A stretch of DNA of 64,000 nt, taken from Hippopus hippopus (lineage: Eukaryota; Mollusca; Bivalvia; Cardiida; Cardiidae). Location: assembly GCA_946811185.2 (NCBI GenBank), contig OX328103.1:30932266-30996265 (forward strand), read 5' to 3'. Under the pieces are notes generated by a model that was not told the DNA's origin, did no database searches, and saw only the letters and a program-made list of their open reading frames with translations. The first letter of the stretch is position 1. Each line of letters begins with the position of its first letter. This document shows positions 1 to 64,000 of this stretch, in pieces. Position numbers and translations under genes: made by a program.

Positions 1-163
1 GAATATTTGTTTTTTTCGGTGAAAGATCGAAATTTATTTCATCCAGTGAACATCATCGGTAATATTTTCACGAGTGGCGCAGCTGTGCCACTCGTGAAAA
101 TATTACCGATGATGTTCACTCGATGAAATAAATTTCGATCTTTCACTGAAAAAAACAAATATC
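1..163. repeat. Near-perfect foldback hairpin element
   Basis: Bases 1-78 and 86-163 are reverse complements with very few mismatches, separated by a 7-base turn (gcagctg region). The outer tips read gaatatttg and caaatatcc. The near-identity of the arms suggests a recent foldback insertion. The left end may lie outside the window. Confidence 0.85.
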
Positions 164-303
164 CTCTATTTATACCAAGCAAGTCATTACATAATTATGG
201 ATCCATAAAATCCATTTTGTCTTACAACCAGCTAAATCATTAAGTTGAAATGTCCTTGGACATGCAGAAAATTTACAAATGGCAGAAACGTTTGAACCAT
301 GTT
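163..303. repeat. Family-3 hairpin MITE, partial
   Basis: The stretch holds the typical family-3 half: taccaagcaagtcattac, the ggatccataaaatcc block, the tccttggacatgcagaaa block and the start of the central palindrome (gcagaaacgtttgaacc). The other half is missing. It abuts the foldback hairpin at 1-163. Confidence 0.7.
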
Positions 304-411
304 GGCATAGCTCGCACAAATTTCACCATTATCAATGAAAGATTTTGAATAAGTCTTGTTTGAGTTAGCTGCTATTGAACACATATGTATATGTCTACAA
401 ATATATTGCAG

Positions 412-541
412 GAAAAGACGTTATTTGAGGTTCCCAGTTGAATTCAGACCCACAAGGCCAGGAAAGTTCACTGATAAAGTGAAATTTCAGACTTCCAAAG
501 GGGACAACTTAATCATGTACCTGTATGGAGAATGTAGTTGA
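412..541 (+). CDS. Terminal coding exon, ASH/MSP-like domain fragment
   Basis: The acceptor is atattgcag at 403-411. The exon opens in phase 2 and runs to a TGA at 539-541, coding for about 42 residues. The pattern F-P-V-E-F-x-P-x-x-P-G-K-F followed by V-K-F-x-T and the final M-Y-L-Y-G-E-C matches the alternating beta-strand pattern of ASH/MSP/PapD-like domains in ciliary and centrosomal proteins. The rest of the gene lies before base 1, so the protein cannot be named. No AATAAA is visible close downstream. That this is coding is fairly likely from the splice site and strand pattern; the family call is tentative. Confidence 0.55.
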
Positions 542-613
542 TAATGCAATACAGTTTATACCATGTTGTATATAGTGCTGGAACTCAAGGACTCATAATG
601 TATGCTTCATTGC

Positions 614-847
614 TTAACTCTTTGGGAAATGCCAAAAATCTTAGACTCGTCCATTTTGAAAACATTTTCAGCCAACAAATAACTGGGGCTCAAGAGGCCT
701 GTTGTCTGTGAAAGAGTAGAAGACATTGTGGAAGAAGGAGAAAATGCTGGTTACCAGCATTTTCTCCTTTTTTTTTCTCCTGTAATGTTTTTAAAAGCCT
801 TCTTCCCGTGGGTCATTAAAATTGGGGATTGTTTGCTAAAGGGTTAA
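614..847 (+). repeat. Family-1 TTAA hairpin MITE
   Basis: Reference description of family 1. TTAA ends are followed by a ccctttacc-like inverted repeat (here ttaactcttt and ctaaagggttaa). A left arm with agactcgtcc leads to a central hairpin centred on aatgctggttaccagcatt, and a right arm follows with cttcttcccgtgggtc. Plus strand is used where the agacttgtcc arm comes first. TTAA target sites and CCYT-type tips are those of piggyBac-class elements; no transposase is present. Confidence 0.8.
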
Positions 848-1005
848 TTCTTCACCACATATTTCTGAGTTTTAACAACCCTTGGGATGAAGGCTTTTGA
901 AAAGCATTGAGAGAAAAGGAGAATATGCTAGTAACCAGTATTTTCTCCTTTTGCCATGTTTTCTAGCCTTTCAGAGATGAAAATCATCAATTTAACCACG
1001 GTTGA
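844..1005 (-). repeat. Family-1 MITE, right end degraded
   Basis: It starts in the same TTAA that ends the previous copy, so the two are back to back in opposite orientation. The hairpin (aaaggagaatatgctagtaaccagtattttctcc) is complete, but the distal arm decays after 980. Confidence 0.7.
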
Positions 1006-1489
1006 TACAAAATTTAAATCAAAGAGCTTTTGAATGGCCTATACATCTTGTAGAAAAGATTTACATGTAAATATTAAACTCATGGAAAATAGCAAAAAGC
1101 AAAATAAAAATGGAAAAGCAAATTAGATTCAAAGGTAGACAGAATTTATTCAAAAGGAGACAGAACATGGACTGCAATTGTCTGGGTTTCTTTTTTTTCT
1201 TGGTTAAAAAAACTGTTTTCTGACCTGTGATAATTTTAATTGATGTGATAGGTACAAAGGTTAAATGTATGAATTAACTAGCTTAAAACTGAATTGTTTA
1301 TTGCGTGTATTAATTTAATAATTTGTTTTCAGTTGCATAAAATGTTTTGAATTGATTTGAAACACTTTACATCATAACAATAAGATATTTGCATTTCAAA
1401 TTGCTTAATATAAATAATGATAAGATTCAAATGTTCCTTAAATGAGAGAGATTATGATATTGAAAGAAGTATTCCTTGGAAAATCAATG

Positions 1490-1664
1490 TTAGCTCTATA
1501 CCAAACAATCTCAGAGATAGAAAGTTTTCAACAGATTTTGGGAAATGGAGAAAATGCTGGTAAACAGCATTTTCTTTTCCCACAATGGTTTTTGCCCTTG
1601 TTGTCGTCTGCAAATGCTTTCAGTTGAGACAAGTCTAAATATGTGTCATCTGGTAAAGAGTCAA
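1490..1664 (-). repeat. Family-1 MITE, shortened left arm
   Basis: The hairpin at 1544-1590 is followed by gtcgtctgcaaatgctttcag and a ggtaaagagtc end. The first arm is short and diverged (ttagctctataccaaac). Confidence 0.7.
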
Positions 1665-1725
1665 AGTAATTTACTTCAGTCATTAGCTTTGTTTTTGTGT
1701 TTTTAGTTTTCTGTACTTCTGGTCT

Positions 1726-1936
1726 TTAACTCTTTACCAGACAATATCTTGGGCTTATCCACTTTGAAAGCACTTGCAGACAACGAACTTAATGTGGTCG
1801 GAGTGAGAGAAGTGATCTTTGAAAAGGCAGAAAACATTGTACGAAAAGGAGAAAATGCTGGTTATCAGCATTTTCTCCTTTTTCCACAATGTTTTAAAAA
1901 GGTTGTTAAAACTCGGGATTGTGTGGTAAGGGTTAA
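1726..1936 (+). repeat. Family-1 MITE, complete
   Basis: Both ends are present (ttaactctttaccag and gtggtaagggttaa) with an intact hairpin at 1844-1892. Its right TTAA is shared with the next copy. Confidence 0.85.
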
Positions 1937-2159
1937 CTCTTTACCAAACGCAAAATTTTCTACTTTACCAAATTGAAATCAGTTGCAGATGCCAAATTGA
2001 ATGTAGCTCAAAAGATTATTTCTGTCTTTGATAAGATAGAAAACATTGTGGAAAAAGGAGAAAATGCTGGTTTCCAGCATTTTCTCCTTTTTCCATGATG
2101 TTTCAAAAGCCTTCTTCCTCAGGTTCGTTAAAAGTCGGGGTTGCGTGGTTAAGAGTTAA
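1933..2159 (+). repeat. Family-1 MITE, complete, head-to-tail with previous
   Basis: It runs from the shared TTAA at 1933-1936 to ttaa at 2156-2159, in the same orientation as the copy before it. The hairpin is at 2043-2097. Confidence 0.85.
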
Positions 2160-2504
2160 AAAAAAAAATGTAAACATTTTTCAGATATATGTCAGAGATT
2201 TCACAAATATGTGAAAAGAAAGATTTCATCCCTTCTCCAAACAAAAAAAATTCATCAGTTTCAGGTTGATTTAGAATTTATTTGAGTGTAAAGCCAACAA
2301 AAGATCAAACACATCTTGAATATCACATGGATTCCTATGAATATAGACCATAAGACTTTAAAATGGACACCCTTTTGCTCTTGATAGTAACTGTTTGAAA
2401 GAAAGGATTATACATATATGTAATTTTGCAGGAATGTGTCAAATACTGTGGGGGGAAAAGGGGGCAATTTGCTTGTCACTAAAATTTTGTAATTTGTCTG
2501 TGAA

Positions 2505-2606
2505 ATGGTCAAAAACATTAGGGGAAAAGGAGAAAATACTGGTTACCAGCATTTTATCCTTTTTCAACAATGTTTTCAACAGGTCTCTTTCTTGGAGTAG
2601 TTAAAT
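2505..2606 (+). repeat. Family-1 MITE fragment
   Basis: Only the hairpin (aggagaaaatactggttaccagc) and part of the right arm remain. Confidence 0.6.
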
Positions 2607-2702
2607 AATAGGGGTATCAGCCTGTGTGTCTGGAGTCTCGACATGTGCAAAGATTTGTATTGCAAACTCCTTCCCTAGTTGTATGATCTTCGTATTGAAT
2701 CT

Positions 2703-2915
2703 TTAACTCTTTACCAAACAACAAAATTTTAGACTTGTCCACATTGAAAGCATTTGCAGGCAATAAATGTGACTGAAAAATTTAAATTTGTTTCAGGAAT
2801 CGTAGAAAACATTTTAGGAAAAGGAGAAAATGCTGTTCACCAGCATTTTCTTCTTTTCCCACAATGTTTTCAAAAGGATTCTTTCTCTAGGTCGGGGTTG
2901 TGTAGTAAAGGGTAA
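2703..2915 (+). repeat. Family-1 MITE, complete
   Basis: The ttaactctttaccaaac start, the agacttgtccac arm and the hairpin at 2818-2865 are present. The right end gtagtaaagggtaaa has lost the last TTAA base order. Confidence 0.8.
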
Positions 2916-3157
2916 ATAAAAGTTTAGCACAAATTGTACAAATGCAAGATGGAACTTCATAATTATGTTCTATTGTGTCACTCGTTTATAACAATTCTAG
3001 ATAAGTTTATTTTGTTTAGTATGTATACATGTTTTACCAGTATTGCATTTAATGTTTTTCTGTGTAGATGTAAATTGAGCCATAGAATGCTAGATTAATG
3101 ATAACAGTCCCTGTCATAGTATAAAATACCCTCCAAAATATTGTAATTCCAGGGCTG

Positions 3158-3179
3158 GTTTTTTTTTTTTTTTTTTTTC
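3158..3179. repeat. Poly-T tract
   Basis: A run of about 20 T between 3160 and 3178; possibly an old retroposon tail on the opposite strand. Confidence 0.8.
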
Positions 3180-3329
3180 GAAAATATCCAGAAATTGGGC
3201 AGGCAGAGTAGATTTAAGATCGGACTTTATGTTCTTTACAGTCTGGTCCTGGTCTACACTGTTTGAAAAAGGGCTACACAAGGAGTTTCCCTTTGTATGC
3301 TAATATGGGTCGATACTATTTGCAGATAT

Positions 3330-3530
3330 ATTAAACCACCTTTTCACAGAGCTGGACTCAGCTAGGGCAGTCCTTGCAAGGTGACCTTGGTCGAAGCTTT
3401 CCACCATTGGTTAATTTTCTGCTTCTCAAAGGACCATTCTAACACATGATACAACTGGTTTTTGGACAATATGGATCCAAATTGTGTGCCTACTTCATTA
3501 CGTAGATCCATTAAACCCCCAATCCAAAGG
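3330..3530. repeat. Family-3 hairpin MITE, degraded
   Basis: Recognisable blocks are ccttttcacagagctgg, tggttaattttctgc, aaaggaccattctaac and atggatcc. The internal palindrome is lost. Confidence 0.6.
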
Positions 3531-3883
3531 CTCAGGTGAACAGTCCAGGGCCATCAAGGCCCTCATGTTTTCCACAACTGTATAGCAATACTTGAAGAAT
3601 GACATTTATGTCGAAAATCTTTTACTAAAGAGATAAATATAAGCAAAAGCAGGAAATTACCAGCATAAATGTGAAAAGGTGGCATCATGTGGTTGCATTC
3701 ATTAGGAATGAAAGAAAAGATGAAAGTTGTTGCAATAATAGATAACACTGACATATAACACTGCTTGACTTAATAGTATTTTTGTATTTTGTAAAATTAA
3801 TCTTTTGACCATGATAATGTGATATATTTATGAAATAAAACAATCTGTCTCGTAATGTCATTGTTGTAGTGGTTTGTGCAAGC

Positions 3884-4107
3884 TTTCCTTATTACCAGAT
3901 ACAAAATATAACGCCTCTCCATAAAGCATTTGCAGGAGACAAACTAATTGTGGCTCAAAAATTTGGATTTGTCCTTGGCAGGTTAGAATACATTTTACAA
4001 TAAGGAAAAAATGCTGGTAACCAGCAACTTCTCCTTTTCCCACAATGTTTCCAAATGCTATCTTTCAAGGAGTCATTAAAAGTAAGGATAGTGTGGTAAA
4101 GGGTTAA
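3884..4107 (+). repeat. Family-1 MITE
   Basis: A diverged copy running from cttattaccagatac to gtggtaaagggttaa, with the hairpin at 4005-4036 changed to tggtaaccagcaacttc. Confidence 0.7.
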
Positions 4108-4400
4108 TGAGGATGTATTTATACCGCCCACCTACGATTTACAGGGGCTGTGGTTTTTACCATGTCTGGTCTTCTAGCCGTCTTATTTTCATTTCTGTGC
4201 TCTAACTCAAAAGCCGTTTGACCTAGGACCCTGAAACTTTATACAAGTGTTGCTTATGACCCAAGGAGGCGCCCTGTTGTTTTGGGGGTCACATGGGTTA
4301 AAGGTCAAGGTGACTGGGGATCTTTGTTTTGAAAATCATTTTTGTTCTCTTATTGTGCTGCTTCAGTGACAAGGTGCTGACAAAGGGGGGGGGGGGGGGG
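4108..4400 (-). repeat. Truncated copy of the 42690-43308 repeat element
   Basis: The edge tataccgcccacctacg is the reverse complement of the right tip of the element at 42690-43308. Inside are the same phrases (ctcaaaagccgtttgacctagg, gggtcacatgggttaaaggtc). It ends in a 16-17 base G run at 4386-4402. Confidence 0.65.
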
Positions 4401-4429
4401 GGAATATTTGTCCGCTTTGCAACAGTTCT

Positions 4430-4482
4430 AGCTTTCAATTAGGATAAGTCTAAAGTTTTGTGGTGTGGTACAGGGATAAAGA
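4430..4482 (-). repeat. Solo family-1 arm
   Basis: The stretch ctttcaattaggataagtc with a tgtggtacagggataaag end is one family-1 arm without a hairpin, next to the truncated element before it. Confidence 0.5.
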
Positions 4483-4745
4483 GGTAATGACTTGCCAGAT
4501 TACCTGAACAAGGGAAAAAAAACTTAATCCAAGACCTTCTTGTACAAAAGAAGAAATAAATAATAACAAACAAGTAATATTTCTGTACAAGTACTCTTAC
4601 TTCATTTCTAGCATCAATAAAAATATTCAACAAAAGCACCGATGCAAAAGCATTCTGTAGTTTATAAATAAAAACAAATACAAACACAGTGAACCACAAT
4701 ATTCCCCCTACTTCACGCCCCCTATCTGAAGCATACAATTACAAC

Positions 4746-4955
4746 GTACCTCTATCAAACAACAAAATCTTAGATTTATCCAAAGCAATCGCAGACAACA
4801 AATTAAATAGGGCTCAAGTTGTCAGAATTGTCTTCAAAAGGGAGGAAAACATTGCCAGAAAAAGAGAAAATGCTGGTCACCAATATTTTCTCCTTTTCCT
4901 ATAATGTTCTCAAAAGCTTTCTCTGGATCTTTAAAATTCATGATTGTTTAGTTAA
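4746..4955 (+). repeat. Family-1 MITE
   Basis: It has the aacaacaaaatcttagat arm, a hairpin at 4862-4900, and a right end in the TTAA at 4952-4955, which it shares with the next, oppositely oriented copy. Confidence 0.8.
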
Positions 4956-5180
4956 CCCTTTAGCAAACAATCCCGACTTAACGACCCTGAGAATAAAGCA
5001 TTTGGAAAACGTGGGAAAAGGAGAAGAGGCTGGTAACCAGCATTTTCTCCTTTTCCGCAATGTTTTCTACCCTTCCCAAAACAAATTCTACTTCTTGAGT
5101 CACATTTGTCTTGTCTGCAAATGCTTTCAATTTGGACAAGTCTTTTAATTTTTGTGGTTTGGAAAAGAATTAAGGGTTAA
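4952..5180 (-). repeat. Family-1 MITE, complete
   Basis: ttaaccctttagcaaac opens it and aattaagggttaa closes it. The hairpin at 5020-5060 reads ggagaagaggctggtaaccagc. Confidence 0.8.
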
Positions 5181-5257
5181 ACATCTACAGTCATGACTGA
5201 CCATAAAAAAATTTTTTACTGTTGCCCAATTTCTCTAAACACACAATGAACTCTAAA

Positions 5258-5452
5258 GACCTTGTCTACAACCCTAAAGAAGATGACTGTAGAAAACCTA
5301 GTGAGAAAGCGAGAAAATGCTGGTAACCAGCATTTTCTCTTTTTCCCACAATGTTTTCTACTCTTTAAGAAAATTCCCATCATCTGAGCCTTACCAAACT
5401 TGTCTGCACATATTTAAAAAAGGATGAGTCTAAATTTTTTTGTCTTGACAAA
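5258..5452 (-). repeat. Family-1 MITE, ends eroded
   Basis: The hairpin at 5303-5349 is near perfect; neither terminal repeat is recognisable. Confidence 0.6.
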
Positions 5453-5494
5453 CGAATCCAGATCCATTTCAAAGTACATGTAATCTTTTTTGAA

Positions 5495-5693
5495 CAGGTA
5501 AAACTGGTAAAACCTGAGGAAGAGGGATTCTGAAAAAGTGGGAAAAGGAGAAAATGCAGGTAGCATTTTTCTCCTTTACCCATAAAGTTTTCCATTCTTT
5601 CAAAGCCAAATCTAATCATTTGAGCCGTGTTTAATTATATTCCCTGCCAATGTTTTCAATATGGACAAATAGTAAAATTTTGGACAGAGTTAA
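5495..5693 (-). repeat. Family-1 MITE
   Basis: The hairpin (5536-5583) has lost part of its loop (gaaaatgcaggtagcattttt). The right arm ends in ttttggacagagttaa. Confidence 0.7.
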
Positions 5694-5730
5694 CTTGTAT
5701 TGATAATCCCAACAGATATAAGACAAATCA

Positions 5731-5955
5731 CCCCTTTACTACACAATCCCGAAATTTAATGACCCTGAGGAAGAACACTTTTGTAATCATTGTTGGAAAA
5801 GAAGAAAAATGCTAGTAACCAGTATTTCCTCCTATCTGACAATGTTTTCTACCTCGTCAAGGAAAATCTTGTCATTTGAACCACATTTAATTGGTCATCT
5901 GCAAATGATTTCAATTTGAACTAGACTACAATTTTATAGTTTGGTAAAGAGTTAA
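5731..5955 (-). repeat. Family-1 MITE
   Basis: It runs from cacccctttactacac to gtttggtaaagagttaa. The hairpin at 5797-5835 is diverged. Confidence 0.75.
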
Positions 5956-6111
5956 GTTGTTTGAAAAGATGCTGACAAGAGATACCAAGAGGACCATGAT
6001 GACCCTGTATCACTCCACTGGCTAATAAGCAAAAACCCTACATGCCAAACATTACAATACTAGGCCAATTGGTTTCGAACATGAGACCCCTGAGACAGGG
6101 CTGAAATTGGT

Positions 6112-6505
6112 AGTTCTAGGTCTAATGGTTAGTAACAAGAAGATTTCTAAAGTTTTCACTATGTAAGCCCATGTAAAACTTCTGACCCCCGGGATGATAT
6201 CAAATTCAACCCGAGGGCTATAATTTGGGTATTCTTAGTAGAGGCCCACTAGATAAAGCCACATGCAAAATTTGGCAGCCGTAGGCTTTATGGCTAAGTA
6301 CAGGGAGATTTCTAAAATTTTTCTCTATATAAGCCCATCTAAAACTTGTGACCCCCAGGGTGGAGCCAATTTTGACCCCAGGGCTATAATTTGAGTACTC
6401 TTGGTAGAGGCCCAATAGCTAAAGCCACATGCAAAATTTGGTAGCCCTAGACCTAACGGCTAGGTATAGGAAGATTTCTAAAGTTTTCTCTATATAAGCC
6501 CATGC
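6112..6505. repeat. Tandem repeat, ~166 bp unit, about 2.3 copies
   Basis: The phrase gatttctaaag recurs at 6141, 6308 and 6473, giving periods of 167 and 165. Each unit carries atataagcccat, gacccc, gggctataatttg and aaagccacatgcaaaatttgg. The array ends abruptly inside a family-1 copy. Confidence 0.85.
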
Positions 6506-6655
6506 TGACAACTAGCATTTTCTCCTTTTTCCACAATGTTTTCTATCCTATCAGGACAAATCCCTCGATACATGTATAAGCCTCATTTGATATGTTGTCT
6601 GCCAATGTTTTCAAACTGGACAAGTCTAACATTTTTTCATTTGCTAAAGAGTTTA
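6503..6655 (-). repeat. Family-1 MITE, half copy
   Basis: It begins at the hairpin turn (ctgacaactagcattttctcc) immediately after the tandem array and continues to ttgctaaagagtttaa. The array replaced or was captured with the missing half. Confidence 0.7.
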
Positions 6656-6899
6656 ATCATGGGATTGTTTGTTAAAGGACTAGGGGGGGGGGTGATTCTA
6701 AAGCAAAAACTTAACATGATGTTATGAATTGATTTAAAACAATGCATGTGTATACAAACAAGCTACTTCATGGTGTATGATGAATTACTTTGGTCATCAT
6801 TATGATGAAAAAAAATGATAAATAATATAACCCCATTAAATGGGATTTTTCTCATTACCATCTACAAATGACTTTTTAGCCACCACACAACTTGAAACT

Positions 6900-7124
6900 C
6901 TAGACCCTTTACCACATAATTCCGAGTTTTGATGACCTGAGGATGAAGGCTTTTGAAAACATTGTGGGAAAAGGAGAAAATGCTGGTAATCAGCATTTTC
7001 TCCTTTTCTCACCATGTTTTCTAGCCTACCAAAAACAAATTTCAATTTTTTGGTCATATTTATTTTGTCCTCTGCAAATGCTTTCTTTTTGGACAAATCT
7101 AAAATTTCATCATGTGATAGAAAT
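6900..7124 (-). repeat. Family-1 MITE
   Basis: ccctttaccacataattcc opens it, the hairpin lies at 6966-7010, and the gcaaatgctttc arm follows. The end is eroded. Confidence 0.75.
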
Positions 7125-7127
7125 TTA

Positions 7128-7347
7128 AACAAACAACAAAATTTTAGAATTTTCCAAATTCAAAGCATTGGGTGACAACAAAATAAAAGTGACTCCGATA
7201 TTGAAATTTATTTATGAAAAGGAAGAAAATATTGTGGGAAAAGGAGAAAATGCTGGTTACCAGCATTTTCTCCTTTTTCCACTATATTTTCAAAATTCTT
7301 CATCTTTGCTGTCTCTAAAACTTAGGATTGTGTGGTAAAGGGTAAAA
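7128..7347 (+). repeat. Family-1 MITE
   Basis: It is tail-to-tail with the previous copy. A perfect hairpin lies at 7238-7280 and the right end is gtgtggtaaagggtaaa. Confidence 0.75.
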
Positions 7348-7699
7348 GAAAAAGAAAATTACCCAGAAAGATTGCTCGAAATGAACAATTCCTACTTGGA
7401 CTACAATGGTTTTTGCATGCATCAAACTTAAATATTCATTTTAATACTCCTCATTCAACAAGGATTCGGTAAAAGAAGTATCAGCTGCAAACATGATATT
7501 GGGGTGGTAATGAGTTAATGGTAAGCTATAAATGACTGAATTGCAAGAATGGCTCATGGTAAGAATTTAACTCTTGTAGAGCTAAATAAATGTCAGTGAC
7601 AATCTCAGGCAGTACTAAAGATGCAGATATTGCATATTTCAAAGCTATTTTTGTCAAGATATCTGGCAAAGAAACAGACAGTGTAGATTCAAAATCAGG

Positions 7700-7835
7700 G
7701 GCTGCATTCACCAACCGTTCTAAATTACACTCTCAGTCTAAACTATAAGAATAGAACAATTTCTGACTGGCATATGGTTAAGCAAGAAATTTTGTAACTT
7801 TCATACTTTGAAAATTCTTGAGAAATGGACTTCAA
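7700..7835. repeat. Family-5 element, degraded
   Basis: The tip gcattcaccaaccgttct followed by attgctcagtc-like and tctgactggc sequence resembles one half of the palindromic family-5 elements at 18402 and 51831. Confidence 0.4.
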
Positions 7836-7842
7836 GTATTAT

Positions 7843-8065
7843 TTAATTCTTTACTACACTGTCCCAACTTTTAACAACCCTGAAGAAGAAACCTTTTGAA
7901 AACATTGTGAGAAAAGGAGAAAATGCTGGTATTCAGCATTTTCTCCTTTTCCCAAAATGTTTTCTGCTCTATCAGGGAAAATTGTGTAATTTTTGCCACC
8001 TTTAATTTGTCCTCTGCAATTGCTTTCAATTTGGTCCAAATATCTGCCATTCGGTAACGAGTTAA
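7843..8065 (-). repeat. Family-1 MITE, complete
   Basis: ttaattctttactac opens it and cggtaacgagttaa closes it; the hairpin is at 7908-7955. It lies just downstream of the AAA pseudoenzyme gene's stop. Confidence 0.8.
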
Positions 8066-8270
8066 AGTGGTTGGTAAATACAGACACAAACTGAGCATTT
8101 CATGCGGATTGATCTTGATTTACTCTAATGACAAAAGGAGTTTAATCTGGATTCAGTACTACAAGTGTCAATAAATCAGATAACACCTGTAAAGGGGATT
8201 TGAACTCAATGAAGATAGGCAAAACAATCAGCTGAACTTGACTTGGTAAAATAAATAATAGCAGTAACTT

Positions 8271-11200
8271 CTATACAACAGTATTGTTTCCATGCTGTGT
8301 GAACTTCCTGGCAAACTGTTTGTGTTTCTCTACATCCTCTGGTTTCAGGCTTGGCTTTTGTGTCCGTAGAGCAACCAGAACATCACACTATGAAAAAGTA
8401 AATTATCTCATTTTTCTCAAAACACTTTACCAAACGACAAAGTTTTAGACCTATACATATTGAAAGCATTTGAAGTCTATAATATGATCAGATTTGTCTT
8501 AGAAAGGGTAGAAAATATTGTGGGAAAAGGAGAAAATGCTTGTTACCAGCATTTACTTCTTTTCCCACAATGTTTTCAACGGGTGCCTACTTCAGGGCCT
8601 TTAAAACTAGGGACTTTACCAAACCACAAAGTTTTAGAGTTGTCCAAGTTGAAAGTATCAACAGAAAACAAAGTAAAATGGCTTGAATTACGGTAATTGT
8701 CCAGGAAAGGGATAAAAACACATTGTGTGAAATGAAGACCATGCAGGAGACCGGTTTCTGGCATTTTAACCTTTTCCCACAATGTTTTAAAAAGCTTTAT
8801 TATCCAGGGTTGTAAAAACTCAGGATAGTTTGGTAAAAGGGTCAAAATGGGGTAAAGCTTAAAATGAATCAAATTAAAGTAAAAGATACTTTGTGGATAT
8901 CACTTTTATTTGGATGTTTTCTAACCCAATATCATAGTATTTTTACAACCTACATGAAAACAAGGGTACAAAGAAAAAATATCTGCAGAGAAGGAAAAAT
9001 AATTTCTTATTTCTAGTATATACAAACATTATGTAGCCTGGGTTTCAGTCTGTTCATTTTTTCCTTTTCTATCATGTGAACATTGCTTTGTCAAAAATGA
9101 CGGTAATAGTAACGGAACCAATAAATAGAAAGAGCCAAAGATCAACAGAAAGCCCCATTTAGGAGACTGTAAAATGGAGTAAGTATTAAATTATTACCGC
9201 CTGGACACAGGCTAACATTATGGGAAAATAGTCAATTACACAAAACAAGCAACAGCCTTTTTTTCAGTGCATCAATAAGCATCCATAGCAGACATTTAAA
9301 AAGCAATATCTGTATTGTTATGAATAAACATTGCCAAAGGTAGAATCCTAACCTTTTCACTTAACCCTTTACCACATATCCCAAGTTTCAATAACCTTAT
9401 GGAAAAAGGCTTTTGAAAAGCATTGTGGAAAAAGGAGAAATGCTGCTGACCAGCATTTTATCCTTTTCCCACAATGCTTTCCAGCCATTCACAACAAAAT
9501 TAATCATTTGTGGCATGTTTATTAAAAATTCTGTCATCTGCAAATACTTTCATTTTTGACACTTTTGAAATTTTGTTGTCTTGTATAGAGTTCAATTTAC
9601 ATAAATTGAAATCCTTTTATATTTTTTTTCTCACAGTATAAACAGTATTCCTTCTAAACGCATAGAAGCCTTTCCACAAAAAGATGCCTTTCCCATAACA
9701 AAAGTCATACATCATTTAGCACAGCCTTAGTATTGGTCAAAGACCAACAAACTCATCTCTTAGAGTACCTTTTGCAAATGTAATTATCTCTTGTAAAAAT
9801 TGAAGAATGAAAGCTAAACTTTCACCAATAGAAGAAAAAATAAATGGTGACCTACCAATCGAATGACCGGTTCTAATAATTTCTTTTCTGGAACTTGAGT
9901 CCAGTCCATTTCTATAGCACCATTTTCACCTGGACTGCAAGGTGTAAACATATCTGTGTAATGACTGGTTACATCTCTTGCAGTTACCTGACAACATAAA
10001 GAAATTTCTGACTTTACCACTACTTATGTCTGAGAGAGGGAGAAAAAAAACATCGTCACAATTAAAAAATATAGTGCAAAACAGCAATGTAAAGTTAAGA
10101 AACATAAGCATAGAAAGTTATCTCTACCGATGAACACTTATACTCTTTTGAAAAGTCGCAAACATTGTGGTAGGAAGAAATTGCTGGTACTCAGTAATAT
10201 TTTCTTTAGCCCCATGTTTCCACATGTATTAATAACAATATGTTTGTCAAATTGACAGAAATTCTGATATTACACAGAATTACCTTTTTAAAGTATGTAG
10301 CATCCTGTATTTTTCGTACTGACTGTATCAGTGTTTCATTGACAACTGTAATAATATCAGCACAGGAATATCCCTCTGACCAGGCACCTAGTTCTCTGAA
10401 ATGACAAGAATTTACCTTATCAGCAGGGTGAATACAATTAGGAAAGTCATTCACGAGTGGAAATAATGTAAAGTCATCTTGATTTTATTATCTCTAAATA
10501 AATCAAGCACCGGTACAGTCAAACTTGTATTTAGAGACCAACTAAGAGAAGACAGAAAATGGCCTCTTTCAGCAGATGGTCTCTAAATACAAGATCAGTG
10601 GAGTAGGGTTAAGGGGGGATCCAGGATCTTAACAATGGTTTTTTAACCCTTTAGTACACAATCACTACTTTAAATGACCCTGAGGAAGCCAGCTTTTGAA
10701 AACATTGTCGAAAATGGAGAAAATGCTGGTAATCAGCATTTTCTCCTTTTCCAACAATGTTTTCTACCCCATGACAGACAGATTTCATATTTTGAGTCAC
10801 ATCTAAATTGTTGTCTACAAGTGCTTTCAATCTGGACAAGTCTTAAATTTTGTTGTCTGGTAAAGAGTAAAAGCACATGGCTGCTTAATACAGGTGGTTT
10901 TCAAAAAAAGTTTGATTCTACTCACATAAAATCTTCTTCTGTCAAATTGTGTTGTGTTTGTTCGAGATTCTCACGGAAAAGCTCTGCTCTAGATGCTGCA
11001 GATGGCAACGTTATAAAGATTCTCTTCTCAAATAATTCAACCACTGACTTGTCAAGTATCCATGGAACGTCAGATATACCAACTACCAACAGACCTGCAA
11101 CCAATCAACAGAAAGATTTATTCATAACTTTATTTCAAGATAGAAATGAGATGAGCAAATCAAACCTTTGGACTACTCTCACTACAGCATGAGTACTGCT

Positions 11201-14200
11201 AGTGGCTCCAGGTAGCAATCATAAAGAGTAATTAACCACAGCAAGATTTATATGTAATGAAGGAGTTTACAGATGAGCATTCAAATGTTTTTAAAATGAT
11301 AGTATTTGTTGTTAAATAGGCAAAATACATTGTGTGAAAGGAAAACAAGGCTGGTTGCAAGCATTTTCACCCCTTCCCACAATGTTTTCAAAAGCTTTCT
11401 ATCTCAGGGTCATTAAACCTCAAGATTGTGTGGTAAATGGTTAACTCCTTACAAAACGACAAAATTTTGGACAGGTCCAAACTAAACGCATTTGCAGACT
11501 ACGAAGTACATGTAAATGTAACTCAAATATTTAAATTTGTTTTGGGAAAGGTAGCAAACATCGTGGGAAAAGGAGAAAATGCTGGTTACCAGCGTTTTCT
11601 CCTTTTCTAACAATGTTTTCAGAAGGCCTTATCCTCAGGGTCGTGAAAACCCAGGATTGTTTGGTAAAGGGTTAATATAAATATATATAATTTGTTCCTC
11701 AAAAAGTTTGGAAAAAATATTTCTAAAATAAAACTAACTTAAACTAAAAGCATTTTGGGTTCATTTAATGTATTAATCAACAGTTCTTTTTTAAAAAAAA
11801 AAAGAAGAATATTCATATACATAATTTACATGTTTCGATTCTTCTTTCCTTACCACAGACAATACAAAGAAGCTTTTGTAAACAAAACATACAGTCTGAT
11901 TGATGATCTGTACTGTCCACTACTTTGTTCTAAGTTATCACCAAACAGTCTCTTCATCTTGCAGCTAAACTGTATTCATAGCCATTGGAAAAGTGTAGTT
12001 TATTTACTTGGTAGGTTTTCATACGGATTTCAATTCTTCTCCTTCTAAAGAAAGAATAGGAACATGCAAATGCATATATTTTGACTCCAAACTTGATGTT
12101 ACAATGTCACTGTTCTTTTCACCATACCATCAAGCAAAATACTAGACAATTTAGATCAATGGTCACACTGCATGTTATGTGCAATCTCATCTTGATTTAC
12201 AATGACAACAAAAGCACATCATTTTACCCTTACTACAGTTAGAATTCAACAGAAAATTTGCTACCTAACTCTTACCTTCAAGTTCTTTCTCTGTAGAAGA
12301 CATCATTTGTTTGTGAAGTTCTCTGGTTTCACTTGCTGACAGGCCTTCTAAATGATCAATAATGATAACATGTGGAACATTTTCTCTGGCTTTTTTAAAC
12401 ATGGCTGTCACTGCATTACCACTAGAGTTATAAACAAATGATAACTGCTACAATTGTTTCCCTATGTATACCTTTTAGATACATATTACAATATTTAAAA
12501 GTAACTAGCACATGAACAAAAAAATATTATTTTTGAGTAAATGGTATTAGTAATCCTTTAGCAAACAATCATTAATGAAACTCAGAAAAAAGGCTTCTGA
12601 AAACATTGTGAAAGGAGAAAATGCTGGTAACCTGCATTTTCTCCCCTCACAATGATTTCCTCTCTTTCAAAAACGAATCTTATCATTTAAACCACATTTG
12701 TCATCTGCAAATGTTTTCAAATTGGACAAGTCTAAAATTTTGTTGTTTGGTACAGAGTTAATGCATACTTTTGAGTAATAATTGAATTTACAATTAAAAC
12801 AATCTACCATTTAAAACACACATGGACAAAAAGAAATACTTTTATAAAACTTTTAATATTTGGGGGGATCTTTGACTTGAATTATACTGAAATACATGTA
12901 AAAAAATTATTCTGTATTAAGAGCATTACAACCCAGTGACCATCTTCACTTAAAAATCAGACACAAACATTTACCTGTAACTGTTTAGAGTCATAAATGT
13001 TTGTAGAGTACAATATGAATGTCTTATCTCCTTGGCAACAGCAGTGGCTAAACTGGCCTTTCCGCTTCCTGCTGGCTGCAACATTAAAAATTGAACAAAT
13101 GATTCTTTGCATGTCTCTGTATTTTCCAATTTTAGCATTTACCTCACGAGGCAAAAAAAGGTGCTTTTGGGGACAGTGTAGATCAAGGTCAAAGTCTGAT
13201 CACAGACCTACATTTACTAGTATCTGTTTGAAGTTGTACATTACAGCAAAGCAGATGTGAAGCAAAAAATTTTGTATTTCAAGGAAGTATCTGTAATTTT
13301 TCTATAAAACTTTTAACTAACTTTTCATTTGTGACCTTGGTAAATAAAAGTAAAAAAAACAAAAACCAGAAAAACTGAAAAGAATCAAGAACATTTTAGA
13401 AACTGACAAAAATTGGTATTTTTTTAAATGTCAAAATACTCACACCAAATAGAAGCAAACCCCTCCATGCATGACGTTTCCCTGAAAAAAGAAAAAAAAG
13501 CCTCATGAATAATTTATAACATGTTTATTATTATCTATACGTGTATAATTATATAGACAGAAATAAATTCATTGCATGATAATGAGTCATAACACTTCAC
13601 CTCATATTGGCTTTTAATATTCTTAACCCTTTAATTACCAAACAAGCACAGGTTTCAATGACCCTGAGAAAGAAGCCTTTTGAAAACCTTGTGGAAAAAA
13701 GGAGAAAATGCTGGTAACCAGCATTTTCTCCTTTTCCCACAATGTTTTCTACCTTATGATAGACAGATTTCATGATTTCAGCCACATGTCAATTGTTGTC
13801 TGCAAATGCTTTTAATTTGGACAAGTCTTCATTTCTGTTGTATGGTAAAGGGTTAATTGCCTATCAAAACTAAAGTTCCTTTTAAGTACTTGACATCTGT
13901 GTAGAGAATGATAGGACTGCAGAGAATGTGCACTTTGATCTTGGATCTGTTCTGTCCAAAATTCTATGTTTGCTGGCAAAAACCAGAATTAAACCTGCAG
14001 TATTTTGATCCATTTTTTTTTTTTGCCACACAGTCCCAAATTTTGAAGACCCTGAGGAAGAAACCTTTTGAAAACATTGTGGCAAAAGAAGAAAATGCTG
14101 GTAACCAGCATTTTCTCCTGTTCCCATAATATTTTCTAACCGTTCAAAAATAAATTTAAAATTTTTAGGCATGTTTATTTTGTCATCTGAAAAAGCTTTC

Positions 14201-17200
14201 AATTTGGTCCTGTCAAAAATTTTGTTGTTTGGTAGGGGTTAAATTCCCCCAAAAAGGGTTCATCAGATCCAACCAGAGTAAACAGCATTTATATTCATTG
14301 TGCAACATTTTGAAGGCAATGATTTGTATATGTAGATCTGCTGGTTAAATATTTCCTATGGGCTTTTATTCATTAACAATATGAAATAACTTTCAACTTC
14401 CTACAGATCTTGTTAGGGTGCCAAGCCCTGGTAGCTCAGTCGGTAGAGAGCAGGATTTGAGAACAGGGAGTGTTGGGTTCAATCCTTGGCTTGGTAAATT
14501 TCTTTCCAAGGATTGATGATAGTCATTGCGACAGGATTCATTCCTCTCCCACTGCTGACCATTGTCTCAATGATGGTTATGTGGGAAAGTAGCCTGTGGC
14601 TTGAAAAGAGAATTGTGCAGAGTACTGGCAAAAGAGACTCCAGGAAAGCATGGATAGGTGCACTGGCTGCTGCGATATAACTGAAATAATGTTGAAAACG
14701 GTGTTAAACACCAAAAAATTTATCGATCATGTTAGGGTCTTAGCGCTTTACCATTTAATCCTGTGTTTTGATAGCCATTGGGAAGAAGGCTTTTGAAAAC
14801 ATAGTGGGAAAATGAGAAAATGCTGGTGACCAGCAATTTCTCTTTTTCCCACAATGTTTTCTTCCCTTTCAAACACCAATCTTATGATTTTAGCTACGTT
14901 TTATATGTTATCTGTATGTGAATTTGGAGTAGTCTTTTCTTGATGTTGTTGTTTGATAAGCAGTTTAAATGTAAATGATGTACTGGATATATATTTTAAG
15001 CAATTTAATACACCTTTCAAATTACAAATTTAAATGACTGCAGGGAAAAAAATTCTTGGTGTGCTAAATCGATTGAATTAAGAAATTGATTTTCAATTAC
15101 AATTTCTGTCATCTTCAGTTATCAATTGACTACCTCCAGCAGACAACCTTTTGCACCTTACCCATAATGATATCTTTTTTTTTTCTTTTTGCCACAAAAT
15201 ATTCATACAAATTCATTTCTAAGCTTAAGTCTTTGTTTATCTATATTTCACTCCAAGCTATTAAACTTGTCTGTTGAAAATTTGTGTCAAGAGGTAATAA
15301 ATCAACAGCAGAAGAGAAAGACAAGTAATGTCTTGTCTCTGTAAAAAAAAAAGAAAGGAGGAATGCTCTCTGAAAAAAGGGGCCTAATGCATCTGCAAAA
15401 TGTATCAACCCAGGTCAGACTGCGCAGTCTGCACAGGCTAACCTGGGTTGAAACTTTTTGTTTTGGTCAAAAGGACCAATCTACCTCATGATTCAGGCAG
15501 TTGTTAGACAAAATGGATTTTATGGATCCATCATTATGTGATGACTTGGCTTCATATAATGATTCACAGAGATACATTGAACCCCCTTTTCCCTGATCAC
15601 AGCTCAAATACAATATTCAATAGGTCTTTGTTTGACACAAGATATTGGAAGCGTCTAACCAGTAATCACTAGCTTGGAAGGGTCTGTCCTTAATACTTTA
15701 TCATACAAATACATTTTTTAATTCATGCAGAAGATAGCTCTAGGAAAAAAAGACCATTGAAGAGAAAAAGTGTTATTGCTTTAGACAAACCACTTACAAA
15801 TGTACCATGCTCCGTGAATTGTGGGCTTAATGCATCTGCACAAAGTATCTACCCAGGTCCGCCAGCACAGTCCACACAGGCTGACCAGGGTCAAGACTTT
15901 TTGCTTTTGGTAAATGTAAAGGACCAGTGTACATGTACCTCATGATTCAGTCAGTTGTTATACACAATGGATTTTATGGATTCATAATTATGTGATGACT
16001 AGCTTGGTATCATGCATCAAAGAGATACTTTAAGACCCATTTTGTCAGAGCATGGCCCAAAATCAATTGATATACCATTCAGTAAAGAGGAAATATCTTA
16101 AGAGAGGAGAATGTCTTTTCTAAAGCATTATTAAATCGTGGTCTAAGAAAAGCTACCTGTTAAAGGTTTCTGGTTCTATTTCAAAAATGCATTTTCTGCA
16201 GGATATATTTTACCTACCGGTATGTTGTAATGGGTAAAAAGCTTGTGTGATAACAGATTAAAATTTCTCTTTAAGATAATTTATGAAACATCATATTTAC
16301 TGCCACTATACAAAACCAATTTGCACCAATTTCAGGTCTTTTTGATCAGAATATCCTAATAAAATACTGAACAGAGTAGATCTGTAATAGAAATCAGAAT
16401 AAATATTCTGTGCAGTCTGATCTTGATCTACACTATCAGTAATGCAGTCTGATCTTGATCTACACTATCAGTAAGTTCACAAATTGCCCTAAGCAAACTA
16501 AGAGTTAACTCATGTATAGATGTATTCAAGAGAAATAAATTTTAACCAGACATGTCGCTGAATAATATTATAAACCTGTGACACACTGTACCTTTAACTG
16601 TTGAGCTTACCACACAACAAAAAATTCAGACTTGTCCAAATTCAAAGCATTTGCAGATGACAAATGTCTTGTCGTTTAAGTAATGAAATTTGTCTTTAAA
16701 ATGGTACAAAATATTGTGGGAAAAGGAGAAAATGCTGGTTACCAGCATTTTCTCCTTTTCTCACAATGTTTTCAAAAGCCTTCATCTTTTGGCTTGTTAC
16801 AACACTGGATTGCTTGGTGAAGCCTTCAGAAGGGTAAATTTCTTTTGATTCATATAGGTATATGTTCAAATATGTTTATATCACATCAAAACTACTGAGC
16901 CATACAATATATGTGCATGATTTAGGTTTCACTTTTTAGTTCAATGAATAAATATAGTGAGCTCTAAACACTTTTTTAAGTGTTGATTTTTTCGCCATTT
17001 ATGGTTTAAGACTTTTTAACCCTTTACCAAACAACTAGATATTTTATGAACATTAAGAAAGAAGGCTTTTGAAAACATAGTGAAAAAGGAGAAAATGCTG
17101 GTAAACATAGTGAAAAAGGAGAAAATGATGGTAACCAGTATTTTCTCCTTTTTCCCACCATGTCTACCCTTTCAAAGACAAATATCAAAGTGTGAGCCAC

Positions 17201-20200
17201 ATTTGCATGGTCTGCAAATGCTTTCAACTTGGACCAGTCTAAAAATTTGTCATTTAGTAAAAAGTTTAAATGCTTGAACAGCTCTGAAATGATCTTTGTA
17301 TTAAATGGGATACTCTACAAGAATTTTGATTAAATATAATAAACACCCATAAAAGAATTGTGGCAAAGGGAAAAAAAAAAGCTCATTATGAGCATTTTTT
17401 CCTTTTTCCACAATGTTTTAAAAAATTGTGAGACAGTAATTAGCAGCAGGTAATGAGCTTGTGGAATTTAGAGGATTTTTTTTTTTTTAATTGATTTTTA
17501 CATGCATCATACAACTGTACATTTTTCAATTCAATTCTTTGCTCCACATTGATGTTCTTACATTTATTTTGAAGTGAAGAAGACACTTTACTGTCTGCAG
17601 ACAACCTGAAACATTGTGGCAGAGACAGAGAGGAAACAAAGATCATTTAAATAAAATCATATGTGCTTAAAAAGCTGAACACTGTCAAGCAATTTTATGA
17701 AGATCTTCTGCTTATGAAAGCTATAGAGTACTCATTGGTCTATTCTGTTATTATGATTTTTTCTTTTTACAAATGCTAAACTAGACCTACATACCTGTAA
17801 ATAACTGGGGAAATTTTGTTGGTATCAAAACTGTTTCTTTTACAGCATTTTTCTCTGGTCTTGTTCCCAAATCACTATAACTGTTTCGCCTTGGGCTGAT
17901 GACAGCTGGAATGATATAACAGGTTGAAATTTAGGCTGTGCCTGATGATCAAACAAATTTTAAAAAAAAAAGATCTATAGTTAGTTTCTTTTTCAAGTTT
18001 CCCCCTCCAATTTCTTGTCGACAAGTTGGCAGCAAGCCATAAACAGAAACCATCTGTGGACGAAAACAGTAGAAAATCTGTAAAATGGAATAGACTCAAA
18101 ACTGCTATTAAATCCAGTTCAATCTGGCATTACCAAACAATCCAGACTTTTAACAACCTTCAGAATGAAAGCTTTTGAAAACTTTATGGGAAATGAGAAA
18201 ATAATGGTAAGCAAGCAGCTCTTTCTTCTGTGCAAACATTGTTTTCAACTTTCCAAAGGCAAATTCAACAATTTGATCCTTATTTAATGTGTTGTCTGCA
18301 AATGATTTGGATTTGGAAAATTTCAAAGTTTTGTAGTTTGGGAATGAGTCAAACTGAATGATAAAGTTACTAGCCAACCACACAACAGTTAAGATCAGAA
18401 GGGTCTGTATTCACCATCAATTCTTAAGAACATTCTCAGTCTTATTCTTAAGAATTTTCTAACTTTCAGAGTAACATAGCTTCTGACTGGCTAAACCATT
18501 TGGTTTAGCCAATCAGAATTTGTGTTTCTTTCAAATTTAAATCTAGAAAATCTTGGAAAGTAAGATAAAAAATGTTCATAAGAAAGGTTTATATATATAG
18601 TTATAACATATTTATTTTACATCGATTGAGAAACAAGTTCTAACAACTTATACTTATCTCTCTCAATTCTGCTTCCTCTAAACTACGCAAGTGTCTAATG
18701 TGGGGGCCATTGAACAGTCCCAAAGTTGACACTTGCTCCCAGGTATCGGACTCGGGACCTTTTGGTTACGAGGTCGACACTCTACCTCACAACTATGGAC
18801 ACCACAGAATGGTTAGTGAATACAGACCCAGCACTTCAGATTGTACTTCTTAAGGATTTTTTTTTTTTCACGCAAATTAACTGACTTCAACAATGATTTT
18901 ATCCCTTGATTGATTTTTTTCAAATTCAGACCTGGCCTCCTCGATGGCTTGTAATTGTCAAAAAAGCTGTAAAAAATGGCGGATATCTCCGGTGAAAAGG
19001 TGTCTACTTAAGGATCGCCGAATGTTACAGGTACATTTGGTGTTATCTGTTACTAGGGTAAAGGAAATTGTGATCACTCTTCGTTTCGTTGGTGATTTTG
19101 GGTGGGTAAGGCATTTTTGTGTTGTCGCTGGTAATCAAGGCGTTGCATTCCTTGTGTTTCTTTATACAGGGGAGTATTTTTTTCATATTTAATCATATAT
19201 TTTCATTACAGAATGTCAGATTCCTGTGGTCCAGTCAGCTAAATGTTCAGTCAAAGTTTTCAAAAAGTATCCCGCCTAAAATTGCATCTCACTATAGTTT
19301 TGTTATTGTTATTATAAGTTGCATTGGCATTTTCAGCTGGTTTGTTTGAATTATAATAAGACTTCGTCCAAATGCAACTGTATTTCAGAAATTTCACAAA
19401 AGTCTTCTAATCTAATAATACAAAAAACTCACTCTCCCCTAACAGATCTCAAGTGATGCCTCGTCTGTGAATTTTAAAGCGTTTCGGAACTGAAAGCAAC
19501 AGGTGTAAGGCATGAAAATTGTAGGCCTACCTAGCAACTGATACATCGTTTGAATATATCCATTTCGGCCATTGGACGCATTTTTGTTGATCTTATAACC
19601 CTACTTCTTGATAGTTCGGTGTATGTGTTACATTTTTTTTTTAACAAGTGTGGCAAAATTCTTATACGGAATCCGACTTAACATTTTTCCACCCTTAATG
19701 CCTTTTTCCCTTTCCATGTTTCTATAGGCTGCAAAAGTCGTCTGCGTTTTTAGTCACTGCGCTAAACTACTCTCTACAAAGAAGAATTCGATAGTTTTCT
19801 GAAAACGACATTCTTTCAATTTTTGCGTGATATCAGCAGCCATATCTCACCTTTTGGAATAAGATATGATTTGTTTTTCCATCAGATGTTCAGGCTATTG
19901 TATTCGTCACATTTAGAAATAAACATAAATAACAGAATCTCTTCATACTTCTAAACCAAGAGCGCGCTTGAATTTATTTCCATACAAAAACATTGGTACG
20001 AACCGAGGTACGAAACCTAGTTCTGACTAAAGGACACAAGCGAAGCAAAGTAACGGAACGGAAAGGAAACCTTACTCAGAAACGGTTTTAAATTTCGACT
20101 GGAGTTTACCTTAATACAGCATTACACGCTTGTATGATAATTTACGGATAAATACAGTATAAATGTGTTACAGTTGGCACACTTGGCAAGCTCCGCACTG

Positions 20201-22646
20201 TGACAGAAGGAAAAAATTCGTACAGATTTTTTTGTAAAAGTACAAATAGCTGTCGAGCCTAGTGAAGGAAAAGAGAAAAAATGTAAGTCATGTATATATA
20301 TCGAATAGCTCAGTCCGATATTAATATGAGGAAAAGTACGAATATGAAAAAAGTCGGCGCTTTGAGGGTGCAACCTAGTCCTCACAAAAGGGGTAACATT
20401 TTTCTGATTGAAATGTACAAGAAACTGACAAGTAAGGTCTGACATTTTCTTTCAGTGCGCCAAAATGCCCCCATCTCCTGTGTGTAATCGATTCCTAATG
20501 TTTTACGACTGATCAGACATTAACTAATTTGTAACCCATGCTTCTAACTCGGATCTCTGTGTCGCCAATGACCTGGAAAATTGTCCATGGTCATACCTGT
20601 GTCATGGCCTACTTTTCTACATCGAATAATCGGCTATCAAAACGACGACACGTATTCATCAATCATTATGCATTTGAAATTCCCAGCTGGCCAATATTAT
20701 TTGCTGAGAAAAAAAAACCTGAACCGATGGCTTTTCAATCCCTGAATTTCACATTACGAGATCTGAACAATGGTGGTTAGGTCGGACGTTCTCCGGTTTG
20801 AAAAAAAAACTTATGCAGTGTTCTTGTTCGACTCTGGGACAATTTGTAGTAAACAGCTCGTGATGACTGCTATCATTTTAAGGGTCAACGGCAAGTCCAA
20901 TGCACATAGATCGTTTCATGACCTCTACATGGTCAGTAGCCATCAGGTGCTATGAAAATCGGTATCCGGTAAAAAGCTCTGAACATAACTACAAACAAGA
21001 TTGCTATGAAACGATAGAATACATTATAAGATAAGGTGAAAATATTGGTTTCGCGCATTTCCTCCTTTTCCTAGATTGTTTTCAAATGCCTCAGCCGCCA
21101 GGATCTTTAGAACTCATGGTTTTTTGGTAAAAGAGTTAAAATAAAACTTACCTTTTGTAGTCTGTGGTGGTAAGGTTTTACTCTCAATCGTGATAACTGG
21201 CTTTTCTTTCTTCACCAAACCGTTCCTTGTTCTAGGTACATCTGTTTCTACAGGACGGTCCCTCTCTTTTAAACTGGCCATTTTTGTCGGATCATCTGTA
21301 GTCTTGAGATTCTTTGTTAGGCGATTTTTATCATTAGGCTGCACCAGCTTCGTCTGATCATCCTCAGTGTTTTGAGCTCCAGTCGCTCGATCGTTTTTAC
21401 CCGAATTTGGTACTGTTATTTGTTCTTTTTCGACTTCCGGGGCTTTAGCTGGGCGGATGTTATTGCCTAACTTAGATGGTTTTATTTGTTCTTCCCTTGT
21501 TTCCGGTGCCTTAAACAGAGGATTATCATTTCTGACTTTAACAAGGTTTGGTTGTTTGTCTTCGATGTCTGGAGAATGACTTTCACGATTATAAACATCG
21601 CGTTTCAGGGGTTTTACTGGATTGTTTTCTCGGCTTGAATCTGACGGCTTTTCCAGTTTTTTCTCAGATTTCGGAGAATTCTTAAGCTCATGAAGATCAA
21701 GATATTCCGTTTCATCGATTTTCTTCGGCTCATGTGTAGATTTTTGTTTTTCGGGCTGTTCCCGATCTTCAGAAGGCTTTTTATCGACGGACCTTGGAAC
21801 GCTGTCGTATTTAATAACAGCCATTGTTTTGGTAATAACATCACTATAACGCGGTGGCGGACTTGCTGCCTTTAGTTTCTGTTCTTTCGTATCTTCATCA
21901 TCTGAATCATCTGAACCGCTGATCTGCCCAGTGTTTTCTGCGGTAAGTTTTCTAGCGGTTTCTTCCTCTTCATCGTCGTCTTCAGCTTCATCCTCTTCTG
22001 TGTTTTTCGTTAAGAGCCCTTCAAGTTTTGCCACAGACGGCTCTTTCACTTTCTCTCTTCCTTTTACCGTTTTTGGACTGGTATCACCCACTGATTTACC
22101 TCCATTCACATAATCTGGTTTTGAATAAGGTTTCTTTTCCTCATTTTCAATCTCAAGTAGTTCTTTTCTTTGGGTTTCTTCAGGCTCCACATAAAAATCC
22201 CATCTGAGACTATTCAGTGATCTTGAACGATCTTTTCTTGTTCTAGAGTAGTCTTTTGCGTATTCTGTGTCCACATAAATATCCCAGCTATAGGGTTCAT
22301 ATCTAGATTTATATCGTGTGTAAGGTTGTTCACGTTTTGCAACTCTGTACGGCTCTTCTTCAATAGAGTTACCGTTAGGTCTACTTTGAGCTGAAGTACA
22401 CTGACCCATTGTTAATGATATTGAAATATTATCTAAATGGTTTGATTCTGTAGAAGATGCTGTAAACACTATTGTATTTTCGTTAATATTAGGTTTAGCA
22501 GATATATTTAGAGATATACCGCTATTGACTGTTTCTTTAGGTTTTTCTTTTTCTTTCGAACGCTCTCCGAACCAGTCGTAGGGCTGATATTTATAGACTA
22601 CCTCTGAATAATCGTAATCGCTCTCCCCGTTCAAACACTGGCCCAT
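8271..22646 (-). CDS. VPS4-like AAA pseudo-ATPase with long MGQC-starting disordered N terminus
   Basis: Nine exons, read 5' to 3' on the minus strand: 22646-21152, 17905-17795, 13481-13444, 13075-12975, 12421-12276, 11094-10926, 10395-10284, 9987-9856, 8387-8271. Every junction is GT-AG and the sum is 2421 bases (806 residues plus stop). Residues 1-498 are disordered; about 505-806 align with the VPS4 AAA cassette, including the [10 protein letters not shown] helix, the VPS4-specific beta-domain ([17 protein letters not shown]) and the C-terminal helix. Catalytic positions are lost: Walker A is GPAGSGKA (548-555, Ser/Thr to Ala), Walker B is IIIDHLEGL (Glu to His605), sensor 1 is GISD (Asn to Asp639), and the arginine-finger run RRR becomes VEL (649-651). 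Two exons around pore loop 1 and Walker B are each 18 bases shorter than in the 38200-46780 paralogue. VPS4 normally disassembles ESCRT-III filaments. This copy should bind nucleotide poorly and not hydrolyse it, so a regulatory or inhibitory role is inferred. The MIT domain is absent. Weakest link: the 3.2-kb intron 1 join, supported by phase match only. Confidence 0.82.
8424..8608 (+). repeat. Family-1 MITE, right end missing
   Basis: It opens with actttaccaaacgacaaag; the hairpin is at 8521-8571. It abuts another copy in the same orientation. Lies in the last intron of the AAA pseudoenzyme gene. Confidence 0.7.
8611..8841 (+). repeat. Family-1 MITE, diverged
   Basis: actttaccaaaccacaaag starts it and gtttggtaaaagggtc ends it. 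The hairpin has decayed (8723-8785). Confidence 0.65.
8850..9355. other. Intron sequence with nothing recognised
   Basis: Part of the last intron of the AAA pseudoenzyme gene. AT-rich, with no exon, hairpin or repeat that I can support. Confidence 0.5.
9361..9592 (-). repeat. Family-1 MITE
   Basis: ttaaccctttaccacat opens it; hairpin 9424-9477; end tgtatagagttcaa. Lies in intron 8 of the AAA pseudoenzyme gene. Confidence 0.75.
10140..10222. repeat. Family-1 hairpin fragment
   Basis: gcaaacattgtggtaggaagaaattgctggtactcag is a diverged hairpin core without arms. Confidence 0.5.
10643..10870 (-). repeat. Family-1 MITE, nearly complete
   Basis: ttaaccctttagtacac to tggtaaagagtaaa, with the hairpin at 10708-10758. 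It lies 56 bp from exon 6 of the AAA pseudoenzyme gene. Confidence 0.8.
11312..11444 (+). repeat. Family-1 MITE, left arm missing
   Basis: A diverged hairpin (caaggctggttgcaagc) and a good right arm ending gtgtggtaaatggttaa. The TTAA is shared with the next copy. Confidence 0.7.
11441..11675 (+). repeat. Family-1 MITE, complete
   Basis: Head-to-tail with the previous copy. Both TTAA ends are present and the hairpin at 11564-11608 is intact. Confidence 0.85.
12551..12761 (-). repeat. Family-1 MITE
   Basis: atcctttagcaaacaatc opens it and gtttggtacagagttaa closes it. The hairpin stem is shortened (gtgaaaggagaaaatgc). Confidence 0.75.
13623..13856 (-). repeat. Family-1 MITE, complete
   Basis: ttaaccctttaattacc to tatggtaaagggttaa; hairpin 13690-13742. 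Lies in intron 2 of the AAA pseudoenzyme gene. Confidence 0.85.
14022..14242 (-). repeat. Family-1 MITE
   Basis: It runs from tgccacacagtcccaaat to gtttggtaggggttaa, with the hairpin at 14078-14126. A T-run at 14012-14023 precedes it, and a short family-2-like stretch (13905-13962) lies just before. Confidence 0.75.
14420..14729 (+). mobile_element. tRNA-derived SINE with target duplication
   Basis: The head has a box A-like tggtagctcagtcgg (14430) and a box B-like gggttcaatcc (14474). The body ends in aactgaaataatgttgaaaacgg-type sequence and gtgttaaacaccaaa. The 9-base word tgttagggt occurs immediately before (14411-14419) and after (14730-14738), a credible target duplication. The 3' body recurs at several other sites in the window. 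It resembles molluscan V-SINE-like elements as I remember them; the family name is not certain. Confidence 0.8.
14745..14969 (-). repeat. Family-1 MITE
   Basis: Starts gctttaccatttaatcc; hairpin 14806-14860 is slightly diverged; end gtttgataagcagtttaa. It directly follows the SINE. Confidence 0.7.
15362..15607. repeat. Family-3 hairpin MITE, complete
   Basis: aaaaaaggggcctaatgcatctgc opens it. The central palindrome is ccaggtcagactgcgcagtctgcacaggctaacctgg. The aaaggaccaatctacctc and atggatccatcattatg blocks follow, with the tip ccccttttccctgatcacagc. Confidence 0.8.
15812..16063. repeat. Family-3 hairpin MITE
   Basis: A second copy in the same orientation 200 bp on. The centre is ccaggtccgccagcacag; the end is cagagcatggcc. 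The ATG-led reading frame at 15757-15945 is an artefact of it. Confidence 0.75.
16385..16476. repeat. Family-2 fragment with tandem duplication
   Basis: The ~32-base block gcagtctgatcttgatct followed by acactatcagtaa occurs twice in direct succession (16413-16444 and 16445-16476). Confidence 0.75.
16607..16838 (+). repeat. Family-1 MITE
   Basis: cttaccacacaacaaaaaa opens it and a perfect hairpin lies at 16714-16766. The right end shows a small insertion (tggtgaagccttcagaagggt). Confidence 0.75.
17016..17269 (-). repeat. Family-1 MITE with internal duplication
   Basis: ttaaccctttaccaaac to tagtaaaaagtttaa. One hairpin arm is duplicated: aacatagtgaaaaagg occurs at 17073 and 17104, so two left arms face one right arm. 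Confidence 0.75.
17350..17425. repeat. Family-1-like hairpin core
   Basis: attgtggcaaaggg through ttccacaatg with the variant turn gctcattatgagc. No arms. Confidence 0.55.
18128..18352 (-). repeat. Family-1 MITE, diverged
   Basis: gcattaccaaacaatccag to gtttgggaatgagtc. The hairpin core is broken. Lies in intron 1 of the AAA pseudoenzyme gene. Confidence 0.6.
18402..18828. repeat. Family-5 palindromic element with an inserted SINE head
   Basis: The left half runs from gtctgtattcacc through the centre ggctaaaccatttggtttagcc (18498-18519). The closing tip agaatggttagtgaatacagac is displaced to 18806-18828. Between about 18592 and 18805 sits foreign sequence containing a reversed tRNA-like stretch (tcggactcgggacc, ggttacgaggtcgac). 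Confidence 0.65.
19200..20990. other. Repeat-poor intron stretch
   Basis: Middle of intron 1 of the AAA pseudoenzyme gene. I see no exon with a supported splice pair, no family 1-3 element and no tandem repeat. It is the longest element-free stretch inside a gene here, so it may hold regulatory sequence, but nothing specific is visible. Confidence 0.4.
21013..21139 (+). repeat. Family-1 MITE fragment beside a splice donor
   Basis: A diverged hairpin (aggtgaaaatattggtttcgcgc) and right arm end in ggtaaaagagttaa at 21139. The end is 12 bp from the donor of the long first exon (21152). Confidence 0.7.
21152..22646 (-). CDS. Exon 1 of the AAA pseudoenzyme gene: acylation site, PPxY, 22-residue repeats
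   Basis: A 1495-base exon with an uninterrupted reading frame, ending at the donor AAAAG/GTAAGT. The start ATG at 22646 has A at -3 and G at +4 and gives MGQCLN; Gly2 and Cys4 fit N-myristoylation plus palmitoylation. A second in-frame ATG at 22409 (Met80) again gives MGQC with a good context. Then come aromatic motifs YQPYDWF (20-26), [10 protein letters not shown] (116-125) and RWDFYVEPE (148-156), an acidic run (217-229), PPRY (264-267, a NEDD4-type WW ligand), and five 21-22-residue repeats over 375-483 beginning N-P-L-F, N-I-R-P, N-D-R-A, K-N-R-L and R-D-R-P. The remainder is rich in Lys, Glu, Pro and Ser. I recognise no homologue of this region. Confidence 0.8.
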
Positions 22647-22768
22647 TATACATGTATATGATATATTCTGTCATCTTCATTGCAGCAGATGATGTCTGTA
22701 CCTCCTCGTTACAAAATCTTTTAATCTGTCAGAATTAGCGTTAAACCTAAAAACAGGCAAAAGCGTAT

Positions 22769-23038
22769 GAGCCATGCTCTGGGAAAAAGGGGTTTAATGC
22801 ATCTCTGTAATGCATTCAATACCTAGCAAGTCATCACATTATTACCCACATGTATACAGTAAATCCATTTTGTCTTACAACCGACTGAATCATGACATAG
22901 ATTGGTCCTTTGACATGCAGAAAATTGACCTATAGCAAAAATTATCGACTCAGGTCAGCCTGCGCCGTCGGCGCAGGCTGACCTGAGTCGATAACTTTTG
23001 CAGATGCATTAAACCTCCTTTACACAGAGCACACCTCA
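22769..23038. repeat. Family-3 hairpin MITE, complete
   Basis: gagccatgctctgggaaaa opens it. The centre at about 22945-22992 is a near-perfect palindrome around gcctgcgccgtcggcgcaggc. It closes with cctttacacagagcacacctc. It lies ~120 bp upstream of the AAA pseudoenzyme start. Confidence 0.85.
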
Positions 23039-23336
23039 CATGTATACAATGGAATCTTTACCTTCTAAAAGATGACTTAAACGCTTAAATGTGTGCAGCG
23101 TAATTAACTTCAGTATTCGTCTTTTCAGGAATGATCCACCAGATTTAAAATTCCCAAGTGTTTGATTGTGAATTTTATAAATTTATCATTATTTTCTCTA
23201 GTGGCGTTAATCAAACACAGCGAAACCTGTCTTACCGGCCATCCTCTTGTGTAAGCGACCTGTAACAGCAAACAATCGAGTTCACAGAAAAGGTCCATGT
23301 GTTAAAATGTACCGGTACTAATCAAGCACCTGCCTT

Positions 23337-23645
23337 AAAGATACGTCTGTACTCCTTTTTATTGAGTTTTTAAACCATTTCATCTTTATTTGATCAATCT
23401 ATAATCGTTCTCGTATCTTCATGCCTAATTTCGCACCAGCGAGTTGTAACATTGCATAGATTACGACCGACAGAAAATGCATTTCATTTTCAAGGGACCA
23501 TCAAAGAAATCACTATTGTGACGTTTCCGGTTTTAAACCAAAGATTTCTCATACACGTATATAATTTATCCCTTAAACCATATATATCGGTAATTTATCT
23601 ATTTTTACACAGCTGACTCAATGCTGAACCATTCTTCAGTCGATC
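23337..23645 (+). repeat. Left arm of a ~300 bp inverted pair
   Basis: This segment is about 75-80% similar by eye to the reverse complement of 25005-25325. Shared phrases include cgtatcttcatgcc, agattacgacc-gacagaaaatgcatttc, gtttccggtttaaa and ttacacagctgact. Either two oppositely inserted copies of an unknown repeat or the ends of a ~2-kb element. Confidence 0.7.
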
Positions 23646-23734
23646 AAATTTTAACAACACCTCTCTCTTTCCCCCTCTCTCTCTGACTGTAAGGATACAT
23701 GTATCTTTAAACAGAGGTGCCTGCTAGATGCAGG

Positions 23735-23808
23735 TAGGGCTATATACAGGAAAGCATGGATAGGTCATTGACCGCCGTCACGAAATACAGTTGAAAACCA
23801 AATAAACA
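23735..23808 (+). mobile_element. SINE 3' fragment
   Basis: aggaaagcatggataggtc followed by acagttgaaaaccaaa matches the 3' body of the SINE at 14420-14729. Confidence 0.55.
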
Positions 23809-24021
23809 ACTTACATTCGCGATCTTTAAACTTAAAGGCTACTTGAATTAGTAAATTGTCATACACGGCTTTAAAAGCCACAGATAGTTATCGGTACAGT
23901 CAATAACAGAAAGAATAATTCGGAAGACTGTTTATTGAAGTAAAAAAAAAAGATGATTTTTTTTAACCTGTATCCCGTTGAAATAAGAAAGAGATCATCC
24001 TTTAAGATCCCCTTGTTCATG

Positions 24022-24262
24022 TTAACTCTTTACCAAACAATACCGATTTTAAACGATCCTGACGAAAAAGACTTTTGAAAACGTTGTGGGAAAATGAGAA
24101 AATGCTGGTAACCAGCGGAAGAAATGCTGGTACCCACAATTTTTTCTATCCTTCGAAAGAAAGAATATTTCTTTGAATAATTCTTTCATTATTTGATGCA
24201 CATTTAAAATGTCGTCTGCTTATGCTTTAGGTTTGGACAATTGTCTTCTGGTACAGGGTTAA
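24022..24262 (-). repeat. Family-1 MITE
   Basis: ttaactctttaccaaac opens it. The hairpin contains a small insertion (ccagcggaagaaatgctgg). The end shares its TTAA with a family-2 copy. Confidence 0.75.
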
Positions 24263-24459
24263 CCCATGGCCTGCTACGCGCGACTCACTGACAGTGTAGA
24301 TCAAGATAATACTGCACAGAACGTGCAGTCTGATCTTGGATCTGCACTTTCCGAAAAGGAGATGTCTGTCCCAAAAGAATACCTTCGAAATAGCAAAATT
24401 TGGATTTTCACAATCTGCTTGAAAGTTTTATTTCATTTATCTAGCAGGATAAGGGTTAA
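24259..24459. repeat. Family-2 TTAA MITE, complete
   Basis: Reference for family 2. TTAA tips and the arm gcgcgactcactgac lead to a central palindrome (agtgtagatcaag, actgcacagaacgtgcagt, cttggatctgcact), then a long AT-rich arm ending ctagcaggataagggttaa. Family 2 shares its TTAA tip but not its interior with family 1. Confidence 0.8.
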
Positions 24460-24713
24460 GATAGTACAGTACAATATCAACACTGAAAAAAAAAAACAGA
24501 AGACCGACCGCGAACTCTTTCACCTCTAGGGTTTTTTAAATGTCTTTTAAAACTCTTCACAATAGTTGTATTATCATAAGATCTTTGGGGGGGAAAAATG
24601 CGGTTGAGCCGCTATTTTAGGACGTTTCAATTGGTACGCTGACATTTGGCGCGGTCATTTTTGTGTGGGAACGAGTGCTTTACGGTCGATTTAGGACGCT
24701 CTGTCTAGTAAAT

Positions 24714-24978
24714 CAGAGCAGCACTCTGGCAAAAGGGGGTTTAATATATATCCGTGATACATTATACCAAGCAATTCATTACATCATTAAATATCCAAAA
24801 TATCTATTTCATCTAACTAAATCATGAGGTAGAATAGTCCTTGAACATGCAAGTAAATGACCAATAGCAAAAATTTTCGTCCAAGGTCAGTCTGCGCGGA
24901 TTACGCAAGCTGACCTGGATCGTTAATTTTTTTTGGCAGATGCACTGAACCCCCTTTTCACAGAGCATAGCTCATATA
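24714..24978. repeat. Family-3 hairpin MITE
   Basis: agagcagcactctggcaaaag to ttcacagagcatagctcat, centre ccaaggtcagtctgcgcgg. It sits between the two arms of the inverted pair. Confidence 0.8.
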
Positions 24979-25004
24979 CATGTACCATGAAAAAGATCAT
25001 TTAA

Positions 25005-25325
25005 AGCGACATCTTTACAGCCAGAAAGTAAACAAACGCTGTTAAAACTTGACGGTGTTATAATCTAGTCAGCTGTGTAAACGTAGATAAAAAATCAATA
25101 TAAGGTGTATGTGGTAAAGAAACTGTAGGGATTTGTCTTCGATTTAAACCGGAAACTGTGCAATAGATGATGAAATGCATTTTCTATCTGTCGTAATCTG
25201 TACAAGCTTGCAACCATCAGGGGCAATATTTGGCATGAAGATACAAGAGTGATTATAGTTTCATAAAATAAAGAAAAAAAAGAACAGTTAAAAAACTGGA
25301 TGAAAACGAGTGAAGATGTATGTTT
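25005..25325 (-). repeat. Right arm of a ~300 bp inverted pair
   Basis: Partner of 23337-23645 in opposite orientation. Together they enclose SINE, family-1, family-2 and family-3 copies. Confidence 0.7.
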
Positions 25326-25329
25326 AAAA

Positions 25330-25725
25330 TATATGTAATCTTATTCGTAGGAAATTCTGTTTAAAGCGTCGCTTTCTACCTTCCATTTGCCAGCAAACTT
25401 TTTCCATAAGCTGATCAATCGTGAGAAATAGCTGATACTGTCCCCTTTTGCTGCAATGTTTTCTCTATAGTTTTTGTTTAGTTTTGTTTTGTTTTTATAA
25501 AAAGAGCATGATGCAATATCTGACATCCTATCATGTTCTCTTTACCTACCTTTACCCCTTTATTCAGCTGTGACGTTAGAGATAAATAAAAATCCTGTAA
25601 TAATGTGGTAAACTCGGTACGTCATGAAACAAATTTACAACAGTAACGTTATACATGTAATTTGAAAACATCCTGGTAAAATATGGACGATTAAAATAAA
25701 GTAATGTTTAACACACAAATACATA
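25330..25725. other. Spacer with nothing recognised
   Basis: AT-rich; no supported element or exon. Confidence 0.4.
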
Positions 25726-25732
25726 AGAAAGC

Positions 25733-25800
25733 ATTGGGACAAAAGGAGAAATTGCTCGTCACGAGCAAATTTCTCCTTTTGTCCTAATGTTTTCCAAAAA
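25733..25800. repeat. Hairpin variant with gctcgt turn
   Basis: gcattgggacaaaaggag and its complement flank the turn attgctcgtcacgagcaaat. The stem resembles family 1 but the turn differs. Related cores occur near 33238, 36130 and 41224. Confidence 0.7.
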
Positions 25801-26048
25801 ATATGCTGCATGACGTAAAAAGTGGTCTGTAAGAGGTAAAAAGCGTCTACTCGTTATCTACCTTTTGTTAACAATAACATCCGTTTATATACGTACATAA
25901 ATTATTTGTGACATGACATGCATTCATGCAAGCGCTTTGAAAAGCTTTTGTACGTGAGTTTCTATTCTAAGTCGAGAAAGACATCGAAAAAAAAGAGAGC
26001 TTTAAAAGATTCCATATCTCTCTTTTCTTCTATCAACGTGCACACAGC

Positions 26049-26070
26049 CTGTCTCTCTGTCTCTCTGTCC

Positions 26071-26142
<72 letters not shown>
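26049..26142. repeat. (CT)n microsatellite with (TGTC)n flank
   Basis: Roughly 50 bases of pure CT after a gtctgtctg stretch. Open frames on both strands here are repeat artefacts. Confidence 0.95.
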
Positions 26143-26143
<1 letters not shown>

Positions 26144-26355
26144 GTTCTTTTTTTCTATTAACAGACATCAGGATTTGCGTAAAACCTAGATAAAGGAAAA
26201 AACGCATGCACGTAAGTTGCAGTCTGATAACAGAATTACGCTATCTGATAACTTAGTGTGATGGAACAAAACATCATTGAAACTGCAGTATCTGGAGATC
26301 TGTTTTTGATGATTGAGAATGTTCATTTCTCTTATTTGACTCTCCGAATACTTGA

Positions 26356-26583
26356 TCCTTACCACAGATCATCCTGCATTTTTTCCGACTCTGTATTATT
26401 AGCACTTTAGTAAAACATTGTGGAAAAGTAAAAAATGCTTTTTACTTGTAGGCCTATTTTCCAAAATGCTCTAAAACCCTTTCAAAGATAAAGCACATAA
26501 TTTGATCTACAGCATATGTTCCGTAGACCTACAATTTGCTTTCGAGATTGCCAAGTCTAAAATGTTGTCTGATAAAGAGTGAA
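26356..26583 (-). repeat. Family-1 MITE, diverged
   Basis: atccttaccacagatc to gtctgataaagagtg. The hairpin is reduced (tgtggaaaagtaaaaaatgc). Confidence 0.6.
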
Positions 26584-26726
26584 ATTTGTCGATTGTGACA
26601 AAGATAACTTCTCAACTACATAACAATACTCTACGATAAACTTGTATAGTACGTGACTTTTAAAGCAAATTAAGTATAATTTACATTTCTAGATCTAACA
26701 AATGAAATGAACCATAGTGTTACAGC

Positions 26727-26814
26727 TTAAATCTTTACCTGACGACAAAATTTTGCCCTTGTTCTTCTTTACAGCAAATGCAGATAAAAGCGGGATTGTT
26801 TGATAAAGGGTTAA
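26727..26814 (+). repeat. Family-1 MITE lacking its hairpin
   Basis: An 88-bp copy with both TTAA ends in which the left arm (gacaaaattttgccc, gcaaatgcagataaaa) passes directly into the right tip (gcgggattgtttgataaag). The whole central hairpin is deleted. Confidence 0.7.
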
Positions 26815-26870
26815 GTATGGCTATTTTGTCGACAGGTACCCGATATCGTCCATCCATCAACCGAATGGTT

Positions 26871-26891
26871 GAGAGAGAGAGAGAGAGAGAG
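26871..26891. repeat. (GA)n microsatellite
   Basis: About ten GA units. Confidence 0.9.
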
Positions 26892-26899
26892 TTGAACGA

Positions 26900-27785
26900 A
26901 CAGACATTATTCACTTGTCATTATCAATGGCCTACAAATACACAATGGTTTTTCCAGTAACAAGAACAAAGTAACTATCTTGAAAATGAGATGTGCAGGT
27001 TTTGTTAACGTCTTGATATTGCCTCATTGCTTTTGTTTTATCCTATATCCCATCACTGATTATGTTTTATCAGCTTCACTTATATGTGTACTTATGCGTA
27101 CTTAAACACTTTAACCATATCGCCATATTGACCATCTCCCTCATATAAACGTTTTTTTATGGATGCAAAAAATACAGTGAAAAAGACAGGGGCAGGGTGA
27201 TGTTGGAGGGTAGGGGACAAGGGGCGGAGGCCACGGAGAAGAGAGAAGCTTCTCATGTAGCCCAAATCGGTGAGGGGCGTTTTATAGGTTATTTTGTTAA
27301 AGTACTAGTATACATACTAGACAAGTTCTTTGACGGCTATTTTAATACAAGAAGTAAATTTCCTGGTCGAAAAGTCCCTTTTTAATTGCCTATCTTGATA
27401 AAAGACCAACAAAAGAAACGAAACTCTGACGTTTGTATTATCCCCTGCATGTGATTTCAAATAGACGCTATTTGCAAAAGTTTGTCGGTATTTGGTGTGA
27501 TATCAAAAGTTTGAAGAAGTGATCTCACTCTGGTAAAACTTTGGCTTCTGTCTACAAATTACATAATCACCAAAATGACCTGAAAGGGGGGGGGGGCAAT
27601 TTTTTCGTCCAACGGGATAACTCCCAACACATAAACACATATCAACAAATCCTTACGAATGGTTGCTCAATCTTTTTTATTCCTATTTTGATCTCTGGAT
27701 TTGCTCCCATTTCTGGATTTACTCTTATTTTGAAGTCTACCATTTCGTCTGTACTCACCGACTAGTTCTAATGAAATGAAATAGA
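26900..27785. other. Spacer with nothing recognised
   Basis: It contains a short G run at 27586-27594 and an ATG-led frame at 27197-27385, neither with supporting features. Confidence 0.4.
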
Positions 27786-27789
27786 CGTA

Positions 27790-28249
27790 TATATACTAGC
27801 GGAAAAAAGTTCCTGTGCATTTTATAATATGCTACACAATAGACTTCTGTAGGTGAGCAGCACCCAAACCATTATATAAAATTGACCTCAAATATAGACT
27901 ATAGAACGACGTCGCCGGCGTCTTCCTAACCAACCGTGCTTTAACTGGAAAAAGACCTGTCTCAGATATGGACTGCTATTGCACAGGCTACACTGACAAA
28001 CTTGGTGCGATTCATGCAAAATCAGTAGGTAGAATGCATGGCAACAAAGGGCGGTCACACAAGACACTGGATTGTACATTTGACGGGCTGTAATGCCTGC
28101 GGAAGTTTTTGTAGCGGCAAATTTGCTTTATTATCAAATTGCTAAAGCCTAAATACTTACTTCATTTCGATAGATTGACACCAACCCCCTTTCTAATTCA
28201 GTCATTTGCGACATAGTAATGCACAGGAACTATTTTCCGCTAGTATATT
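27790..28249 (+). mobile_element. Internally deleted Tc1/mariner element
   Basis: Inverted ends of about 30 bp: tactagcggaaaaaagttcc at 27795-27814 matches the complement of 28226-28245, with one or two mismatches, flanked by TA-rich sequence. It contains the tail of a transposase gene (next entry). Length about 460 bp against about 1.6 kb for an intact element. Confidence 0.8.
27904..28071 (+). pseudogene. Tc1-like transposase, C-terminal remnant
   Basis: Two plus-strand frames resemble the end of Tc1-family transposases: first ERRRRRLPNQP, then after a frameshift SQIWTAIAQATLTNLV, and after an in-frame TAG the signature KGGHTR at about 28047-28064. In the family this tail follows the third catalytic Asp of the DDE/D domain; the catalytic part is deleted here. 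Frameshift, stop and missing body make it non-functional. Confidence 0.75.
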
Positions 28250-28648
28250 TTTTCAATTCTTGAATGTATCTTAATGTGTACTTTTAGCCATCTCTTTAAT
28301 AATAATATTTCTTAAATTGCATTGAAGTTGCCTGAAAATTCAAAAGCACTACAAGAAGTCAATTTAAGTATTCCACTTTTACAAAATAAGACCTGGACAC
28401 AGAGTCACTCAATAGGATTAGATGAGATGGGAGAAAACGAAATGGGAAAAATTATCCTTTCTATATACAGTTACTTTCGGATTGAATACGTAGATATGAA
28501 GACCCTGGTGACAGATAATGTCTCGATGAGCAGGAGGGTCAATAGGTCAACGAGACATTTTCAGTTTTATTGAAAAAGTTGAAGAATGTGATAGAGGTCA
28601 ACCTTGATAAACTGTGACTGTAGTGATGAAACCCTTATAATCAATATT

Positions 28649-28880
28649 TTAACTCTTTACCAAATGACAAAATTCTGGACTTCACCAAACTGAAAGCATC
28701 TACAGACGACAAAAACAAAAGAGGCCCTTAAGTAGATTTCTGCCTTTGAAACAGTAGAAAACGTTGTGGAAAAAAGAGAAAATGCTGGTTACCAGCATTT
28801 TCTCCTTTTCCCACAATGTTTTCAAAAGATCCCTTCTGCAGCGTCGCTAAAACACGGGATTTTGTGGTACATGTAATGGT
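28649..28880 (+). repeat. Family-1 MITE plus a trailing arm
   Basis: ttaactctttaccaaat opens it and the hairpin lies at 28764-28821. After the right arm a second left arm starts (tctttatcagatgacaaaattttagac, to 28913). Confidence 0.75.
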
Positions 28881-29069
28881 CAAGTCTTTATCAGATGACA
28901 AAATTTTAGACTTGCTTATTTATTTCTTTCGTTGAATTAGTCTTTAGTGCATTTGCCCCACTTATATCGATAATTTCCACTTTTTCTGCAAGTTTATGGG
29001 ATACTTGTCCCTTCTCAGAATTGTCCTTGGCAGAAAAAAATGTAACAATAGGCCTACTATACGGTGTAC

Positions 29070-29385
29070 TTGTCTGTTTCGTGTTTAAAGCCGTTTCCAA
29101 CTTTATTTCAGTTATATCACAGCGACCAGTGCACCTATCAGTGCATTCTTGGAGGTTTTTTTTTTTCTACCAGTAATTTGCATAATATTCACTTTCCAAG
29201 CCACTGTCTGCTTTTCCGCATAACTATCGTCTGAGCAATGATCAGTGGTGAGAAAGGAATGAATCCTGTCGCAATGACTATCATTAAACCTCGGAAAGAA
29301 ATTGGCCGAGCTTGGGATTCGAACCAGCGACCCCAACGGTGTACTAGTCAAACGACCGTTTATTCCACAATATTTGGTTCTTCCC
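29070..29385 (-). mobile_element. tRNA-derived SINE, minus orientation
   Basis: The complement of the SINE tail (aaagccgtttccaac, ttatttcagttatatcac) is at 29083-29120 and a reversed box B (gggattcgaacc) at 29313-29324. A T-run interrupts it at 29157-29166. Confidence 0.7.
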
Positions 29386-29464
29386 AAAACCATAGAATGA
29401 TTCAGTACATTTCTAAAGTAGTCTTACGGTTTAATCTTGGCCTAGTCAAATCATACGTTATTTA

Positions 29465-29469
29465 TAAAT

Positions 29470-29504
<35 letters not shown>

Positions 29505-29510
29505 TTTGTT
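29465..29510. repeat. (TTTA)n microsatellite
   Basis: About eleven ttta units. Confidence 0.9.
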
Positions 29511-29523
29511 CCTTAAATCATTT

Positions 29524-29602
29524 TTGAGGGGGTAGTGTAGATTAAGATCAGCGTATACATACGTGCGGTCTGATCTCGACCAACACACTCGGCATCTATA
29601 TA
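29524..29602. repeat. Family-2 fragment
   Basis: gtagtgtagattaagatc through gcggtctgatctcgacc. Confidence 0.55.
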
Positions 29603-29899
29603 CATGTACATAAATTTTATGGTTACAGTCAAACAATGCCCAACGAAGGCAAAAAACCCTAAATAATATCTATTTTTGTGACGGTAAGGAATATGCGTCA
29701 AGACTTTGGGTTTACTGATTATGTCATTCAATCCTATCAACTATAGGATAACTCGAAACAATATAGAGATAGATCTGTATACATCACACTCTGATAGGCC
29801 AGGTGAAATGCAACCCTTAATCAGACAAGTAAACAAAGGTAGGCCATTTGCAGTCTACCAGAAAAGACTCTTTGAATTGCCATTCGGGACCTACTTTTG

Positions 29900-29990
29900 G
29901 CCAGAATGTCGCAGCATATCCAACAGTGTAGATCTAAGATCATACTGCAATTTTTGTGCATTATGTCTTGTTTTACACTGGCCATAAAAG
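29900..29990. repeat. Family-2 fragment, diverged
   Basis: agtgtagatctaagatcatactgc with a decayed right stem. Confidence 0.45.
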
Positions 29991-30021
29991 CCATAGGTAT
30001 GATAATAACTCGAATTAACAT

Positions 30022-30237
30022 TGTGCTTGAGTTACCAACTGCTAAATATATAAAAGGAAAATGTCCAATCAAAATAAAAAAAACAAATATTACGATTTCA
30101 AAGTTGATTTCACCGTAAAGAAAATATCGCAGCGGACAGCGTAGATCAAGATCAGACTGCACAAATCGTGCAGTCTGATCTTGATCTACATTGTTCGCAA
30201 AAGGCCCTCGAGTCGCGTATAGCAGCCTATGGGTTAA
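30022..30237. repeat. Family-2 MITE
   Basis: The central palindrome at 30126-30200 is nearly perfect (gatcaagatcagactgcac and its complement), with the right arm gtcgcgtatagcagcctatgggttaa. Confidence 0.75.
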
Positions 30238-30409
30238 AGTCAGACCGCGGTCATCTCATGCAATACTAACAAACCTTAGGTCATGATGAAACCGTTTTCT
30301 AAACTGCGTGCAAGAAATTTCATGCGAGTTTGCTGCGTGTGGGTGAGGTTGTGGCGTGTAGATACTAAGACTGAGACAGAGACAGAGAAAGCGAATAAAT
30401 TGACTGCCT

Positions 30410-30545
30410 TATTGTACGGTGTTTAACGCCGTTTCCAACATTATTTCAGTTATATAGCGGCGGCCAGTGCACCTATCAATGCTTTCCTGGAGTTTCTTTT
30501 ACCAGTACAGTACTGTACTCCGCACAATATTCTTTTAAAGCCACT
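30410..30545 (-). mobile_element. SINE 3' fragment
   Basis: acggtgtttaacgccg and ttatttcagttatatagcgg are the complement of the SINE tail. Confidence 0.6.
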
Positions 30546-31059
30546 GGCTGGTTTCCAGCATAACCATTTTCGAAACAAGAAAGAAAATTAAATGAAGAGA
30601 TAGAGATTCAGAGAAAGAGAGAGAGACACACAGAGCGAGGGATAGAATAAGACAGTAAGAGATCGAGAGATTAAAATAAGTTAGAGAAAGAAAAAGACAG
30701 AGAGCGAGGGAGAGAATTAGACAGACAGACAGAACAATGCAAAGAGCACAAAGAAACATTAGCGTACGTGTTTTATTTCTATTCAAAAGCAGCACGAAAA
30801 ACAAGCCTTGTTACACGATTTCTGTACTTACATCTTTGTATATCTACATCCTTGTCTCAACTACTTGAAGTATTTTTTGGTGTTTACCTGCGGTCTCTAT
30901 ACACCGCCCATATATAACTTTTTCACCCTTCTTCGCCCTTTGGCCAACTTATACGCAGAATAACTCGACCTAATACAGATGACGAGAGAACACTGAATGG
31001 TGAAATATTTGAAGTCAGGGGCGATGTCTCTTACAAACAATTTGTCAGTTATTGCAGGA

Positions 31060-31150
31060 AAGGGAACCATTCGTGGCAATAAAAAATTGCCCTTTTTTCC
31101 CACAACGTTTTCAAAAGCTACCCCATGCAGGGATGTACATGTAAGGATTT
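31060..31150. repeat. Family-1-related hairpin, variant loop
   Basis: ggcaataaaaaattgcc sits inside a stem ending cccacaacgttttcaaaag, with a family-1-like right arm. Confidence 0.5.
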
Positions 31151-31175
31151 GTATTGGTGTGATTAATAATTTAAC

Positions 31176-31290
31176 ACTTAACCCATAAAGCACCCTTCAC
31201 GACTATAATTGCCTTTGCAGCCAATGTAGATCAAAATCAGACGCAGTCTAACCTTTGATCCACACTGTGAGTGTCCGCTTTGCCTGGACA
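31176..31290. repeat. Family-2 fragment
   Basis: The arm ttaacccataaagcacc followed by a shortened palindrome around atcagacgcagtctaac. Confidence 0.5.
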
Positions 31291-31378
31291 TTCTGGACAA
31301 GGGCAACCATGAAATTGCTCGTCATGTCTTCTTTCTAGAACGAAAACGCCCTTTTTTGGTTACTCGGCGCTCTGAGGC

Positions 31379-31596
31379 TTAACCTTTAAGGATGCTGAAA
31401 GCGACTTACAGACCGTTGGCGGACAGTGTAGATCAAGATTAGACTGCACGGAACGTGCAGTCTGATCTTGAATCTACACTGTCCGATAAAGATTTTTTTT
31501 CTCCAAAAAATAAGTTGGAAATACATGTAGCAACATTTGGATTTTTACTATCGGCTTGAAAGTTTCGTTTAACTTATTAAGTAGGTTAAGGGTTAA
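31379..31596. repeat. Family-2 MITE, complete
   Basis: ttaacctttaaggatgc to gtaggttaagggttaa. The centre (31432-31485) is an almost exact palindrome. Confidence 0.8.
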
Positions 31597-31609
31597 ACCA
31601 TTACATAAT

Positions 31610-31700
31610 GGAAGCTTTAGGGAACGACATAGATAAAGATCAGACTACACAGAAGTGCTGTCTGATCTTCGATCTACACTGTCCGTTAGTTTTGGCTAAA
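31610..31700. repeat. Family-2 fragment
   Basis: gatcagactacacagaagtgctgtctgatc core without intact arms, adjoining the previous copy. Confidence 0.6.
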
Positions 31701-31784
31701 AAAAACGACCTAAATGATCTTTATTTTGCTGTGCAACTGTACTTTCAGACGTAGTGAAAGAAACTATAGCAATCATCCAAAAGT

Positions 31785-31850
31785 CCACTAGCCGCCGTGG
31801 TATTACTTGAACGATGTTGAAAACACCGGTAAACCACAGACTTTTTCTTT
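31785..31850 (+). mobile_element. SINE 3' fragment
   Basis: acttgaacgatgttgaaaac and ggtaaaccac resemble the SINE tail. Confidence 0.45.
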
Positions 31851-31999
31851 TGTATAAAACGGACCTAGATCAGACTGCACGTTGGGGATAAGTACAGTAT
31901 AAGGTCACCGTCATAATTTATGACTGAGAGATGTTGAAAATTGGATTGAAACACTTACATCATACCAACATACGAACTAAGCACGGCCTTTGGTGTTCT

Positions 32000-32072
32000 T
32001 ATAAAAGGACAATTTAGATCAATATCAGACTGCACAGAACGTATAGTCTGATCTTTGATATAGACTGTCCAA
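32000..32072. repeat. Family-2 core fragment
   Basis: aatatcagactgcacagaacgtatagtctgatc. Confidence 0.55.
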
Positions 32073-32105
32073 TATTTGTGATACATTCTGGCCCCCAAAA
32101 AACCT

Positions 32106-32335
32106 TTAATCCTTTACCACACAATCCCGAGTTTGACGACCCCCAAGGGGAAAGACTTTTGAAAACAATGTGGGAAAAGGAGAAAATGCTGGTAACCAGC
32201 ATTTTCTACTTTTCCCCCACAATGTTTTTTACCCTACCAAACACAAGTTCCATCAGCTGAGCCACATTCAAATTGTCGTCTGCAAATGCTTTCAGTTTGG
32301 ACGAGTGCAAAATTTTGTCGTTTTGTAAAGAGTCA
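32106..32335 (-). repeat. Family-1 MITE, complete
   Basis: ttaatcctttaccacac to gttttgtaaagagtcaa; hairpin 32171-32222. Confidence 0.8.
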
Positions 32336-32400
32336 ACTTGCAATATCTGAATTTTTTACTGACTGAAAATATCTATCTCGTCTCGTCTAAAAAAGGCTAA

Positions 32401-32680
32401 CTTATCACTAGACGACAGTATTGTCTGCCTTTCCGAATGAAAAACATTGGCAGACGACAAATCAATTGATGCACAAATCACCGGATTGATATTTAAAACG
32501 ACGAGAAAACATTATGGGAAAAGGAGAAACGCTGGTTACCAGTATTTTCTGAAATTTTCCTTAGTGCTTTCAGAGGCCTACTTTCTCAGGGTCGTGAAAA
32601 CACATGACTATTTGGTTAAGGACTCTGTGGGATAAGATTAGAGGTAAAATCGTAATACTTGTAGAAATCCTAGCAGAAAA
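32401..32680 (+). repeat. Family-1 MITE in a duplicated block (copy 1)
   Basis: A family-1 copy with the hairpin ggagaaacgctggttacc plus 55 bp of non-MITE flank (gggataagat, aaatcctagcag). The same MITE and flank recur at 32902-33126. Confidence 0.7.
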
Positions 32681-32691
32681 AAAGTGTAAAC

Positions 32692-32901
32692 CTTAGGCTG
32701 CTTAGCGAGACTCAAGGACCTTTTTGCGGAAAGTGTAGATCAAGATCAGACTGCACAGAACGTGCAGTCTGATCTTGGAACTACACTGCCCGATAAGAAG
32801 ATATTTTTCTAAGAAAAAAAAAAGTAGGAAAAAGCATTATTCCGGATTTATAATTCTGGCTTGAAAATTTCATTTAATTTGTTTAGCAGAATAAGGGTTA
32901 A
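32692..32901. repeat. Family-2 MITE between the two duplicated blocks
   Basis: ttaggctgcttagcgag to gcagaataagggttaa; perfect central stem at 32741-32793. Confidence 0.8.
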
Positions 32902-33126
32902 AAGCATTTGCAGACGACAAACCAAATGATGCATAAATGATCAGATTTATATTTAAAATGATAAGAAAACATTATGGAAAATGAAGAAACGCTGGTTACC
33001 AAATTTTCCATAATGTTTTCAGATGCCTACTTTCTCAGGGTCGTGAAAACACATGACTATTTGGTAAAGGATTCTGTGGGATAAGATAAGAGGTAAAATC
33101 GTAATATTTGTAGAAATCCTAGCAGA
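32902..33126 (+). repeat. Family-1 MITE in a duplicated block (copy 2)
   Basis: Second copy of the 32445-32680 block, including the non-MITE flank. The left part of the family-1 arm is replaced by the family-2 end, and one hairpin arm is deleted. Confidence 0.7.
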
Positions 33127-33312
33127 CATAAGTTTGTTTCGTACACACTCCTTGACCAGAGAGTGTTTTATCCCAAGCTGATCACCTCATGCGACGACCT
33201 TCTTTTGCGACTTAAATCAGATCGATTTTGTAAACAGAGGCAGTAGGAGAGATTGCTCGTAACGAGCGATTTCTTCTGTTGCCACAATCTTTTCACGTGT
33301 ACTTTCTTCATT

Positions 33313-33408
33313 AAACTTTTACCAAATAATCGTGCGCTCTAACAAACCTAAAGAAGAAAAAGCCCTTTTCAAAAAAAAATGTAGAAAAAGGGAAAAATAC
33401 TGGTTACC

Positions 33409-33471
<63 letters not shown>

Positions 33472-33540
33472 CACCCGTATTTTCGTCCTTTCAAAGATAA
33501 ATTCGATCTATTGGGCCACCTTCGAACTGGCTCTCGTAAG
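33313..33540 (-). repeat. Family-1 MITE with (CT)n expanded in the hairpin
   Basis: ttaaacttttaccaaat opens it. The left stem reaches tactggttaccagc and then passes into about 57 bases of CT (33411-33469) where the other stem should be; the distal arm tcaaagataaattcgatc follows. Confidence 0.75.
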
Positions 33541-33868
33541 CTTGTGAGAAAATTAATTTGAACTTTGGATTTCATCGCGTTTACTTTTTTATTCTGAAAT
33601 GAACTTTCGACATAAAGTGTAGATATTGCACAGGCGTACTAACCATATCTAATCTAATAGGAATTTTGTTGAAATTGCTGTTGTAAATTAACCTATCGCT
33701 GTGCACCTTCTCCCACCTTCTGTTTTTTTGGACAGAAGTCTATATTCGGGGCGGTGAATGCTGGACTAGTAAAGTAATTAATTCGGAAATAATACGCTAG
33801 TAAAAGTCGAGACAAGGTTAATATTACCCCCCTCCCGAAAACAAGTTATGTGGCCCGCAATCAACATC

Positions 33869-34042
33869 TTAAACTCTTTATTTAGACTAGTTTAAACTGA
33901 AAGCAAATTTGAAATTTGTCTTTGGAAGGGTAGAAAACATTCTGGGAAAAGGAGACCAGCATTTTCTCCTTTTCCCATGATGTTTTCAAAAGCCTTCTTC
34001 CTCAATGTCGTTAAAACTCAGGATTGTGTGGGAGAATGTTAA
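33869..34042 (+). repeat. Family-1 MITE, short loop
   Basis: aaaaggagaccagcattttctcc shows a deletion of one half of the turn. Both TTAA ends are present. Confidence 0.7.
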
Positions 34043-34420
34043 ATAAATACAGAAATGAACAAAATGTCAATAGAAAGTAAATACGTAATGATATGTCTAC
34101 CTTTTAAAATCTTCAGCACACGAATATCCAGAAAAAATCCTACAGAACACGTAGTTATTTCCTTTTGCGAAGGTTTTCAAAATATGTTTGATGTTATCTT
34201 CAAAATCTTCATACACTAGTAAATATTAGAAAAATCACACGGTAAATAGTTAACTATAAATAGATAATTTTCCTTCTTTCAGTTTAACAAACTTATCAAA
34301 ATGTTATCTTCATCTAAATCCAGACGATGTATCGAATATCGACACCAAAACTATTTCCGCCAGTGATTTCATGCTGACCTAGCCCCCTAGTGTAAAGTCA
34401 GGCGATGTACCTGAGTGAAC

Positions 34421-34653
34421 ACTTTACCACACGATCCCGGATTTTAATGATCCCTTGGGAAAAGCATTTTTTTTTTTAAACTTTGTGAAAAAAGGAGAAA
34501 ATGCTGATGATCAGCATTTTCTCCTTTTCCCACAATGTTTTATATACTCTTTCAAAGGGAAGTCCTATTATTTGAGACACATTTAACTTATCGTCTGCAA
34601 GTGCTTTCAATTTGGGCACGAGCGTAAAATTTTGTCGTTTGGTTAAGAGTTAA
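34421..34653 (-). repeat. Family-1 MITE
   Basis: cactttaccacacgatccc to gtttggttaagagttaa; hairpin 34490-34541. Confidence 0.8.
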
Positions 34654-34851
34654 CGCTGTACCACAAGACAAAAATTTTTTACTCGTACATATTCAAATGT
34701 GACTTACCTGATTGGATTTGTCTTTGAAAGCCTTTGAAGTTTTAGAAAATACCGTGAAAAAAGGAAAAAAAAAACCCTGCTGACCAGTAGATGATTTTAA
34801 CGGATTTCTTCATCAAGGTCTTTAAACACGTGATCGATTGGCAAAGAGTTC
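34650..34851 (+). repeat. Family-1 MITE, hairpin decayed
   Basis: It shares the TTAA at 34650-34653. The arm ccacaagacaaaaattt is followed by a broken core (gctgaccagtagatg). Confidence 0.6.
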
Positions 34852-35096
34852 AACTGATGGTAATCAATTTTGTATGCAAGGTACATCCATTACAGAATAA
34901 CACCAATCAAAAACTAATTCAAACTAGGAAATTGAGTTACATTTAAAAGGAAAGGAACTATTTTTTTTTATTGGAATTGAAGATAATAATTATGAAAAGA
35001 AATTATTACCTGTAACAAGCAGTTACTCCTTTTTCTTCAATATTTTACAAAGCTGTAAACTGGAGGGGTGTAAAATTGTATTTAAGCGGTGAGTGG

Positions 35097-35235
35097 TTAA
35101 CCCTGAATAGCGCCATAGTCCAAAATAGGGGCTTTTGCGGACGATAGAGATGCAAGATCAGACTACACAGAACGTGCAGTCTGATCTTGCATCTATACCG
35201 TCCTCTTGTTTAGTCAAGCCTAATAGTTTAGAGTT
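35097..35235. repeat. Family-2 MITE, one side truncated
   Basis: ttaaccctgaatagcgcc arm and a strong stem at 35143-35204 (tgcaagatcagactacac). Confidence 0.7.
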
Positions 35236-35307
35236 TTTCTGGGTGTCAGTTGATTGTATTGTCAGCCCTAAAAAAGGTCGAGTTTATAGTATTTGGCGCT
35301 GAAAAAG

Positions 35308-35512
35308 TCAACCCTTTAGCAAGCAATCCCTGAGGATGAAGACTTTTGAAAACATTGTGGGAAAAGGAGAAAACCAGCATTTCCTCCTTTTCCTACAATA
35401 TTTTCTACCCTTTCAGAGACAAATCTCGTTACTTAAGCCATGTTTAATTTATCGTCTGCTACAACTTTGAATTTGGACTGCTTTGAAATTTTGTCGTTTG
35501 GTAAAGAGTTAA
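35308..35512 (-). repeat. Family-1 MITE
   Basis: aaccctttagcaagcaatcc to gtttggtaaagagttaa; short loop (ggagaaaaccagc). Confidence 0.75.
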
Positions 35513-35796
35513 ACATCCCACGTACGTCTAGCTATATTTAGGCGTATGTATACATCTAGCCTTTTATATATTCATTCTTCTACAACTAAATAAATAGAGA
35601 AAAGGTTTGCTTTCAGCGATAGTTTAAAATCCAAGTAATTCAGTTTAAATGTTTATTTTGGGTCTGGTTACCTCGGTATATTGGATAGTTTAGATCCAAG
35701 GTCTGAGAAATGTCTGATCTTCATCTTCAATGTCCTGAAATACATCTGCTCTTGCTCGGAGCTAAAGAGTAAGGATTCACTCCTCTCTCTAACCTT

Positions 35797-36018
35797 TTAA
35801 CATACGACCAAAATTTTAGACTTGTCCAAATTGAAAGCATTTGCAGACGACAAATCGAATATGACTCAATTGATGATATTTGTCTTTGGATGGCCAAAAA
35901 ACATTGTGGGAAAAGGAGAAAATGCTGGTTACCAGCATTTTCTCTTTTTCCCACAATGTTTTCAACAGGCTTTTTCCTCATGGTCGTTCAAAGGCAGGAT
36001 TGTGTGGTATGGAGTTAA
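35797..36018 (+). repeat. Family-1 MITE, complete
   Basis: ttaacatacgaccaaaat to gtggtatggagttaa with a perfect hairpin at 35904-35957. A good family reference copy. Confidence 0.85.
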
Positions 36019-36220
36019 CATGTAGGTGGATTACTGTAAACATGTAAAAAAAAAAATAGGCCAAAAATAAAATGTATACATGACGTTATAGTCTTATCAA
36101 CTCATGTTTCGGACAACACAGTGACAAGTCGAGAAATTGCGTGCTCTGGGCAATTTTTCTACTTTCCACAGTGTTTTCTAAATACATCATTTAATACGTG
36201 TCAAAATATGTATAAATGCA

Positions 36221-36475
36221 TTAATTTTTTACCAGACTACAAAATTTTAGACTGATCGATACTGAAAGCATTTGCAGACGACAAGTTGAATACGGCTTAA
36301 ATGGATAGTAAACACTGTGGGCGGAAGAAAGGGGAAAACTGGTTATCAGTATTTTCCCCTTTTCCCACAGTGTTTCGCTCTCTCTTTCTCTCTCTCTCTC
36401 TCGCTCTCTCTCTCTCTCAGTGTGTTTTAAATCCTCTTTCATTTAAAACACGGGCTTATTTTGGTAAAGGATTGA
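36221..36475 (+). repeat. Family-1 MITE with (CT)n insertion
   Basis: The hairpin ggggaaaactggttatcagtattttcccc is followed by a CT-rich stretch (36376-36420), then the right arm tttaaaacacgggc. Confidence 0.7.
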
Positions 36476-36706
36476 AAATAGGGTATGAAATCACTGATAT
36501 GGAATGTAGGCACAGGCCAGTGAGCATACTGACGTCATACACAGGTTGACATCTTCCCTCAAACCCTCGCCTTTTTTACGTTACCGCCTACTGGTATATT
36601 GATGCGTCTTGCAGTAGACCTCTTAAAATATTGTGGCAAAAGGAAAAATTGCTCTTTTATTTTTGTTCCTCGAAGTTTGCACGTGCTTACGTGTATTCAT
36701 GAAACC

Positions 36707-36899
36707 TTAACCCTTTACCACACCATCCCGAGCTTTAACGACTCTGACAGAGAAACCTTTTGAAATTATTGTGGGAAAAGGAGAACCAGCATTTTCTCCT
36801 TTTCCCACAATGTTTTCTTACCCGTCATAGACAAGCTCCGTCATTTAAGTCAGGTTTAAATTGTCGTCTGCCATTTTATGTATGAGAGAAAAAGAGTTG
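36707..36899 (-). repeat. Family-1 MITE, short loop
   Basis: ttaaccctttaccacac opens it; ggagaaccagcattttctcc core. Confidence 0.7.
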
Positions 36900-37040
36900 A
36901 GCTATTCAGAAACAATTCATTGGAATGCTATACACATATTTACTTAGTAAACAAGACAAGACAAATAACTTTAAAGCTATACCTTATACCAACGCTTCTC
37001 GTCGTAAAATACTAAAGGTACTTACATAAATCCACACTAA

Positions 37041-37243
37041 CTCAGAGCCAAACAATCCCGAGTTTGAACGACCTTGAGGAATGAGGATTTAAAAATGTTG
37101 TGAGAAAAGGAGAAAATGCTGGTAACCAGCATTTTCTCCTTTTCCCACAACGGTCTCTACCCTTTCAAGGGCAGACCCCCACCATTTGTGCTACTTTTAT
37201 ATTGTCATCTGCAAAATTCTTTCAATATGGGCAAGTATAAAAT
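37041..37243 (-). repeat. Family-1 MITE, ends eroded
   Basis: Perfect hairpin at 37103-37150; agccaaacaatcccgag start. Confidence 0.7.
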
Positions 37244-37361
37244 TATTTTAAAAAGTTACTTTCCGATAAACTTATCGAAATCTCGCAGTTTTTTTATTTT
37301 CTATTATTATTATTATTTTGCTCCCTCAGAGCCAATGACATGAGTTTGACGGGACAAGAGT

Positions 37362-37575
37362 TTAACCCTTAACCTGCTCAATAAGTGAAATGTAACTTTC
37401 AAGCCAATAGTTAAAAGCCCAAATTTTGCTATTTCAAAGGTATTTTTTCCGCGGAAAATATCTCCTTATCGGACAGTGTAGATCTAAGATCAGACTGCAC
37501 AGACTGTGCAGTCTGATCTTGAACTACATTGTCCGCAAAAGGTTCTTGAGCTGTGCATAGCAGCCTAAGCTTTAA
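37362..37575. repeat. Family-2 MITE, complete
   Basis: ttaacccttaacctgctc to gcagcctaagctttaa; central stem 37476-37532. Confidence 0.85.
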
Positions 37576-37579
37576 TAAC

Positions 37580-38195
37580 AAACAGATTTGGAAGGAGTAC
37601 AGTTTAAACAAGTTAAAGAATGATAATAACAAAATGTCAAATTCCGTTCATCCTTTTCAATATTCATACAGTTCTGTCGGTTTACATCTAAAAATAAGAA
37701 AACACCAATAATCAAGCTGATTACCAAAACACCTGGAAATAGAATCATCCACTTTTCGTATTCATAAAAATATCGACTTACAGCTTAAAAAATGTAATCT
37801 GTAATAAATAATAGATACTAATACACAATGCATGTATCAATATACTGATTTATAACCCCGCCCCATTTCTTTTTTAAGTGTTCATAAAAATATACATCAA
37901 TAAATATATGATAAAAAAGGAAAATTTATAAAAAATGATATTAATAATACACAATACATTGTAGTTAAAAATCGATAACTGATTGTTCAATAAGGTGTGA
38001 ATGGTTATTTTCACTGCTTCCAACAGTACTGCAATTTTATCACAAAGACAGGTCACTGATTCACGTCTTTCTGGGTTGTACCTGTGATAGGATTGGGCCC
38101 CGTAGTACCTTGCACAGGGAGAGTCTCAGTCTCTTGAACGTTATGAGCATTTCTAAGAGTATTTCTCAGGAACTTGTGACAATATTAGAGCAAGG
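37580..38195. other. Spacer downstream of the AAA paralogue
   Basis: Very AT-rich sequence 3' of the stop at 38200; expected to include its 3' UTR. No polyadenylation signal can be fixed with confidence. Confidence 0.4.
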
Positions 38196-38199
38196 GTAA

Positions 38200-38576
38200 C
38201 TATTCTTTATCACTCCCTTCTATGTACGGACCAAACTCTCGAGTGAATTCATCTATTTTTGCGAGATACTCATCCGTAACTGTTGGTTTTGACTTGGTCA
38301 AGGCTTCTAGCATCATATCCTGAAAATAAAATTGATAAAATAATCTCACTTGTATTTCTGTAAATATAATACTAGTATATTGTTCAAACAACAATGGCAA
38401 ATAAGCCCATTTAAACCAGTTTAAGTAACGATGTCACACTGAGAGAAATTCCACAGAAATGACCGAATTATGTTAACATGCCTTGTCAGCGAGTAAACAG
38501 TAGTAATGGGCACTTGTCTGCCTTTCTGTCTGTATGTCTACCTGCCTCCTGCGTCTGTCTCTGTCTCTGTATGAAC

Positions 38577-38653
<77 letters not shown>

Positions 38654-41600
38654 CTACCTATACATCACATACGGGTATAGCGTGGACAAAAAAAGATCCA
38701 AGGTTAAATCCTGCAATATTTAAGTTGTTTCAACTTTTTTGCGGACATTATAAACCAAAGCTCAGACTTCACAAGTCGTACACCCTGATCTTACCCACAA
38801 CATGCTTTATCGTGAGATCTGGCCAAAATTGGCTATAAAATTGCAATCATTATTTTTTGTTTGTTTGCTTCTTTTCAGTGAGCCTAAGAATACCCTGAGC
38901 AGCTTAAAATAGACAGCAAACAAGAGCCACATTCACATGGCCATCCCCCGCCGAATGCTTGCTCAATAGAAGATGTGTCTTCTTGTAGGTTAGTGTAAAG
39001 GCTAAAACAGCTAGATGTAAGAATTATTTTCTGGCAATGCTAAATACAAAGTAAAATAAAAACATCAACAAGGTACACTTTTCTTAGTCTCTCACTGACG
39101 CCTTTTATGGTTTTCGAGTTATGCTCCGGACAAAATTATGAAAGTATGAAAAATAACAAAGGGCAATAACTCCTAAATTATGCAATCAAGAGTTATGGTT
39201 CTTGTATACTGCACTTGTCCTCAATGTCATCTATCAACCTGTGAAGTTTCATGTTTCTATCTCATGTAGTTTTCAAGTTATGCTCTAGACAAAATTAAAG
39301 TAAGAAAAAAAACAAAGGGGAATAAATCCTAAACTATGCAACCAAGAGTTATGGTTCTTGTGCAATGCACTTTTTCTCAATGTGATCTAACCACCTGTGA
39401 AGTATCATGTTTACACCTCGAAAAATTTTTTAGTTATGCTTCAGACAAAATCTATGAAAAATAACAAAGGGCAATAACTCCTAAAGCATGGCAGTGAAAG
39501 TTATGGTTCTTGTACGCTGCACTTCTGCTCAATGTCATCTATCAACCTGTGAAGTTTCATGTTTATATATCATGTTATTTTCAAGATATACTCTGGACAA
39601 AATTTAAGTATGAAAAATAACAAAGGGCAATGATTCCTAAATTATGCAATTCAGAGTTATGATTCTTGTGCACTGCACTTCTCCTTGATGAGATCTATCA
39701 ACCTGTGAAGTTTTGTGTTTATATCTCATGTAGTTTTCAAGTTAAGCTTTGGACAAAATTTAAGTAAGAAAATAACAAAGGGCAATAACTCCTAAATTAT
39801 GCTATCCAGAGTTATGGTTCTTGTGCACTGCACTTCTCCTTAATGAGATCTATCCACCTGTGAAGTTTCATGTTTACAACTTTTATAGTTTTTGAGTTAT
39901 GCTCCGGACAAAAAGTGAGACGGAAGGACGGACAGACGGAAGGACGGACGGACGGACGGCTACTATTACCATATCCCCCGCCGCCTTTTTGGCGGGGGAT
40001 AATAAAGTAAGTGTATCAATATTCAACTAACCATGCTTATTTTCCGCAGAAAGAGTTTTTCTTCTGTAATTTGTGTCCAGTTCATTTCAATTGCACCAGG
40101 GTCATCCGGAGAACATGGGGTCAAAAGGTCATCTACAGTAACACTTGGGTCTTTAACAGAGGGACCTGTAACCTGGTTGAATTTAAAACATTAAATCCAT
40201 GAATTTCAGACCTGCAATTACCGAAAGTAGTTTTAACCCCAGACCTGCAGCAGACGACTTTCAATTACAGTACATTATAGATGGTCAAAATCAAAAGTTT
40301 TAATTAATAAATAAAAGTTACAGCATTGTTGCACAAAGATTATTTCCATTCAAAAGTAGTTTGCTGCAAGACACAAAGAGTCCGAAGAACATATTTCGTA
40401 AATGGTTCCTCTAACTATACTGGTTCTGAACAGTAGATCTAGTGGGTCTTTATCAGACGATAGAAATGTACACTTGACCAAATTGAAAACATTTGCAGAC
40501 GACAATTTAAACGTTAGTCGAATGATGAAGAGGGTAGAAAACATTGTGGAAAAAAGGGGGGAAATGTCGGTTACCAGCATTTTATCCTTTTTTCCACGAG
40601 TTTGTCAAAAGCAGTCTTCCTCAGGTTCGTCAAAACTTATTAAAGACAAAGGGTGAGATGGCGCAGTAGGGTTTAAAAACTTGCCTGAAATGTTTATTAC
40701 CTTTTTAAAATGTGTAGCACTACTGATCTCCCGAACAGGTTTCATCTGTGCATCTCTGACAACGCAAAATATATCTGAACCCGTGTAACCTTCCGACCTT
40801 TTACCCAAATCCCTGGAAATAAAAAAATGAAGGCGGAATACATATCATAAACACAGATGTTGTATAGTTCCACGAAAAAGCCAAATCATTTATATACACC
40901 GTCAAACCTATCTTAATGGCCACCTCAATTAATCAACCAAGTTGTCCTATGATACCAACATTTCAGTTACAAAATATTATTTTTTGAGCAACCATCTGTC
41001 TTTAGTAATAAATGGTAAATAATCCCTTGGCCGATTGCTCAATACAATGTCTGTCTGAGGGTGTCATTAATAAGTATGTCAATTTGATTTTGTATTTTCT
41101 ACGTGGACGGATATGCTTGAACGTATGAATGCATCTATCTGTCTTTGCATGTAGATGCACGATGCGAATGTGACAGCCGAAGGCTTAACTCGTGATAACC
41201 TGATAATTAAAATGAATTAAGGTCACAGGAATACAAGAGAAAACTGCTCGTTACTACATGTAGCAAAATCTTTTCAAAAGTGGTCTGCAGAATTTAAAAG
41301 AAAGTTGTTCGCTACATTTAATTAGGCGACAAAAGGCGTTATGCCTAACATGACACATGCAAATAGTTGTAATACTAATTAATAAACGATATTTATAGAC
41401 AAAATCACCCAACTCACTCGAAATCCTCTTCTGTGAGGCTGTGGGCAGAATCGCCTAACAGAGTCTTGAACATCTGACTCCTTGCTGAAAGGTCTGGTAA
41501 AGGTACAACAACCCGTTTAATTAGACATCTACGAACAGACGGTTTGATTTCCCAAGGCACGTTTGTTGTACCGACCACCTGGATTCCTGTAAAACATGTT

Positions 41601-44600
41601 GATGATTAAATAGGTAAGTTAGGGTGTAACTCTTTGCAAAGTAATTCTGAGGAAGATGACTTTTGAAGACTTCGAAAAAATTGTGCGGAAAAAGAAAATT
41701 CTGATAACCAGCATTTCCCCACAATGTTTTCTGCACTGCCAAGGATAAATCCCATCATTTCAAAAATTATAAATTTGTGATTTGAAAAACTTTCAAATTG
41801 AATGATTTTTAAACGCCGTTTTCAATTGTATTTTCAATTTCATTTGTATTCACATTTAATCCTTAGGCTGATAAGCGCGACTCACTGACCTTTTGCGGAC
41901 AGTGTAGATCAAGATAAGACTGCACAGAACGTGCAGTCTTATCTTGAATCTACACTGTCCGATATGGATATATTTTTCTCTAAAAAATAAGTTTTAAATT
42001 GCATTATTCAGGTTTTCACTATCGACTTGGAAGTTTCCTTTAACTTATTTAGCAGGTTAAGAGTTGAAACAATTCGAAAGATAAATCTTGTTAGATGTTT
42101 TTGTAACAGCGTTTTCAACAGCAATTCAATGACTTATGGTTGTCTTTTCTGGGTTTCACTAGTACTTGTCCTAGGACACTTCCATGTGATGCGAACACAT
42201 CTACATAGATAGATGGCAGATTTTTATTTTTCATGATGATTTAACCTTGGAACACGAAACACTAAATCATAAGACAGTTTAGCAGGAATAATAATGAGAC
42301 AAAACTATAGTCGACGTTAGTTTTGCCAGACTATCCCATGTGATATAGGACTGGTCTAAACTGTATTTTCTGGCATCCCCTAGTTAACTTTGTGAGACAT
42401 AGAAATTAATTTGTCTTTTTTCAGGGGTCCAAGATAAAAATCTCTTAAAAACTTTAGAGACTCTTTCGTAATATATTAACAATCGGATTGTTGTTGATGT
42501 TTTGTTGTTGTTGTTGTTGTTGTTGTTGTCATTGACGTTGTTTTAAAAAAGTTAAGAAACGTTAGACTTTTTTACTGCTTTTTGTTTGTTTGAATAACGT
42601 CGCTTCTACTACCCGTAGATCTACTAGTGTATGAAAAAGTACATACATGTATTTTACACACCCGTCACAACTAGAACTATCATAAATCAGACATATACCC
42701 CCACCAGCACATTGTCAATGAAGCGGCACAATCAGAGAACGGAAATGATTTTCAAAACAGAGATCACCTGTGACCTTGACCTTTGATCCGTGTGACCAAA
42801 AACCGATAGGGCACCTCCTTGGATCATGGGCAATACTTGCATAAAGTTTCATGTCCCATGTTAAAGAGCCACTGAATTAGAGCACCGACAGTATATCAAA
42901 CAAAGTTCATCAGTGACTTTGACCTTTGACCCATGTGACCCAAAAATGAAAGGGCACTTCCTTGGGTCATGAGTAAGACCTGTATAAAGTTTAAGGGTCC
43001 TAGGTCAAACACCTATTGAGTTACAGCAAGGAAACGATTTTCAAAAAAAGTTCTCCTGTAACATTGACCTTTGACCCATGTGACCAAAAAACGAGAGGCC
43101 ACCTCCTTGGGCCATACTTGTATAAAGTTTCAGGGTCCTAGGTCAAACGGCTTTTGAGTTAGAGAACAAAAACGAAAAGTCTACAAACGGACGGATTGAC
43201 GGACGGACGGCCAACCGAATGGATGGACAAAAGGACAGACAGACAGATAGACATGTTGAAACCGGTATACCCCCCTTTTACTTCGTAGGTGGGGGTATAA
43301 AAATGCAGATCTTTAATAAAGCTGACTGCAATTATCTGTTCTTTCGAAGTCTATGGTGGAAAGAAACTATTCTTCCGTCGCTATTTTAACACATTCAACA
43401 TGGAATTGCTGAGAAATGATCAGTTTAAACGCCAGTTTCTTTCAACACAAAGATGTTTTGATGTCGAAAATAAACTTGTCTGCAATGTGAGAAACCTGCA
43501 AACATATTACTGACGTCATGAACGTGACGATAAATTACCTTTTTACGTCATGCTCGTTTGGAAGAATTTAAATACTTAATGACGTTTTCAAAAGCTTTTT
43601 ATCGTAATCAGAGACCGCTAAATGAGTCAGCATGTAACAATGGGCTGCATATAACCACAAACTGCGAAATCTGCCCATACCGGTATTTCCCCTGTAACAT
43701 TTGTCTATCTGGAGAAGGAATTCGGTTTTAAATCTTCTTTCCCATTCATGTTTTTCCCGTTGAGAACTCAGTAGGTCTATATCATCAATCAGGATTACAC
43801 ATGGAGAATTCTGGTGGGCCTTTTCGAACAGTGCCTTTATTAACCTGGAATTCCAGAGCAAAACTCATTAATTTAGCCCTTTACCAAACAATTCTATATT
43901 CTGACGGCTCAGGAAAAAATGCTTTTTGAACACACTGTGAGGAAAGAAGAAATGCATTTTTTTATCTTTTACACCACAATACTTTCCACTCTTTCACAAC
44001 CAAATGACATAATTTGGGCCACATGTCATCTACAAATGCTTTCAATGTGGATAGGTCTTAAATTTTGTTCAGTGGTAAAGGGTTGAATATGGTAAAATAC
44101 AAACCATCAGTAGTTTACCGGGAAGTATAGAAGAGACTTACTGTTCATTGTTTCCAATGTATCTAGACATTAAATCCGATCCGTGAACATGGAAGAAAGA
44201 AGCATCGCCTCTATGGATTGCAAGGGCTTGTCCTAATAAAGTCTTCCCTGTGCCAGGCCCCTGGAATAGATTAATTGAATTAAATGAATGGTGTTTTAAG
44301 CCGCCTTCAACATTATTTCAGTCATGTCACTGCGACAGTTTACATATTAATGTTTTTTCTGGGTTTCACAGGTACTAGGTTAGGGCTCTGAGGTATCTTT
44401 CAAAAGACACTCCCACGAAAAACCTAGTGGATCCAGCGAGTCTCGAACCCGGGACATCCAGGTCACGAGTCCTACACTTTTACCACTGAGCTACGCAGGA
44501 CCCCTGCCTGGAATAGACATGTAAAGAACCTTCACTTATGTACATAGTTGTGCTGTTCAACTTAGCTCTTTACCAGGCGACAAAATTTTAGACTATTCAA

Positions 44601-46780
44601 CATTGAAAGCATTCGAGTCGATAACTTAAATGTGGTCCCAATAATGGGATTTGTCCGTAAATGGGTATGAAACATTGTGGTAAAATGAGAAAATGCTGGT
44701 TTTCAGCATGTTCCCCTTTTCCCACTATGTTTTTTAAAGTTTTCTTCCTCATAGTCGCTAAAACATAGGGTTGTTTAGATTTAGCATTACGTTCCCGAAG
44801 TTGGGTGTCTGCACTGTTGAATTAACTCTTTACCAGACGGCAAACTTTTATACACGTTTTTATGTGAAGCATTTACAGACAAAATTGAATGTGACTCAAA
44901 TGGTGAGATTTTTTTCTTTTCTATGGTAGAAAACATTGTGGGAAAAGGAGTAAATGCTGGTCATACCTATGTTTTTAAAAGCCTACCGGGATCTTTAAAG
45001 CACCAGATTATTGGGCAAATGGTAAAATATGAAACAATTCATACGTACACCATACAGCAAGACACCAAATTGTGGCCGTCGGCTTCCTTTAGAAAAACAG
45101 ATAAAGAAACTTGTAGAATGATGTTCTATCAAAAACAGGTCCTCGAGTTACGTCTTCAAATTTTCCCCCACCTTATTACTATATAAAATTATTTACTGGT
45201 ATAGATTCAACAGTACATGTGTCATAATAAACGGAACGAAGTGGAAAAAAATCCTCAAATGATCTTAACTAGAAAGACATGCCAAAATTTAGAAGTTATG
45301 CGCTGAACTGATCAATATCCACATCCGAATGGACATACTTCATTTTTATGATTAAGCAAGCTGGTCGCTTTGTGAGTAAATAGTTATTTTCAGGTTATAT
45401 AGCCTTAAGAAGAATTGTCGACTTTCATTGCTTCGTTCTGCAGGGAACGACAAAGAATGTCCAGATTATGCCAAGAGAAGTTGACAAATCTCGGATTATT
45501 TGACTGTAATTAGGAAAGACCCCACCCCTTTGGAGCCAAGAAAACCCTTACCGGTAAATAACTGTGGAAATTTTAAAGGTAACACGACCGCTTCTAATAA
45601 CGTTTTTTTAGCAGCGTCCAATCCAATAACGTCTTCCCATTGTGTTCCAGGTGTCTGTCTTAAACACTGCCTGCAGAATTAAATAAGTAGGTATATAGAT
45701 CTATCTATTCGTGAAGTGTTCAAAGTAGTTTTCAATAAAATTTCTGTTATGCCAAAACGACAAGTGCAAGTGTCTTTGTATTCCTTGTGTCTTCGGCCTG
45801 GCCATCACTTTGCACAGCACTGTTTGCGAAGCACTGGCTGCTTTCTATATAAAATGCTTTGATATCCCAATCACCATACAAATGTTTTGGTAGATATGAC
45901 TGCAAATTTCATATCAGTTTGATATAAAATTTTGTCGTCCAGAAAAGAGTTAAGATGTTGGATTTGTAATCAGAAGACCGTGACCAGCGTTCTACTGATA
46001 TAGGGATTCTTGGACATAGTCTTTTATCACTGTATTGAAAAAAAAAAGTCCCATCATAAAGCACACAAGTAGCCTAGACTAGGACTTAAGTCCAACTCAT
46101 TTTCAAAATTTTATTGAAACATGGTCTAGAGTGCATTTATCTCACTTATTCTGAAAATAGCCTGAAAGTTTATGGGGCAGTTGTCTCTCCTCTGAATAAC
46201 CATTGGGAGAACTAGAACACTGCCTGGCATCTATTCCTGCTTGCAGCGATGGTCACGTGGGCAAGTCCTTCGGTAGCTCTGTACAGTCCTTATCTGGTTG
46301 CTGGTGAAACTCAGAAAAGACATTTGAGGTGAGCTGTCGCCTTGACGTAGCAGTTTTAAAAGGGGAAAAAGTCCGGTTCAAACAAACTAAAACAGTATGT
46401 GATTTTTTTTTTCAAAAAAGGAAAAAGGAAAGCAAGGATCTATCGAAACGCAGAGAAAGTGAACTCCGAAACAGAGCTGAATATATATCTAGATCTTCTT
46501 TTTCATTTTGAGGTCCACTGTCTGTGATGTAAATGACTACAAATTTCTGAAAATTCCTCTGGAAACAGGATATTATTAATTTACAAAGTGTTCTGTCGCA
46601 AATTGCAAGAAAAGAAGTTCGTCTGGACTTAAGGAGGAGATAAACTTGTCCTCGTATTTTAATGAGACGTTCAGATCAAGATCGTGTAAACTTACGAATA
46701 TGAAGAAGATAAAATATTTAACTTGTAAGGGAAAAACTATGAAAACAACTGACTTACCCCAACAGTTCGTCCGATGCCAT
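38200..46780 (-). CDS. MIT-less VPS4-like AAA ATPase
   Basis: Nine exons, 5' to 3' on the minus strand: 46780-46758, 45670-45552, 45086-45049, 44260-44142, 43844-43681, 41586-41418, 40812-40701, 40172-40032, 38319-38200. All are GT-AG, totalling 1005 bases (334 residues plus stop). Exon 1 codes only MASDELLG, which matches the start of the VPS4 AAA cassette, so the MIT and linker regions are absent. Motifs: [11 protein letters not shown] (19-29), Walker A GGPGTGKT (60-67), pore loop 1 SRYIG (92-96), Walker B VILIDDID (116-123) with Asp121 in place of the catalytic Glu, sensor 1 TTN163, arginine fingers R173-R174, SEGYTGSDI, the VPS4 beta-domain [17 protein letters not shown], and the C-terminal helix (296-334). 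Canonical VPS4 is about 435-440 residues and docks on ESCRT-III tails through its MIT domain. Without it this protein may act on other partners or in mixed rings. Hydrolysis is probably reduced but not abolished by Glu to Asp (inference). An upstream unrecognised exon carrying MIT cannot be fully excluded. Confidence 0.88.
38578..38650. repeat. (CT)n microsatellite
   Basis: About 36 CT units with one T interruption, 260 bp 5' of the last exon of the AAA paralogue, in its last intron. Confidence 0.95.
38735..38915. repeat. Family-2 MITE, heavily diverged
   Basis: ttttttgcggacattataaacc, ctcagacttcacaagtcg and a terminal gagcagctt-like arm. Confidence 0.45.
38943..40003. repeat. Tandem-repeat element with short inverted ends, ~155 bp unit x5
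   Basis: Tips atcccccgccg (38943) and cggcgg-gggat (about 39966-40003) are inverted. Between them the phrase ttatgctc(c/t)ggacaaaa recurs near 39119, 39277, 39433, 39586 (variant), 39740 and 39896, spacing 153-159. Each unit has aacaaagggcaataactcc, gagttatggttcttgt, atctatc-aacctgtgaag and tttcatgttta. The right end carries a (GGAC)n stretch at 39920-39959. It lies in the last intron of the AAA paralogue. Confidence 0.85.
40446..40650 (+). repeat. Family-1 MITE
   Basis: tctttatcagacgatag arm; hairpin 40537-40601; right end eroded. It is 50 bp from exon 7 of the AAA paralogue. Confidence 0.7.
41628..41800 (-). repeat. Family-1 MITE, diverged
   Basis: gtaactctttgcaaagtaattctgagg, ctgataaccagc and ttctgcactgccaagg; hairpin truncated. 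In intron 5 of the AAA paralogue. Confidence 0.6.
41856..42067. repeat. Family-2 MITE, complete
   Basis: ttaatccttaggctgataag to gcaggttaagagttgaa; near-perfect centre 41897-41961. Confidence 0.85.
42070..42200 (-). mobile_element. SINE 3' fragment
   Basis: acagcgttttcaacagcaatt and ttttctgggtttcactag are the complement of the SINE tail. Confidence 0.5.
42489..42531. repeat. (GTT)n microsatellite
   Basis: About twelve GTT units, slightly interrupted. Confidence 0.9.
42690..43308 (+). repeat. Tandem-repeat element with inverted tips, ~120-135 bp unit x3
   Basis: atacccccacc at the left and ggtgggggtat at the right are inverted tips. Three units share tgaccttgacctttga, catgtgaccaaaaa, ggcacctccttgg and ataaagtttcagggtcc. 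A (GGAC)-type run lies at 43190-43210. A truncated copy is at 4108-4400. Same layout as 38943-40003, with unrelated unit sequence. Confidence 0.8.
43873..44086 (-). repeat. Family-1 MITE, hairpin damaged
   Basis: agccctttaccaaacaattc to tcagtggtaaagggtt. It lies 29 bp upstream of exon 5 of the AAA paralogue. Confidence 0.7.
44290..44505 (-). mobile_element. tRNA-derived SINE, minus orientation
   Basis: The complement of the tail (gccgccttcaacattatttcag) and a reversed tRNA-like head (ctcgaacccgggac, ccactgagctacgcagg). It lies in intron 3 of the AAA paralogue, close to the Walker A exon. Confidence 0.7.
44563..44778 (+). repeat. Family-1 MITE
   Basis: gctctttaccaggcgac arm; hairpin 44674-44732; right tip eroded. 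Confidence 0.7.
44822..45027 (+). repeat. Family-1 MITE, one hairpin arm lost
   Basis: ttaactctttaccagac to gggcaaatggtaaaa; only the left stem ggagtaaatgctgg remains. Confidence 0.65.
46190..46345 (+). mobile_element. SINE body fragment
   Basis: gcagcgatggtcacgtgg, gggcaagtccttcgg and gaggtgagctgtcgccttg match the body seen at 53258-53413. In intron 1 of the AAA paralogue. Confidence 0.5.
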
Positions 46781-46799
46781 AATGAATATAGATGATAGA

Positions 46800-48055
46800 G
46801 TTAAATATTTAAAAAAAAAAACACCGGTCAGTTTGCAAGAGAGTACTCGATATTTAGTTGTATGTTACCTATCACTCAAATTCTATTTTTAAACATAATC
46901 TAAGTCACAGGAACTTGATCCGTACACAGTCACGCGCTCGTGTGTACCGTACATGCTCATGTGACACATCTTGTTGTAGCAATTATTCAATTCCGTACGA
47001 GGAAACATATTTTGAATCGATTCATTCACAGAATACGTATTTTACTATTTTCCAATGATCACGAAATTCAAAAGAATGCACCATCTTTATGTAAGGGGAG
47101 TAACTACGAAATCAAATACTCCAAGTATCACATGAGTAATTTTTTTTACTTAGAATGAAAATAAAATGAAAGTATGTTATCTTCAACGCTCTGCTGTTCT
47201 TTTTGAAGTATGTGGAGTTTTGCTGTTTTTTTCTGTGTTGCATATACTTTTGATTATCTTCACTCGCCATTAAAAAAAAGGTGAAGAACATGACACAATG
47301 AGCGTCGAACTTCCACACTGATCCTCATCAAACAACTAGATCTACCAGTTTGTTTATTACATGAAACTGATCTAGATCTGCTACCATATCAACTAAGGTT
47401 CTATATGACAGAAAAAAATGTAGTGTTTCTTAGTGTAGCCATTGATGTTATGTCATACATCAACGCTACATATTTAACCAAACCGAAAAAGACAATTCTG
47501 ATTCAACTTTGAAAACCGTGGAAAACACCTGACACTGGTGGTATTCAACCCGGAATAGGTCCTATTTAGAACTACACTAACAAGTGTCGAGACTGCTGTA
47601 ATGAAGAATGCTACCACCTACGACCAAATCAAATCATGTAGTATACCATATCAGAGAACATCACATATGTCCATGATTTGAATTATGTGATAAATGACGT
47701 ACTGTCGTAGCAAATCAAATAGAATATAATCACATGTACATACAGATGAAAAATATCGTCTCATATTAATATCATACAAAATCACATAACATCATGCTTT
47801 ATATGAAATAGAATTCGGTCATTAGTACATGTATATCAGATGATAAAAGCCATATAAAAGGCTTTGTACTGCTTTTATTGTTCCGTACATCCACAAGTAA
47901 AATTAATTTAGGGACGTCGACTCATCAATCGGTCTAAGGTTAAACTATCGACATTTCACATACATACAATCATAAGTTCATGGGGTCGATTTAGCCTGGG
48001 TCCAGATGGTAATCATCTTTTAATAACTCCTTATCACGGTTTCATTTTAACGGTC
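46800..48055. other. Spacer between the AAA paralogue and the lectin gene
   Basis: Candidate upstream region of the 38200-46780 gene. No family 1-3 element. A short hairpin lies at 47432-47469 (tgtagc...gctaca). No TATA or initiator can be assigned. Confidence 0.4.
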
Positions 48056-48059
48056 TGTA

Positions 48060-48295
48060 CAGACCTGTGGCAAAATTGTTAAACGGTTCTACAATTAATA
48101 CTGTCATTTTTTCGGCGTAGCTGAATGTGCTGGCTTTTGACCTACTTTTTCGTTCTGATAACAAATGAATAAACAGAAATTTGTGATTGGTAAAAAATGT
48201 AGACATGTTTACTTTAAGGGCCCGTTCCTATTTGCGGGCAAATTTACGCCGTCTATCTTTTTTACATATATTTCCTGTTACAAAGTAACGCCTGA
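48060..48295 (-). repeat. Family-6 repeat copy
   Basis: It matches the complement of 59640-59890: ggcgtagctgaatgtgctgg, ggcttttgacctac, tttgtgattggtaaaaa and tttgcgggcaaat correspond. Confidence 0.65.
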
Positions 48296-48351
48296 GGAAA
48301 AAGTGACTGGACTGGAACCCAGGCTAGATCGAATAAGCAATTGTTCGAAGA

Positions 48352-49293
48352 TCAAACTGCCGGAATTTCACATATATAGCCATATTCTGTATAACACTGA
48401 ATATCGTTGAGTTCCCAGGAGTGCGGTCGATAGAGGCGGGCACAATGATCGTTACCGTCAGTATTCAAATTATACTCCCTCCAAATATCACCGTCCATTG
48501 TCTGGTTTAAACCTGTAGAAGTGACCCAGTGGTCATTCGACGTCCCAACTCTCATCGTATCCACCCAATAGCCGTCTAAAAAAGGAAAAAAATACAGAGA
48601 ATTGTGTAGGCTGTTCCAGTTGTACATTACACGTATAAAGTGTGGAATCCCGTTTCCGCCTTTCTGGCCCCGTATCACACACACCCGTGTTTTAACGACC
48701 CTGAGCAGGAGGGTTTTGAAAAAAAATGTTGGAAAAAGGGAAATGCTGATAACCAGCATTTTTTTTTTTTCACTTTGCAACCATGTTTTTTTTACACATT
48801 TGCAGGACAAAATTAACGATTTTAGTCTAGTGTAGATTGTCGTCTGCAAATGCTTTCAATTTGAGCCAGTCTAAAATTCTGTCGGATGTTAAATAGTTTA
48901 ATCTTTATCCTGCGGAATTTGACTGATTATGTCGACGAGTTCACAAAAAAGGTTCCGCTGAGTTTAGTGGCATTGAACTGGGTTTGTATGACCGAAACTA
49001 CAGATAAAGTAGTGAAGAGTATAGAACAAGATCAAATTGCACGTATGTGCAGGCTGGTCTTGCTCATTACTCTCTGCAAAATACATAAATGGTTAAGGGT
49101 TAAATATCGCCCTTGCAAACCACGCCAAAGAGAATATGATTGTGTTGTTGTCGTTCAGAAATGCACATGCAATGTTTCACTATTTCACGGCCAGGAGCAG
49201 CTTTACTATCCTTTAAATATCCGAGGCGGTGCAGATCCTAGTCAGACTGCACAAAATTTGCAATCTGATGATGTTATCTTCGGCGTTCTTCAG

Positions 49294-49327
<34 letters not shown>

Positions 49328-52300
49328 ATGAATAAATTAATTTATTATTTATTGATTAATAAATTAAAATCAAACAATCGAACCTGTTCCGGATCCAACG
49401 AGTAAAGTCCGCAAATAGTCTAACTTTTCTAGCGTAAACATTGTAATTAGGCTGGCTCCATCTGCAGCGCAGTTCTCGAACGCTGTACTTTGATTGACCT
49501 CGAAGTCAACAATCCTGTATAAGAAAAGTATTCCATTTCGTTCCATTACACTGTCATTACACCCTGCAGACAACCTTTTGTATCCATTTCTAAAAACATT
49601 GTGGCGGAGAATAAAATATCATAATAGAGATTTTTCCTTCTGCATTAGTGCTTTCATGTGTATGAATTTTTAGGAGTATTTTTCACAATTTGCAACAGAA
49701 AACTGAACTTTTTTAGCTTTGTTGGTGTGCGAAAACAGCAAGCGGCCTCGATGGAATGCTAAAAGATGCCAAGTTCTGGTGAAGTATTCAACAGGCATGC
49801 ATGAATAAGTGCACTAACTGCCTAGACATTTCTGGAATATGGTATTATCAAAAGGGGCGTTAACTTTTTACTGTTTTTCTAAATAATCCTCAGTTTTACG
49901 GCCCCAATGAATAAGTCGTTTTAAAAAATGGTGGGAAATGAGAAAATGCTAGTGAGCCTGAATTTGCTTGCTCCGTTTCCCTCATTTTTTTTTTTTTTTT
50001 TATGTCCTTTGAAAGTCCAGTATCATAATTTGTGTTAGACCCTACATGTCAACTGAAAATGAGCCGTGTTCTGTCAAGGGAGCTTAATGTACATGCGAAA
50101 AGTATCGACCAAGGTTGACCTGGGCCGAAACTTTTCTCTATTGGTTAATTTTCTGTCTGTCCAAGGACCAGTCTAGTCTACCTCATGATTACATCGCTTT
50201 TTAAAATCAGTAGCGATTATGGATCCAAAATTATGTGATGGCTTGCTTGGTATCATGGATCACAGAGATGCATTAAGCCCCCCTTTGCCAGAGCTTGGCT
50301 CCAATCATTTGAATTAGGATAAGTCTCAAATTTTGTCATCTGGTAAAGGACTGAAAGAAAAATGGCAGTTTGTTCAAATTAGTTAGTTGAAACAGAGAAA
50401 AATAAAATTGAAAAAAAAAATTGCAACGATAACTACTCACTTTAATAAAAATGGCACGCCGTCACTAAGGTTATGTTTTGTATAACCACATACATTCAAC
50501 AGATTAGTCCATTCTCCTGTCCCGGAACATACTGTAATATGTGGATAATGTCTGTTACTTGAATGATTGTAGCACTGATAAGCCAGTTTGCCGTTGACCG
50601 TATATACATTGCCATATATGGTTCTATTGTGGTTTAAGCGAGGTTTTCCACACGCTGAAATAAATGATATTTGAGTTAACAAACGAAAACAACAATAGCA
50701 GCAATATCAGCAAAAAAAAATCAGAAAAGGATGATGATTAGGAGCAGAAGCAAGGACAGCAGGACCTGGAAAAACAGGAAAAGAATGAGTAGGAAATATA
50801 GCTGCAGGAGATGAAGGAAAAGAAAAAAGGATGAACAAGAGGTGGAGAGAAGCAGGTGGAAAGCAGAAGGATAAGGAGAAGCAGCAGGTAGGGAGCAGAA
50901 GGATAGGGAGTAGCGGTTGGGGCAGGAGCAGTAGGACGAGGAGGAGCAGGAGGAAGATCGGGATCTGGAGCAGAAGCGACAGTTGGAGGAGCAGCATCAG
51001 GAGAAGGAGCAGCAGGTAAAGGAACAGAAGGGGAGGAACAGCAATATGAGGCACAGCAGCAGGAGAAAAAGAAGCTGCAGGAGAAGAAGCAGCGGCAGAA
51101 AGAGCAGAAGGAGGAGCAGCTGCAGGAGGCGGAGGAGCAGCAGCAATGGGCGGAGGAGCAGTAACTGAAATAAGAGGAAAACCAGTAGCAGCAGCAGCAG
51201 GAAGGAAGAACCAGAGGCAGGAGGAGGAGCAGCAGCTAGAGCATCAACAGGGGGACTAGCAGCGAAAGGAATAGCAGCGGCAGTAAGAACAGAAGCAGCA
51301 GCTGAGACAGAAGGAACAGAAGCAGGGGGAGGAGCTATGAGGACTTCAGGAACAGCAGAAGGAGGATTAGCTGAAACAGGAAAAAACGAAGGATGAGCTG
51401 CAGCAGGAGTAGAAATAGAAGGAACAGCACAGCAGCAGGAGCATGAGAATGAGGAGCAGCAGCAGCATCGGGGAAAGTGATCGCAGGAGGAGGAGTAGCA
51501 GACAATGAGAAGAAGACGAAGCATGAGGATACTCGATACTTTTTTGAAGAATGTTTAAAAGTATTCATAATTATATATCAACTTTTAAACCTAGGAATGG
51601 TTTAGTATAAATGGCAAATTCCTCTTCCATTCAGAAGAAAAGTAAACCATGTTTATAAAAAATGTTTGGCAATATGAGTAATGTTAAGTGAAGACATATA
51701 GATGGAAAAATAGATATATCAAAGTTAATATAATAAATTAATAAATATGAGAAAAAACAAACACACAAAATGTTGGGATATTTGAATGACAAGCTGTAAT
51801 TTTTTTCATTCTTCTGCCATAAACATGGTCCATTCACCGACCATTCTTAACATAAGAACATTCTTAGTCTTATTCTCGAGAATTTTCTGAAGTTCAAAGT
51901 AACACAACTTCTGATTGGCTAAACCAAATGGTTTAGCCAATCAGAAGTTGTGTTACTTTCAAATCTAAAAAGTTCTTGAAAATAAGGCAAAGAATATTCT
52001 TAAGAATGGTTAGTGAATACGGATCTTGATGTATCGGACGGTCTGATGTTTGTCCATATCTCCACTCCCCTTACAATGGTATCAGTCATAGTAATTCTTA
52101 TCGAATGCCAATATACTTGTCATGTTTGTGATAGTCAACAAAATAAATACCGGTACAAAACAATAAGGACTAATTTACCGAAATGATCGCAAGTTTCCAC
52201 AGATTGCATGAAACAACTTTGACTGGCGTTACACGACAAACAGTTAACTTCAGTCTGAAATACAAAAAAAAAAGTTCATACTCAGACGCAATTCAACCCG

Positions 52301-54618
52301 TATCCCGCCAAATAACTGAAATAAAACTTTTAAGCCGATTGTAAAAAACCCAAATTTTGCTATTTCAAAGGTATTTTTGGTGGGAAAATATGTCCTAAAC
52401 GGACAGTGTAGATCAAAGATCAGACTGCACGTTCTGTGCAGTCTGATCTTGATCAACACTATCAGCAAAAGGTCGGTGAGTCGCGCTTAGCAGCCTAACG
52501 AATAAATCTTTCAGCACCGTTTACAATCTGTATTATATATTGAAGCCAACCTCTTTCCACGGCTGAAAATACAATCTACAGATACTAGGAAAGATTTCTA
52601 TTATAAAGTCTTAACTAAATAAGTGGACGGTTGGATCCAAGATCAGACTACAGTTCTGTGGGCATTTGTTGGCGGCATAGAACAAGATCAGGCTGCATAT
52701 AGTGTGCAGCTCGACCTTGGATAAATGCCGTCCGCTTGTTGTAGTCAAGCCTATAAAATTAACATTTTTCTGAGTTATAGTGGACTGAACTTTCCGCCTT
52801 CCAATGAGATCGAGTTTACCCTTAGACTGCTAAGCGCGACTCACTGACCTTTTGCGAACAGTGTAGATCAAGACTGCACAGAACGTGCAGTCTGATCTTG
52901 GATCTACACTGTCCGATACGAAGAAAATTTTTCCTAAAACATATCTTTGAAATAGTAACATTTGGGGTTGTACGATCGGATTGAAAGTTTCATTTCAGTT
53001 ATTTAGCAGGTTGATGGTTAGTATATTAGGAGCTAAAAGAGTTTAACAGTACAGTCAAAAACCAACGATTGCCTTATTTCTGTCTGTCAATTCATTTTTC
53101 GTTTGTCTGTGAAATGCACATTAGTATATTTGTGTTCTGAACTCCCTCTTCAACATTGCTGTCATTGATCCGAAATTTCAGTAAAAAAATGTTTGAAGTT
53201 AAAAACACAATTTTCCTTTTAACCCTTAACCACACTATCCCGTGTTTTAACGACAGTTTTTTCACAGGAGTGTCCTTGGGCAAGACACTTCAGAGCCCTA
53301 GCCTAGTACTGGTGAAACCCGGGAAAACATGAATATGTGAGCTGTCGCTGTGATATGACTGAAATAATGTTGAAAGTGGCGTCAAACACCATTCAAACAA
53401 ACAAATTAACAAATTTAACGACAGTGAGGGGAGAGTCGTTGAAAACATTGCTGGAAAAAGAGAGAATTTGTTGTTGTTGTTTTTTTTTTTTATTCCCACG
53501 GGTTTTTTTTTTTTTTAGCCCTTTCAAAGATAATTCCATCCTTCTAGACACATTATAATATGTCGTCTATAAGTGCTTTCAAATTAGAAAAGTCTAAAAT
53601 TTTGTTGTGTGGTAAAGAGTTGAGCGTTGAGGAATTATCTCCCCTTGAACTTAGACATTTTTTTCACTAGGCTAGGTTTGAACTAGATTGGTTACTTTCC
53701 CTGCGACAGCAAAGTGGATTTGAGCCAAGCTCTGGCAAAAGGGGGTTTAATGCATCTCCGTAATGCATGATATTAATCAAGTTATAACATAATTATAGTT
53801 TTATAACAGCCGCTTTTTTTAACAATCGACTTAATCTTGAGGTAGACTGGTCCTTGGACATACAGAAAGCTGATCAATAGCGAAAAGTTTCGGCCCAGGT
53901 CAGCCTGCGCGGACTGCTCAGGCTGGCCTGGGTCGATACTTTTCGCAGATGCATTAAGCCCCCTTTTCACAGAGCATGGCTCATATGTATAACGGGGATT
54001 GGCCGAATTTAAGTTGGAAGAATTTGTGGCCCGACCCCATTCATTTATTGAATAAAATATGTTTAAACTAAGCTATAACGGGAACCAGCTTAGGTTTGAG
54101 CTACTACCTTCTGTCAGAGGGGATTGGAAGGGGGGATAAAGTCACTATTTTTGACAGATTCTAGTTTTGACCAGCTATGAGATGGAAGTATCAGGGAAAC
54201 TGATGGTAGAATAAGAAGAGTCTGTACGATTTCAAACAATGAAAAGTAGAATTATTTAAAAACTATCTTGTTGCATAATGCGAAATTTAAGAGTTCCGGT
54301 TCGAATCGCCATTACAAAAGATCAACGTTAAATAAATTTTGGAATTGTTCAGATCGAATTTCTTGACAGGGAAAATATAATCCTAATTAAACGCTGGTCT
54401 TAGATCTAAGTTCTGTCGGCTTTCCTGTGAATTCTTTCCGAAATCGACACAAACTTGCGTTAAGACCTGAAAAAAAACTGCTTTTTCGTTAACGCTTGTA
54501 AAAGATGCTAGTCGCTAGGATTTACTTTACCTCTTCCCTAGTAAAAAGACAGGATCGTTTTGAAAATAAGTCGTGGTTGGCGAAACAAAATAATTAGTTC
54601 TTTTTTTTTTTTTTTTTT

Positions 54619-54663
<45 letters not shown>

Positions 54664-54678
54664 TTCCTTCCTTCCTTC

Positions 54679-54731
<53 letters not shown>

Positions 54732-55897
54732 TTTCTCTCTTTCTGTCTTTCTTCATTTATATATGCATTTTTTTATGTAGGCCTATTTATTTATTTATTT
54801 ATTTATTTATTTATTTTTGCCATAGCGAAGTAGGGTCAAGGGAATCAGAGAAAAGAAGGGTCGTGTAAGCGGAAGCGTTGCTATTTTAGGCCTAATTGCA
54901 CCTTTGAAATGACTGAAACGTCTCTTTCATCACTTCAGCCCTCTATGGATTAATGAATGTAAATATTGGCATTTATACAATGGATTACTTGCAAAACCAT
55001 TTAGCTTTTGCCATGTTCATAACAAACGAAATATGTTTGAAATATTGCCACTAATTGAAATATTGTTCACTACATGCGATATCACCACCATTTTTTATGT
55101 GTGTCTCAGCCAAAAGATTACACACTTTATTCATATATCGGCAACTTTTAAGGCTTTGGTATGCCAGGGCCAGTGTATATTGATTTTTTTTTTTTTAAAG
55201 TAAAACTCATCCGGTCATATAACTGCAGTTTTTGTAGTTGACAGAGCGGAAAATCAGTTTGGGAAAGGGAAAAAAATAGTGGTTAACAGCACTCATTTTT
55301 TTTTTTACTTTGTTACCGAAAATCTGTTTTCTTTCGATTTGAAAAAAAAGAAAAGAAAGAACGATCAATGTGTCAGAAAATACATGTGCCCGCAAATAGG
55401 CCGGCAGGTGCCCGCAAAGTAAACAATACTATATTTTTTACCAATCGCAAATTACTATTTTCTCAACTGTGTATATCAATACCAATTAAAGAGATGGGTC
55501 AAAAGCCAGTTTATTTATCTACGGTGAAAAACGGTATTGTTAAAAAGTTAAGTAGTGCTAATGGTTGAATTACCGTATTTAGTCTAGCCCAGGACACAAA
55601 CCCGGCCGTCTTGTCTTCCGCCACACGGACACTCAGCGTTCCTGTATAGTGTGTCAAAGAACAGACACGCCCCCTTGGTCTGTAATTACCCACAATACAA
55701 CTCGTCGTTGATTTACACAATGTTACACAGTCGTCAATGCTCGTAATAGATGTTGTTTTAAAAAAATGTCGTTCGTCACTCGAGTCTACCGACCGAAATA
55801 CTGGTTTTACAAGAGTTGCGGGCACAATCACTCCAGTCGACGGTATGAACATTGTGAAACATACAACTTGCGTCACACTGAGAATTTGAAAAGTCAT
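48352..55897 (-). CDS. Secreted PAN/apple-sushi-C-type lectin protein
   Basis: Five exons on the minus strand: 55897-55574, 52254-52179, 50654-50441, 49514-49384, 48575-48352; 969 bases, 322 residues, all phases consistent. Residues 1-27 are a hydrophobic signal peptide (MTFQILSVTQ...). Residues ~30-108 are PAN/apple-like with Cys57, 61, 67 and 79. Residues 109-134 form a four-Cys linker. Residues 135-190 are a sushi/CCP domain (Cys135, 161, 176, 189; Trp182 in GTGEWTN). Residues ~199-322 are a C-type lectin domain with GASL (224-227), YWV (251-253) and LNDIQC, and Cys220, 293, 309 and 317. The EPN/QPD sugar motif is replaced by YNLNTDGN, so classical Ca-dependent mannose or galactose binding is not predicted. 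No transmembrane segment. Likely a secreted recognition molecule (inference). An in-frame Met 13 codons upstream (55936) is an alternative start. The exon-4 donor (CAG/GTTCGA) is the weakest splice site. Confidence 0.85.
48670..48901 (-). repeat. Family-1 MITE in a lectin-gene intron
   Basis: atcacacacacccgtg, cgaccctgagcagg, stem tgctgataaccagc and gtcgtctgcaaatgc. It lies 95 bp from the last exon of the lectin gene. Confidence 0.7.
48898..49103. repeat. Family-2 MITE, diverged
   Basis: ttaatctttatcctgcgg to aaatggttaagggttaa with a weak centre (gatcaaattgcacgtatgtgc). Confidence 0.6.
49230..49280. repeat. Family-2 core fragment
   Basis: agtcagactgcacaaaatttgcaatctgat. Confidence 0.45.
49291..49327. 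repeat. (ATCT)n microsatellite
   Basis: About nine units of atct. Confidence 0.95.
49740..49862 (+). mobile_element. SINE 3' fragment
   Basis: acaggcatgcatgaataagtgc and ctgcctagacatttctgg resemble the SINE tail. Confidence 0.45.
49860..50353 (-). repeat. Family-1 MITE split by a family-3 insertion
   Basis: ttaactttttactg and a decayed hairpin (gtgggaaatgagaaaatgctag) are interrupted at about 50060. The remaining arm (aatcatttgaattaggataagtc, gtcatctggtaaagg) resumes at 50309. Confidence 0.7.
50060..50309. repeat. Family-3 hairpin MITE nested in family 1
   Basis: gagccgtgttctgtcaagg to ccagagcttggctcc; the central palindrome is partly deleted. Confidence 0.75.
50706..51540 (+). repeat. Purine-rich (GCA/GGA)n tract in a lectin-gene intron
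   Basis: Over 830 bases the plus strand is almost pyrimidine-free in long runs, built from cag, gga, gaa and gca triplets (aggagcagcaggaggag type). Long frames open on both strands but encode only Arg/Ser/Gly or Leu/Pro/Ser/Ala runs, so they are not genes. It lies in intron 2 of the lectin gene. Confidence 0.9.
51831..52024. repeat. Family-5 palindromic element, complete
   Basis: The tip ccattcaccgaccattctt and its complement aagaatggttagtgaatac enclose a centre ctgattggctaaacc/ggtttagccaatcag (51913-51945). Almost the whole element folds on itself. Related to 18402-18828. Confidence 0.8.
52290..52502. repeat. Family-2 MITE, nearly complete
   Basis: ttcaacccgtatcccgcc to gcgcttagcagcctaacg; stem 52399-52463. 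Confidence 0.8.
52620..52745. repeat. Family-2 fragment, diverged
   Basis: gatcaggctgcatatagtgtgcagctcgacc core with partial arms. Confidence 0.5.
52815..53020. repeat. Family-2 MITE
   Basis: ttacccttagactgctaag to ttatttagcaggttgatgg. One arm has lost the gatcaagatca word. Confidence 0.8.
53219..53622 (-). repeat. Family-1 MITE split by a SINE
   Basis: ttaacccttaaccacac to tgtggtaaagagttg. It is interrupted at 53258-53413; its hairpin has decayed into T runs (53462-53518). Confidence 0.75.
53258..53413 (+). mobile_element. 5'-truncated SINE nested in family 1
   Basis: The 12-base word tttaacgacagt is present on both sides (53246-53257 and 53414-53425), a clear target duplication. The body has ccttgggcaagacac, gagctgtcgctgtgatatg, ctgaaataatgttgaaag and the tail caaacaaacaaattaac. 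No tRNA-like head. Confidence 0.85.
53722..53986. repeat. Family-3 hairpin MITE, complete
   Basis: gagccaagctctggcaaaag to ttcacagagcatggctcat; strong centre around gtcagcctgcgcggactgctcaggctggcc (53898-53927). Confidence 0.85.
54600..54742. repeat. (TTTC)n microsatellite with poly-T head
   Basis: Poly-T 54600-54618, then about 30 TTTC units with a TTCC variant block at 54663-54680. In intron 1 of the lectin gene. Confidence 0.95.
54785..54818. repeat. (TTTA)n microsatellite
   Basis: About eight ttta units. Confidence 0.9.
55380..55562 (+). repeat. Family-6 repeat copy
   Basis: cccgcaaagtaaac, ttaccaatcgcaaattac, gggtcaaaagccag and acggtgaaaaacgg match 59640-59890. It abuts the donor of lectin exon 1 (55574). 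Confidence 0.65.
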
Positions 55898-56049
55898 GTT
55901 TGCTTTGACGACAACTTGTACACATTTGGACCACAAACATCAACAGTTTCAAAGTAAAGCAACAAGGCACGTAGGGTTTGAGTCACCCTGAGAAATCCGT
56001 GTTTAGAATCATTAGTGATCATTGAGACCTGAATGTTAAAACTTAGTCT

Positions 56050-56273
56050 CTAACCCATTACCAAAATAATCCCCTGTTTTGATCCGGAGGGAAAATGATT
56101 TGAAAACATTGCGGGACAAAGGAGAAAATGCTGGTTACCAGCATTTTCTTCTTTTCCCGCAATGTTTTCTACTCTTTGAAGAACGAATTCCATCATTTGA
56201 GCCAAAATTTGGTCTGTTGTCTGCATATGTTTGCAAGTTCAAGTCTAAAATATGTTACCTAGCAAGGGGTTAA
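56050..56273 (-). repeat. Family-1 MITE
   Basis: ctaacccattaccaaaat to cctagcaaggggttaa; hairpin 56111-56166. Confidence 0.8.
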
Positions 56274-56279
56274 ATGTTT

Positions 56280-58110
56280 CAAATAGGAAAAATGTAAAAT
56301 GCTGACAAACTTAGTCACACACAGAATTTCAGTTCGGCAAGTCCTATTTATGTTCAGCACTTTTAATAGTTAATGGGAAAAAACTCATAACCAAGTGGTA
56401 AATTTTTATTGTAACAAATGCGCTGAAACGAAACCACCGTGTCGATAATCCGCCATGACATTCACCGGAAGTTCAATTACTGAGTCCCAGGACGAAAAAA
56501 ATAAATGAAGTCTTTGAAATTGTCGTTAAGACCAATTTTCTTCTCATTTTTCCCACTGTATTAATGCAATTGTACTCTTCGCCATTCATATGAAATGGCG
56601 TATAAAATGCAATTATTCCGTTTGATTATCATGACCGGGAAATAGTTCCTTCGAAATTTGATTAAATTGTCGGTAAAAAACTGCAAAAATATAATTGGTT
56701 TGAAATAACTTTCGCCAAGCGGCTATATATTTAGTTTTTTAAGGATATCAATATTTACTATACTTTGCCTTCAAAGTAGTGCTGGAACAAACTGCATCTA
56801 CAATCCTAAAATATCACAGTAAACACTGGCTGGTTTACATGCACATGTATTTAAAGCCCCACGCCCTCTTCAAACCCCCCCCCCCCCCATTTTCTTATGG
56901 AGGGTAAAAATCATCAAGATAAATGAAAAAAGGATCGAACTTTAGTAACAGCATTCCTGTTTACATTGATTGCGTACTGAAAATAGCCCACGCAAAAATA
57001 AAAAAAAAATGACCAGGAGGCGGAGAGATGCAGGCGCATAACTTATTAGGAAGAAGACAAAGTATTAAATATGGTATTAATAAGCAGTATCGAAATACTT
57101 CGAGGTACATATACGTTTGCGTGCCTTTTTTTATTTCTACTTTAAGATATCCCGGCAGTATGCAAATTACCTCACACCTCATTGCCATATTTCGAGTAAT
57201 GCCTCGAAATATGTATAACAGGGTTTTTTTTTTTCTCGTTATTGTTCTATCAATTAAAGGTGGCCCTTCAGATTTTGGGACGAAAATTTTACAAAAATAC
57301 AAAAAAAAAAATCATCCTTATACTCCCAAAGCCTTTTAATTTTCATTCATAAAACCCCAGTAGTCGAAAACCATCCGACAACAAGAGAAATTAGAGATTT
57401 ACTACGGCCCAGGTCGACACTGACCGGAAACACGGTCTATTTTTACATGAGCAACTCGCTCATTTACATACTGGAAATACATAGACGAAGCTTCAAACAT
57501 AGCGCCCGAAGAAGACATTATGGAAAATAATTACATATTTGTTATGTTATGGAATTTAAGCGTCATTAGTCACACGCCAGTCACTTGACATTCCCACAAC
57601 GCTTTTCTTTTTTTGGCGCGAAATCTAAAATTACCTTAAGAGGCTACGTAGCCTTTTAAGGGAACACCATCAAAAAAAATTTTTTTTGTAATTTTATGAT
57701 TCTTAATTATTGATGATTTGTATTGTTTTTTCATATAAATTTCAGTGATATATATATTTTTTAATTTGGTGAGATGTGAAAAATCTAAATACCCACCTTT
57801 AAAGCTTCAGTGAAATAACAACTTTCTCGTAACTATTCTGAAACTATTGTCTACCTATTCAATGGCTTACTTTGATTTGTTAGCCTATCGCTTTCATCAA
57901 AGAGGGTATGAGGCTTTAAAATTTGTTTTTATATGGTCATTGGACCTGAAAGACGTTTTTTGAAAAACCCATTTTTCATAATTTCCTTCAAAGCTTTAGC
58001 AGCTAATATACTTTAGAATATAAATTAGCCATAGAAACATTTAAATTTGAGATCTTAAAAAAGAAATGAAAGTCTATGTACTATTGGCATGATAAAACTA
58101 TAGGCCTAAA
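56280..58110. other. Intergenic stretch with little recognised
   Basis: AT-rich; poly-C at 56875-56889; a 12-base palindrome ggctacgtagcc near 57642. No supported exon or family 1-3 element. Confidence 0.4.
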
Positions 58111-58114
58111 TACA

Positions 58115-58325
58115 CTTGAGCAATGCACAGTCCGCGCAGGCTGACCCAGGGCGAAACTTTACGCTATTTGTCAATTTTCTGTATGTTCAAGGACGAGTCT
58201 ACCTTATGATTAATTCGGTTGTTTAAAAAATGGCTATTATGGATCCATAATTAAGTGATGACTTGCTTGGTATAATTCATTGGAGATGTATTAAGCCCCC
58301 TTTTGCCAGAGCGTGGTTCATTTTT
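58115..58325. repeat. Family-3 hairpin MITE, half copy
   Basis: It starts at the centre (acagtccgcgcaggctgaccc) and continues to gccagagcgtggttcat. Confidence 0.75.
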
Positions 58326-58329
58326 AATT

Positions 58330-59235
58330 CACCTGAAACAAATATCTCTTCAAGTACGCACTTTTCTTGAGCAAAACCTTTAGTCCGTGTTCCAGTAGTA
58401 AGACAATGTAATAAATACGTCCATATGAGAAAAATGTCGTAAACGTGCAAAAAAAAATATCCTTAAATAAATGATGTTTATGGTATAATTCTATCAGACT
58501 TAAGTATTTGTTTAATAATGAAAATCAACACCACAATTGTTACTGGCATAAAAAATATATCTCAATAAACTGTCGGGAAAATCGCACATCATATGATGTA
58601 TAATTAGAGAAGAGAACAAAAATCGTATGAGTAAAGGGATTAGAGAAATAAAACAAAATCTTTATCTCACGAAATCAGCTCTAGCTTTAAAGACAAACAA
58701 GGGGAAAAAAGAAGGAATATAGTTTTGTAGGAAAGGAAAAACTTTTTTTTAATATATAAATCTTAAGTAAATCTCAGATCACACAAGGTCATAGATAATT
58801 AAAAACTAACGTAGTTCTTTGCAAAAACCGTTTCGCATCAGCACAATGACAGCGTGACAGTGTTCTCCAATATACATACATGTACAAAAAAAATTAGAAA
58901 AATATGCAAATGCTTGTCGTTATTCACAACCACTGTACTAAAATTTACAACAATATGACTCTTAATTTAACATCCGCTCTCACTGGTCTATATTGAAAAG
59001 AGATCATTTCTAAATCAGATTAATTCCAGAACGTGTACTCTATGTCTAGAACGAAGATATTTATGATCTGTGTCTATGCTCAATCGCACTTATCGTATTC
59101 TTTGTCGGATTCAGGTATTAAGGTATATAGAGTGCATCACGAAAACCTGTGACTATTCAAAATGCATGGATGAACTCTGGCAGTATCGCCGTAACTCACC
59201 CAGTATCGCACAAAGTTTCTGTTATAGGAGACTGT
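58330..59235. other. Intergenic stretch with nothing recognised
   Basis: AT-rich; no supported element or exon. Confidence 0.4.
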
Positions 59236-59237
59236 TA

Positions 59238-59325
59238 GTTTAATCCTGTCGGGGATTTTAGAATTTTAAGCGTACAATGTAGATCAAGATTAGACTGTAC
59301 CGGACATGAATTCTGATTTTTTACC
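59238..59325. repeat. Family-2 fragment
   Basis: ttaatcctgtcggggat arm, then agatcaagattagactgtacc. Confidence 0.5.
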
Positions 59326-59639
59326 CACCTGCCTTGTTTAAGATATTGTGACCAAAGTGACTAAAACTAGAAAGTTGAAAGTCTTGCGCCGTATTTACAA
59401 GATTACCAGTTCGATTCTAGCTCTAAATTCAAGCAAGAAATATCTTTTAAGAGGGATAGACGGCGTAAACGATACTAGAATAATATTTAAGCTCTTTTGT
59501 GGCTCCATGTGAAGTAAAAATGCTGAAAACTAACCTCGTGAGCTATTGCCTTGTTTTCCTCGCCGTTTTTCATTTTGTGAAAAAGTAGTATTGGTTATAA
59601 AAATGTTTAATTTCCAAATAGAACAAGAAAAGGATGATT

Positions 59640-59890
59640 TTTTATTCCATTAATTTGCTACGGTATGAATCAAGGCCCGGGGTATCGATTAGCGGTAGCA
59701 ACGCTGGTAAATAATGGTTTCGTAAATGTGCAAGCAAATATGGCAGCAGGGGCCCGCCGAATAAACACGGGCACATTTTTTACCAATCGCAAATTACCAT
59801 CCATTCATTCTATATCAGTGCCAAGAAGTAGATCAAAAGCCAGCGCATTCAGCTACGCTGAAAAATTGCCGTTTGATTGGCTGAACTGAC
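59640..59890 (+). repeat. Family-6 repeat copy
   Basis: Best copy of the family: caagcaaatatggcagc, ttaccaatcgcaaattacc, gatcaaaagccagcgc and cagctacgctgaaaa. The 74-codon frame here is part of the repeat. Confidence 0.65.
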
Positions 59891-60204
59891 CGCAAGTCTA
59901 GGTATTTCGAATTAGGAACACTCTCTTTGTAGTGACTAGAAATAAAATCTCCTCCGGGATCGTGTTTATTCTAACAATTCTAAATCGAAGTCTGATTTGA
60001 TATCATAGGCGGCTAGCTATCTGGGCACGTAATCACCATCCATGTTAAATTATATTCTCAGTGGAATTCTAGCGAATTTTTCTCCTGAAGATTCACAGTA
60101 ACACAATTCCGATCAGCTGAAGCAAATAGCCTACCAACCAGAAATTATTTTACTAATTTAGAATTAGACAAAGGTTGCAATTTAGATTGGGTAAGTGATT
60201 AAGG

Positions 60205-60245
60205 TCCCTGATTGGCTGAGACGTTCTGTCTCGGCCAATCAGATT
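60205..60245. repeat. Short hairpin
   Basis: ctgattggctgagac and gtctcggccaatcag are inverted arms around a 5-base loop. The attggct/agccaat motif echoes family 5. Confidence 0.65.
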
Positions 60246-60294
60246 GCTTGGCTTCGAATTTAGAATAAGAACAATATGACCGATGTTCTGTATA

Positions 60295-60532
60295 AAAGGA
60301 GCTTAATTCATCTGCAAAAAGTATCGACCTATGTGGACTGCGCAGGCTGACATGTGTCGAAACTTTGTGCTCTTTGTAAATTCTCAGCATGTCAAAGGAC
60401 CACTCTATCTCATTATATCGTCAGTTTTTAGACAAAATGGGTTTTAAGGATCCGTAATCACATGATGACTTGTATGTTGCATTACAGAGATGCATTAAAC
60501 CCTCTTCTGCTAAAGCATGACTCCTATATACA
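60295..60532. repeat. Family-3 hairpin MITE
   Basis: aaaaggagcttaattcatctgc to ctaaagcatgactcc; centre partly decayed. Confidence 0.7.
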
Positions 60533-60570
60533 ATGATTGGTCAACATGATCCGGATTTTTGAAAAAAATA

Positions 60571-60838
60571 TTTGAGCCGTGCTCTGTGAAAAGGGGGCTT
60601 ATTGCATCTGCGAAAAGTTTCAACCCAGGTCAGCCTGCGCAGTCCGCGCAGGCTGACCTGGGCCGAAACTTTTCGCTATTGGTCAGTTTTCTGTATGTCC
60701 AAGGACCAGTCTATCTCATGATCCAGTCGATTGTAAGACTAAGTGGACTTTATGGATCCAAGGTCATGTGATGACTTGCCTGGTATAATGCATCACGGAG
60801 ATGCATTAAGCCCCCTTTTCACAGAGCATGACTCATTT
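60571..60838. repeat. Family-3 hairpin MITE, best copy
   Basis: gagccgtgctctgtgaaaag to ttcacagagcatgactcat. The central palindrome at 60617-60675 is nearly perfect (caggtcagcctgcgcag/tccgcgcaggctgacctg). Confidence 0.9.
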
Positions 60839-60934
60839 ATATGAAATTGAAATTCCTTTACTAAGATCACCAGTAATTTGTTGAAACTAGCCGGTTATAA
60901 ATTCTGTGGGCAGTCTTTACCAAAATGCTTGGGG

Positions 60935-61078
60935 GCGTGTCTCCAGAGCTAAGAGGTTATGGATCTAGTATTGTCATCAGGAAATCATGGTTCGATTTTC
61001 TCTGCAAGCACTGGTCACGTTATGCATTTCCTAGACAAGGCACTACACAGAGCTTAGTATCTATGAAATCCTGCAAAT
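60935..61078 (+). mobile_element. SINE fragment with tRNA-like head
   Basis: gctaagaggttatgg and catggttcgattttc resemble a decayed tRNA head; gcactggtcacgtta and cctagacaaggcac belong to the body. Confidence 0.5.
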
Positions 61079-61079
61079 A

Positions 61080-61347
61080 AGCCATGCTCTGGAAAAAGGC
61101 AGTTCCAGGCGTTTCTACGATACTTTATAGGCCTACCAAACGGGTCATCACACAATTACAGATCTATAATATCCATTTTGTCCAACAACCGACTGATTAA
61201 TTGTGTAGAATAGTCCTTTGACATGCTGAAAATTTACAAATAGCAAAAAGTTTTGACCCATGTCAGACTGTGTGTGCGGACTGCACAAGCTGACACGGAT
61301 CGATATGTTTTACAGATGCATTAAGCCCCCTTTTCACAGAGCAATGT
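61080..61347. repeat. Family-3 hairpin MITE
   Basis: agccatgctctggaaaaag to ttcacagagcaatg; centre gtcagactgtgtgtgcgg. Confidence 0.8.
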
Positions 61348-61664
61348 TGAAGTACATTGATAAGTGAGCTGTCGGTATGATATGACCATGCCATCTGATG
61401 TTTATTGCAGCTGGATCTTTTTTCCATATTCTTCAACACCCAATGGATTTTTTAAGCACGCACAAACTAGCGCACCTAAATCAAGCTATTTTCAAAAAGA
61501 TTTACAAAGAAAATAGTTCTATATATTATTTCCCCCGGCCCCCCCCCCCCCACCCCCTCTTCTGTCAACTTTTTGCTGCAGACAACTTTTGACTTCATAT
61601 AATCGTTCTTAATTGCCACTGTTTCAAAGTACTTCAATTAACGTAACAGAGATATTATGGTCTG

Positions 61665-61926
61665 CAACATGCGAAAAGGGGCTTTCGGACATTTGCGTAA
61701 AGTGTCGTCTCGGATCAGCCTGCGCAGTCCGCGCAGTCCGCGCAGGCTAATCCGAGACGGCACTTTACGTTAACATTAGATTTTGTCTTACAGTAGACTT
61801 GCGTGAAACAGAAAATCACACACGATCAGAAAGTGTCGTCTCGGATCAGCCTGCGCAGAGTGCGCAGGCTGATCCGAAACGACACTTTACGCAAATGTCC
61901 GAATGTCCCTTTTCGCGTGTTGCAGG
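61665..61926. repeat. Family-4 element: two hairpins inside long inverted ends
   Basis: Ends gcgaaaaggggctttcgg / ccgaatgtcccttttcgcg are inverted. Inside are two copies of gtcgtctcggatcagcctg, each paired with its own complement (61707-61768 and 61832-61892). The first hairpin has a duplicated gcgcagtcc word. Confidence 0.85.
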
Positions 61927-61929
61927 CTT

Positions 61930-62420
61930 TATATCGATTAACTTCCTTTATTTTGTAATATTTTTTACCCCTTTATGTTTTGTACCATTATAGTTTCAGA
62001 TCAGTGACATATTGGGCCGATCTAAGCGACAACCTAACTTCAGTCTCATTTGTACTGTAGCCATTAGCTATTTTATTGGCTGAAACAGGGATCTTATATG
62101 TGTATATACGATCCCTGGCTGAAATGGTCTGTCTCAACCAATCAGAAGGCCAGACTAGAATTAAATCAATATTGAGAACAATCATTAAAGATACCCGTTT
62201 ACTCATTTTAAGCCAAATATAACCAATTTCGTCGATATTTCATCAAACTACAATCATTATTGTGGCTTCATGACAAATATTACACCTGGCGGTTGCGAGA
62301 TTGAATAAATTACAACGGATAGAAAATGTAATTTTGGACTTGGTTCCTATCCACTCATTCAGTCGAGGATACCTCATGATGCTTGTCACGTGACTTTGTA
62401 CGACCTTCGCCTTGCATATT
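61930..62420. other. Intergenic stretch, one small hairpin
   Basis: cagggatc and gatccctg pair around 62086-62117; otherwise nothing recognised. Confidence 0.4.
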
Positions 62421-62427
62421 CATGTAG

Positions 62428-62576
62428 CACTCGTCACAACTCGGCCGATTCCGTACCTACATCTGGCTACCATCACCCGAGGTATGCCGAATGATTCGTG
62501 TAGCTGGCAAGAAAGTAGAGCAGAGATACACTACACAGGTCTCCTACGTACGGAATCGGCCGAGTTGTGACGAGTG
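62428..62576. repeat. Perfect 29-bp inverted repeat with 91-base spacer
   Basis: 62428-62456 and 62548-62576 are exact reverse complements (arm starts cactcgtcacaactcgg). The arms are GC-richer than the surroundings. Confidence 0.9.
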
Positions 62577-62579
62577 AGG

Positions 62580-63395
62580 TCTCCTGTCGCAACAATCTAT
62601 GTCACAAGAACCCAACAGCAATTTACTCAAGGATGTCGGAATTTTATATCGAAAGTGCAGTGGAATGGTTTAACAGACAGTAGAAATGTAAATTTCATAT
62701 GTGCACATTAATATTAAGCGTTTCTGGATTGCTGATAGAAGGAGAAAAGACATGATCCTACAAATAGACGAGTGCGCTAAATATTCTCGTGTTGAAACAA
62801 CAAGTAGTCTAGCTTTCTATTTTTACATGAGGGGTATATAAATAACTCTGGTGATACACCCACCCCGTTGTTTACAATTTTGACCTGACGTAATCTTCTC
62901 CCGACCAATATTCATTTCAAATTACAAATCTGAAACTTCTTTTCAATCTTTGGGGCTCTAGATATTTCTAATTCATTGATTTAAACACATTTCTACATTC
63001 GGCTAAAATGAGTAAATGGGTATCTTTAAGTACGGCTTTTTGCTTGGTTTTACATGAATACTATATAGGCCAACTCGGTGAACCGGTCATGCATGTAGTT
63101 TTTGTTTCTTTTTTTTGCAATTTATAATTGATGTATCAATGAAGTCACTATGTAGGTCGATGTATTGATCAATATCACCGGCTATTCTGTAGAATATTTC
63201 ATTCGATTGTAGTGATCATTTTTCTATATTTCATCTAAATTAATGATCTATCAATGAGGTCAAGTTAAAGGTCAGTGCTTTGAAATCACGTGCTATTCTA
63301 CAAACAATTTGATTGGCTTTTTTTTTTACTTTGTGGAACCAGTTGATCTTTTTCATGGGCCTGCTTTTGCTGTCTGTTTATTAACTGACTCTTTC
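62580..63395. other. Intergenic stretch with nothing recognised
   Basis: No supported element, exon or tandem repeat. Confidence 0.4.
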
Positions 63396-63398
63396 CCG

Positions 63399-63653
63399 TT
63401 AACTCTCTAAGACACGAAGAAAATCTTAGATTGTTTTAAATAAGAAGCGTCTGCAGACGAACAAATTAAATGATACTCAAATGATAAAAGATGTCCTTGA
63501 GAGGGTAAAAAACATGATTTTCTCCATTTTCCACAATGTTTTCTAATCATGAAAGATAAATCAAATCATAAGTCAGAGACACATCAAATTTGTCGTCTGC
63601 AAATGTCTTTGACGTGTAAAAGCCTAAAAAATTGTCGTCTGGTGAAGGGTTAA
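63399..63653 (+). repeat. Family-1 variant with two identical-type arms
   Basis: TTAA ends are present. Unlike the other copies, both outer arms are of the gcagacgaacaaattaaatg type, in inverted orientation, and only half a hairpin (gattttctccattttccacaatg) remains. It may be a recombinant of two opposed copies. Confidence 0.65.
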
Positions 63654-63699
63654 CAATAACAGGTGGTTGCGCTGATCCGGTTTGAATAATTTGATCTAA

Positions 63700-63985
63700 G
63701 GTGTCCCACCACTGCAAGGCTGCTTCCGGGTTGTAGTATCAAAAGTAGTCCCATGTGAAATCTTGCAGTAGCACATTTTTTTGCACTGTTTCATGGAGCT
63801 GAGAGGGCCTTGAGGTATATAATTCAGATTTGCTTCAAATTTAGGCAGTGGGGAGACCACTTAGATGTGTTTTTATTGTATATTGTCTGGACTATTTTGT
63901 GTCACTTGGAACAAAAAATTGGCGACGTGAACAGGTGTTTTTGAAAGGACAAATTCTGGGGTGCCTTTTTTTTTGGGGGGGGGGG
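63700..63985 (+). mobile_element. Possible LTR end and primer-binding-site region
   Basis: tttggcgacgtgaacagg-like sequence (63919-63936) resembles a retroelement primer-binding site just after an LTR, and upstream sequence has no relation to families 1-6. No coding part is inside the window. Weak call. Confidence 0.25.
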
Positions 63986-64000
63986 ATTAGCAAAAAACGT

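Follow-up and report, generated by a model that had tools for sequence, protein, structure and literature searches.

A VPS4-type gene with replaced catalytic residues in the bivalve Hippopus hippopus: a possible natural brake or scaffold for the ESCRT machinery

VPS4 is the motor that brings ESCRT-driven membrane cutting to its end, and it binds ESCRT-III tails through its MIT domain. In a stretch of 64,000 nucleotides from the bivalve Hippopus hippopus (contig OX328103.1; the whole stretch is referred to as the window), a VPS4-type gene, in the following termed gene A, carries replacements at catalytic positions of its AAA module, which raises the question whether it encodes a pseudoenzyme shaped by selection or is a duplicate in decay, and what a VPS4 relative of this kind could do in a cell. 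We consider it a little short of an even bet that gene A encodes a VPS4-type pseudo-ATPase whose fold was held by selection and which is tethered to a membrane, where it would capture LIP5 and/or VPS4-type subunits and slow down VPS4. The acylation, binding partners, inhibitory effect, and expression of this protein are what we infer from the sequence, and the product may be a natural brake or scaffold for the ESCRT machinery.

Gene A is composed of nine joined exons on the minus strand (22646–8271, Table 1) that yield a single frame of 806 amino acids with zero internal stops. All eight introns follow the GT-AG rule and all exon phases are compatible, as the original prediction had stated for splice sites and reading frame. 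Its assignment of the module to the VPS4 type likewise holds: both AAA (residues 544–659, 57.6 bits) and Vps4_C (residues 739–797, 69.9 bits) exceed the Pfam cut-offs, with AAA_lid_3 scoring below its cut-off, and among solved structures VPS4B (best, 244 bits) and yeast Vps4 match most closely in sequence. An AAA core followed by Vps4_C, the mark of VPS4 by descent, is thus present, and the N-terminal MIT domain, the mark of VPS4 by architecture, is absent from the protein according to Pfam. An MIT-coding stretch was not found in the window either, where a clam MIT query gave 0 matches and a frog MIT query gave two, only at an E value of 2. The absent MIT domain, an MGQC N-terminus, the deletion of pore loop 2, and a second VPS4-like gene in the window (gene B) go beyond the original prediction.

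Table 1. Positions of the exons of genes A and B and of further domain-coding exons in the window.
Feature	Position	Strand	Remarks
Gene A exon 1	21152..22646	-	residues 1–498; MGQC at residues 1 and 80; donor GTAAGT
Gene A exon 2	17795..17905	-	AAA start
Gene A exon 3	13444..13481	-	38 nt
Gene A exon 4	12975..13075	-	Walker A GPAGSGKA (Ala555)
Gene A exon 5	12276..12421	-	Walker B motif IIIDH with His605; lacks pore loop 2
Gene A exon 6	10926..11094	-	sensor 1 GISD (Asp639); arginine-finger run VEL (649–651)
Gene A exon 7	10284..10395	-	small AAA domain
Gene A exon 8	9856..9987	-	beta domain with Vta1/LIP5-binding loop (loop limits: PMC5413351)
Gene A exon 9	8271..8387	-	C-terminal helix and stop
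Gene B exon 1	46758..46780	-	proposed from frame and splice signals only; 23 nt, MASDELL
Gene B exon 2	45552..45670	-	
Gene B exon 3	45049..45086	-	38 nt
Gene B exon 4	44142..44260	-	Walker A GPGTGKT (Lys, Thr kept); pore loop 1 SRYIG
Gene B exon 5	43681..43844	-	Walker B ILIDD (Glu to Asp)
Gene B exon 6	41418..41586	-	retains sensor 1 GTTN; finger run RRC with one of the two arginines replaced
Gene B exon 7	40701..40812	-	
Gene B exon 8	40032..40172	-	beta domain
Gene B exon 9	38200..38319	-	C-terminal helix and stop
C-type lectin exon and Sushi-like exon	48352–50706	-	lectin above Pfam cut-off; Sushi-like just below cut-off
PAN-domain exon	55511–55939	-	at Pfam cut-off

With respect to its surroundings, the C-type lectin and Sushi-like exons probably form one secreted lectin gene. 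Between positions 7000 and 26000, the window furthermore contains 15 copies of a 53-nt palindromic core (GAGAAAATGCTGGT/ACCAGCATTTTCTC), flanked by longer families and often situated in the introns of gene A; this repeat is MITE-like, and a 60 % copy of it (20988–21157) adjoins the end of gene A exon 1.

The replacements at the centre of the original prediction were all recovered at the given residue numbers in the spliced translation: the Walker A Ser/Thr is Ala555, the Walker B Glu is His605, the sensor-1 Asn is Asp639, and the arginine-finger run is Val649-Glu650-Leu651. They sit inside exons 4, 5, and 6, away from the splice joins. An alignment with 190 VPS4-like proteins of at least 40 % identity to a clam VPS4 (from 293 fetched, and including the Mactra antiquata protein P0244 discussed below), revealed these positions to be near-invariant. 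The Walker A position is S in 182 proteins and T in 7; of the 190, 187 possess the Walker B Glu and 186 the sensor-1 Asn, and at each of the finger positions (R288 and R289 in yeast) 188 carry Arg. Part of the deviations could stem from model errors. The arginine fingers of yeast Vps4 are R288/R289 (PMC5413351) and, judged by the yeast numbering (Glu233, RRR at 287–289) and the spacing, represent the last two Arg of the run, so that the finger positions of gene A are Glu650 and Leu651. By its spacing from the Walker B Glu, Leu651 is also the counterpart of human VPS4A Arg284.

Of the set expected in an active ATPase, gene A has therefore replaced the Ser/Thr, Glu, Asn, and both finger arginines; the claim that every main catalytic position is changed was slightly too strong, since Walker A Lys554 and Walker B Asp604 are still present. 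Pore loops 1 and 2, both expected in an active translocase, have suffered as well, with short deletions in both regions. Pore loop 2 is missing (1 of 11 conserved residues is left in that stretch), and in pore loop 1 Tyr581 and Gly583 may represent the aromatic residue and the glycine. Taken at face value, the sequence supports a product that is dead in catalysis.

A gene of this kind might also be a once working paralog that is now drifting, its open frame being a remnant and its missing residues the first signs of decay. Gene A indeed forms the longest end branch of our tree (4.79 changes per column), its pore-loop regions carry the deletions mentioned above, its C-terminal helix is poorly retained, and two protein searches did not return an ortholog (see below). 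However, all nine exons are intact and the 806 codons are free of stops, which is hard to reconcile with drift over the divergence seen. The module shares 45 % identity with a Mactra VPS4 over 283 aligned residues, and in 500 neutral simulations that introduced substitutions (substitutions only, without indels) into this Mactra VPS4 down to the identity of gene A, 0 of 500 runs stayed stop-free, each acquiring at least two stops (mean 9.1, minimum 2). Neutral decay is thus an unlikely history for gene A. The mean BLOSUM score of its replacements (0.03) also lies above the simulated maximum of −0.32 in these 500 runs. Selection at the protein level has probably acted through much of the history of gene A; such a simulation reports past constraint and may be compatible with a recent relaxation.

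The losses of gene A are also uneven and concentrated on catalytic and pore sites, which again speaks against simple drift. Measured against 110 animal-like VPS4 (a set that was chosen second, with p-values uncorrected for such choices), 9/35 conserved catalytic and pore residues are retained as compared to 75/125 others (p 0.00047), and the bias persists at conservation cut-offs of 97 % and 99 % (p 0.002 and 0.006). It is weaker among 189 VPS4-like proteins (7/21 vs. 38/64, p 0.046) and in this broad set with a slightly different site list (7/20 vs. 38/65, p 0.078). Gene B is unbiased by the animal-like yardstick (21/35 vs. 78/125, p 0.85), and P0244 is biased at some cut-offs (p 0.07, 0.026, and 0.021; p 0.011 for the broad set). 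In the beta-domain stretch of gene A, 14 of 16 animal-conserved residues are retained, and a loop encoded by exon 8 matches the Vps4 loop that contacts Vta1/LIP5, which comprises residues 375–385 in yeast (PMC5413351). The yeast small-domain Arg R325 also contacts Vta1 (PMC5413351), and its equivalent in gene A is Ile. In addition, of nine animal-conserved residues in the C-terminal helix, gene A has just 3 left (5 in gene B and 7 in P0244), and its docking may therefore be weakened.

Overall, gene A has the features of a pseudoenzyme by its letters, in that catalytic residues appear to be lost and the fold to have been under constraint, the latter for the past only. The original view of a conserved pseudoenzyme rather than a decaying gene is thereby borne out as far as the dead active site, the stop-free frame, and the conservative replacements are concerned, but not for conservation itself, given that no ortholog was found in two protein searches, which also missed a known relative. 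We regard ongoing relaxation of a formerly functional duplicate as unlikely, albeit a scenario that deserves to be kept in mind.

Of the 498 residues that precede the AAA module, 79 % belong to a polar or disorder-promoting set; Glu, Lys, Ser, Asp, and Pro are abundant, and the region is probably disordered. The tetrapeptide MGQC at residues 1 and 80 fits the myristoylation pattern PS00008, with MG-X3-[STAGCN] as the N-terminal signal. The MGQC start thus resembles sites of myristoylation/palmitoylation and would point to an acylated protein. The two in-frame MGQC starts (22646 and 22409, minus strand) are preceded by somewhat similar letters, and the DNA similarity of the two starts reaches a local score of 44.5 as compared to a maximum of 43 in 200 shuffles, which is no more than suggestive of an old DNA duplication; perhaps they serve as alternative starts. 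A scan of the tail for P[ST]AP, YPxL, and MIM motifs found none. It does contain one PPxY (264–267), which was set aside as evidence for a late domain, 0.1 copies being expected in shuffles (P 0.10).

Any membrane-anchored architecture presupposes that exon 1 is truly joined to exon 2, which we hold to be quite probable. If instead exon 1 encoded a separate protein and the AAA exons possessed another, unseen first exon, this architecture would be false. The basis of the join is splice signals and frame, and the exon 1 frame, if left unspliced, stops 12 codons past the donor. This donor, however, reads GTAAGT in full and lies near the point where the frame ends, and the hexamer occurs at a rate of 1.6e-4 per position in the window. 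When intron 1 was screened under a strict rule for alternative first exons (short, with ATG and a phase-1 GTRAG donor), no candidate emerged. An error in the gene model is, in our estimation, rather improbable.

With the joined architecture as a basis, a mode of action can be outlined for the putative membrane-tethered pseudo-ATPase. Gene A retains the beta domain for docking, has lost pore loop 2, and would neither hydrolyse ATP nor trans-activate its neighbours. In place of MIT it would carry the long tail with the acylation-like MGQC, by which the protein could be placed on a membrane; with MIT absent and this tail in its stead, it is probably located at a membrane rather than recruited by ESCRT-III tails, and its targeting to ESCRT-III sites would depend on the putative anchor. 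There, the beta domain (together with the small domain) would dock LIP5/Vta1 and/or VPS4-type subunits, and the protein might enter rings of VPS4 (the presence of which in the genome is assumed) or of the gene B product. Each such subunit would harm the ring in two ways, as its own site would be inactive and its neighbour would receive no arginine fingers, and for both reasons gene A would slow VPS4 at its membrane and, with it, ESCRT-III turnover. Human VPS4A Arg284 is an arginine finger the replacement of which results in a dominant-negative protein, and E228Q and Arg284 variants of VPS4A are dominant-negative in cells (PMC7820634). The dominant-negative idea hence has a precedent in the Arg284 variants, and by analogy inhibition by the gene A protein is plausible.

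The same features could conceivably serve the opposite purpose: as a docking subunit bound to one membrane, the protein would bring LIP5 and active VPS4 together there and speed up their action without any inhibition. Such a positive scaffold would be in line with the well retained beta-domain stretch with its Vta1/LIP5 contact (14/16) and with the anchor-like N-terminal motif. Yet already a single replaced arginine finger or Walker B Glu renders VPS4A dominant-negative in cells, and gene A, which lacks both, should hinder any ring that it joins. We therefore deem a purely activating role unlikely.

A tblastn search of the window with gene A detected gene B (46780–38200, minus strand), a VPS4-like gene that lies upstream on the same strand and comprises nine exons encoding 334 amino acids without MIT; exons of 38, 169, and 112 nt are common to both genes. 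Its Walker B Glu is replaced by Asp and its second finger Arg by Cys, with the other checked catalytic positions retained, so that the product would perhaps be a weak ATPase or a second pseudoenzyme. A protein search with gene B (3798 candidates) placed Mactra antiquata at the top and Dreissena among the next, as judged from the best 120 of 277 proteins. The M. antiquata protein P0244 (358 aa, annotated as VPS4B) likewise has no MIT and possesses Walker B Asp-Asp, a sensor-1 Ser, and the finger run RKC. By analogy with VPS4A, where replacement of Arg284 is dominant-negative, the Cys at the matching position suggests that the gene B and P0244 proteins may also be impaired. Moreover, Glu to His requires two base changes with Asp as a possible intermediate, and gene A may therefore have passed through a state like that of gene B and P0244.

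The relationships among the three are less clear-cut. As to whether gene A groups with VPS4 or rather with spastin/fidgetin/Sap1, it falls within the animal VPS4 fork of the tree (95/77, a tentative node) and the outgroup split is recovered with 100/100 (three outgroup rows), both under a long-branch warning; owing to the branch of 4.79, the placement of gene A is unsure. Gene B pairs with P0244 (91/75, likewise tentative), and a clade of gene A, gene B, and P0244 receives 35/0. Constraining genes A and B to group together was not rejected (p-AU 0.733, with a likelihood higher by 9), in a test that is subject to the same long-branch pull. Gene A is 43.7 % identical to the VPS4-like protein P0185 as compared to 38.8 % to gene B, which ranks 179th of 293 rows by score against gene A. 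A simple tandem pair of A and B is thus not established, A being closer to VPS4-like proteins and the three-member clade reaching only 35/0.

The two genes might still cooperate, namely in a mixed AAA ring reminiscent of the nucleotide-free LAP1/LULL1 with Torsin. Such a pairing would fit their location in one window and on one strand and their matching exon pattern, as well as the fact that gene B retains the Lys and Thr of Walker A, the sensor-1 Asn, and a single finger arginine out of two; LAP1–Torsin offers a precedent. However, LAP1 works by donation of an arginine finger and gene A has lost both, in gene B itself the Walker B Glu has become Asp and the second finger arginine Cys, and the identity between A and B (38.8 %) is lower than that of A to VPS4. 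We consider a paired ring very improbable.

With regard to gene A itself, no ortholog was recognised among 120 proteins of a first search (E ≤ 0.001; 4089 candidates; proteins under about 443 aa excluded) or among 61 proteins of a second (2796 candidates), both of which returned VPS4 and other AAA proteins. The missing ortholog is weak evidence, because both searches overlooked the Mactra VPS4 P0182, which attains 253 bits against gene A in BLASTP and was recovered by the gene B search (among the best 120 of 277). A more far-reaching and doubtful idea is that these genes belong to a clam family of VPS4 paralogs without MIT that lost catalysis step by step, with Asp for the Walker B Glu and Cys for the second finger Arg in gene B and P0244, and with His and no fingers in gene A. 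The dead, membrane-anchored gene A product would then be devoted to braking ESCRT scission at a single membrane by blocking each ring at its own and the neighbouring site, for example against the budding of enveloped viruses.

Dominant-negative forms of VPS4 are used as tools in the laboratory and cause disease in humans, in both cases made by mutation. If the membrane-tethered pseudo-ATPase proves true, gene A would be a normal gene for a dominant-negative VPS4 that is tethered to a membrane and free of ESCRT-III recruitment. It would represent a natural experiment that separates the VPS4 functions of LIP5 docking, ring assembly, and hydrolysis, and might reveal a route to ESCRT inhibition at one membrane that spares others. 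Among the open PMC papers listed, judged mostly from titles and abstract beginnings, none dealt with an animal VPS4 gene that has lost catalysis.

Among known systems, VPS4A/VPS4B (Vps4, SKD1) share with gene A the AAA core and the Vps4_C oligomerisation/beta domain (about 43 % identity for the module), whereas gene A has no MIT, carries S→A, E→H, and N→D replacements, has lost both fingers and pore loop 2, and bears a long acylation-like N-terminus. The dominant-negative VPS4A E228Q, VPS4B E235Q, and VPS4A Arg284 variants have a replaced Walker B Glu or arginine finger in common with gene A, but are single changes in a VPS4 with its domains otherwise kept, while gene A is a natural gene that combines such changes without MIT. 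LAP1, which is proposed to give an arginine finger to Torsin (PMC4358337), and LULL1 resemble gene A in that their activator domains have an AAA+ fold without nucleotide chemistry and are membrane-bound. Unlike LAP1, gene A has no finger to give (Glu650/Leu651), which precludes the mode of action proposed for LAP1 on Torsin; it also retains the small domain, while LAP1 lacks the C-terminal domain. RetroCHMP3 is reportedly an ESCRT-III paralog that blocks virus budding and thus embodies the common idea of a gene-encoded ESCRT inhibitor that arose by duplication, yet it is an ESCRT-III subunit, whereas gene A is an ATPase relative for which inhibition is only proposed. LAP1/LULL1 and VPS4, for their part, belong to different AAA+ clades. 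Closest in kind are P0244 and gene B, which, like gene A, are of VPS4 type without MIT and with altered conserved catalytic positions; both keep the Walker A Lys and Thr and have Walker B Asp-Asp where gene A has Asp-His, and among the sequences at hand the MGQC tail is found only in gene A.
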